Assembly (NCBI RefSeq): GCF_018986435.1
Contig: NZ_JAHMIN010000021.1
Coordinates: 75,467-115,957 of the forward strand
DNA: 40,491 nt
Direction of reading: 5' to 3'
Source: Hahella sp. HN01
GTDB lineage: Bacteria > Pseudomonadota > Gammaproteobacteria > Pseudomonadales > Oleiphilaceae
Position numbers and translations under genes: made by a program. Shown here one piece after another: positions 1 to 40,491 of this stretch (position 1 is the first letter of the stretch; every line of letters begins with the position of its first letter). The notes below the pieces were generated by a model, which saw only the letters and a list, made by a program, of their open reading frames with translations, was not told where the DNA came from and did not search any database.

Positions 1-231
1 CCCCAGTCCCGCCACACCGGCGATAGCGCCGACCACGCTGGCGGTGGCCCCCAGTTTATCCCAGCCGCTGGCGCCGCCTTCTATGTCCCGGGACAGGGAT
101 GAGCTGGTGAAACTGCTCAAATAGTATTTGTGGAAGGAGCTGACCGCCTGCTGCCCGGTTCCGTGGCCTTGGGTGATGGAGAAGGAGCCGTTGGTCGTGG
201 TGTAGTTCAGATTTGCGTCCTTGATGTCCAT
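1..231 (-). CDS. Unrecognised protein, N-terminal part (runs off the left edge)
   Basis: The minus strand is open from an ATG at 231 to the window edge (77 codons seen). An AAGGAA ribosome site lies six bases before the ATG, so this start is well supported. The visible peptide begins MDIKDANLNYTTTNG, is rich in Ser, Thr and Gly, and reaches a small hydrophobic Gly/Ala/Val stretch (GATASVVGAIAGVAGLG) at the cut end. The gene follows the 268-930 gene by about 36 bases on the same strand, so the two are probably co-transcribed. Both carry a Gly/Ala-rich hydrophobic segment, but I do not recognise either family. No function is assigned. Confidence 0.6.
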   Translation of the reverse strand, partial: MDIKDANLNYTTTNGSFSITQGHGTGQQAVSSFHKYYLSSFTSSSLSRDIEGGASGWDKLGATASVVGAIAGVAGLG

Positions 232-267
232 GGGGGATTCCTTGTGTTGGTTGGGATGATGGGAAGC

Positions 268-930
268 TCACACGTAATCCGAGAAAAACAGCGAGACTTT
301 GCCTTTCTGCTGGTCCGCTCCCATGTCGCTGAGGCTGAAGGAGGCGTAGTCGTCTTTGCCGGCGAAGCCCAGGTAGGCGCGTCTGTAGCCATCCTCGTTG
401 AACCAGAGATCGCGGCCGTCGATATAAAAATGGTTCAAGCGCCACACGCCGGAGCTGCGCAACTCAATGGTGGTATGCACGTCCACGCAGTTGCTGGCGT
501 TGGAGCCGATCATAAAGGTGAACTCGTAATGGGACTTGCCGGGTTGAAAGCCTGAGGTTTTTGCTTTGATCGACCCGGTTTCTCCTGGCACTAACGGTCG
601 CATCGCCTGTTGAAAACCGAAGTTGTCGGATTTGCTTTGAAACGGCGCTATGGTGTAGCTGGAGTGATTAATGATCTCCAGCTCGAATTCATTGACGACG
701 CCTTTCTTCTTCAACCCGATGATTGACGACATTGTGCCGACAGTGGTGGCGATCGCGCCGACTGCGCCCCACATGCTCAGGGTTTCGGCGTAAGACTGGG
801 TGGGCGTAAGGTTGTCCGCGTAACTTTCCATTTCTCTGATGAGTTGAAGCGCCGCATCTTTGCCTTTTTTGACGTAGACATCGCCATGTTCCGTAATGAG
901 GGTGGGGGATGAGCCTGATTCGTTCGCCAT
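268..930 (-). CDS. Unrecognised 220-residue protein
   Basis: The start at 930 has an AAGGAC ribosome site eight bases upstream. Residues 1-45 are charged. Residues 50-75 hold a Gly/Ala/Thr-rich hydrophobic run (GAVGAIATTVGTMSSIIGL) followed by KKK. The remaining 140 residues are rich in beta-type segments and aromatic residues (ELEIINHSSYTIAPF near residue 85, ending SLFFSDYV). No signal peptide is seen. A beta-sandwich protein with one amphipathic or membrane-active helix is possible, as in pore-forming proteins, but that is a guess from composition only. It lies just upstream of the partial gene at 1-231 in a likely two-gene operon. Confidence 0.65.
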   Translation of the reverse strand: MANESGSSPTLITEHGDVYVKKGKDAALQLIREMESYADNLTPTQSYAETLSMWGAVGAIATTVGTMSSIIGLKKKGVVNEFELEIINHSSYTIAPFQSKSDNFGFQQAMRPLVPGETGSIKAKTSGFQPGKSHYEFTFMIGSNASNCVDVHTTIELRSSGVWRLNHFYIDGRDLWFNEDGYRRAYLGFAGKDDYASFSLSDMGADQQKGKVSLFFSDYV

Positions 931-1288
931 GTCGTTAAGTCCTTTTATCGGTGTGTTGATGAGCGCCAGTCAGCGCTTGGCGTTTGGTTCGCGCAAAAAT
1001 TCGCACTGGCGCCAATGTACGGCCGCAAACAGCCACTATAGAACGCGGCTGCGGCATGGAAACAGGGGATGTTTTAAGGAGGGAGGAATCCCTAGGCGTT
1101 TAATGGTCGCACAGCTGTTTTGTCTAGGCGCGCAGGACTGAAAGCGCCGATGAGGAGATACAGTGCGTATATGTGACCTGTGGATATAAAGTTATGATTT
1201 ACATGCGAAAAGGGTACACTAACCGCGCCTGTCACAACGCCGCGCGCCGGCGACTTCATCCCCTTCAATCACGGCAAGAGGAAACCCC
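931..1288. other. Intergenic region between divergent genes
   Basis: No convincing gene is seen in these 358 bases. They separate the minus-strand pair on the left from the plus-strand VOC/Nudix genes on the right, so promoters for both directions should lie here. A TACACT hexamer at 1215-1220 with TTATGA 17 bases upstream is a weak sigma70-like candidate for the rightward genes. The open frame at 896-1141 has no ribosome site and no recognisable content. Confidence 0.4.
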
Positions 1289-1648
1289 ATGGAAGACATC
1301 GTGGAAATAAAGGCATTCGTGCCGGCAAAAGACTATGAGCAATCCAAAGCTTTCTACCGGGATATCGGCTTTACCCAGGCTTCCGATGGCGGCGGCGTTG
1401 CTTATTTCCATCATGGGAATAGCAGCTTTTTACTGCAGGACTTCTACCGTAAGGAACACGCTGAAAACTTCATGATGCATGTTCTGGTCAAAGATATTCA
1501 CGCCTGGCGGAAGAAGGTAGTGGAGTCGGGCGTAGTGGAGAAATACAAGGTTCGTCTTTCGGAGGTGGTGGAGCAGCCCTGGGGCATGCTGGATTTTACC
1601 CTGACGGACCCCAGCGGCGTTCTGTGGCGGTTTGGAGAAAATATTTAG
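1289..1648 (+). CDS. VOC-superfamily (glyoxalase/bleomycin-resistance fold) protein
   Basis: This 119-residue protein has the size and layout of a single-domain vicinal oxygen chelate protein. The first beta-alpha-beta unit reads EIKAFVPAKDYEQSKAFYRDIGF, and the second half ends DFTLTDPSGVLWRFGENI, the usual DPxGxxxxF ending of glyoxalase/dioxygenase-like domains. Residue His78-type metal ligands are not obvious beyond MMHVLV, so catalysis is uncertain; many VOC proteins only bind small molecules. AAGAGGA precedes the ATG by about six bases. It is 22 bases upstream of a Nudix gene and probably co-transcribed with it. The substrate cannot be predicted. Confidence 0.85.
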   Translation: MEDIVEIKAFVPAKDYEQSKAFYRDIGFTQASDGGGVAYFHHGNSSFLLQDFYRKEHAENFMMHVLVKDIHAWRKKVVESGVVEKYKVRLSEVVEQPWGMLDFTLTDPSGVLWRFGENI

Positions 1649-1670
1649 ATCGGTTTTCAAGGAGTAAACC

Positions 1671-2147
1671 ATGTTGAAGTTTGATGTTGGCGACAATCGC
1701 TTTAATTTCCGCAGCGCCGCGGTGATTATCCACCAGGATCATGTGCTGCTGCACAAAGCGGTGCAGGATAATTTCTGGACCCTGCCGGGCGGCCGCGTGG
1801 AGTTTTTCGAGTTCTCCAGCGACACCGTGGCTCGGGAGGTGGAAGAAGAGCTGGGTATGTCGGCGCGCGTGATTCGCCCACTGTGGTATGTCGAGAATTT
1901 TTTCCAATATCACCAGACGCGTTTCCACGAAATCGCCACGCTGTATCTGACCGAGCTGGCCAATCCTGACGCCATTCCTTTTAACGAGGATGTTCCCGGT
2001 GCGGAGGAGGATGTCGACCTGATCTTCCGCTGGTTCAAAATCAGCGAACTTGAGGCTTTCGAAGTCGCTCCCTATTTCCTCAAAACACGACTACGCTCAC
2101 TGCCTGAAGGCGTTGAGTTTCTGACTTTGGATGAAATCGGAAGCTGA
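1671..2147 (+). CDS. Nudix hydrolase, first of two tandem paralogues
   Basis: The 158-residue protein has a complete Nudix box from about residue 43 (GRVEFFE, then REVEEELGM), matching GX5EX7REUXEEXGU. The Nudix glutamates bind the metal used to cleave nucleoside-diphosphate-linked substrates. The N-terminal strand FRSAAVIIHQDHVLLHKA and the GG just before the box are typical of MutT-like proteins. GGAG precedes the ATG by about six bases. It is closely similar to the next gene along the whole length (same FNFRS/FKFRS start, LPGG, EFFEF, RPLWxVE, HEIAT), so they arose by tandem duplication. The substrate is unknown. Confidence 0.92.
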   Translation: MLKFDVGDNRFNFRSAAVIIHQDHVLLHKAVQDNFWTLPGGRVEFFEFSSDTVAREVEEELGMSARVIRPLWYVENFFQYHQTRFHEIATLYLTELANPDAIPFNEDVPGAEEDVDLIFRWFKISELEAFEVAPYFLKTRLRSLPEGVEFLTLDEIGS

Positions 2148-2165
2148 CACTTGGCTCCCCGACGT

Positions 2166-2195
2166 TTTCGCTCATGCGCCTGCTAGTGAGCGAAA
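2166..2195. repeat. Inverted repeat between the two Nudix genes
   Basis: TTTCGCTCA and TGAGCGAAA form a perfect nine-base stem around a 12-base loop in the 84-base gap between the Nudix paralogues. There is no T-run after it on the plus strand, so it is not a clear intrinsic terminator. It could slow transcription or protect an mRNA end between the two genes. Confidence 0.55.
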
Positions 2196-2231
2196 GTGCG
2201 CTGGAATCGGCTTATAAAGAGGAGAGGGACG

Positions 2232-2702
2232 TTGAAATTCGAGAGCGGCGATAAGCGATTCAAATTCCGCAGCGTGGCGGTGATCATCCACAATGACCAC
2301 GTTTTGCTGCATAAAGTCGTCAAAGGCGACTTCTGGGCGCTACCGGGAGGTAAAGTGGAATTCTTCGAATTCTCCCACACCACCCTTATCCGCGAACTGG
2401 AGGAAGAACTCGGCGTCGCCGCCAACATCCTCCGACCGCTCTGGTTCGTGGAAGACTTCTACGCCCGCGGCGGCGTCAAAAGCCACGAAATCGCCACCTA
2501 CTACCTGACCACACTGCAAAACCCCAACGCCATCCCTTTCGGCCAGGACATCAGAGGACTAGAGCAAGACGTCGACATCCTATTTCGCTGGGTCAAACTG
2601 GCGGACGTCGCCTCGCTAAATCTATGGCCGCAGTTTCTCAAAGAACGACTGACGGCGCTGCCGCAGGAAGTTGAATTCATCCACATCAACGAATTGAAGT
2701 AA
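2232..2702 (+). CDS. Nudix hydrolase, second paralogue, TTG start
   Basis: I choose the TTG at 2232 for two reasons. AGAGGAG lies seven bases before it, and translation from there (LKFESGDKRFKF) aligns with the start of the upstream paralogue (MLKFDVGDNRFNF). A GTG at 2196 is in frame but has no ribosome site and would add 12 unaligned residues. The resulting 156-residue protein has an intact Nudix box (GKVEFFE ... RELEEELGV). Differences from the first copy are spread along the chain, so the duplication is not recent. The following gene starts six bases after its stop. Confidence 0.9.
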   Translation: MKFESGDKRFKFRSVAVIIHNDHVLLHKVVKGDFWALPGGKVEFFEFSHTTLIRELEEELGVAANILRPLWFVEDFYARGGVKSHEIATYYLTTLQNPNAIPFGQDIRGLEQDVDILFRWVKLADVASLNLWPQFLKERLTALPQEVEFIHINELK

Positions 2703-2708
2703 GCGTTT

Positions 2709-3146
2709 ATGAATGAAATACAGCCGTTGAATATCGCCCCTGAACATGACATTGATTGTCAGCCTATGCTGTATACATTGAAGGGTGAGTTTGAAAAAAC
2801 TGTATTGCTGATGCGTTTTTCCGGCACCTACGGATATGGATGTAAGGGCAATACTGACGCCAGATACCTGACCGCAATGACCCATGCCGCCATTGCCTTT
2901 GCTGATCCAGACGTGCTGGTGTTTGACTTTGCACAGCTCACATACGAGTGGGGAGATGCGATGGCGGGCGTCATCGCTGCGGGTTGCGAGCGGGAATTAG
3001 AGACGTTAGTGATTGCCGACGAAATGTCTCAAGAGGGCCTTATATCACTTGTAGACTCTGAAATGATGATGGAGCCGAGCGAGGTGGTTTTCACATCATT
3101 GGAGAGCGCGAATGAGCGGCTTAAACATCTCTTGAACGCGCGTTAG
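2709..3146 (+). CDS. Unrecognised 145-residue protein
   Basis: The gene starts six bases after the second Nudix gene, so it is probably translated from the same message. No strong ribosome site is visible. The core has alternating strands and helices (VLLMRFSGTYGYG, then DVLVFDFAQLTYEWGDAM, then LETLVIADE, then EVVFTSLESANERL), suggesting a small alpha/beta domain of about four strands. The DxxxLxYEWGD stretch recalls STAS-like or crotonase-like folds, but neither motif set is complete. There is no signal peptide or membrane segment. The coding region ends one base before a repeat element begins. Confidence 0.65.
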   Translation: MNEIQPLNIAPEHDIDCQPMLYTLKGEFEKTVLLMRFSGTYGYGCKGNTDARYLTAMTHAAIAFADPDVLVFDFAQLTYEWGDAMAGVIAAGCERELETLVIADEMSQEGLISLVDSEMMMEPSEVVFTSLESANERLKHLLNAR

Positions 3147-3147
3147 G

Positions 3148-3310
3148 TTCTCCTGAGCCTGTCGAAAGACCTCCCCGGGCGGCAAAGGGCAAAGTTGTGC
3201 TGTTCCTTCAGAGCACTCAATGGAGACTAGGTTTCCCGTATGTGGATTAACGCTCTGGAAAGCCCTTCGACAGGCTCAGGGCGAACGGGGAATGGGAGCA
3301 GGGAGGTTCC
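3148..3310. repeat. Repeat-bounded unit A (first of a pair)
   Basis: The left edge is a decayed inverted copy of the dispersed repeat (CCTGAGCCTGTCGAAAGACC, 3152-3171). The right edge is a full copy in the opposite orientation (core 3262-3288). Between them lie about 90 bases including GGCAAAGGGCAAAGTTGT and TTAACGCTCTGGAAAG. The right flank continues GGGGAATGGGAGCAGGGAGG. The same order of blocks recurs in unit B, so both are copies of one small element with inverted ends. It codes for nothing I can support. Confidence 0.7.
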
Positions 3311-3480
3311 GGGTACGATTGATAGGAGATTGGACTTTCCCTTTCTGAGAGGTGTAAGTCGAACTCAATATTCAAGGTGCGCAGATTTGCCCCTAGGACA
3401 TGCCATACTAACGCTCAGCATCCTGCCCTGTAACTCAACAAAATCCACTTCCAGCCATCTAGCCAAAACTGACTCCACCA

Positions 3481-3655
3481 CCGTTCGCCCTGAGCCTGTC
3501 GAAGGGCCTCCCTGGGCGACAAAGGGCGAAGTTGTCCTCCAATTTCAGTATTCAATCCGGGGACTCAACGTAGGCTAGGGTTAACCATCTATGAATTAAC
3601 ACTCTGGAAAGCCCTTCGACAAGCTCAGGGCGAACGGGGAAATGGGAGCAGGGGG
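3481..3655. repeat. Repeat-bounded unit B (second of a pair)
   Basis: The left end is a full repeat copy (3481-3507) followed by CTCCCTGGGCGACAAAGGGC. The right end is an inverted copy (3611-3637) preceded by TTAACACTCTGGAAAG and followed by GGGGAAATGGGAGCAGGGGG. These blocks match unit A in order and spacing. Between the units, and in the rest of the 3147-3737 gap, I see no gene; open frames across it only read repeat-derived peptides such as RPEPVEG and STGSGRT. Confidence 0.75.
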
Positions 3656-3737
3656 GCGGATACGATATTTGGTAGCAGAGTACCTGCTGAAAATTTCGTA
3701 ACGTGTACTATGGAGCTTTGGTGTTAGTCCTTGATTT

Positions 3738-4415
3738 TCACCTGCCAAAAAACTTCCACCATGGCTTACTTTTACTTCTTTTCGGGCCTTCAAATGCAGG
3801 TAGGTCCTTTAAAGAGTTATCAAATTCAATATCGTCGAAAATCTCTTTCAAATATTCCCTAGTTCTTGATAAAGGGTGTTCGGAGAATTTTTCATCGTAC
3901 TTGGGGTTATCGGCTCTATTCGCCATGAAGTCTGCTTTATAGTTCGCGTCATACGGGTCCGCTTCCCAACCGATTAACTTTCCGGTTTCTTCATCTGCTT
4001 CTTTGCAGTCCTCAATCAGCAAAACAGCGCACTCTCTCATCCCTGTTATCCCTGACTCTACAGCTTGAACTTTAATTACGTATGAGCAATTGGCGAATGG
4101 GAGTGTATAAGAGCCCAAAAACGCAAACCCTGTTGGGTCCATTCTTATTTTGTATAAGGTTTTAACCGCTCTTAATCCTTTTAAGTCTTCCAGCTCTATT
4201 TCAAGAGGGGCCAGGCCATTGGCTTCGGCCACTGAGCGATAGAATCCTCTCAGACTGTCTATATCGTCTAATTCAGCCCCTATGTCGGGAACCATCGGGT
4301 AATAATTTACGGATAAGATATCTCCGAATTCGTTGCTCCACAGAGCCACTCCATTGTTTTCATCCGCTTCGTGAAAGCTCCACCTTTCACTGAATTTGAA
4401 TACATCTTGTATCAT
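3738..4415 (-). CDS. Unrecognised 225-residue protein
   Basis: GGGAAG lies four bases before the ATG at 4415 (MIQDVFKF). An upstream ATG at 4427 would add four residues but has GGAA directly abutting it, so I prefer 4415. The protein looks soluble. It has a mixed sheet region (ALWSNEFGDILSVNYYP), a charged middle, and a lysine-rich C-terminus (GPKRSKSKPWWKFFGR). The second half (CAVLLIEDCKEADEETGKLIGWEADPYD) is acidic. It resembles the stand-alone proteins of unknown function found among immunity genes, but I recognise no family. It is flanked by repeat units on one side and the receptor terminator on the other. Confidence 0.7.
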   Translation of the reverse strand: MIQDVFKFSERWSFHEADENNGVALWSNEFGDILSVNYYPMVPDIGAELDDIDSLRGFYRSVAEANGLAPLEIELEDLKGLRAVKTLYKIRMDPTGFAFLGSYTLPFANCSYVIKVQAVESGITGMRECAVLLIEDCKEADEETGKLIGWEADPYDANYKADFMANRADNPKYDEKFSEHPLSRTREYLKEIFDDIEFDNSLKDLPAFEGPKRSKSKPWWKFFGR

Positions 4416-4557
4416 GCTGCTTCCCATTTCCGAGTGCTTTTAGCGTAGTCGCTATCGTCCTGCAATTATCCACAGTCTGGCGAAGTAATAAATCTGTTAA
4501 TCCTCTCATTACAGTAGAGCAGAGGGCTGAGGCGTCGAAGGTTTCGGGCGACTCAAT

Positions 4558-4583
4558 AAAAAAAGGGTGAGCATAGCTCACCC
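4558..4583 (-). terminator. Intrinsic terminator of the TonB receptor gene
   Basis: GGGTGAGC-ATA-GCTCACCC forms a perfect eight-base stem with a three-base loop at 4565-4583. Read on the minus strand the stem is followed by seven Ts. It lies about 90 bases after the receptor stop codon. A-rich sequence on its other side could also let it work for plus-strand transcripts. Confidence 0.88.
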
Positions 4584-4670
4584 AAAAACAGACTTTGATT
4601 GCAGGTTTGCAGCTGCAGCCATCCTTGGCGGTCTGCTGCGCTCTAGGGTAGGGTTGAGCGCAGTCTCACT

Positions 4671-6785
4671 CTAGAGTCGGTAGTCGACCACGATGCCCGC
4701 TGTGCGGGGTGGTCCGACCTGGGCTTCGGTGGAGGCCCAGGTGGTTGTCTGGCGGTAGAGGACTTCTTCGTCGAACAGGTTTTTCACGTAGAGGCGCACG
4801 GTGAAGTCGTCATTTTCGTAGCCGGCGTTGACGTTGGTGATCACGTAATCGCCGGCTGTCAGGTCGTTGTTGTTGGTGACGTCGGAGTAGTATTCGCCTA
4901 CGTAGCTGACGTCGGCCCCGGTGAAGTAGCCCTGGTCGAAATATTTGGTGAAGCCCAGGTTGGCGTTGACGCTGGGGGCGTAGCCGAATTCATTGCCTTT
5001 GATGTCTGGACTGCCGTCAACGGCTTTGGTGACTTCCGTTTTCAGTAAGCCGACCGAGCCGAACACTTCCAGACCCGCCGCCAATTGCACGTTGGTCTCC
5101 ACTTCCAGGCCGTAGCTGCGGCCTTCTGGAATATTCACGAAACGGCGATTGAGAATGGATTGGTAGCCATTGTATTCATTGGCGAACAGCGTGACGCCCA
5201 GGGTCATGCGGTTATCCCAGAGGCTGGAGCGGCTGCTGGCTTCATAAGAGATGACTTCTTCTTTCTCGTATTCATAGAAGCTGCTGTCATCCCAGTCCAG
5301 GGAACCGCCGCCAGGGTTGTAGCCTTTGCGCACCACAAAACCAAGCAACGTCTGCGGCGTGGCCTGATAGCTGACGCCGGCTTTGGGCAGGAACATGGTT
5401 TCGCCGATATCAGTCAGCAAGCGGCCTTCATAGCTGGTGCCCGGCCAGGCGAGGATATTTCGTTCCTGGCTTTCCCTTTCCACACGGCCGCCCACAATCA
5501 AGTCCAGACGTTCCGTCAGCGCGAAAGTGGCGTCGCCATACACCGCAACGGTGCTGACATCGTCATCGCCACTGAAAGTGGCCGGGTCCACCGCGAGATC
5601 CTGAGTGCGCTTGAACAGGTAGACGCCCACCACGCCGCTTAGTGGGCCGGACGCCGGGTCGTACACCAGACGACTTTCCAGCGAGTTGCTTTTTTCCTCC
5701 AGATCCAGTGTCAGATCTATATCGCCAACGCGGGAGGCGTATTCCTCAAACTTGGCCTGAGTGTTGGCGTGGTTCAATGTCAGGTAGGCGGTCAACGCAT
5801 CGTTGAGGGCGTATTGCACATCCAGGGCGTAGCTGGCGCTGTCCGAATCCTGATAACGGGTGTTGGACACGTCCCCATTCAGCTCATAGTCAAAGAAGTC
5901 GCCGTTGACGAAATTGAGATACTCACCCTCCTGGCTGCGGTGTGTCGCGGTGAACTTCACCGACAGGCCAGACAACGCGGAAGGCTCCCAGAGCAGCTTG
6001 CCGCGCAGGTTGTAACGCTTGGACTCGGACGGGTCCCAGGGCCAGTCCTGGCCGCTGATAGGGTAGTCAATATAACCCTCTCCCCGGGACGCGCTGGCGG
6101 CCAGTCGGAACGCCAGTTCATTATCGATCAGAGGACCGGACGTCATCAGGGCGAGCTGTTGTTTGCTGTCAGCGTTCTCATAGCCGGCGCGGACCGCGCT
6201 TTCCCAGTGATAGGTGGGGTCTTTGGTCAACACGACAATCGCGCCGCCAATGGAATTGCGACCCTGGGTTGTGGATTGCGGTCCACGCAATACTTCCACC
6301 TGCTGCACATCCCATAAATTAGCGTCTACATACTCCTGGCCGAACCAGGATTCAGAGACGCCATCGACGCTGGTGCTGACCTTGGGGCGCGATCCCGCCA
6401 CCAGCGCGAAGCTGCCGTTGGCCGCGCCGGAGCCTTCAACGCCCCGGATGTTGGGAACGCCGTAGGGGTTCGCAATCATGTTCGGCACTTTATCCACCAC
6501 CTCAAAGACGGACTGGGTCTCGCCGGTGTCCACTTTCAAGTCGTCCAGCACAGTGACGGCGCTGGTGGACTCCTGCAGGTCGCGGTCGATCTTTTCACCG
6601 GTCACCACCACCGGCGCCAGGGTAGTGCTTTCCGACTGCTTGACGCGATCCGGCTGCGCTAACGCAAGGCTTTCCGCTGAAGCATGGGCGGCCATGCCTC
6701 CTGCGAGCGCAGCGACGGCGACTTTGGTGGTGAACGCCAAGGGATGCAGGCGTGGATTCGATCGTTTATCCCGAAACAGGAACAT
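4671..6785 (-). CDS. TonB-dependent outer-membrane siderophore receptor
   Basis: The protein has about 704 residues, a normal receptor length. The second of two adjacent ATGs is chosen because GGGGAG sits six bases upstream of it. The first 40 residues form a signal peptide (AVAALAGGMAAHASA). A TonB-box-like segment follows (TTLAPVVVTGEK). The plug domain includes NIRGVEGSG, VEVLRGPQSTTQGRNSIGG and an ELAF-type first barrel strand. The barrel ends NLFDEEVLYRQ and an aromatic-containing last strand (VVDYRL). It should bring a ferric siderophore into the periplasm using TonB energy. Its divergent position from the esterase-MbtH-NRPS genes, with Fur boxes between, suggests it imports the catecholate made by that NRPS. 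Confidence 0.93.
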   Translation of the reverse strand: MFLFRDKRSNPRLHPLAFTTKVAVAALAGGMAAHASAESLALAQPDRVKQSESTTLAPVVVTGEKIDRDLQESTSAVTVLDDLKVDTGETQSVFEVVDKVPNMIANPYGVPNIRGVEGSGAANGSFALVAGSRPKVSTSVDGVSESWFGQEYVDANLWDVQQVEVLRGPQSTTQGRNSIGGAIVVLTKDPTYHWESAVRAGYENADSKQQLALMTSGPLIDNELAFRLAASASRGEGYIDYPISGQDWPWDPSESKRYNLRGKLLWEPSALSGLSVKFTATHRSQEGEYLNFVNGDFFDYELNGDVSNTRYQDSDSASYALDVQYALNDALTAYLTLNHANTQAKFEEYASRVGDIDLTLDLEEKSNSLESRLVYDPASGPLSGVVGVYLFKRTQDLAVDPATFSGDDDVSTVAVYGDATFALTERLDLIVGGRVERESQERNILAWPGTSYEGRLLTDIGETMFLPKAGVSYQATPQTLLGFVVRKGYNPGGGSLDWDDSSFYEYEKEEVISYEASSRSSLWDNRMTLGVTLFANEYNGYQSILNRRFVNIPEGRSYGLEVETNVQLAAGLEVFGSVGLLKTEVTKAVDGSPDIKGNEFGYAPSVNANLGFTKYFDQGYFTGADVSYVGEYYSDVTNNNDLTAGDYVITNVNAGYENDDFTVRLYVKNLFDEEVLYRQTTTWASTEAQVGPPRTAGIVVDYRL

Positions 6786-6956
6786 CATTGTCTCCCCAAA
6801 TGGTTGGTTTTTGCAGTGCGCCGCTGGCGGGCGCGCCCAGTGCTTGGCTCCCTGTTAATGCGATCGAAGAGGAGGGTGGATGACGACCTCGGGGATGTCC
6901 GCAGGTATTCCTGACTAGCTGCATCGGAGACCGGCGCAGTGCGGACGGATGATTAT

Positions 6957-6975
6957 CTAAATGAGAATCATTCGC
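6957..6975. promoter_or_regulatory. Fur box 1 (receptor side)
   Basis: CTAAATGAGAATCATTCGC matches the 19-base Fur consensus at 13 positions, including the core TGAGAATCATT. It lies about 170 bases upstream of the receptor start. Iron-loaded Fur binding here should repress the leftward receptor gene. Confidence 0.75.
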
Positions 6976-6984
6976 AAATAACTA

Positions 6985-7014
6985 TTGAACGCAAATGATA
7001 ATCATTATTATTAT
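6985..7014 (+). promoter_or_regulatory. Candidate sigma70 promoter for the esterase-mbtH-NRPS genes
   Basis: TTGAAC at 6985-6990 and TATTAT at 7009-7014 are 18 bases apart on the plus strand. Fur box 2 sits in the spacer, so Fur would directly block polymerase. The predicted transcript has a leader of about 160 bases before the esterase start. Confidence 0.5.
6991..7009. promoter_or_regulatory. Fur box 2 (biosynthesis side)
   Basis: GCAAATGATAATCATTATT matches the Fur consensus at 16 of 19 positions. It overlaps the candidate rightward promoter. The two boxes are centred about 34 bases apart, allowing joint iron repression of receptor and biosynthesis genes. The rest of the 6786-7182 gap holds no gene I can support. 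Confidence 0.88.
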
Positions 7015-7182
7015 GTAAAACAACACTGATGCAGACAGAGCGGAAATTTCGTTAGCCGGCGCAGCTTTACCGTTAATAAGCGGGAGAGAAAAGCGTTAGA
7101 GATCGACGTTGCCGTTCCTGACTACCGCGAGTCCATCGCAGAAGAAATGAACGCCGGGCGCAGTCCCGGGAAGGTGAAAACC

Positions 7183-8646
7183 ATGTCAGAGATCATTGGC
7201 CGCAGAATGCCGGTCCCCATCTCACACGAGTCATCGACGACACAACCGTTAGCGTCCATACAAAAACAATTGTCCGTAAAACCGTCCTCGTCCGTGCAGC
7301 AGCCATCGTCCCTGAAGCAAACGTCGACCCTTGCGTCCTCTGAATTCAGCGCATTCGAGCTAGGCGACGACATTGGCGACGAACACTGGTGGCGCGCTTT
7401 GCAACAGAAAGGAACGCCGCTGGTGGAGCCCCTCGCCAACGATCAGGCGCGGGTGACCTTTGTCTGGCGCGATCCGCATGGCGATGAACATCGCTCGCCC
7501 ATCCGGCGCGTGTATATCGACGTCAACTCCGTCACTAATCATCGCAGTCGCAACCCGCAAAGCCTGGAGCGCATCGCGGGAACGGATGTGTGGCGCTGGC
7601 GCACGACCTTACCGGCCAACTGGCGGGGAACTTACACGCTGGCTCCTGTCGCCAAAGATTACCTGCCGCCGAATTGGAGCGGTAGCGAAGAGCGTCAACG
7701 CATGAGCCAGCGCGTCTGGTGGCGGGATGTGATGAGTCAGGCCATCGCCGATCCGCTCAACCCCAATCAACCCTATAGCGCCAGCTGGGGCGGCGCAGCG
7801 TCCGCCCTGCATCTTCCGCAGGCGCCGGAGCAGAGGGCGTGGTTCGGTCTGGACGCCGGGGAAAACCGGCCGGGCGACGACAGCGGCGCGCTGTCGCAGG
7901 AGCTGCACTGGAGCAGTCAAACGCTGGGAAATCGCCGCAAAGTCTGGGTATTCAGCCCGGAAGAGGCGCAGGGCGACAACCTTGATCCTCGTCGACGTCC
8001 CCTGGTTATTCTGCTGGATGGTCAGCACTGGGCGACCCGCATGCCGGCGTTTTCCGCCTTGCAATATGAAACCCGCCAGGGCGCGTTGCCTCCCGCCGTG
8101 TATGTGTTGATCGACGCTATTGATGGCGAGCGTCGCAGCGAAGAACTCTGCTGCAACCCGCGTTTCTGGGAGGCGGTGCAGGACGAGCTGATCCCGCTTG
8201 CGGCCAGCGTGACGCCGTTTTCCAGTCGCGCCATGGACACCGTTGTCGCCGGACAGAGCTTTGGCGGACTGGCGGCGATGTACGCGGGGCTGGCGTTTTC
8301 CGAGCGTTTCGGCTGCGTGCTGAGCCAGTCCGGCTCTTTCTGGTGGCCTTATGTGGAGTATCTGCATGCGCCGCTTGGGCAGTGCGCAGTGCGTCGCCCC
8401 GGAGAACGCGGCGCGCTGGCGGAGCAACTGGCGCAGGGCCGCCTCAGCGCCCGGCCGTTGCGCATCTATCAGGAAGTCGGCGCGCGGGAGGATGTGATGA
8501 TCGACCTCAATGAAACCCTGCGCATAGAGCTGGAGCGCGCCGGCCATCACGTGAATTACCAATTGTTCGAAGGCGGTCACGACTGGCTTTGCTGGCGCGG
8601 CGGACTGATTGAAGGCCTGCGCTGGCTGCTGGAACAACCTGGCTGA
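7183..8646 (+). CDS. fes: Fes-type ferric catecholate siderophore esterase
   Basis: The ATG at 7183 has GGGAAGG eight bases upstream; an in-frame ATG at 7147 has no such site. The 487-residue protein has an unusual Ser/Gln-rich lead of about 45 residues (QKQLSVKPSSSVQQPSSLKQ), then an N-terminal Fes-like domain (ARVTFVWRDPHGDE). The C-terminal alpha/beta-hydrolase domain carries the nucleophile elbow GQSFGG and a late histidine in GGHDWLCWR. RPLVILLDGQHW and the paired Cys in EELCCNPRFW are typical of enterochelin esterases. The enzyme should hydrolyse the triserine lactone of the imported iron siderophore in the cytoplasm to free iron. It is the first gene of the Fur-controlled operon. Confidence 0.92.
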   Translation: MSEIIGRRMPVPISHESSTTQPLASIQKQLSVKPSSSVQQPSSLKQTSTLASSEFSAFELGDDIGDEHWWRALQQKGTPLVEPLANDQARVTFVWRDPHGDEHRSPIRRVYIDVNSVTNHRSRNPQSLERIAGTDVWRWRTTLPANWRGTYTLAPVAKDYLPPNWSGSEERQRMSQRVWWRDVMSQAIADPLNPNQPYSASWGGAASALHLPQAPEQRAWFGLDAGENRPGDDSGALSQELHWSSQTLGNRRKVWVFSPEEAQGDNLDPRRRPLVILLDGQHWATRMPAFSALQYETRQGALPPAVYVLIDAIDGERRSEELCCNPRFWEAVQDELIPLAASVTPFSSRAMDTVVAGQSFGGLAAMYAGLAFSERFGCVLSQSGSFWWPYVEYLHAPLGQCAVRRPGERGALAEQLAQGRLSARPLRIYQEVGAREDVMIDLNETLRIELERAGHHVNYQLFEGGHDWLCWRGGLIEGLRWLLEQPG

Positions 8647-8701
8647 CGGATTAATCAGACGCCGCTGTAACGGCGCGATAGCATTTAAAGGAGTCTCATC
8701 T

Positions 8702-8923
8702 ATGAATACAGAACAGCCCAACCCGTTTGACGACGAATCCCTGCCATTTCTGGTGCTGATCAACAGCCGCGGGCAATACAGTTTATGGCCGCAATTCACC
8801 TCGATTCCGCCTGGTTGGCGCAACGTCCTCGGTCCGGCCAGGCGCGCCGATTGTCTGCACTATATCGAGCAGAACTGGACCGATATCCGTCCCCGATTAT
8901 CGATTGATCCAGCAGACAAGTAG
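8702..8923 (+). CDS. MbtH-like NRPS activator protein
   Basis: AAAGGAG sits eight bases before the ATG at 8702, giving 73 residues. The family signature is complete: NSRGQYSLWPQF, then PPGWRNV, then IEQNWTDIRP. MbtH proteins bind NRPS adenylation domains and are often needed for their folding or activity. Its place between the esterase and the NRPS is the usual one in enterobactin-type clusters (YbdZ in E. coli). The 197-base gap to the NRPS start holds only short GC-rich inverted repeats and no gene. Confidence 0.95.
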   Translation: MNTEQPNPFDDESLPFLVLINSRGQYSLWPQFTSIPPGWRNVLGPARRADCLHYIEQNWTDIRPRLSIDPADK

Positions 8924-9120
8924 CGTCCTTCTATTTGTACGCAAACGGCAGGTCCTGCCTGGGTCAGGCCCTGTCTCCCGCGGCTTATCGCCGCGCCGGC
9001 GCATTCATGCGCCCGCTTATTAACACGTCAATACCCTTGCCATGTTAATAACGACGCCTGAGCGCGTCTGTCCCAACACTCCCGATTCGAATTTATCCGG
9101 CCGACAAGAGGGAAGGCATT

Positions 9121-12100
9121 GTGTTAGAAACTTCAGGTAAGAACTCTCTGGCTCCAGAGGAGGTGGAACTTCCTCTGATTGGAACCCAAATGGGCATATG
9201 GCTCGCCGATCAGATTGCGGTAGGGCGCAACAGCTACGTAGTGGCTCATTATGTGGATTTACAAGGGGCGCTGGACGCGCCTCTGTTGCAGCGTGCGATA
9301 CGCATGGGGCTGGCGGAGACGGATACTCCCCACGCCCGTTTTATTGAAGACGACAACGGCGTTCTGCAGCGCCTGCCGATGAGTCGCTGTGTCGATGACG
9401 TGGACGTTCCGGACCTGCTGGACCTGACTGCGGAGCAAGATCCCAAACGACAGGCGGGCGTGATTATGTACGACGACCTGGGTACGCCCTGGCGCGGCGA
9501 AGAGGATCAGCCGCTGTATCGGCATATGCTGATTAGAGTCGGGGCGGAGCGCTGGTTCTGGTATCAGCGCTACCATCATGTGAGCGTGGACGGCTACAGC
9601 TTCGCCGCCATCACTCGCCGCATCGCCGATATCTACAACGCCCTGCGCAAAGGCCGCGCGCCGGAAAAGAGCCGTCACACTTCCTTCGCAAAGGTCGTGC
9701 AGGAGTATCAAAGCTATCAGGCGTCCGACGCCTATGCTCAGGACCGCGCCTTCTGGTGGGATTACGCCGCGACTTTGGCGGACCCGGTGTCGCTGGCGGC
9801 GGGAGAGCGTCAAAAGGCGGGCGGATTCGCCAACGCCAATACCCTGAAACGCAGACTGCGTCTGCCGTTGCAACGCTTCGACATACCCGCCGAAACACGT
9901 CTGAACCCCAATGAAATCGCCATGGCAGGGGTTTTCGCCTATCTACGTCGAATGACCGGCCAAAAGCGAATTGTCGTGGGCATGCCGTTCATGCGACGTA
10001 TGGGATCGGTCGCCCTCAACGCCACCGGTCCGGTGGTGAATATATTGCCGGTGCAGCTGGATATGGAGGGCGCGCCGGATATCGTCAGCCTGGCGCGCCG
10101 CCTGACCTCTGAACTGGCGCGGATTCGCCGTCGTCAGCGTTACGACGCCGAGCAATTACAAAGAGATGTGGGCGTGGTGGGCTCCGGCCGAGGCCTGTAC
10201 GCCGCCACGATTAATCTGAAAATATATGATCAGGGACTCGATCTGGACGGCGTGCCCGGCGTCACTCAGGTGCTGGCGGCCGGTCCGGTGGAGGATCTGG
10301 AGTTTGGCTTGTGGCTGGAGCAGAACGCATTGGTGATCGAGCTTACCGCCAACCCGGAACGCTATGCGGATCAGGAACTGCGCCTGCATTGCGAGCGACT
10401 GGCGCATTTTCTGGAATACGCGTTGCGTCATCCTCAGGAGTCGATTGAGCAGCTTCCTTTATTGGGTCCGGGAGAACTGGCGCGCCTGCGCAACTGGTCC
10501 ACCGGACCCCGTGTGGATGCGCCCGCCCAGGCGCAAACCATTCTGGATATATTTCACGCCTGCGCCGGTCCGTTCGAACAGGAAATAGCGCTGCGCTGCG
10601 GCGATGCGTGTCTGACTTTCGCCGAACTTTCCGCCCGCGTTAACCGCCTCGGCCGTGAACTGATCGCCCAGGGATTGGCTCCGGACGATCTGGCGGCGAT
10701 CGCCTTGCCCCGGGGCGTGGACTATGTGGTGTCAATTCTCGCGGTGCTGTCGGCGGGCGCGGCGTATCTGCCGCTGGACCTGGATTATCCTCCTGAGCGT
10801 CTGGCGCTGATGCTCGAAGACGCCCAGCCGAAACTGGCGGTGACGCACGGCGTCTTGGCCCAGCACGCCCTGAAGACTTCTATCCTTTGTGTTGTACTGG
10901 ACGACTCAGCGTTGCAACAACGCATCAACGCGAGGTCCGGCGCTACGATTCGCGATGAAGAGCGCGCCGAGCCGTTACGCAGCGGTCATCTGGCGTATGT
11001 TATCTATACCTCCGGCTCCACCGGCGCGCCCAAGGGCGTGATGGTGACCCACGGCAGTCTGCTCAACTTATTGCTGTCCCATCAGGCCACGCTCTACGGC
11101 CCCGCCATGGCGCAATTGCAGGGACGTCGCCTGCGGGCGGCGCACAGCGCCTCATTTTCCTTCGACGCGTCCTGGGAGCAGTTGATCTGGCTGCTGCTGG
11201 GGCAGGAACTGCATATCTGCACGGAAGAGCAGCGACGGGACGCTCAGGCGCTGGTGGAATTGGCCCACAGCCGAGGTATCGACGCCTTTGACGTGCCGCC
11301 TTCCATGCTGCAGCAGATGCTGGATTGCGGACTGATGCAGGACGGAGCGCCTCATCCCAGTCTGGTGCTGATCGGCAGTGAAGCCGCCCCGCCCGCGTTG
11401 TGGCGCAGGGTGAAACAGTATCCGAAATTGCATGTGCACAACTTCTATGGCCCCACTGAGTATACGGTGGACGCCCTGGGCGCCGGCGTCGCCGCGGCGG
11501 ACCAGCCGGTGATCGGACGCCCGGTGGCCAATACCCGCATTTATGTGCTGGACCCGGAACTGCGCGACGCCCCGCAGGGTGTGACCGGCGAGCTCTATGT
11601 CGCTGGCGCAGGATTGGCGCGGGGCTATCTGGCGCGCCCTGGCATGACAGCGGCGCGCTTCGTGGCGAATCCGGAAGGGGAAGGCGACTTGATGTATCGC
11701 ACCGGGGATCTGGTGCGCTGGACTCCAGACGGACAGCTGGAGTTCGTCGGCCGCAGCGATCGACAAGTGAAAGTGCGCGGCTTCCGTGTGGAGCTGGGTG
11801 AGGTGGAGCATGCGCTGGAGGCGCTGCCGGGCGTGAGTGGGGCGGTGGTGACCGCGGCGACGGCGGGCGCCAGTCATCGGCTGACGGCCTATTGCACCGT
11901 TAATGAAGGCCTGCGTCACGATGACGAACAACTGCGCGATCGACTCTATCGTCAGCTGTCCGAAATGCTGCCGGACTACATGATGCCCTCCGCGCTGGCT
12001 GTCCTGCCCGCCTGGCCGCTGACGGTAAACGGCAAGATCGACAAACAGGCGCTGCCGACGATTCGTCCGCCATCGCGGCAGGGAGGAAAGGCGCCGGTTA

Positions 12101-15100
12101 CTGACGCGGAAAAACGGGTCTGCGCCGCCATCGCCCAAGTGTTGGGGCTGGAGCAGGTGGCGGTTGATGACGACTTTTTCAATCTGGGCGGCGACAGTAT
12201 TTCCGCCATGAGCCTGGGGACCGAACTGCGGCGCAGCGGCTATCAGTTGCGACCGAAGGAGGTGTTCACCCAGCGCACCGCGGCGCGTATGAGCAGAGCC
12301 ATGCAGCCGCTCAAGAAACAGAGCGGAACCGCCAGCGGTTTGATCCAGGGGCCGGTAGGCGCCTTGCCGGCGCCGAGCTGGTTTGCGGAGCATTACGGCT
12401 GGGAGCGCCGATTTGCGCAAGGCGTGCTGCTGCGTATTCCGGCGCAGATACAACCGGCGCATTTAAGGGAGGCGCTGCAGGCGCTGCAACGGGCTCATCC
12501 TGCATTACGAGCCTATATCGGCGAAGAGGGGCTGGCGATAAAAGATATCAGCGCCGGCCTCGACAGCCGAATACTCACTCGGGTTGAGGTGGCCCATGAG
12601 GCCGACTCAGAGGCCTTCGGCAAACTGACGGATGAATTGTTCGAGGCGTCCGCGGCGGAGCTGAATCCCGCCGCCGGCGTCATGATGCGCGCCTGGCGCA
12701 TCGCCGACAGAGACAACGGCGTCTGGTTAATGCTGACCTTGCATCACCTGGTGGTGGATGGCGTGTCCTGGCGGGTGCTGCTGCGCGAGCTGGAAACCGC
12801 CTGTGAAGCAGTCGCGGCCGGCGCTACGGCGATCATCCCGGCTGAGGAAACTTCTTTGCGCGATTGGTCGCGGACCTTGCATGAAGAGATTCCCGCGCGA
12901 CGTCAGGAGCTGGCGCTGTGGCGGGAAATGTTGCAAGGCTATTTGCCGTTGCTGTCCCGACGACCTCTTGATCCAGCAAAGGATACTTACAGCGCGGCGC
13001 AACACTGGCGCACCCTGGCGGACGCGATGCTGACCAGGGCGCTATTGCAATCGTTGCCGGGCGCATATCGGGCGTCGATTGACGAGATTCTTCTGGCGGT
13101 GGTAGCGAAAGCGTTTTGTGAAGAGCGCGCGGCTTCCGGCGTACGTTTTTCTCTGGAATCCCATGGGCGTGAAATCCTGCAGGAGCAGGTTGATCCCGCC
13201 CGCACCATCGGCTGGCTGACGGCGGAGTATCCGGTCACATTCGATCTGACGGCGGTCATATCGGGTCAGTATGACGCGGCGGAGCCGGTGCGGGCGGTGA
13301 AACGCAGCTTGCGGCGAATCCCGGATCATGGTCTGGGCTATGGCGTGTTGCGGTATCTGGACAAAACGAGTCGGGATGAGCTGGCGCAACTGGAGGCCGA
13401 GCACCGTCCTCAGGTGTTGTTCAATTATCTGGGGCGCTTCAATGTCGGTGAGGATTACTGGACGCCGCGTCATCTCGGTGAGCGTTTCAAAGACGCCTTC
13501 GCTGTGGACATCGATGGCGACCTGTCCATGCTGTACGGGCTGGAAATCAATATCTTCGTGGATGAAGCCAGAGGCGAGCCCCGACTGGCCATCAACTGGA
13601 CCTGGGCGGAAGGTTTGTATGATCGCTGGCTGATCGCCCGTCTGCATCAACGCATCGTGGAAAACCTGCGTGAGCTGGAACACTTCGCCGCCTACCGTCC
13701 CGGGGCGGCGGCGGATACCTTGATTGCTGCGGAGACGGTGGTCGCTGGGGTCAGCCTGGACGAAGCCATGTTGTCCGAGTTGCGTGATCGCTGCGGTCCT
13801 CTTGCGGCGGCGTTGCCTGTGTTGCCGTTGCAGCAGGGTCTGTTATTCCATGCGCAATTGGGGGAGGCGGCCAGCAAGTATAACTCCACCACACGTCTGG
13901 ACTTTCGTGGAACTCTGGATGTGGAGCGGATGCGGGATGCGCTGGAGGCGGTGTTGCGTCGTCATCCGCAAATGGCGGCGGCGTTTGATGCCGAGACTGC
14001 GACGCAACCGCTGCAATTGATTCCCCTGGTGATCGACGGCGAGCGCCGTTGGCCCTGGTCGCAATGTTATCTGGGCGACTTGCGCGGGGAGGCGTTGGAG
14101 TTGGAACTGTGGCGTCTGGAGCAGGAAGAGCTGGCGCGTGATTTCGATATCGCCGCGACGCCGGCGCAACCTCTGTTGCACGCCAGATTGATTAACCATA
14201 TCGACAACCGTCACACCCTGTTCTTAACGGCGCACCATTTGGTGGTGGACGGCTGGTCCACGCCGATTTTGCTGCGAGACTTTCTGCACGCCTATGGCGA
14301 TGGCGCGGACACCTTGACTCCTACGCATTCCGATTACGCCCAGGTGGTGCGCGACCTCTGCGCCAGAGACACGGAGGCCGCCGCCACCGCCTGGCGCGAG
14401 GCGCTGAAGGATGTCCGTCCCACCTTGTTGTTTGAAGGCGCGTCCGCGCAAGCACAGGTGAAAGAGCTGGAGCTGACTTTGCCGAAGGCGTTGGAGCAGG
14501 CGCTGCAGACCTGCTGTCGTGAACAGGGGCTGACCCTTAATACCCTGATGCAAGGCGCCTGGGCCGCCGTACTGGCGGTGTTGAGCGGCCGCGATGATGT
14601 GGTGTTCGGCGCGCCAGTATCGGGTCGTTTCAGTCCGGTGGATGGACTGGAGGAGCATGTCGGGCTGTTCAGTAACACAATACCGGTGCGCATGCGCTTC
14701 GATCCTGAGCGGCCGTTACTGGCGCAATTGCAGGGGCTGCAGGCGCAACAGGTGGCGTTGCTGGAGCACGACTGTCTGGGACTGGCGGATATTCAGCGGC
14801 TGGCGGGGACGTCGACCTTGTTCGATACCCTGCTGGTCAGTGAGAACTATCCCGATGACGATGGGCTGACCGAGCGGGATTATCTGGGCGCGGGCTTGAC
14901 CCATATTCGCAATCGTGGCTACACCCATTATCCGCTGACGATTATGGTGCTGCCTGGAGACAGCCTGCGATTGATTATCGAATATCGTGAGCCGGTGACC
15001 CAGGCGGAGGACATCGCGCAGCGGCTGCTGAGCGTGCTGGAGCAATTCGCCTATCACCCGGCGACGCCCTGGAGCCGGATGGATCTGCGCACCCAGAGCG

Positions 15101-17766
15101 AACGCTGTCTCATTGATAGCGTCAACGCCACAGACGCGGTTGTCGCCGACAGCACATTGTGCGAGTTACTGGCGGAGCAAGCGCGCAGGACGCCAAACGC
15201 GGTGGCGCTGGAAGACGAAACGCTGCGACTGAGCTATCGGCAGATGCGCGCCCAGGCCCTGGCATTGGCGCAGAAAATGCGTCGGGCGGGGGTTAATACA
15301 GGAGATATCGTCGCTGTTGCCTTGCCCCGCTGCGCGCGCCTGAGCATTGCGCTGACTGCGGTGCTGGAGAGCGGCGCGGCCTATCTGCCGCTGGATACCG
15401 GTTATCCCGACGAGCGCCTGGCCTATATGGTGCGCAACGCCGCGCCGCGTTTGATCATCACTTCTTCGGATCAGGCATCCCGTTTCCGCGCGATGGGGGA
15501 GCTGATGCTGTTTGATCAGCTGACGGCGGAAGTCGCGGAGATTGAGGAAGGTGGGATGGAAAATGAATCAGAAGCGCAACCAGCCTTATCCCAGCGGCTG
15601 ACGCCGGATCATCCCGCCTATCTGATTTATACCTCCGGCTCCACCGGCAATCCCAAAGGCGTGTTGGTGTCGCACCGGGCTATCGTCAATCGTCTGGTCT
15701 GGATGCAGGCGGAGTATGGCCTGCAATCCGACGATGTGGTGCTGCAGAAAACCCCCTGTAGTTTCGACGTGTCGGTGTGGGAGTTTTTCTGGGCGCATAT
15801 GGTGGGGGCGTCGCTGTATATGGCGCCGCCGGAGGCGCATCGCGACCCGGATGAGCTGCTGGCGCTGATCGAGCGCCACAAGGTGACGACGCTGCATTTT
15901 GTGCCATCCATGCTGGCGGCGTTTGTGAACCGCCTGCCAGCGGCTATCGCCAGTCAGGGGGAGGTTCCCTGTGGCGGATTACGTCGTGTTTTCTGCAGCG
16001 GCGAAGCGCTTTCCCGCGAACTGGCGGACTTGTATTCCGTCTACATTCGCGCCCCATTGCACAACCTTTATGGGCCCACGGAAGCGGCGGTGGACGTCAC
16101 TTATAAACAGGCGTCCGGACTGCTCGATAAAGAGCGTGATAATACGGGGTTGAGCGTGCCGATCGGACGCCCCGTCTGGAATACGCAGTTGCGTATCCTG
16201 GACCCCTTGCTGCGTCCGGCGCCGGTCGGCGTGGCGGGAGAGCTGTATCTGAGCGGCGTGCAGTTGGCGGATGGCTATCTGGGACGTCCAGACCTCACCG
16301 CCGTGCGTTTTGTCGCTGACGCTGCAGGCGAGGGCGCGCGTATGTATCGCACCGGAGATGTCGCTCGCTGGCTGCCGAATGGCGATGTGGAGTATCTGGG
16401 ACGAAGCGACGATCAGCTCAAGATCCGCGGCCAGCGTATCGAGCTGGGTGACATCGAGTCCGCCCTGCGAAGCCTGCCGCAGATCAAACGGGCGGTCGTT
16501 CACGCCCGGGTGATCAACAACGGCGACGCCGCCATGGCGGGCGCGGATAACCGCCAGCTCGTCGGCTATGTTATCCCTCATGCTGACGACATTGACGCCG
16601 ACGCCATACGCCGCCAAGTAGCGGAAGCCCTGCCGGCCCATATGGTCCCTGTCGCCATCGTGCCAGTACGCGAGTTTCCGCTGAGCGCCAATGGCAAACT
16701 GGACCGCAAAGCCCTGCCGGAACCTTCTACAGTGAAGAGTGAGACTCAGGGCAGGGCGCCCAGGCCGGGATTGGAGGCGCAGATCGCCAGTGTGTTTGCG
16801 CGTATTATGAATGTGCCGACAGTCGCTGCCGATGATGACTTTTTCGCTCTGGGAGGCCACTCACTCCTGGCGATGAACCTGGCGGCGGAACTACGCAAGA
16901 GCTTGGCGCAGCCCATATCAGTTGGCGCTATCATGACCTCGCCAACCGTGGCCCAGTTGGCGGCGTTATTGGCTGATGAGAACGCGATGAACGATCCCGC
17001 CAACGCTGGATTTGGCGAAGTCTTGCACCTGCGCGCCGGGCGCGGCGCCCCGTTATTCTGCGTGCATCCCGCCTCTGGATTCGCCTGGCAATACAGCGGA
17101 CTGGTGCGTCACCTGCCAGCGCATATTCCATTGATTGGCTTGCAGTCGCCGGGCGCTCAAGGCGCAATCGCCACCAGCGACGATATCGATGCGGTATGTG
17201 AACGTCATCTGCAAACGCTGCGACGCATTCAACCCCATGGCCCTTATCATCTGATCGGTTATTCGCTGGGCGGCACTATCGCTCACGGCCTGGCTGCGAA
17301 GCTGCGTATGCTTGGCGAAGATGTCGCCTTCCTCGGCCTGCTGGATGCATATCCCCCGGAAGGCCAGGATTGGAGCGGCCCGACGGAAGAAGAGGCGCAT
17401 GCGGAAGTCGAGCGGGAGAAGGAACAGTTCATGCTGGACGCCGAAGCCGCGGCGGATGATTTCGTTGAGAAGGAGAAGGCGGTGATGTTCAAACAAATCG
17501 TCGCCAACTACGAAGCCTCCGTAAAACTCCTCTCCACTGCGCAAACGCCGATCTATGACGGCGACATCCACATGTTCGTCGCCACCCGCACCTTACCGGA
17601 AAACTGGCAAGTGGAAGGCAGCTGGAAGCCCTACATTCGCACCATGACCCGTCACGACATTCACTGTAACCACGAAGACATCGTCTCCCCCGAGACATTG
17701 AAAACGCTGGGACCGCTGTTAAATAAACTGCTGACGGAAATGAGTGAAGGAGGTGGCGAACGCTGA
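9121..17766 (+). CDS. Two-module NRPS, C-A-T-E-C-A-T-TE, triscatecholate siderophore synthase
   Basis: The GTG start has GGAAGG four to five bases upstream; the product is 2881 residues. Domains seen: C1 (1-450, HHVSVDG at 152), A1 (460-990, YTSGSTG near 629), T1 (Ser1026 in LGGDSIS), E (1055-1500, [10 protein letters not shown] at 1208, SHGRE, FNYLGRF), C2 (1560-1990, HHLVVDGWS at 1705), A2 (2010-2530), T2 (Ser2581 in LGGHSLL), TE (2630-2881, Ser2715 in GYSLGG). C1 and A2-T2-TE closely resemble EntF. My pocket reading of A2 is DVWHFSLVDK, the EntF serine code. A1 reads about DAEDLGFVDK; the acidic E239 and D278 suggest a basic amino acid. The E domain predicts a D residue. Expected product: cyclic (dihydroxybenzoyl-D-Xaa-L-Ser)3. 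The acyl carrier partner and dihydroxybenzoate enzymes are not in the window. Confidence 0.95.
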
Positions 17767-18175
17767 TTTGGATCTGGCCTTGGGGTGGAAGCCTCAGGGC
17801 CTTTCCCTGGTCCATGGAGGGAATCTTGGAGCGTTTACAAAATGCGGAAAAATCCTCTCGTATCTCAAGTAGGTTGGAAAAGCGCAGCGCCTTCCAACAT
17901 GACCAATGCCGAAACTCATCTAACAGGCGTTTCGTAAATCGAGATAACTAGCTTATTCAATTTGAGAGGGTGCTGCATACATCTGCACATAGTTCCAAAA
18001 AAGCACACGCCTTCAAACATAATCAGGGTTTTGAGCCATTAGCTGGCATATTTCAGATTGGGCATATCGTGTTTGAACCCCATGTCTACTTGACTTGAAT
18101 TTTGATCGGGGTGCCAACAAGCTCAGCAAAAATAAGAATAGGGCGCGCAGACCAAAGCGCCATCGCGCCACTCCT
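17767..18175. other. Gene-free stretch after the NRPS
   Basis: I see no gene here and no clear intrinsic terminator for the NRPS. It holds the inverted repeat at 17873-17898 and AT-richer sequence than the NRPS. Near its right end is GGGCGCGCAGACC...GGTCT-like GC stem sequence (about 18140-18170) that matches the terminator region downstream of the intact symE at 26664-26924. It leads into the dead symE tail at 18228. Confidence 0.5.
17873..17898. repeat. Short inverted repeat
   Basis: GTTGGAA and TTCCAAC form an outer seven-base stem, and GCGC-A-GCGC an inner one. No T-run follows on either strand. It looks like a REP-type palindrome rather than a terminator. It lies about 105 bases after the NRPS stop. 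Confidence 0.55.
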
Positions 18176-18202
18176 CCGTTCGGCCTGAGCTTGTCGAAGG
18201 GC
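18176..18202. repeat. Copy of the dispersed 27-base repeat
   Basis: CCGTTCGGCCTGAGCTTGTC followed by GAAGGGC matches the common repeat core with two changes. As at the other two symE-type sites, it lies just past the symE stop codon, followed by CTTCCCAGAGCGCTAA. Confidence 0.85.
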
Positions 18203-18227
18203 TTCCCAGAGCGCTAACCCAAACCCA

Positions 18228-18268
18228 CTAACCACTCTCAGCCGTGAAAATGATCCCCCTCTGCCCAT
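18228..18268 (-). pseudogene. symE tail fragment (degenerate)
   Basis: On the minus strand the bases before a TAG at 18228-18230 read QRGIIFTAESG-stop. This aligns with the end of the intact SymE-like protein encoded at 26664-26924 (EGRIVFTAGAG-stop). The sequence after the stop (GCGCTAACCC, then the repeat, then a GGCGCG...CGCGCC stem) also matches that locus. Upstream homology stops within about 40 bases. It is a remnant of a third symE copy. Confidence 0.65.
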
Positions 18269-18300
18269 GGACTTGTCGCCAAATTGCGCGTTTGGTGATT

Positions 18301-18400
18301 CCTCGGCCTGCTGGATGCTGAAGCGGCGACATTCACATGTTCGTCGCCACCCGCACCTTACCGGAAAACTGGCAAGTGGAAGCCTCTGGGCACTTTCGTG
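18301..18400 (+). pseudogene. Internally deleted copy of the NRPS thioesterase end
   Basis: CCTCGGCCTGCTGGATGC at 18301 repeats 17331-17348 of the NRPS gene. After a short junction, about 60 bases from GGCGACATTCACATG onward repeat 17557-17617 almost exactly ([13 protein letters not shown]). The 210 bases that separate these blocks in the parent gene are missing. The tail (TGGAAGCCTCTGGGC) may match the parent gene or sequence just past its stop. It is about 700 bases downstream of the parent, and cannot make a working domain. Confidence 0.85.
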
Positions 18401-18406
18401 CCTTAG

Positions 18407-18994
18407 CTAGCCTTGAGCCTCATTCGTGCTGATGAAGCTCACGCCTGTCAACTCATGGTTTTCAACCAACTGCTTAAGCTCTTCAGTGCAATAAAGGCTT
18501 GAGCAGTTGTCATACTTGGTTTTGAATACCAATTTGTCCCTCACGTCCTCCGAATTGAAGGCTACCGTGAAAGGTTCCGAGGGCTCCTCTCCTAACTTAT
18601 GGGGTTTGCTGTTAATCTCGTCGATTCGTCCTTCGGTTAAACAGTTAAATAAATAATAAGTCGAGCCACCGATTTTCAACGGAAGGAGTTCACCACACCT
18701 TTCAAGCTTCTTTCCTAAAGCCTCAAACGCTCTTGGAGAAAGGACTATTGAAGCGCCAACCCATTTGGATAAATCAGGTATCTCCCCATCAGGATAATCT
18801 TCAACTGGTTCAAAGGCAGTTTCTAAAGGTTTCCACCAGCCAGACATTTTCAGGTTCGAATCTGAGAAGAGATAAAGCTCGTGGCGGGATATGTCCGCTG
18901 GCGCGTGCTGCTTTAAATCAAATTGTGTTAGCAGAATCTGTTGAAATTCATATCCGTCGTCGTCGATGAAAAAAGTGTTCATGAACCAACTCAT
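18407..18994 (-). CDS. Imm11/DUF1629-like putative immunity protein
   Basis: The 195-residue protein matches the Imm11 (DUF1629) layout: a WWKP motif near residue 53, then PDLSKWVGASIVLSPRAFEAL, then GELLPLKIGGSTYYLFN near 105, and a C-terminal part ending with an LTGVSFI strand. Proteins of this family are found beside polymorphic or contact-dependent toxins, where they are thought to neutralise a cognate toxin. No toxin gene is adjacent here, so it may be an orphan immunity gene. No strong ribosome site is visible at the first ATG (18994); the ATG at 18982 (MNTFFIDDDG) is an alternative. Confidence 0.75.
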   Translation of the reverse strand: MSWFMNTFFIDDDGYEFQQILLTQFDLKQHAPADISRHELYLFSDSNLKMSGWWKPLETAFEPVEDYPDGEIPDLSKWVGASIVLSPRAFEALGKKLERCGELLPLKIGGSTYYLFNCLTEGRIDEINSKPHKLGEEPSEPFTVAFNSEDVRDKLVFKTKYDNCSSLYCTEELKQLVENHELTGVSFISTNEAQG

Positions 18995-19313
18995 TAAAAA
19001 GTTGGGGAGTTTAGGTTCCCGTTGAAAAGGGTGTCAATGGCCATGCGGTATACTTTTACGTCAGCTATTTGATAGCTAACAGTATGTTTTATATGTACTT
19101 AATTACGGTGATGTAGAAGATGGTTGATGCAAGGAGGCACACATCTGGGAGTGGGTTTCATGTATTTTCAAAGTACATTCTCCCTGGGAAATTATTCCAG
19201 CAGCACGTCCTAAAACGCGATCAAGGTCTTACCGTACGGGCTTTTTCGCTTAAATAGCCGTCTTCGGGGTTGTCGTCAGCAGCCCTCTAAACAGCACAAA
19301 TATGGAGAGGCTA
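18995..19313. other. Intergenic region between divergent genes
   Basis: No gene is seen. The region separates the leftward Imm11-like gene from the rightward hydrolase and should hold both promoters. TTGATA at 19069-19074 with TATGTA 17 bases later is a weak rightward candidate. Confidence 0.35.
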
Positions 19314-20369
19314 ATGGCGATATTTGGCAGGTTTATTTACTGGTTGATCCTAATGTTGGGTATGGCGTCGGGCTGGGCTGTGATGGCTGCGGATTATGTG
19401 GGGGTGCGGCATCTCAATGTGGCGTCGGAGCAGCGCGCTGGCGATCTTGATGTGACGGTATGGTATCCGGCGACTGAGGGCGGTGAGCCGGTGTTACTGG
19501 GTGACAGTATTTTTTTCTCTGGTGTTCCCGCCGCGCTTAACGCACCTATGGCTACCGGAAAATTTCCGCTTATCCTGCTTTCCCATGGCGCAGGACTGGG
19601 CGGAAGTGCGCAGGCTATGAGTTGGATGGCGACGTCTTTGGCGCAGCGGGGATTTATCGTCGTCGCGCCGACTCATCCCGGTAACACAGGGCCGAATAGA
19701 TCGGCTGCAGAAACGATGAAGCTCTGGTTGCGGCCCGTTGATCTGACTGACGCCCTTGAAGGGATGCAGACGGATGCGTTTTTCCGCGAACACTCGCGCT
19801 TCGACAGGGTGGGCGCTCTCGGGCTCTCCATGGGCGGCGGCGCGGCCTTGCTGATGGCGGGCGCACGCCTCGACCCTGAACTACTTGCGTCATACTGTGA
19901 TACCGACCAGCGTAATGTGTCTCTATGTGAGTGGGTAAGGCAAAGCGGCGTGGATCTCCATAAAATTGACCTTCAGCCAGCAGGCCGTGACTATCGTGAT
20001 CAACGCATTCGCTTCGCAATGGCTATCGACCCCGTGCCCATAGACGTTATTGCAGGCGACTCTTTCAAAGACATAACGACCCCCGTCGCACTGGTGAATC
20101 TGGGACCACCAGGAAAAATCCCGCAAACAGCGTTGGCTTCTGACATAGCCAAGGCCATCCCTGACGCCACCTACACACTGATCAGCGACGCCAGTCACTA
20201 CAGCCTGTTTGGCGAATGCAAACCTCATGCGGCGGACATCGCCGAAGAAGAACAGATTGGAGAACCCATATGCACTGACGGTGGCGGGCGCTCACGGCCT
20301 GCGATTCATGAGGAGCTGGTTCAGTTGGTTTCGAGTGCGTTTGAACGGGCGCTGCATGGGGTGCAATAG
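19314..20369 (+). CDS. Exported alpha/beta hydrolase (dienelactone/PAF-acetylhydrolase-like)
   Basis: The ATG at 19314 is preferred because GGAG ends six bases before it; an ATG at 19302 overlaps that site. The 351-residue protein starts with a signal peptide (FIYWLILMLGMASGWAVMAA), so it is probably periplasmic or secreted. The core shows LDVTVWYPA, then PLILLSHGAG (oxyanion region), GLSMGGG (nucleophile Ser) and a late His in DASHYSLFGEC. This layout is shared by predicted dienelactone hydrolases and PAF-acetylhydrolase-like lipases that cleave short or medium acyl esters. Two Cys pairs (CDTDQRNVSLC and CKP...ICTDG) could form disulfides outside the cytoplasm. The substrate is unknown. Confidence 0.88.
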   Translation: MAIFGRFIYWLILMLGMASGWAVMAADYVGVRHLNVASEQRAGDLDVTVWYPATEGGEPVLLGDSIFFSGVPAALNAPMATGKFPLILLSHGAGLGGSAQAMSWMATSLAQRGFIVVAPTHPGNTGPNRSAAETMKLWLRPVDLTDALEGMQTDAFFREHSRFDRVGALGLSMGGGAALLMAGARLDPELLASYCDTDQRNVSLCEWVRQSGVDLHKIDLQPAGRDYRDQRIRFAMAIDPVPIDVIAGDSFKDITTPVALVNLGPPGKIPQTALASDIAKAIPDATYTLISDASHYSLFGECKPHAADIAEEEQIGEPICTDGGGRSRPAIHEELVQLVSSAFERALHGVQ

Positions 20370-20493
20370 CGGGGAGCTTCCTTGAATTGGCAAGCGTGGT
20401 TGGTAATAGAGACATAGCCTCGATCCCGAGTGGAGTAAAAGGCATACTTAATCGCACCCTGGAAGGGAATACTGTTAAAGGACGCATGTAGCG

Positions 20494-21108
20494 GTGGTTG
20501 AAACGATGCTAGGCGACGATGAAAGAAGATTAGTTAACGATATTAGACGGACTGTCATCCTCCATGATTATATTTCTCATTGGGGGCAGCCCATCTCTCG
20601 TACATTGTGTTCGAATAAAAACAGTCAAGTTGACGTTGAAGTCTATGAGTTTTCTTCGAAAGAAGACGGCGTATACCGTTTAGCGACAATAGGGATTTCC
20701 GGTCAGGTGCTTGAAGGCGGGGGCTTGGCCAACTGGGAGTTTCTGCTATCTCTCCCAGCAGAATGGGAAAAAGAGGAAACCACAGAGGTAGTCAACTATC
20801 TGCTTGATATTATGGCGTATTCGTTGCGCCCTGATGTTGAAGTTAAGGTAGGAAACACAATTCCTGAAACGTCCTTGGCGCCAGCTTCATGGACAACGAA
20901 GGCTGTTTTATTTGATGAGCCCCGTGGTGAACCAGAGGAGATGTCCAGCTTTAAAGTTGGAGATCAGGTTGTTGACTTAATTTGGCTGGTTCCGATCACA
21001 GAAAAAGAGCGCCAGCTTATAAAAAATAGCGGCATAGAAGAATTCGACAAATGGGAAGCTCATTCCGACAACTCATTAATCGATGTAAAAAGAATGAGCA
21101 TAGTTTAG
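20494..21108 (+). CDS. SUFU-domain protein, putative immunity protein
   Basis: The 204-residue protein has the bacterial suppressor-of-fused layout: an early HWGQP motif, DVEVYEFSSKEDGVYRLATIGISG near residues 48-75, a central EFLLSLPAEW, and a late DLIWLVPITEKERQL. In bacteria SUFU-domain proteins often lie in polymorphic-toxin loci and are proposed immunity proteins. No toxin lies beside it. The GTG start at 20494 has AAAGGA 11 bases upstream, a rather long spacing; an ATG at 20506 is possible. It lies in the same direction as the following kinase gene, with a 163-base gap in which I see no gene. Confidence 0.8.
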   Translation: MVETMLGDDERRLVNDIRRTVILHDYISHWGQPISRTLCSNKNSQVDVEVYEFSSKEDGVYRLATIGISGQVLEGGGLANWEFLLSLPAEWEKEETTEVVNYLLDIMAYSLRPDVEVKVGNTIPETSLAPASWTTKAVLFDEPRGEPEEMSSFKVGDQVVDLIWLVPITEKERQLIKNSGIEEFDKWEAHSDNSLIDVKRMSIV

Positions 21109-21271
21109 CCTGCTCAGTACAGGTCTACTGTTGTGTGCAAGGTCTCGTCCTCGAAGTCTCTAAACTGAAAAAACGTATATATGCGGTTTTCAAATGTCAC
21201 GCACATCTGGATGCTTCTGGTGATGCGGCTGCAATTGCAAATATAGAAATTTAAGTAGTAGGGAGAGCCAG

Positions 21272-21754
21272 ATGTTGGTGCTTTTGTGTGGAAAAATGGG
21301 CGCCGGTAAAACGACTAAATCCAAAGAACTGGCAAAAGAGAGGGGGGCGGTTCTGCTCTCGGAAGATATATGGCTTGAATCTCTATATCCCGCCCAAATT
21401 CGTAGTGTTGAAGACTATGTAAAGTATTCAAATATGATAAAGCCGTTGATTAAATCGCTTGTGCAAGATGTGCTCAGTACGGGCTCGGATGTCGTGATGG
21501 ATTTTCCTGCCAATACAATCGGGCAAAGAGATTGGCTAAAAAGCATATTCACCGAAATTGGCGCTGATCACGAGCTAATATACATAAAAGCGCCTAACGA
21601 AATTTGTCTGAATCAAATAGCTAGAAGGCGCATCGAGCAACCGGAACGAGCTGCAACGGATACTCAGGAAATGTTTGTGCAAATAACCAAATATTTTGTC
21701 GAACCCTCTCCCGATGAGGGCTTTAACGTCACAGTTATTGAGCATAACTATTAG
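21272..21754 (+). CDS. Small P-loop kinase-like ATPase (AAA_33 type)
   Basis: GGGAGAG lies four bases before the ATG. The 160-residue protein has a Walker A loop at residues 7-15 (GKMGAGKTTKS), then a LLSEDIW strand with an acidic residue, DVVMDFPANT in a Walker B-like position, and a lid segment NQIARRRIEQPERA. This is the layout of AAA_33/zeta-toxin-like or cytidylate-kinase-like phosphotransferases. The substrate is unknown. The last 28 codons have a second, broken copy at 26443-26529. On the other side of its stop lie the dispersed repeat and a dead symE tail on the opposite strand. Confidence 0.8.
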   Translation: MLVLLCGKMGAGKTTKSKELAKERGAVLLSEDIWLESLYPAQIRSVEDYVKYSNMIKPLIKSLVQDVLSTGSDVVMDFPANTIGQRDWLKSIFTEIGADHELIYIKAPNEICLNQIARRRIEQPERAATDTQEMFVQITKYFVEPSPDEGFNVTVIEHNY

Positions 21755-21822
21755 CGGCAACGGACCCACCCTCTTATGGCTCGCAGCACTCACTCGGCCA
21801 CAAATGGGCTCCACTCCATCCA

Positions 21823-21849
21823 CCGTTCGCCCTGAGCCTGTCGAAGGGC
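21823..21849. repeat. Copy of the dispersed 27-base repeat
   Basis: CCGTTCGCCCTGAGCCTGTC followed by GAAGGGC is a perfect core. It sits between the kinase stop and the dead symE tail. The same order is present at 26443-26666. Confidence 0.92.
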
Positions 21850-21874
21850 CTCCCAGAGCGCTAATCCAAAACCA

Positions 21875-21943
21875 CGAACCAGCCCCTGCGGTGAAAACGA
21901 TCCCGACTTCAACTTCCGTGTCCACCCCAAACCCGGGCTTTTA
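21875..21943 (-). pseudogene. symE tail fragment with lost stop codon
   Basis: On the minus strand this reads GFGVDTEVEVGIVFTAGAGS, aligning with GFGVDTEVEV-SVSEGR-IVFTAGAG-stop of the intact gene at 26664-26924. A 15-base in-frame deletion removes the SEGR region, and the TAG stop has become TCG. Reading therefore runs on into the repeat (PSTGSGRT). Homology stops just before the AGFG segment, so the first two thirds of the gene are absent. A dead copy. Confidence 0.85.
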
Positions 21944-22013
21944 CAACATGCTACGGATATTGCTCAAGAAGAGGTCGCGGAGCATATTTGCTTAGACGCT
22001 GGTGGACGGCGAT

Positions 22014-22059
22014 AGTTGATCTATAGGCCTGCTCACTCTTGCAGGCCCTATAATCAACT
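22014..22059. repeat. Long imperfect inverted repeat after the membrane-protein gene
   Basis: AGTTGAT-C-TATAGG-CCTGC pairs with GCAGG-CC-CTATA-ATCAACT around an eight-base loop (TCACTCTT). There are about 18 pairs with two small bulges. It lies 30 bases past the stop of the 22090-24108 gene. No T-run follows, so it may act as a non-canonical terminator or an mRNA end stabiliser. The rest of the 21755-22089 gap holds only the repeat and the dead symE tail. Confidence 0.7.
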
Positions 22060-22089
22060 TTGCTTCAATCTATCTGGCAATGAAAGCGG

Positions 22090-24108
22090 CTATAAAGGGT
22101 ATTTCCCTGGTAGGAACCTTTTAATGACGGTGATCTGGAGAGAAACAACAGCGCCAAACCCAATTAACGACATTGCTGATAGATGAAGTTTAAGGTAAGG
22201 ATCAAAATCGACGGCCTTGGAGATTTGATAAAAGCATATGAGAATGCAAATGAATAGTATGTCGCTCGCATGTTTTCGTACAAACTCGAACTTACCGAAT
22301 AGTCGCCAAATTTCAAAGTACAATTGCATAATAAGTACGCCGACGACAGTGAATATTGCAGCCTGCGTTAAGCACAAAAGGGGTGGGATTCTCCATAGGC
22401 ATAGAAGGATAGCCGCAATAATCGAAATAAGGAGCACGGCAAGCACTTCATTAATAGCCTGAATGGGGCGCAATGATTGGTAGAATTGCTTTTCACTGAT
22501 ATCAAGATTTGAGTTAGTGAAAACCTCTCCCACTTGACCGAGAGTTGGCGACTTCCCTGGTTTTTGACGTTCAAGCTCATTGATGGCTGCGTCAATCATC
22601 CTCAAGTAGCTTCTGTCGATCAATTTACGTTCAGCGATATCGGCGGCAAACTCCCGCGCTGGTGTCGATTTATCGATACCAAACACTCGAAAGGGAAGGA
22701 GTGTATTCAGTACGTGGTCATACCAAGAGCGATAGTGTTGCTTTAACCTGTCTTTTCTCGTTAATGGAGCTTGCTTAGGAGGGGAGAGCTGCTTCTTATT
22801 GGTAAACAGAAACCACTCAAACTTGTCCAAATGGTGTTTGTAGTTGGAGAATTTCAAAAACGCATGGAGCTCCTTTGCGGTGAGGTCTTCTTTAGCCCCT
22901 TCGCGTCGCTTGGCGTAAGCTTGTATGATCTCGATAACTTCAGATAGAAGCGCCTGAACCTCAATATTGGAAGTCAAGTCGGGATTTTTTTCCAGCATTC
23001 CCTCCAGGTCTCTATCTATCGGCCTGGCAAAGTTTGCAAACAGGATAGTCTTTCCGCCGCGCAACGACAGGTAACGCCGAGCTAACGCGCCGTCGCTATC
23101 AAAACGCTCCATAAATTCCTGGTCTTTCTCAAGGTGCTCATAGTAGGACTGTAATGAGTCGCCTTTAAAGCCCTTTGGTGTATCAGGTTTTGCTGATTGT
23201 CCGGGCGCTGCTTGTTTTTGAATAGAGGGAGGCAATATGACTCTGTTTTCTTTCGTATCGTAGCGCCATAATTTGGCTTCTTCGTATGAAATGCGGTGCT
23301 GCGCATCCACATTTGACCGGAGTTCAGGCTTGTCTATCCACGCAAGCTGTTGGCCAGTTTGAAGGTCTCTCAGCTCCAACGCATCCTTGTAACATGCCAC
23401 AAAGCGCATCCCTTTGGTCGTTTGAACCTTTAATAGTCTAAATGGTCCATCGCTGTAGTAGATTGAGCTGTAACTCATATAGCGTTCGTTGGCCGCATGG
23501 AGAAGTTCTTTAACTTCCGTAAAAATGGAGCCGCTGCTTTTAATACGCTCCCAGTAATTGGGGATAGCATCTATCTGTTCGATCAGCCAATCGTTAAGTT
23601 GTTGCTGGCTACTGATAAATAGAGGCGGATTTTTCCAAAACAGTTCCTGTACCTTCTGAGATAGACGTTCACTGCAAATTAATTCGCACACCTTATTGTC
23701 CCAGACGATAGCGTGGATGGCGTCCTCAATTTTTTTATTATCAATTATGGCGCGGTCATGTGACGCGATATCACTCTGATTAAATTGCTCTAACTTTCTT
23801 TCACAGTGCTTTAAAGCCGCGAGCAACTCAGGCTCGTCTATATATTCGATGAACCTGATGAGATGCTTGATATTGAGGGTTGATCCATTGTATGGCGTGT
23901 AACAGGTATACGCGCCTTTAAACCCTTCACTAGCCATACCAAAGAGCATGGTCCCATATAGTTGAATCGGTAAGTCTGCAGGGCTAAAAAGATAGTTGTC
24001 GGTATAGTCTTCGGCTATGTAAAAGACCGCTTCATAAAAATAGGCGTCTTTTGAAGCTTTAAGCGATTCAAAGGTTGTTTCCAGCACTGGAACGGCGTTG
24101 AGTTTCAT
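22090..24108 (-). CDS. Large unrecognised protein with C-terminal membrane segments
   Basis: This 672-residue protein has a soluble part of about 560 residues and a C-terminal membrane part. The first 110 residues (YFYEAVFYIAEDY, LPIQLYGTMLFGMASEGFKG, LLAALKHCE) have a faint likeness to DUF4375/DMP19 domains. The middle is charged and helical (EAKLWRYDTKE, RRYLSLRGGK, ELHAFLKF). About four membrane helices follow from residue 570: VLAVLLISIIAAILLCLW, AAIFTVVGVLIMQLYF, ILFICILICFYQI and SLIGFGAVVSLQITVI. The large domain would therefore face the cytoplasm, tethered by the C-terminus. The ribosome site is AGGGA at long spacing. Function unknown; location between toxin-type genes suggests conflict or stress biology. 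Confidence 0.75.
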   Translation of the reverse strand: MKLNAVPVLETTFESLKASKDAYFYEAVFYIAEDYTDNYLFSPADLPIQLYGTMLFGMASEGFKGAYTCYTPYNGSTLNIKHLIRFIEYIDEPELLAALKHCERKLEQFNQSDIASHDRAIIDNKKIEDAIHAIVWDNKVCELICSERLSQKVQELFWKNPPLFISSQQQLNDWLIEQIDAIPNYWERIKSSGSIFTEVKELLHAANERYMSYSSIYYSDGPFRLLKVQTTKGMRFVACYKDALELRDLQTGQQLAWIDKPELRSNVDAQHRISYEEAKLWRYDTKENRVILPPSIQKQAAPGQSAKPDTPKGFKGDSLQSYYEHLEKDQEFMERFDSDGALARRYLSLRGGKTILFANFARPIDRDLEGMLEKNPDLTSNIEVQALLSEVIEIIQAYAKRREGAKEDLTAKELHAFLKFSNYKHHLDKFEWFLFTNKKQLSPPKQAPLTRKDRLKQHYRSWYDHVLNTLLPFRVFGIDKSTPAREFAADIAERKLIDRSYLRMIDAAINELERQKPGKSPTLGQVGEVFTNSNLDISEKQFYQSLRPIQAINEVLAVLLISIIAAILLCLWRIPPLLCLTQAAIFTVVGVLIMQLYFEIWRLFGKFEFVRKHASDILFICILICFYQISKAVDFDPYLKLHLSAMSLIGFGAVVSLQITVIKRFLPGKYPL

Positions 24109-24263
24109 TTACTTTACATCCCTAATTCGGCGGGCGGATTCTACACAAAACTTATTCCTTGTGTCTGCCCTGATTAAAGGGACGTGTCAGCTTTTTGGAT
24201 CTGTTTTGGACTTGGGCTTTCTGACTGTGGAAAGCAAACACTTAGATAGGGCGTGCTAACTAC

Positions 24264-24545
24264 ACTAGCCAATTACCCATTGAGGAATGGCACGGACTGA
24301 TCGGTGACGCGACCCTCGCAGATGCCTTCTGGATTGTCTGGTTCACAACGCCTACAAGATCAATCTCAGGGTCGAGTCCATGCGAAAACAGCAGGCAAAG
24401 TTGACGGGCGCCGAGACTTCGGAGTAAGAAGAGAAACCCCGCGTCGCTACGCTCCGATGGGTGGCAGCCTAGCTCCGCTCCGGGTGGCAGGCTTCACGTG
24501 GAATGGGTGGCAACCTTCAGCGGTTTGCGCACTTGTCCTTTGATG
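24264..24545 (+). mobile_element. IS21-family relic: frameshifted istB tail and right-end repeats
   Basis: Translation from 24264 gives TSQLPIEEWHGLIGDATLADAF, and after a one-base frameshift DCLVHNAYKINLRVESMRKQ and a TAA at 24425. This is the conserved C-terminus of the IS21 helper ATPase IstB (SQLP...IGD...LADA...LVHNA...ESMR). Just downstream GGGTGGCA recurs at 24459, 24482 and 24505, exactly 23 bases apart, as in the subterminal repeats of IS21 elements. No istA or left end is present in the window. The element is dead. The remainder of the 24109-24765 gap carries only this and the inverted repeat at 24678. Confidence 0.88.
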
Positions 24546-24677
24546 GGGTTTCAGAGCTTGCTAGTAAACACATTTCAAATATAGGCAAATAACTCAAGCC
24601 AACTACCGGTGGCGGCTTAGTCGGGCGCTAAATTCTCGAATATCATGAGCATATATAGTCTGAAAGATGTTATTAAT

Positions 24678-24753
24678 TGTAGAAGTTCAGATCTGACCTG
24701 ACAGACACCTCCTAAGAAAACGGTTACTGTCAGATCAGATCTGAACTTCTACA
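24678..24753. repeat. Near-perfect 27-base inverted repeat
   Basis: Arms 24678-24704 (TGTAGAAGTTCAGATCTGAC...) and 24727-24753 pair over 27 bases with a single C/T difference, which would be a G-U pair in RNA. The loop is 22 bases. Inside each arm is the palindrome CAGATCTG. It ends 13 bases after the stop codon of the minus-strand gene at 24766-25104. It has no T-run. It could be a terminator-like structure or the ends of a very small insertion. Confidence 0.9.
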
Positions 24754-24765
24754 GTTTAATGTCTA

Positions 24766-25104
24766 TCAAATCAGATGATCGAATCGACCCTTTTTAAAAG
24801 CGGATTCGACGTAATATATGGTTTTCTCATATATTCCCATTTGTATGTCATCGAACCCTTTTTCATGCTCCTCATTGAAGAGCGGGTGCTCATCATCATA
24901 GTACGGGAACATAAGCCTAGCTTTCTTCTTTTCAATAACCGCCAAATCAATTAGCGCCTCAGCTTCCTCGTCGCTAAGAAATATTGGTGGCTTAGTATCA
25001 AGGCCAGGAAATGCGTCTTTTAAAGCAACATAACCTTCCTCGTGCACAATTCGAGCAATATCTTCTATAAGCTCAATTGGCATCAATACTTCACGTTTAA
25101 TCAT
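24766..25104 (-). CDS. Unrecognised 112-residue partner of the Tse2-like protein, possible immunity
   Basis: Its ATG overlaps the stop codon of the upstream gene (ATGA, 25101-25104), so the two are translationally coupled. The protein is acidic in the middle (PIFLSDEEAEALIDLAVIEKK, FPYYDDEHPLFNEEHEKGFDD) and ends in a basic patch (FKKGRFDHLI). It has no signal or membrane segment. Short acidic proteins coupled to a toxin gene are often the neutralising partner. That role is inferred only from position and charge. A second in-frame Met at residue 8 is a possible start. Confidence 0.75.
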   Translation of the reverse strand: MIKREVLMPIELIEDIARIVHEEGYVALKDAFPGLDTKPPIFLSDEEAEALIDLAVIEKKKARLMFPYYDDEHPLFNEEHEKGFDDIQMGIYEKTIYYVESAFKKGRFDHLI

Positions 25105-25595
25105 GCATTTTCCACCTTTAATAGTGCGCCAGGATACCCCTCTATTATCCTCCCGCTTCTATCGATTTTAACATCGCAGGCCACCATTAAATCCGCTAGC
25201 TCGGTAAGTAACGCTGTGAGCTCTAGAACGGACATTGGCTTAGAAACGTTTAGCAGAGGGTGGTCTTTGTCCTTAATATTGAACACCAAATTCTTAGGAA
25301 TTTTACTTCCCTTTGGAAGCAACCAGACATGCCCCTCTAACGACTTTCTGGCCAGCGTATCAACGCTATCAGCAAAAGAGAGCCCCTTGATTGGGTTTGG
25401 GTACACCATCTCTAGCCCTGAATCTGGGTCAATACGCACGTCCAAATCTTTCCTTCTTGGACCATCTGCGCGAACCAATTTTGGAGACTTTGAGTTGCCG
25501 CCACCTCTAAATATTCCATGCAGGTTATTATATATTTTCCAAATCTCATCAGGCCCAATGGTCGTGAATTGACCTTTCTTTAGTCGGGTTGACAT
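25101..25595 (-). CDS. Tse2-like (ADP-ribosyltransferase-fold) toxin candidate
   Basis: The 164-residue protein has the motif order of Tse2-type domains: DLDVRIDPDSGLEMVYPNP, then GLSFADSVDTLARK, then GHVWLLPKGSKIPKNLVF, then HPLLNVSKPMSVLELTALL. The run of GLS..., VWxLPKGxxIPxxLV and a late xPMxxxEL segment is what I associate with the Tse2 family, toxins active in the cytoplasm and delivered by type VI secretion in Pseudomonas or encoded as toxin-antitoxin pairs. No secretion signal is seen. It lies in a three-gene minus-strand operon, after a small protein and overlapping the 112-residue partner. Catalytic residues cannot be assigned by eye. Confidence 0.6.
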   Translation of the reverse strand: MSTRLKKGQFTTIGPDEIWKIYNNLHGIFRGGGNSKSPKLVRADGPRRKDLDVRIDPDSGLEMVYPNPIKGLSFADSVDTLARKSLEGHVWLLPKGSKIPKNLVFNIKDKDHPLLNVSKPMSVLELTALLTELADLMVACDVKIDRSGRIIEGYPGALLKVENA

Positions 25596-25596
25596 A

Positions 25597-25863
25597 TTAG
25601 AGCAGTCCTCCTTTTCTTGTGCTGTACATTATTAGCCCGTTAGTGTGGTGGGCTTGCTTCTTTACCAAGCGGAGTTTTTTCTCCACCGGTTTATACTCTT
25701 CTAGTTCAACTGGGAAGAGTTCTGAATCGGACTTTAAAAAAATGAATCTGGAGATCCAGAAAGCACTTGAGGCTCGTCTTCCATTGGTGGGTAGGATCTC
25801 TGCGCTAATTTTTGGGTATTTTGATTTCGTCGACATGTGGGATAGGCTTTTATAAGTCGACAT
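25597..25863 (-). CDS. Small basic protein sharing a C-terminal motif with the 26150 gene
   Basis: The frame ends one base before the Tse2-like gene starts. Its C-terminal half (FPVELEEYKPVEKKLRLV) matches the divergent gene at 26150-26422 (FPDEIEEYRPEERKPRLV). The N-terminal halves do not match, and neither ATG (25863 or 25836) has a good ribosome site, so the 5' part may be damaged or the true start may be elsewhere. A small protein just upstream of a toxin could be its antitoxin; this is inference. Confidence 0.55.
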   Translation of the reverse strand: MSTYKSLSHMSTKSKYPKISAEILPTNGRRASSAFWISRFIFLKSDSELFPVELEEYKPVEKKLRLVKKQAHHTNGLIMYSTRKGGLL

Positions 25864-26088
25864 AGTCTAAAGTCCATATTAGGGGCTGAGGTAAGAGAAT
25901 GTTACTACAGGTCGGGAGATTCTAACCATTTTGGTAATGGTTAAAAACCGTGAGTTTTATCTAATCCAAAGGGCCCGTTTAGAGGTGGTGCGAGGGCAAT
26001 CATTAGGAAGACTAACATGGACCGGTGATAAGCTCTGGCTCGACTTTCTGGATGAAACCTATCAATGAAGTCGTCTGAAACTATTACC

Positions 26089-26117
26089 TTAATTACCTGT
26101 TTGGGTTCTCTTACAAT
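26089..26117 (+). promoter_or_regulatory. Candidate promoter for the 26150 gene
   Basis: TTAATT and TACAAT (26112-26117) are 17 bases apart, about 32 bases upstream of the ATG. The -10 box is good but the -35 box is poor. The rest of the 25864-26149 gap contains a small hairpin (TAACCATT...AATGGTTA near 25922-25942) and no gene I can support. Confidence 0.4.
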
Positions 26118-26149
26118 GAGAGAGGAGACTATTGCTATAGGAAATTGTC

Positions 26150-26422
26150 ATGAGTAATGAACTTCCGAAACCTGGAACGAAAGAATTCGACGAATGGGTG
26201 CGCCAAGAGACTCAATCCGTTGTTGATGATATGTTCAAACACGGTCCTGCTGATTTCGATGAAAGCGGTGTTATATTCGGCGGAGAAAAGCCTTTAAATT
26301 CCAGTGATGCTGAAGCGTTTCCTGACGAAATCGAAGAGTATCGTCCCGAGGAGAGAAAGCCTCGCTTGGTTCACAATAGTGATAAGAGCAGAAAGCTTAA
26401 TTACCCTCACACTACTCGATAA
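26150..26422 (+). CDS. Small acidic protein of the FPxExEEYxP type
   Basis: AGGAA sits six bases before the ATG. The 90-residue protein begins MSNELPKPGTKEFDEWVRQE and is acidic up to a conserved stretch, AFPDEIEEYRPEERKPRLV, then a basic tail (DKSRKLNYPHTTR). The conserved stretch also occurs in the opposite-strand gene at 25597-25863, directly before the Tse2-like gene. So two members of one small family flank a 290-base gap, facing away from each other. A role as a stand-alone antitoxin or regulator is possible but unproven. Confidence 0.7.
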   Translation: MSNELPKPGTKEFDEWVRQETQSVVDDMFKHGPADFDESGVIFGGEKPLNSSDAEAFPDEIEEYRPEERKPRLVHNSDKSRKLNYPHTTR

Positions 26423-26442
26423 ATTAATAGCCTTATAGGTTG

Positions 26443-26529
26443 TTGTTTGTGCAAATAACCAAATATTTTGTCGAGCCTTCTCCTGAAGAGGGCTTTAACG
26501 TCACAGTAATTGAGCCTCAGCACGAATAA
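26443..26529 (+). pseudogene. Kinase tail fragment (second copy of the 21272 gene's 3' end)
   Basis: The frame reads FVQITKYFVEPSPEEGFNVT and ends IEPQHE-stop at 26529. The kinase gene at 21272-21754 ends FVQITKYFVEPSPDEGFNVT and IEHNY-stop. The DNA match begins abruptly near 26442 and covers only the last 28 codons. It has no start or ribosome site of its own. It is followed by the dispersed repeat and then symE in the opposite direction, the same order as at the intact kinase. Confidence 0.9.
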
Positions 26530-26563
26530 ATCGCTAACACACCTGCAGCAAGCTTGGAGCCTG

Positions 26564-26601
26564 AAAAGCAAAAGGCGCGCGAGCCAAGACTCAAACGCGC
26601 C
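26564..26601 (-). terminator. Probable intrinsic terminator of symE
   Basis: On the minus strand GGCGCG (26596-26601) pairs with CGCGCC (26574-26579), followed by TTTTGCTTTT. It lies about 65 bases after the symE stop, beyond the dispersed repeat. A similar stem with a T-rich tail occurs beside the dead symE tail near 18140-18170. Confidence 0.6.
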
Positions 26602-26611
26602 ACTCCATCCA

Positions 26612-26638
26612 CCGTTCGCCCTGAGCCTGTCGAAGGGC
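26612..26638. repeat. Copy of the dispersed 27-base repeat
   Basis: A perfect core (CCGTTCGCCCTGAGCCTGTC plus GAAGGGC) lies between the symE stop and its probable terminator. The flank CTTCCCAGAGCGCTAATCC is shared with the 21823 and 18176 copies. Confidence 0.92.
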
Positions 26639-26663
26639 TTCCCAGAGCGCTAATCCAAAACCA

Positions 26664-26924
26664 CTAACCAGCCCCTGCGGTGAAAACGATCCTGCCCTCA
26701 CTGACGCTGACTTCAACTTCCGTGTCCACCCCAAACCCGGCTTGCTCCAGCCAATAACCCTTAATCAACATCCAGGGAACGGGTTTGAAACCGCCATAAT
26801 CATAACGGCTGGAGGAGAGGTGATAATCGTAATAACCCTTGCGGACCTTGAGACGGCGCTGGTGGGGAAGGGCAGATTTTCCTTTAGCCGAGCGACGCTC
26901 TGGCTTATCATGCGGCTTAGCCAT
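26664..26924 (-). CDS. symE: SymE-like toxin
   Basis: AGGAG sits six bases before the ATG. The 86-residue protein has a basic N-terminal half (KPERRSAKGKSALPHQRRLK) and a C-terminal SymE domain: PVPWMLIKGYWLEQAGFGVD, then TEVEVSVSEGRIVFTAG. SymE of E. coli is an SOS-induced toxin with an AbrB-like fold; it acts on nucleic acids and is held down by the antisense RNA SymR. An antisense RNA here would overlap the start region, but I cannot point to its promoter. Two shorter dead copies lie at 21875 and 18228. The gene sits near the DNA-modification operon, as symE does beside hsd genes in E. coli. Confidence 0.85.
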   Translation of the reverse strand: MAKPHDKPERRSAKGKSALPHQRRLKVRKGYYDYHLSSSRYDYGGFKPVPWMLIKGYWLEQAGFGVDTEVEVSVSEGRIVFTAGAG

Positions 26925-27143
26925 GATTGACTCCTACGTAGTCTTTTGTGGTTAGCTGCCTCTGGGTGTTGCGAGCACTCAGGGGTAGCGCTTCAATTTA
27001 GATATTTAAATCGAGATATTTAGTTATATTTTCCTTGGGAAACGGTCGGTTTCTAACGTGGGAAATACCCTCCTATCATTAACTGGAATGCTGGTTAAAT
27101 CAACAGTTTTTGTGATGTATATGCCTAATCATTAATATTGATA

Positions 27144-27545
27144 TTAAGCATTTTTACCAAGACCCGGTGAGCCACCTTGCACCAACTTAACCTTCTTACG
27201 GTTATATCCAGATATCTTATGAGTGGCTTCAATTTTCTGTTTTCTTTTCTGGATATAGTTTTTCGGGGGATTAGAGAGCTTTGGCTTCTTTGAAGCCATG
27301 CTACGGCCTCGGGAACGACGTTTTTTACGTGGCTTATCATGATGGCAAACATTTTCCGCAGGTCGAAGCTTTATATTTTGATCCATCAGGATAACGGGTT
27401 TAGAAGAGCCTAACCGATAGGCTTCACCTTCCGACAGGTTAATGTTATGTCTCATTTTGAAATGACGTGCGATGGCGAAAGAGTCCCTGGTGACATTTTC
27501 TCCACAATGGCTGCACTTTAACCAATGTTTCTTATGCATCGGCAT
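27144..27545 (-). CDS. Small basic zinc-finger protein
   Basis: GAGAGGAG lies seven bases before the ATG at 27545, so I start there rather than at the upstream frame start (27593). The 133-residue protein has one CxxC...HxxxxH finger near the N-terminus (CSHCGENVTRDSFAIARHFK followed by MRH). The rest is strongly basic (KPRKKRRSRGRSMASKKPK, YIQKRKQK, YNRKKVKLV). This composition fits a DNA- or RNA-binding protein. I do not recognise the family. It lies between symE and the three-gene defence-type operon on the same strand, with gaps of 219 and 338 bases, so it probably has its own promoter. Confidence 0.75.
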   Translation of the reverse strand: MPMHKKHWLKCSHCGENVTRDSFAIARHFKMRHNINLSEGEAYRLGSSKPVILMDQNIKLRPAENVCHHDKPRKKRRSRGRSMASKKPKLSNPPKNYIQKRKQKIEATHKISGYNRKKVKLVQGGSPGLGKNA

Positions 27546-27621
27546 AGCTTGGCTCCTCTCAATAGTGATGATTTCTTTTGAGTAGCCGCCCAAGTGTTTA
27601 TTATTATGAAGGTATTTTCAG

Positions 27622-27852
27622 CTAGGCCCTGACGCCAAACCCCAGGCCGCGCATAAGCCATTTTGTCGTATTAATATCTAATGAATCGGCTCTGCCTCTG
27701 AACCCGCGCATATCGCCAAAGGGTCTGAATTTCGCCACGTTATACACTTCGTCGTATGTGGTCGAAATGTGATCTGACTTCTTCGGGGCTATTGTTGTAA
27801 ATCCATAAGAGCGTTTTGTATGTAGGAACCCTGGACATTGCTTTTCCTCCTA
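27622..27852 (-). pseudogene. Possible broken gene between the zinc-finger and methylase genes
   Basis: AGGAGG followed six bases later by an ATG at 27838 opens a 32-codon frame that stops at 27740. In a different frame an open stretch of about 75 codons without an ATG runs to a TAG at 27622 and reads like real protein (YDEVYNVAKFRPFGDMRGF, then WLMRGLGFGVRA). A good start joined out of frame to a plausible body suggests a frameshifted gene, but I recognise no family, and a 32-residue peptide gene is the alternative. Confidence 0.4.
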
Positions 27853-27883
27853 TAAAATATGCGAGCGATTCAGTTTCCTTGGT

Positions 27884-30800
27884 CTATCCCAACCGATCCC
27901 AAGCCTCCAACACCAACCGCCGGGTGCGGTATTCGCCAAACGCTTTCATCTCATTCTTTTTCAGTACCCGAAATGTTTCGGAGGGGTAGTCTTCGCCCAT
28001 GACGTCTGCCGGGTCGAGGATGTAGCGTAGTTCGTCGCGGGTTAGGCCGTAGAGTTTGGCGTAGTAGGCGTCCAGTTCGCTTTTGAGGAGGTGGCGGCGT
28101 TCTGGGTCGAATTTGAAAGGAGGGCCGTTGTAACCGAGGTCTTCAGCGAACGGCTTTAGGTCGTATGCTGTATAAACGAGTTCTAATACACGGGGCCTTA
28201 TGTAGCCGATATCATCTCTATCATATCGATCTGGCGGCAGAGTCACGATCTGCTTTTTCATATTGTATTTGAGATGAGTGCCGCCAATTTTTTGCCTGGC
28301 TATGAAATCATGGGGTAGAGAGGTTTGATCAGCCAGTAGACAAGCAATCTTCTGTTTATCATCAACTTCTGGATACATCAGCAAAAATGTATCTCCCACG
28401 GCACTCAACGGAATCACTCCGGCAATCACAGTGCGCTCATTCGTAGCATTTGTAATATCTCGCCAACCCAGCAGGTATTTTGGCCGGCGGGCTTCCAGCA
28501 GTGGCCAGATGTATGCAAACGGGTCTTGTGAGCGGTTCAGATTGGCGACGAGGTGGTCAACTTCCTGATCGTTCAATATAGACTCATTCGCTAACTGGCG
28601 GGCGGCATTTATTGATGGCTCAAACGTGTCGGAAACCAAATCTTCATCACCACTGGACACTGTGCTTTGTAGAATATCTCTAACAAATATTCTGTCTGTT
28701 CCTTCTGGATGGGTTTCCATGTATGAGCCCGCAGCCCATAGTCTGAGAGTGTGATCCAGCTTTTCTGTGTCTTGCTTTTTAATCGCATCCAGGACGGCTT
28801 TTGGCGCTCGGGTTGTGCGGAGTGTGACTTCATTTTCCGCTACCCAGTAACGGGGCAGGTTGTGGTAGTTGGGGTTTTGTTTTTCCGCGAGGGCGCAGTC
28901 GCGACTTGTCTCGCCGTCTATCTCATAGGTTGCCCAGCGGTGGTCGTAGTGGTGGACCATTTTGGCTTCGTAGAGGGGGAGAAGAGGAGCGTCGCCGTTT
29001 TCATTTCTGTGCATACAGTCAATGAATAAACCGCTATCAGCCGACATATGGAACATGGCCTGGAACTTTATTCCCCAAGGGTTTATCTCTGGAGAATTAG
29101 CCCTCGCTTCCTTAATCAGGATCGGTGCATTTGAATAAATCTTCTTAGTTAGCTCCGCGTCTTTATTGGAGCGAAATACCGGGCAAGTATTTGTGTTTGG
29201 GTTTATTAAAGCGAAATCCTTGCTATCCAATGAGAAGCTTCGGTTTCCGTCGGCAAGCTGTGTGGTTTGAGTGAGATAGAAAGCCAGCGTAGCTTGCGGA
29301 ATATCCTTTCCAATAGTAAGTAGACAGAACTTCATACGAGAGTCTACGTCAGCAAATATTTTTTCCCGATTTTCAAAGTCAAAAACGCTAAACAAACGGT
29401 GGTCTTTATTCAGCCATGAGAAAAAGTGCTTGGTTGAATCATCGGTTACTATTCCCGTTGGACAAATAAATCCAACTCGACCACCTGACCTGATTGATTT
29501 TGCATTGTGTTCTGCAAAGGCCGCATAGAGGTTAACATCACCGCGGCCGGTTAATGGGTATCTTCCAGACAGACGAATAAAGGCGCTGGAGCCCTCCGCA
29601 TCCCGTTTGGCTACCTGAAATTCCTGATACAACCGTTGATCAGCTGGGGAGGCGCTCTCTGATAATGCATTAATTAAACGAGCGCGCGCAGCGGTATTGG
29701 GTGCGTTGGCGATATCCTCATTTCTCGCCGCAAAGAATTCTTTCTCCTGAAGTTTGATGCGCTCCCAAGGTACATTTCCCAGCATCACGTCAAAACCACA
29801 TTCGCCATCCTCTTTGCTCTCAAAGATGTGAGGAAACTTTAGAGGCCAATGGAAAAACTTATGCTGTTTCGCCAGTTTGCGTATTGATTGCACGGTTTCG
29901 TCAGAAACGCTTTCACCGTGGGCAAGTAAATGCAGGATGTCATTGGTAGGAACGGTGTTTTTGGTTTGCCTTGTTTTGGGGGCGAAGAAGGCGGCAGTGA
30001 AGGCATCCTCCTTCAGTCGCTCTTGGCAATACTCCTGTCTCTCTTTGAACGCGTCATAAGCCCGTTGTTTAGCCGATACTTCTTCCAGTGTTCTCTCATG
30101 CAGTCCTTCGATTTCATGAAAAGCCTGAACAATAGTTCTGAGCGATAGCGCAATTTTCTTTCCTGTTTTTTTATTCGCTTTGCGCAAGTCCGAACAGATA
30201 CCTTTGTCATCGCCAGTCAGCGCTTTGAAAGCGTCGTCAGGTATCCCATTTACTATCAGTGTGGGATCATGAATACCTACCAGTGAATTGCCGCACTTGA
30301 TGTGAGTATCAAGGAAACTTAAGGGTTTGCCAGGCTCCACCGATTCCAACCATAGGGCGATTTTGCAAAGTTCGATCGCCATATTGTTAATATCCACACC
30401 ATAGATACATTTTTGCACAACTTCGCGCATGGCTTGGCGATAGGTCAGGTTTGAATCCAAACGAACCAACTCGGAGGCTAAACGTTGAGCAGCCGAAATG
30501 AGACAGTGGCCGGAGCCGCATGCAGGGTCGCACACTGTGATCTTGAGGATTGCCGTTTTTGGATTTTCTGGACTTTCTTTTAAACGGTTTTCAATGACAG
30601 GATTAAGAGCGGACTTGATCAGTTCTTGCACCAGACTGTCTGGTGTGTAGTAGGTTCCCAATGACTTACGTGTGTTAGGGTCGTTAATAAAACCATACCG
30701 CCAGGCGCCATTCACCTTAATCTGCGGTGTCAGCTCTAACAGAGATTCATAAACAGAACCAAATTCGGTGGTATTAATATCCCGGTAATTAACCGGCCGT

Positions 30801-32092
30801 AACACGTCGTTTTGTACAAAAAAGCAAAGATTGAATAACGCTTCGTGCAGGTATTTGTTTTCAAGCTCGCACTGGTCCAAGTCAGGACACTGATCGAGCG
30901 CGAAAATACCGCCCAGCGCAGGCTGCGCCAGCAGAGGTTGCCCCACGGCAAAGCCTTTGAAAGTGACCAACAGTTGCCGCCATGCATCGCCGTATGAGTC
31001 CCGGCATGAGCGCAGGCGCGCTTGTTTCCTGAAATGGCTCACGCTGTACCATTTTTGATACAGCTCCCGGGCGCCTCGGTAGTCCTGTTGTTGATAAAAC
31101 TGCGGCAACAGGGCGATGTCTCTGTCTTCCGCAACCAGCAGAAACAGAAACCGATACGCCAGGCGTTGAATCTGATTATGGAAGCCTTTTTCGTCCAGTT
31201 CCCCGTTGGTGAATAGATCACGTAAACGTTGATTTTTGGGATGGGATAGAAAGCCCGTTCCCAGAGACTCCATGGCATGCTCCACGCCATAGCGAAGAGA
31301 CTCTTTCGCCCTTTCACCTTCTTCTTTGCCTTTCTCGCGCCACTTCTCCAACCAGCAACGCTCCACGGAAAGAACGGAGACATTTTTTGATGTCAGTGGT
31401 CTGGTGCGAGACTGGTGCAGCAAAAGCCAGACGATAGTGAACTCTGCATAGTCTTCTTCTTCGAATATGCGGGCAAAGTCGACTTCGATATATGCAGGGC
31501 GGGTGATCGCTGGATTATCGCGCAGTAAGCGAAGATAGAGCCCATTGGCCACGATCGCCCACAGGCATTGCTCTTCTGCATTCAGGTACTCCTGCGCCAA
31601 GGCAGTCGGGGAACGCTTCTTATCGCCTTTTTTGTCTTTTTGGCCAAACTCCGCATCGGATTTATCCAGGTCCTGGTCCGCACCGCATAACACAAAGGGA
31701 AGGGTGTGCTCGTTAGCGAAATGAGTGATGGGGAAATAACGTTCTCCAATGGTTATCGGGTCGGTTGGCTCCGGGCGATAGCAGAAGACGTGCTGCAGCA
31801 GGGGAAGCAACCATTCTTCAAGGGCTAACCTTTTCTGGCTTTCGTGATCAGCGTAATCCTGACGCTGGGCCAGTTCCCGATAGTTCTGCCACAAGGATTG
31901 TGCAATACGCCAATAGCGCCCCAGTTCTTCATTGAACTTCAGGCCTTTGGGAATGCCGTATTCCGCCTCGGATCGCCCTGGCAGTGCGTTGCGTCCGGTC
32001 TCTCGCAAGCGGGTTAAAAGCTCCGTACTCAATAACCCGCCAATGACATGTGTTGATTCAAAGGGCTGCTCGATCTGCCTTTTTAACGCCAT
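27884..32092 (-). CDS. N6-adenine DNA methyltransferase, DrmMI/Eco57I-like
   Basis: AGGAGG sits seven bases before the ATG at 32092; an ATG at 32098 directly abuts it. The 1402-residue protein has a long N-terminal part, then [15 protein letters not shown] leading into SAM motif [14 protein letters not shown] near residue 522. The target-base motif IV reads GNVPWERI near 773, where most N6-adenine enzymes have NPPW/NPPF. It probably recognises a specific DNA sequence through its C-terminal region and marks host DNA. There is no clear nuclease motif, so it is unlikely to be a stand-alone type IIG enzyme. It is the last gene of the operon, 72 bases after the SNF2 helicase gene, and corresponds to DrmMI of class 1 DISARM. 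Confidence 0.88.
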
Positions 32093-32164
32093 GTTCATCC
32101 CTCCTACTGCGATTGACCGAAGTCGACTTCAGATAACTTGAGGTGAGGGCCTGTATCCGGGGGC

Positions 32165-35008
32165 TTAGAAATATTTTTGGTCCGGCTTCAGCACGTACAC
32201 GCCCAACACATCCACAGGAAATTGTGGTTTTACTTCATAGCTGCCTTTGGCTTGCGCCGCCTCGCGGGTGCGGCGATGATCCGCTAATAACTGTTTGGCC
32301 CGCGCTTCCGCCAGGCTTCTAAACATTGGCTGCTTTTCTTCCAATTGGTTGAGTTCCTCAGCCAATTCGCGCTCTTTAGCCTCTTTACACATATTCTTGC
32401 TCACGGCCGCCTGCATCAGTTTTAAGGCCTGATCTTTCGGCATGACTGAGGCTTGGTTATCAGCATTGATGGCGATGGCCAGCGCTTCCTCCGCCAGCAG
32501 GTCGCACTCATGCAAGGTTCTTTTGAGAATCAACCGTGATCGGATGCGTAGCAAATAGATGACTGTGCGCGTTTCTACGTCCTTCGTGTACAGAGCGCCA
32601 GCTCTTGCGATCAGGTCTGTGTCTTCGCCGCTCATCGCCAGTTCCGCAAGGTAGTCCGCCAAGTGTGAGACCAGAGGGTGGGTGCGATGTATAAACTCCG
32701 CTTTGAGGGCGCAGGGATAGTAGAAATCGATGTGCTTTAGAGTGAGTAAGCCGGCCGCATCCAGGCGGTCACGAAGGCCGGGGTGCTTTTCGCCGAAATG
32801 GGTTAATGGGGCTTGATAGCCGCCATGCTTCAGACTTCTCAACGGTGCGCCCAGGCGCTCGCAGGCGTTTAAAACAAAACGCTTTACGTCTTCCTCTGTT
32901 CCCAGCACGGCAAATGCCTTTTCCCATTCCGGCAGGACGTCTTCCGGTTTTAACCGGTTTTGCGCAAACAAGGTGCGGTGTCGTCTGGCTTTTTCGCGAG
33001 CCGATTCCCATTTGGCGTCTAACGCCTGGAGGTCAGCGTCCTGGGCAAACAGGTCGTCCATGCCTTTACTGCCGATATAGTTGCCGCTGCGCAGGAGTAC
33101 GGCTTTCATCAGGGCTTGTTCTGCGCGGTCGCCTTCTTCGGGCATGGGAACGGTAACGCCAAGGGCTTTGCGAATACTTTCCGCTTTTCTGAGGATGACC
33201 TGCAGGACAGCCCCGTCCACAGGATTTTCCTCGCCGTAATACATGAGCGCCTTAACGGTTTTAGCCTTTTGGCCGAAGCGATCAACCCGGCCTTCACGCT
33301 GTTCATGACGGGTCGGGTTCCAGCTCAAGTCATAATGGATAACGGCATTGAACTGCTCTTGCAGGTTCACGCCCTCTGATAAGCAATCTGTTGCGACCAG
33401 TAATGGCGCTTTGTCGCTGTCCTTAAGTTGCTCAATGCGTTCAAGTCGCTCTGTCGGCGTTAAATCGCCAGTGACATGAATGACCTCCCGTTGGGGAAAA
33501 GCGGAGTTCAGTTCGTCCGCCAGGTATTCCGCTGTGGCGATATAACGGCAGAAGATGACGGGGTTATAACCCTCATCCAACACGGGTTTGATAATCTGTT
33601 TTAAGGTTTGCAGTTTAGGGTCGTTGCCGCTTTTCAGATGTTTGGCGCGCTCAATTAAACGCTTCAGTATTTCAACATCTTCTTCCTGGGCTGCGCCGGG
33701 CTCTACATCGTCCAACGTCAGGTTGTCATCAGACCCGTCCAGCACGCTAATGGCGCCTTGCTCGTTCAAGGCGTCAATATGGCATCGTTGGTCTTCCTCG
33801 TCAGGCGACTTGCCTTCGGGGGAGAGAGTGTTGTCGAGACGCGTATTGAGCGCGCGTATCGCCGCTTGAGGCGATGAAGAGATACAGCGGAGGAGCGCCA
33901 GCGCCGCCCACCAGTTCATTCGAGCCTTGAATGTTCCTTCCGACTCTCTACTGACCAGCTCGCGCGCGTATTCAAGCACATCATGGAAAATGGCGTTCCA
34001 TTCTCCCGTCAGTTTGTAAGTCGCTTCACCGGTCAGTCTGTCAGGGAACAGGTTGCCTTCTTTCCACTCACCAATATCCTGCCGGCGCCGTTGTACAAAA
34101 TGGTTGGCCAGCGCCTGGCGAAGAGGATGCGCCGCATTGTCTATGGTTTTCAGATCGACGAACTCAGGCTTCAACAATGAGAGCAGGTTATAAAACGCTT
34201 CTTCGTCGCCACTGTGCGGCGTCGCTGTCAGCAACACCATGTGTCTGGTTTCCTTCGCTGCGAGGTCTTTTAATAGTCCATAACGTAAATGAGGACCCAT
34301 ACCAGTTCTGGCGCAGGTATGAGCTTCATCCACAATGACGAACTCGGGGCAATGAAGCAGGAAGGCGTCGCGGCGGGTTTTATTCTTGATGTAATCCAGG
34401 GACACAATCGTAAAAGGATGCTCTGTAAATATTGAACGGTCCTGTAGTAGACCTCTCTCCAGGCGTGCCGCGGTGGTAGAGCGCACGATAGTGGCGTCCA
34501 GATGGAAACGTTCTTTCAGCTCTTCATGCCATTGCTCGCACAAATGGGGCGGACATAGCACGGTAAAACGGTTTATTTCCGCACGGTCCAGCATTTCACG
34601 GACAATCAGGCTCGCCTCGATGGTTTTGCCAACACCTACATCATCCGCGATTAACAGACGAATGGTTTCCAGTTTTAGCGCCATCATAAGAGGAACTAAC
34701 TGATAAGCGCGGGGCTCTATTGCGATGGAGCCAAAGCTGCGGAATGGCCCTGCGCCAGCCCGTAACTTCAGCATTAACGCATCGCGCAACAGCAGGCCTG
34801 CGGCTTGTGTGCCAGAGTGCGCCACCTGTGGAGGCGGAAAGGAGGCGGAGTGTATGGGCTCCAACTCTGGAAGCAGCGCCGTGATGGCGTCATCACCGCC
34901 TCCGAGAGGGCGTAAATGGAGTAACCTTGCGTCGCTCTGCGGCAGTACTATCCACTCTCTGCCTCTCGCCGTGACGACAGATCCGGGACTGAAAGTTTGC
35001 TCGTTCAT
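32165..35008 (-). CDS. SNF2-type helicase, DrmD-like
   Basis: The 947-residue protein has a full SNF2/RapA-type ATPase. Walker A is ADDVGVGKT (Lys128), the Walker B box is DEAH at 227-230, and motif III is LLTATPHSG. The C-terminal RecA lobe shows REGRVDRFGQKAKT near residue 572. The last third is helical and charged. Its ATG overlaps the stop of the upstream helicase gene (ATGA), so translation is coupled and no strong ribosome site is needed. Such proteins move along double-stranded DNA. In class 1 DISARM the SNF2 protein DrmD accompanies the adenine methylase; the same pairing is seen here. Confidence 0.92.
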   Translation of the reverse strand: MNEQTFSPGSVVTARGREWIVLPQSDARLLHLRPLGGGDDAITALLPELEPIHSASFPPPQVAHSGTQAAGLLLRDALMLKLRAGAGPFRSFGSIAIEPRAYQLVPLMMALKLETIRLLIADDVGVGKTIEASLIVREMLDRAEINRFTVLCPPHLCEQWHEELKERFHLDATIVRSTTAARLERGLLQDRSIFTEHPFTIVSLDYIKNKTRRDAFLLHCPEFVIVDEAHTCARTGMGPHLRYGLLKDLAAKETRHMVLLTATPHSGDEEAFYNLLSLLKPEFVDLKTIDNAAHPLRQALANHFVQRRRQDIGEWKEGNLFPDRLTGEATYKLTGEWNAIFHDVLEYARELVSRESEGTFKARMNWWAALALLRCISSSPQAAIRALNTRLDNTLSPEGKSPDEEDQRCHIDALNEQGAISVLDGSDDNLTLDDVEPGAAQEEDVEILKRLIERAKHLKSGNDPKLQTLKQIIKPVLDEGYNPVIFCRYIATAEYLADELNSAFPQREVIHVTGDLTPTERLERIEQLKDSDKAPLLVATDCLSEGVNLQEQFNAVIHYDLSWNPTRHEQREGRVDRFGQKAKTVKALMYYGEENPVDGAVLQVILRKAESIRKALGVTVPMPEEGDRAEQALMKAVLLRSGNYIGSKGMDDLFAQDADLQALDAKWESAREKARRHRTLFAQNRLKPEDVLPEWEKAFAVLGTEEDVKRFVLNACERLGAPLRSLKHGGYQAPLTHFGEKHPGLRDRLDAAGLLTLKHIDFYYPCALKAEFIHRTHPLVSHLADYLAELAMSGEDTDLIARAGALYTKDVETRTVIYLLRIRSRLILKRTLHECDLLAEEALAIAINADNQASVMPKDQALKLMQAAVSKNMCKEAKERELAEELNQLEEKQPMFRSLAEARAKQLLADHRRTREAAQAKGSYEVKPQFPVDVLGVYVLKPDQKYF

Positions 35009-38000
35009 TTCGTCGCCGCCCCAAAAATATCTGGGTACTGAGCGAGGATAGATGGCCAGCGCTCACGTTCTTTAGGGAAGCGGATCACGGTTAATCCATG
35101 CGCGCGAAGCCGCCTCGAAAGCTCTTCGTCCAGCTTTTGCCGTTGCGGCATTTCATGGTGAGGACCGTCTATGTAAATGGCGGCGTTGTGATCGCTGTAT
35201 ACAAAGTCCGGTCGGGTTCTGAACTTTTCTATGACAACCTGCGCCTGATCCGGCAACCGGTGGCCGTTTGTCTTGAGATGATCCAGAAAGGCGCTTTCCA
35301 ACGAGCTGCCGGAAAGCTGTTTTAAATAGTCTTCCTGCTCAGTGTAGGGTTTTGAACCTGCGCCGACTTGTAGTTCAGAGTGGACCAGCTTGAGAAGCGC
35401 GTTGACCGCTTCGCTGTTTTTGCGGTCAATCAGCTTGTGATCAATCTGGTTGTAGTAACTGAGCAGGCAGCGATAGCAACCGGCGTCACAGTCGGAATTG
35501 ATATCTTCAGGCAAGCTGGCCCAGCCGTCGTTTGTCGAGTAATGACAGATTCTCAGTGCGCGCTCTGCAATGCTCGCAAAGGCGTATTTGTTGCTGGTCA
35601 GCCGGGTTAGGACGCCTGCGCCGCCTTCTGACGCCTCATAAAACAGTATGGTATTCCTGTCATCCCGGCTGGGGAGCGGTTCAACCACCAGCTCCGCTTC
35701 TTCAATCTGGAACTCTTCTTCAATGCCGCGTTTCAAGGCGTATTGCAGTGTGGCCAAGGCATGTTCATCAAGTTTAAGCTCCGCCTCCGGCCTCAGTATC
35801 AGAATGTTGCGTCGGTCTTCCACATAGGGCGTGATACGTTCTACATGGTTTTCTCCTTGCGCCAGATCATCGCTGTTTTCCTGGGCGGCTTGTTCGTCGG
35901 CGCTCCATTGGCCGGAAACGGCGTCGATGTTGAAACCGTAGATGGATGGATTTTTTCTACGCCGCCATCCCAGGTTCAGCCGCCAAACCGTGGCGGTGGG
36001 CGCATACTGGACCGTAAACAGGCGGCTCCCCTGGCTGAGTAGCTCGCCTTGGGTGACGCGCAGGCGACCGTCAGTCTGGTGAAACTGGACGGTGGTCTGC
36101 ATTTCGTAACCTTGCCTTTGTCGCTCTTCTTCGTCGCAGGTGATGCGGTAGGCTCTCTTGGTGCTGACGTTGTCGATACGGTAAAGATTGGACACACGCT
36201 TTCCTCCCTCAATGGGAGCGCCGCAGGCGTTACAAAGTTCATCCTCCAGTTGAGTATGAAAATGTCCATATCCGCAGGCTGGGCAGAGTCTGGCTTCTTC
36301 TTTGACTAAACCGGGCTGATCCAGTGATTGCTCTGGACGCACGCCCAAGATGACTTTTTTGACCCGATATTGACTGCCTTCATGATAAATAAGACTTAAA
36401 GGTCCGAATTCGGAAATGGCCAGAAAGCGCGGTCTGGCGAGAAAACTATCGCGACCGATGTTGCCGCGTCGGCCTTGAATGTAGGCCAGCAAAGGCAGGC
36501 GAGGGAAGTTATAACCAGGCAAGAAGCCCTGACTGGCGAGATAGCGATAGGTGGAGAAGTCCGAGCTTGTGTCGCTATGCGCATCAAGCAATAAATCCAT
36601 TTGCGTTCGCGCTTCGCCGTAACGTTGGCCAGCCGCTTTTCGCTCTGTCTCACTGGCCGCTGGATTGGTATTGATCAGGTGCGCTTTCTGCATTTGATCC
36701 TGAGTTGAGGCGTACAGCTCCCTCCAACGATCCAAGGAATCGCAAAACTCTCTGTAAGCGGCATTCACCTTGCGCTTCATCCACTGGCTGATGGCTTCCT
36801 CTAAAGAATGCTCTTCACTAAGCCAGGCGCCTTGTGCGACTGCTATATCGCCAACCAGCATTCTCATAATATCCAAACCCCGTTCTATGGTTCGGCTGCG
36901 AACTTTATCGCTGTTCATCTGCATGTCGAACTCATCCAAAACCGGCATGTTCGAGGGCTGATTCATGTCGAGCATCAGATTGACGGTCTTAGGTAATACC
37001 TTTTTGGTTTCACTCAGCCAGATGGCATGTAAGTGGCTGGCGATAAGGTCTTCGTTCGCCAGGTCCAGGGTGGGCGGGCTGACATGACCGTGCACCATGC
37101 GGGCGGGATCGGAAAAGAAGTACTGATCATGGGGACTTAATGCGGCGCAGTAGGTGATGACCAAGGCAGGCTGCCCGGAACGACCCGCTCTGCCGGAGCG
37201 CTGTGCGTAATTGGCTGGCGTCGGAGGGACATTGCGTAAATAGACGGAGTTCAGGGACGCGATATCCACGCCAAGCTCCATAGTAGGGGAGCAAAATAAT
37301 GTTTTTAAAGTTGCTTCGCGGAACTGTTTTTCCCGCTCCTCCCGTTTATCTATGCTGACCTGGGCGGTATGTTCACGAGCTTCAAGCTCAAAGAATGTCC
37401 TGTTTCCAGCAACTAAAAATTCAGCGATGTTTTGATATAGGTTTTTGAAGTACTCGTTTTCTGAGCTGTAAGGGGTCGTCGGATCAGTTGAGGATACGCC
37501 TGCGCTGGGCATCCATTGTATAAACTCCCCAACAAGTTGATAGCCTTGTATTCCTCTCTCTTCATTTACTTCTTCGACCAGACCATAACTTTGAAGCACT
37601 CCGATTAAGCTTAAGATGAGATCAGGGTAATTGGCGTCATTTATTCTGGGAAGAAGTGAAAGATCGTCGCCCCATATGTTGGACCTTTTTAAGGTTTGGC
37701 CCAATGAGGATCGGCTTGAGGCAGTGATAAGATTGTAGCTGTTCCTGCCTTTGGGTTTGCTTGTCAGAATCATGGTGCAACTTGGTTGAAGCTGCTCTTC
37801 TTCCGTGAAAGCCCAGGGCTCTATAAGGTGTGCGTAGCTTTGAGACTTGAACTGCTCTTGCTGATAAGCATCCAGGAACCTGCTTTTGATACACAGACCT
37901 CGGCGCATTGTATCTAGAACGGCTTTGAGGGCTTTAAATCTGCTTTCTACCGAAACATTCTGCAGCTCAGGAAATTTTAAATTTTCCCACTTGCGTTGGT

Positions 38001-40242
38001 CCTGACTGAGATCAGCGAGCCCTTCGTATTCGATCTTTAATAATCCCAGTTGCTCCAGGTTAGGATTATTGAAGCGCCAGCCTCTTCTTAAATCAAAATA
38101 GAGCCGATAGGAGAGCACATTCCTTAACGCTTCCTCCGCTTTCCTCAAGCCTGGCCCATCAATGGCTGGGTTGGCGAGATACTGTGTCCTTTCCTCAACT
38201 CGGTCGAACCCGAGACATTGGAATACTGATTGTGACAAAAGACTGTCCGTGAGGTAGCCGTTTGGCGCGCTTTTAACCGCCGCAAGTAGGCTGGATCGGA
38301 GTAACAGTATCTGAATAAAGTCGTTGTAATGGCCTGCTTGCAGTGAAGCATCCTGTCGGTTATCGGTAAAGCCCAGCAGCTTTTTGGCGTCGTCCTTCAA
38401 CTCTGTATCGCGCTCAAGCAAGTAGCGTAATGCAGAGATAGTTAGCACCGTTGTTGCGGAAGAGCGGCCTTCGCCACTGAGAGAGGTGAGTCGGCTCGCT
38501 TCTCGGCTTTTCCCGCGGTGTACAAAGCCGCAGTTAAGACAGAATCTGAAACTACCAGGGATGAACCATCCTCTTTCGCCCTGAATATCGATGGTTCCAT
38601 CAGGCTTTACAAAGGTTTCGGTTGGTTTGAATTTTTTGTAGCTGCTGCGAAGACGGTAATCGCCGTTTTTTTCCTCTAACCAGTGTTCCGGATAACTGCT
38701 TTCGTAATTGCCATCGTCCCATCTACGCTGTGGATCGAGCATGAAATAGCCCCAATCACTGGATTCCTCATCGTTATTCTTGTCATCAATACCCCGGGGC
38801 TTTAACGCGCCTTCGCCGCTTTCATTCTCATACCAAACAGGATGGTAATCCTGTCCACATTGGCGGCAGAAATAGAGGGTGTAGAACAATTTTTCCCGAT
38901 TGCTGCCAGGCAGAAACTGCTGGCCGCTAAGATCCACCACTCTTTTTCCTTCCGGCTCCAATGTGGAATAAGCATGGCTGGGCCCAGAAATAAACTGATG
39001 CAGTCTAAATGCAAAAACGGGCTTTCCTGACGGACTCTTGCAGCGATATGCCGCCAGCAAGAACCGACGGAGATAATCCTGACATGATTGCCGGTCTAAA
39101 CCCGAGTCAGCGGAAAGTCGCTCCGCCGCCCATGCTAGATTCTGGGGTTTGGCGCGAACCCAGCGGTCCTCTTCCCACACCAAACCCAGAGTAGACTCAA
39201 CCCAGACTGAGATGGGATGTGCGCAGAATGCATGGAAATCAGAAGCAGAAGGAATGGGTTGTTGCAGGGCGCGGGCCAGTGTTTCGGGAGTTGGGTCAAT
39301 GTCTTGTGTCGTTATACGCTGCAGCGTTTCGGTCACAATATTTTCCGGCTTAACTTGCGCGCCGAACAATTTGCTGGCCACGGTCGCCACGGCTGCGTTC
39401 TTCGCCGCCAGCGACCCTTCACTGGCCATAGTGGCGGAGGTGCCTATACATAACACTTCTGGGTTTAGCGCCTCGCGAACGCGACGCACCAACATTGCTA
39501 CGTCCGCTCCTTGCCGCCCTCGATAGGTATGGAGTTCATCCAGTACGAGGAAGCGTAAACCTTTCGCAGACTGGATTACGAGGCGATCAATCTCGTCCTG
39601 CCGCGTCATAAGCAGTTCAAGCATCATGAAATTGGTCAGGATAATATCCGGTGGATTGGCCGACATAGCGTGGCGGGCTTCTTGGGACTCCTGACCGGTA
39701 TATCTTCCATAGGTCACAGGCTTGTTGTCGCCATAGTGGCCAAGAAACTTTTCCAACTCTTCTAGCTGTGAGTTCACCAAGGCGTTCATGGGATAAATGA
39801 TGATCGCTTTGATGGAAGGGCGGGAGTTATGTTCTTTCTCTTTCAGTATCGCGTCGACAATCGGCAAGATATAGCTAAGTGACTTCCCAGAGCCTGTCCC
39901 CGTCGTTAACACATAACTTTGTCTGCTTTGCGCCAAGCCGATGGCGGCCTGCTGATGCGTATGCAGGCCCGCAGGAATGCCTTGGGGATTTGCATCGCTG
40001 CGGTTAAAACGGAAAATATTCGCGCACTCTTTATGCAAAATCCCTTTTGCTGCTAACGCTTCAACATTGTCGCCGGGAACGAATGAAGGATTAATCTGAA
40101 TCAGCGGCGCAGGCCAATAGTGACCTTTTTCGTATCGTTCAGAGATAAAACTTTGGACATCAGCGGCGCTGATTTTGGCGAAGCTTCGGCTGAAACTTTC
40201 GTAGTCGGCGATTACGGCATCGCGATATTCGAATACGTCCAT
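35005..40242 (-). CDS. Giant helicase with zinc sites, DUF1998-type module and C-terminal nuclease
   Basis: The 1745-residue protein is the first gene of the operon. Walker A TGTGSGKS (Lys120), DELH at 235-238 and SATMAS form the first helicase lobe. CRQCG near 457 and CLNCG near 567 form a likely zinc site. The second lobe carries QRSGRAGR near 1020. A second zinc pair, CPAC...CNACG, lies near 1320-1340. The DUF1998-type cysteine cluster CDAGCYRCLLSYYNQ is near 1585. The last 90 residues read as a Vsr/DUF559-like nuclease (RPDFVYSDHNAAIYIDGPHH near 1676, then TVIRFPKERER). DISARM splits helicase (DrmA), DUF1998 (DrmB) and a PLD nuclease (DrmC); here these activities appear joined, with a different nuclease. 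Confidence 0.9.
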   Translation of the reverse strand: MDVFEYRDAVIADYESFSRSFAKISAADVQSFISERYEKGHYWPAPLIQINPSFVPGDNVEALAAKGILHKECANIFRFNRSDANPQGIPAGLHTHQQAAIGLAQSRQSYVLTTGTGSGKSLSYILPIVDAILKEKEHNSRPSIKAIIIYPMNALVNSQLEELEKFLGHYGDNKPVTYGRYTGQESQEARHAMSANPPDIILTNFMMLELLMTRQDEIDRLVIQSAKGLRFLVLDELHTYRGRQGADVAMLVRRVREALNPEVLCIGTSATMASEGSLAAKNAAVATVASKLFGAQVKPENIVTETLQRITTQDIDPTPETLARALQQPIPSASDFHAFCAHPISVWVESTLGLVWEEDRWVRAKPQNLAWAAERLSADSGLDRQSCQDYLRRFLLAAYRCKSPSGKPVFAFRLHQFISGPSHAYSTLEPEGKRVVDLSGQQFLPGSNREKLFYTLYFCRQCGQDYHPVWYENESGEGALKPRGIDDKNNDEESSDWGYFMLDPQRRWDDGNYESSYPEHWLEEKNGDYRLRSSYKKFKPTETFVKPDGTIDIQGERGWFIPGSFRFCLNCGFVHRGKSREASRLTSLSGEGRSSATTVLTISALRYLLERDTELKDDAKKLLGFTDNRQDASLQAGHYNDFIQILLLRSSLLAAVKSAPNGYLTDSLLSQSVFQCLGFDRVEERTQYLANPAIDGPGLRKAEEALRNVLSYRLYFDLRRGWRFNNPNLEQLGLLKIEYEGLADLSQDQRKWENLKFPELQNVSVESRFKALKAVLDTMRRGLCIKSRFLDAYQQEQFKSQSYAHLIEPWAFTEEEQLQPSCTMILTSKPKGRNSYNLITASSRSSLGQTLKRSNIWGDDLSLLPRINDANYPDLILSLIGVLQSYGLVEEVNEERGIQGYQLVGEFIQWMPSAGVSSTDPTTPYSSENEYFKNLYQNIAEFLVAGNRTFFELEAREHTAQVSIDKREEREKQFREATLKTLFCSPTMELGVDIASLNSVYLRNVPPTPANYAQRSGRAGRSGQPALVITYCAALSPHDQYFFSDPARMVHGHVSPPTLDLANEDLIASHLHAIWLSETKKVLPKTVNLMLDMNQPSNMPVLDEFDMQMNSDKVRSRTIERGLDIMRMLVGDIAVAQGAWLSEEHSLEEAISQWMKRKVNAAYREFCDSLDRWRELYASTQDQMQKAHLINTNPAASETERKAAGQRYGEARTQMDLLLDAHSDTSSDFSTYRYLASQGFLPGYNFPRLPLLAYIQGRRGNIGRDSFLARPRFLAISEFGPLSLIYHEGSQYRVKKVILGVRPEQSLDQPGLVKEEARLCPACGYGHFHTQLEDELCNACGAPIEGGKRVSNLYRIDNVSTKRAYRITCDEEERQRQGYEMQTTVQFHQTDGRLRVTQGELLSQGSRLFTVQYAPTATVWRLNLGWRRRKNPSIYGFNIDAVSGQWSADEQAAQENSDDLAQGENHVERITPYVEDRRNILILRPEAELKLDEHALATLQYALKRGIEEEFQIEEAELVVEPLPSRDDRNTILFYEASEGGAGVLTRLTSNKYAFASIAERALRICHYSTNDGWASLPEDINSDCDAGCYRCLLSYYNQIDHKLIDRKNSEAVNALLKLVHSELQVGAGSKPYTEQEDYLKQLSGSSLESAFLDHLKTNGHRLPDQAQVVIEKFRTRPDFVYSDHNAAIYIDGPHHEMPQRQKLDEELSRRLRAHGLTVIRFPKERERWPSILAQYPDIFGAATK

Positions 40243-40446
40243 CGTTCAGGCTTCCTGAAGATTGTTAGTGCAGGAATTTCTGTGAAATCAAGCAGTAAAC
40301 AAATCACATCCTAATGCTCCATATCTTATGGAGGCGCCTGAGTCGTCCTTGGTTGTTGGTTGAAATTTGATCAGGTGAAAAGAAGTATAGACAAGGACTT
40401 CAAAAATGCAGGGAAAATTGTTGATGAATTACTTGCGTTTCGAAGA

Positions 40447-40491
40447 GCCCTTCGACAGGCTCAGGGCGAACGGGGCGAACGGGGCGAACGG
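40447..40491. repeat. Dispersed repeat with a tandem 9-base extension (runs off the right edge)
   Basis: A perfect core copy (GCCCTTCGACAGGCTCAGGG then CGAACGG) is followed by two more copies of its last nine bases, so GGCGAACGG occurs three times in a row and may continue beyond the window. It lies about 200 bases upstream of the giant helicase gene. The 40243-40446 stretch otherwise holds only a possible promoter for that gene. Confidence 0.85.

Follow-up and report, generated by a model that had tools for sequence, protein, structure and literature searches.

What kind of system is encoded by the three large minus-strand open reading frames that occupy positions 27884–40242 of the window, the whole 40,491-nucleotide stretch of Hahella sp. 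HN01 DNA analysed here? A preliminary description had read them, with the open reading frames correctly described, as three coupled genes forming a compact DISARM-like operon, and had allowed that they might be a distinct three-gene antiphage type or match a type already named. The coupling is evident: the first two genes share 4 bp (ATGA), and gene 3 is preceded by a 66-bp gap with an AGGAGG-like site. The same trio is adjacent in other genomes, with gene 1 61–98% identical in the nearest of them, which takes the grouping far beyond chance. The window stops with its contig at 40491. This end, 249 bp upstream of gene 1, falls within a short tandem repeat. An Rfam scan gave no match, and a promoter scan returned five sites against a mean of 12.5 in shuffled sequences, that is, fewer than in the shuffles.

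The domains claimed at the outset are recognized by Pfam: DEAD (4.5e-25), Helicase_C (6e-12) and MZB/DUF1998 (8.4e-11) in gene 1, SNF2-rel_dom (7.6e-17) and Helicase_C (1.7e-19) in gene 2, and Eco57I (9.5e-19) and N6_Mtase (5.7e-10) in gene 3 (Table 1). A PLD nuclease, said to be absent, found no match among the 23 window ORFs scanned against Pfam. The helicase, methylase and nuclease motifs are all present save for a proline-to-valine change in methylase motif IV. Two CxxC motifs lie between RecA1 and RecA2 and one zinc pair further on, in addition to the DUF1998 cysteines. Genes 1 and 2 have dN/dS values of 0.05–0.07, indicative of purifying selection.

Table 1. Coordinates, in the window, of the operon, its domains and motifs, and the block that contains it.
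Feature	Position	Strand	Description or basis
Gene 1	35005..40242	-	YprA-family SF2 helicase, DUF1998/MZB, C-terminal Vsr/DUF559-like nuclease domain, 1745 aa; ArmC counterpart (Type II naming)
Gene 2	32165..35008	-	BrxHII/RapA-like SNF2 helicase, 947 aa; ArmA counterpart
Gene 3	27884..32098	-	PglX/Eco57I-like N6-adenine DNA methylase, 1404 aa; ArmB counterpart
RecA1 (DEAD, aa 96-274; Walker A TGTGSGKS at aa 114; DELH)	39421..39957	-	Pfam and motifs
RecA2 (Helicase_C, aa 941-1023; QRSGRAGR at aa 1014)	37174..37422	-	Pfam and motifs
MZB/DUF1998 zinc domain (aa 1499-1593, CxxxCxxC at 1585)	35464..35748	-	Pfam and motif
Vsr/DUF559-like PD-(D/E)xK nuclease domain (aa 1634-1745; SSLE, RPDF, DGPHH)	35008..35343	-	Alignment, weak Pfam match
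Methylase motif IV, GNVPW for GNPPW (aa 774-778)	29765..29779	-	Motif reading, comparison with other loci
Methylase core (aa 450-1065), diverged allele in congener G002	28904..30751	-	Identity, core tree, substitution rates
Accessory block, missing from congener G001, whose matching flanks enclose about 2.6 kb of other DNA	27112..40203	.	Flank comparison

We conclude that the operon is very probably an ARMADA Type I system. In the available text of the preprint that describes this class (Bell et al., September 2025; PMC12458937), Type I consists of a YprA helicase with a C-terminal Vsr-type nuclease, termed predicted active, followed by a BrxHII-like helicase and a PglX-like methylase. The window has the same three genes in the same order, a YprA protein with DUF1998 and a Vsr-type end, a BrxHII/RapA-like helicase and a PglX-like methylase; the C-terminal nuclease has intact motifs and a weak family score, and cysteine motifs correspond to the Type I zinc features (DUF1998, the OB-region zinc insertion and CxxC pairs in the beta-barrel insertion). 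A tree was built from 30 homologues of gene 1: all 19 rows that have the operon group together (support 76/87), the six rows labelled Type II form a separate group (100/100), and the Type I YprA proteins stand apart from those of Type II and Druantia. The window lies inside Type I, in a five-row set supported at 100/100 and, together with Gilvimarinus and Marinobacter rows, at 100/99. Rows were labelled by their own operon, the preprint accessions (e.g. WP_108720193.1) not being among them; the Type II label follows from the operon in L030 and L051, whereas L040 was so labelled for a methylase lying upstream, L027 for a helicase lying downstream, and L039 and L042 solely by the length of the protein. 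Long branches, L026, L041, L054 and DrmA among them, are unsurely placed, and L053 (no gene 1 match in the scan), L005, L009, L029 and L037 are among the loci outside the tree. The gene set, gene order, zinc motifs, fused nuclease and tree position thus match a type that already has a name, rather than a new three-gene type, and the operon is an ordinary member of it save for methylase motif IV, the one difference noticed.

Relatives of gene 1 lie within the operon in Pseudomonadota, Actinomycetota, Deinococcota, Campylobacterota, Chloroflexota and Thermodesulfobacteriota. Small genes are inserted in the operons of L018 and L022, and those of L019 and L029 have a broken methylase. The YprA gene follows a pair of the gene 2/gene 3 type in two cyanobacteria, a Thermus and a haloarchaeon, an order reported, in the preprint text available, for many archaea and cyanobacteria (PMC12458937). 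A DUF2326/SMC-like gene often follows the Type I methylase (L002 at 22766–24766, L006, L021, L025, L031, L124–L126, L128, L130–L132, L134, L137 and L148); no homologue of it was found in the window.

The fused nuclease domain of gene 1 scores just below the DUF559 cut-off (20.3 against 20.6 bits; E 0.00053). Across 14 aligned Type I nuclease domains, all chosen because their motifs are intact, the E, D, D and H residues do not vary; Pfam finds DUF559 in 12 of these 14 and Vsr in three (E up to 1). Against the PDB, the nuclease profile gave weak matches, from E 0.041 for the best to 5, with Vsr entries at 4–5. An AlphaFold model of aa 1085–1745 has a pLDDT of 57 and lends weak support; Foldseek with this low-confidence model returned nothing at E 0.001 or better, the top PDB match being MrfA (6znp; E 0.008, prob 1.00, TM 0.20). 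Two long helices of the model, at about aa 1147–1219 and of low to middling confidence, might correspond to the long helical extension that Type I has after RecA2. The model of aa 285–1085, the part in which the BrxA-like and MarR-like insertions of Type I would be expected, has a pLDDT of 47 and was set aside.

We then compared the state of this domain with the genes that follow the methylase in 45 Type I loci selected for a readable gene 1 end, leaving out G005, L105, L132, L138 and L140, in which that end could not be read within a single locus. Judged by a motif pattern, 27 loci have an intact fused nuclease and 18 a decayed one (L150 being borderline). An HNH gene, defined as a homologue of three seed HNH proteins at E 1e-10 (Pfam HNH_2 in all four scanned), lies downstream of the methylase in 15 of the 18 decayed loci (L018, L021, L029, L031, L123, L124, L126–L128, L141, L144–L146, L148 and L151) and in none of the 27 intact ones. 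Among loci read for at least 3.5 kb past the methylase, the figures are 15/17 and 0/20 (Fisher 1.5e-8, a test blind to kinship); for seven of the 27 intact loci the stretch read was shorter than this, and four intact loci have another gene order. The HNH gene is at most 3.3 kb past the methylase in 13 of the 15 loci and at 5.4 and 8.2 kb in the other two. The decayed loci in which none was found are L022 (3.0 kb read), L147 (an IS21 element after the methylase) and L150. Two intact loci count against a clean rule: L026 has a weak match to one HNH seed (7e-8) on the other strand, and in L028 a 97-aa gene annotated as HNH, outside the seed family by search, precedes the operon. On the tree, decay needs four changes and HNH three, with only two independent pairs on starred branches; by independent pairs the association is not significant, and since the independent events are so few (two or three), kinship alone could yield the pattern. 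Where the fused nuclease is lost, an HNH gene mostly follows downstream, and on this comparison this suggests that a nuclease is needed. The window itself has an intact fused nuclease and no HNH gene of the seed family. We found no account of such a trade in the literature searched, and in the available main text of PMC12458937 HNH occurs in one reference title only.

Methylase motif IV reads NVPW in the window and in congener G005, and NAPW in congener G002, these two also carrying the operon, whereas the other Type I loci read outside the genus have NPPW or NPPY. All 53 other distinct loci with a gene 3 match of at least 250 bits and a readable motif, near-copies being counted once, have NPPW (51) or NPPY (2), four of them being only 25–31% identical to gene 3; 32 pieces in which the motif was not readable, including the broken methylase of L132, were left out. 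With the limit lowered to 90 bits, the motif is canonical in 58/58 other loci. We found no mention of the change in the available text of PMC12458937 or in the literature searched.

Against the PDB, phmmer with gene 3 returned nothing at E 0.001. The gene 3 product of G005 is 94% identical to that of the window, and that of G002 is 98% identical over aa 1–445 but 61% over aa 450–1065, with synonymous differences per site rising from 0.17 (aa 1–445) to 0.79 (aa 640–1065). This drop in identity and jump in synonymous differences show that the core of the G002 gene has been exchanged. The methylase cores of the three congeners join as one group at 100/100, so that N[VA]PW may go back to one ancestral change. 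Between the window and G005, dN/dS in gene 3 is 0.03 for aa 1–445, 0.17 for aa 450–640, 0.10 for aa 640–1065 and 0.27 for aa 1066–1404. The value of 0.10 indicates that the methylase gene is not decaying, and the faster evolution of aa 1066–1404 would fit a target-recognition region. Activity is known from RNA adenine dimethylases that have N(I/L)P(Y/F), and methylase activity may persist despite NVPW.

Gene 1 was matched almost full-length in 4 of 58 genomes among relatives, and 33 further relatives' genomes match it in shorter helicase stretches only; gene 2 was found at E 1e-100 in 7 of 369 genomes of the class, and the methylase at E 1e-60 in 8 of 390 genomes of the order and at E 1e-80 in 13 of 398 genomes of the phylum, the window's own genome being included in each of these counts. 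Plasmid records matching gene 1 number 258, with 70 matching at least 80% of it. Within the genus, three of seven genomes carry the methylase. In congener G001, in which the operon is absent, DNA matching window positions 26609–27111 and 40204–40491 lies about 2.6 kb apart, which identifies the intervening DNA of the window as an accessory block. At the same site, G005 also holds, by best PADLOC model, Orf5 (2.5e-163; HEC-06 2e-65), MkoA (3.7e-50) and a NERD+UvrD protein, C3a187 (5e-30; GajB 1e-12); these DUF262-type (Orf5/HEC-06), MkoA-like and UvrD-like genes, at 4102–9649 of G005 locus L033, make up a small defence island on the stretch from the operon to the shared flank. In the window, the ten further genes scanned had no PADLOC match save a weak one to VakA (E 0.00024), and the window thus shows no larger defence island.

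Several other genes of the window were seen in passing. A 149-aa ORF with a zinc-finger-like pattern lies just downstream of the methylase (27144–27593), its sole homologue among the loci scanned being in G002. A 672-aa protein at 22090–24108 has no Pfam or PADLOC match, and the stretch is 95% identical in G001. At 24766–25595, a gene with a Tse2-like ADP-ribosyltransferase toxin domain (25101–25595) is followed by a 112-aa ORF overlapping its end by 4 bp, a possible toxin–antitoxin pair. A SUFU-domain protein adjoins an AAA_33 kinase-like protein at 20494–21754, and a siderophore-like cluster with a TonB receptor, an enterochelin esterase-like protein and a 2881-aa NRPS with a thioesterase occupies 4671–17766.

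Several named systems share parts with the operon. The preliminary description had supposed that DrmA, DrmB and a nuclease were fused in one chain, which would make this a compact or derived Class 1 DISARM; its likeness to DISARM holds for the parts and fails for membership. Class 1 DISARM also has a DrmD-like helicase, a DrmMI-like methylase, a YprA-family helicase and a DUF1998 function, and the DrmD model of NCBIfam matches gene 2 at 329 bits, the DrmMI model of PADLOC gene 3 at 4e-62. Gene 2, however, falls short of the curated DrmD cut-off of 610 bits, and gene 1 is far nearer DruE than DrmA (PADLOC DruE3 7e-98 against DrmA 1e-14). In the tree, the sole DrmA row is a distant outgroup and gene 1 groups with proteins of the same operon. 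In DISARM, DrmA and DrmB are separate genes and the nuclease is of the PLD type, according to the preprint text available (PMC12458937), and the helicase is of another branch, whereas here the nuclease is Vsr/DUF559-like and the window has neither separate drmA and drmB nor a PLD nuclease drmC; we consider a DISARM derivative very unlikely. The PADLOC comparison (release 2023) proposed with the earlier reading gave parts labelled DruE, DpdE and DrmMI among the matches listed. The best model for gene 2 is the 'DpdE' model PDLC02853, which fits the ARMADA helicase over almost its whole length (682 bits); since gene 2 stays below the NCBIfam DpdE cut-off (210 against 500 bits), PDLC02853 may be a mislabelled ARMADA model. 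A Dpd system was rejected on that score, on the NCBIfam DpdJ score of gene 1 (90 against 800) and because no 7-deazaguanine gene was found among the 23 window ORFs scanned. Hma consists of the HmaA helicase, a methylase and an ATPase. The suggested Hma-like match fails, as gene 2 scores only 209 bits with HmaA and the operon has no separate ATPase gene. A Druantia variant with gene 1 as DruE would account for the best PADLOC models of gene 1 (DruE3 and DruE1), which make DruE its nearest helicase family, and for the PDB entries related to it by sequence (9tu7 and 9wae). Yet a DruE-like protein of G002 scores 615 (DruE1) and 568 (DruE3) against 316 and 327 for gene 1, which is in the range of three YprA proteins of Type II-like loci (291–337). 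Druantia III pairs DruE with DruH (PMC13192584), whereas the partners of gene 1 are a RapA-like helicase and a methylase, and no DruH is among the matches listed for the 13 window proteins scanned with PADLOC. With these other partner genes, and with the tree and the scores setting gene 1 apart, a Druantia variant is extremely unlikely. ARMADA Type II has three homologous proteins, but in the order helicase, methylase, YprA, with a longer YprA (2113–2267 aa in the six labelled rows) and a fourth gene for a GajB-like helicase; it was rejected because no such gene was seen adjoining the window operon and the helicase and methylase genes do not lie ahead of YprA.

Two further alternatives concern function rather than kinship. 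A DNA-repair operon like MrfAB would fit the YprA/MrfA family of gene 1 and the top PDB match of its C-terminal model, but the patchy presence in the genus (3/7 genomes), the exchange of the methylase core, a congener's defence genes next to the operon and the tree position make this barely credible. The operon could instead be a restriction-modification-like barrier whose natural targets are plasmids or other incoming DNA more than phages, as the exchanged core alleles of the methylase and the many plasmid-borne relatives would allow; set against the protection from phages reported for Type II in the available text (PMC12458937), we think this rather unlikely, though worth keeping in mind. 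A chromosomal ARMADA Type I antiphage operon is the best explanation of the locus and a likely one, and a defence role, likewise likely, is supported.

According to the preprint text available, Type II ARMADA gives E. coli a protection in which the cells do not die and for which all four of its genes are needed; protection is abolished by Walker mutations in ArmA and ArmC, by the ArmD Walker A mutation and by an ArmB NPPW mutation, and partly lost with the ArmD Walker B and ArmB SAM-site (G605A) mutations (PMC12458937). The phage tests in that text are of Type II, and we found none of Type I there or in the literature searched. For the Hahella operon, we propose that gene 3 would methylate adenine at a strain-specific DNA site and so mark host DNA, as its family and the core allele exchange suggest. 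Gene 2, a RapA/SNF2-type translocase, and gene 1, a YprA-type helicase, would then engage invading DNA that lacks the mark, probably at replication or processing intermediates that contain single-stranded DNA, and cutting would fall to the C-terminal nuclease domain of gene 1, a step to which the fusion, the conservation of active-site residues and the biochemistry of the related DruE point. Survival of the cell would be expected, though it has been shown only in E. coli with Type II (Bell et al.). The scheme as a whole, in which methylation marks self and the helicase-nuclease destroys unmarked phage DNA, could equally well prove right or wrong: the decayed nuclease motifs in 18 of 45 relatives, the weak recognition of the domain and the non-canonical motif IV count against it, and the partial effect of Type II G605A, in the text available, may mean that methylation is not central. 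The methylase of this genus might instead act chiefly as a strain-specific reader of DNA, directing the helicase-nuclease to its target, while methylating weakly or not at all. Such a role would explain why motif IV is non-canonical while purifying selection is kept and the core exchanged, and fits the Type II SAM-site mutant, in which protection is partly kept. Against it stands the loss of protection in the N971A motif mutant of Type II, reported in the same text, and we regard the reader role as distinctly unlikely.

In sum, a prediction made from sequence only was borne out, and the operon takes its place in a class named in 2025. How ARMADA discriminates self from non-self, and which nuclease does the cutting, can be approached through the comparison at the same site, the altered motif IV, the core exchange in the methylase and the trade of a fused Vsr-like domain for an HNH gene.
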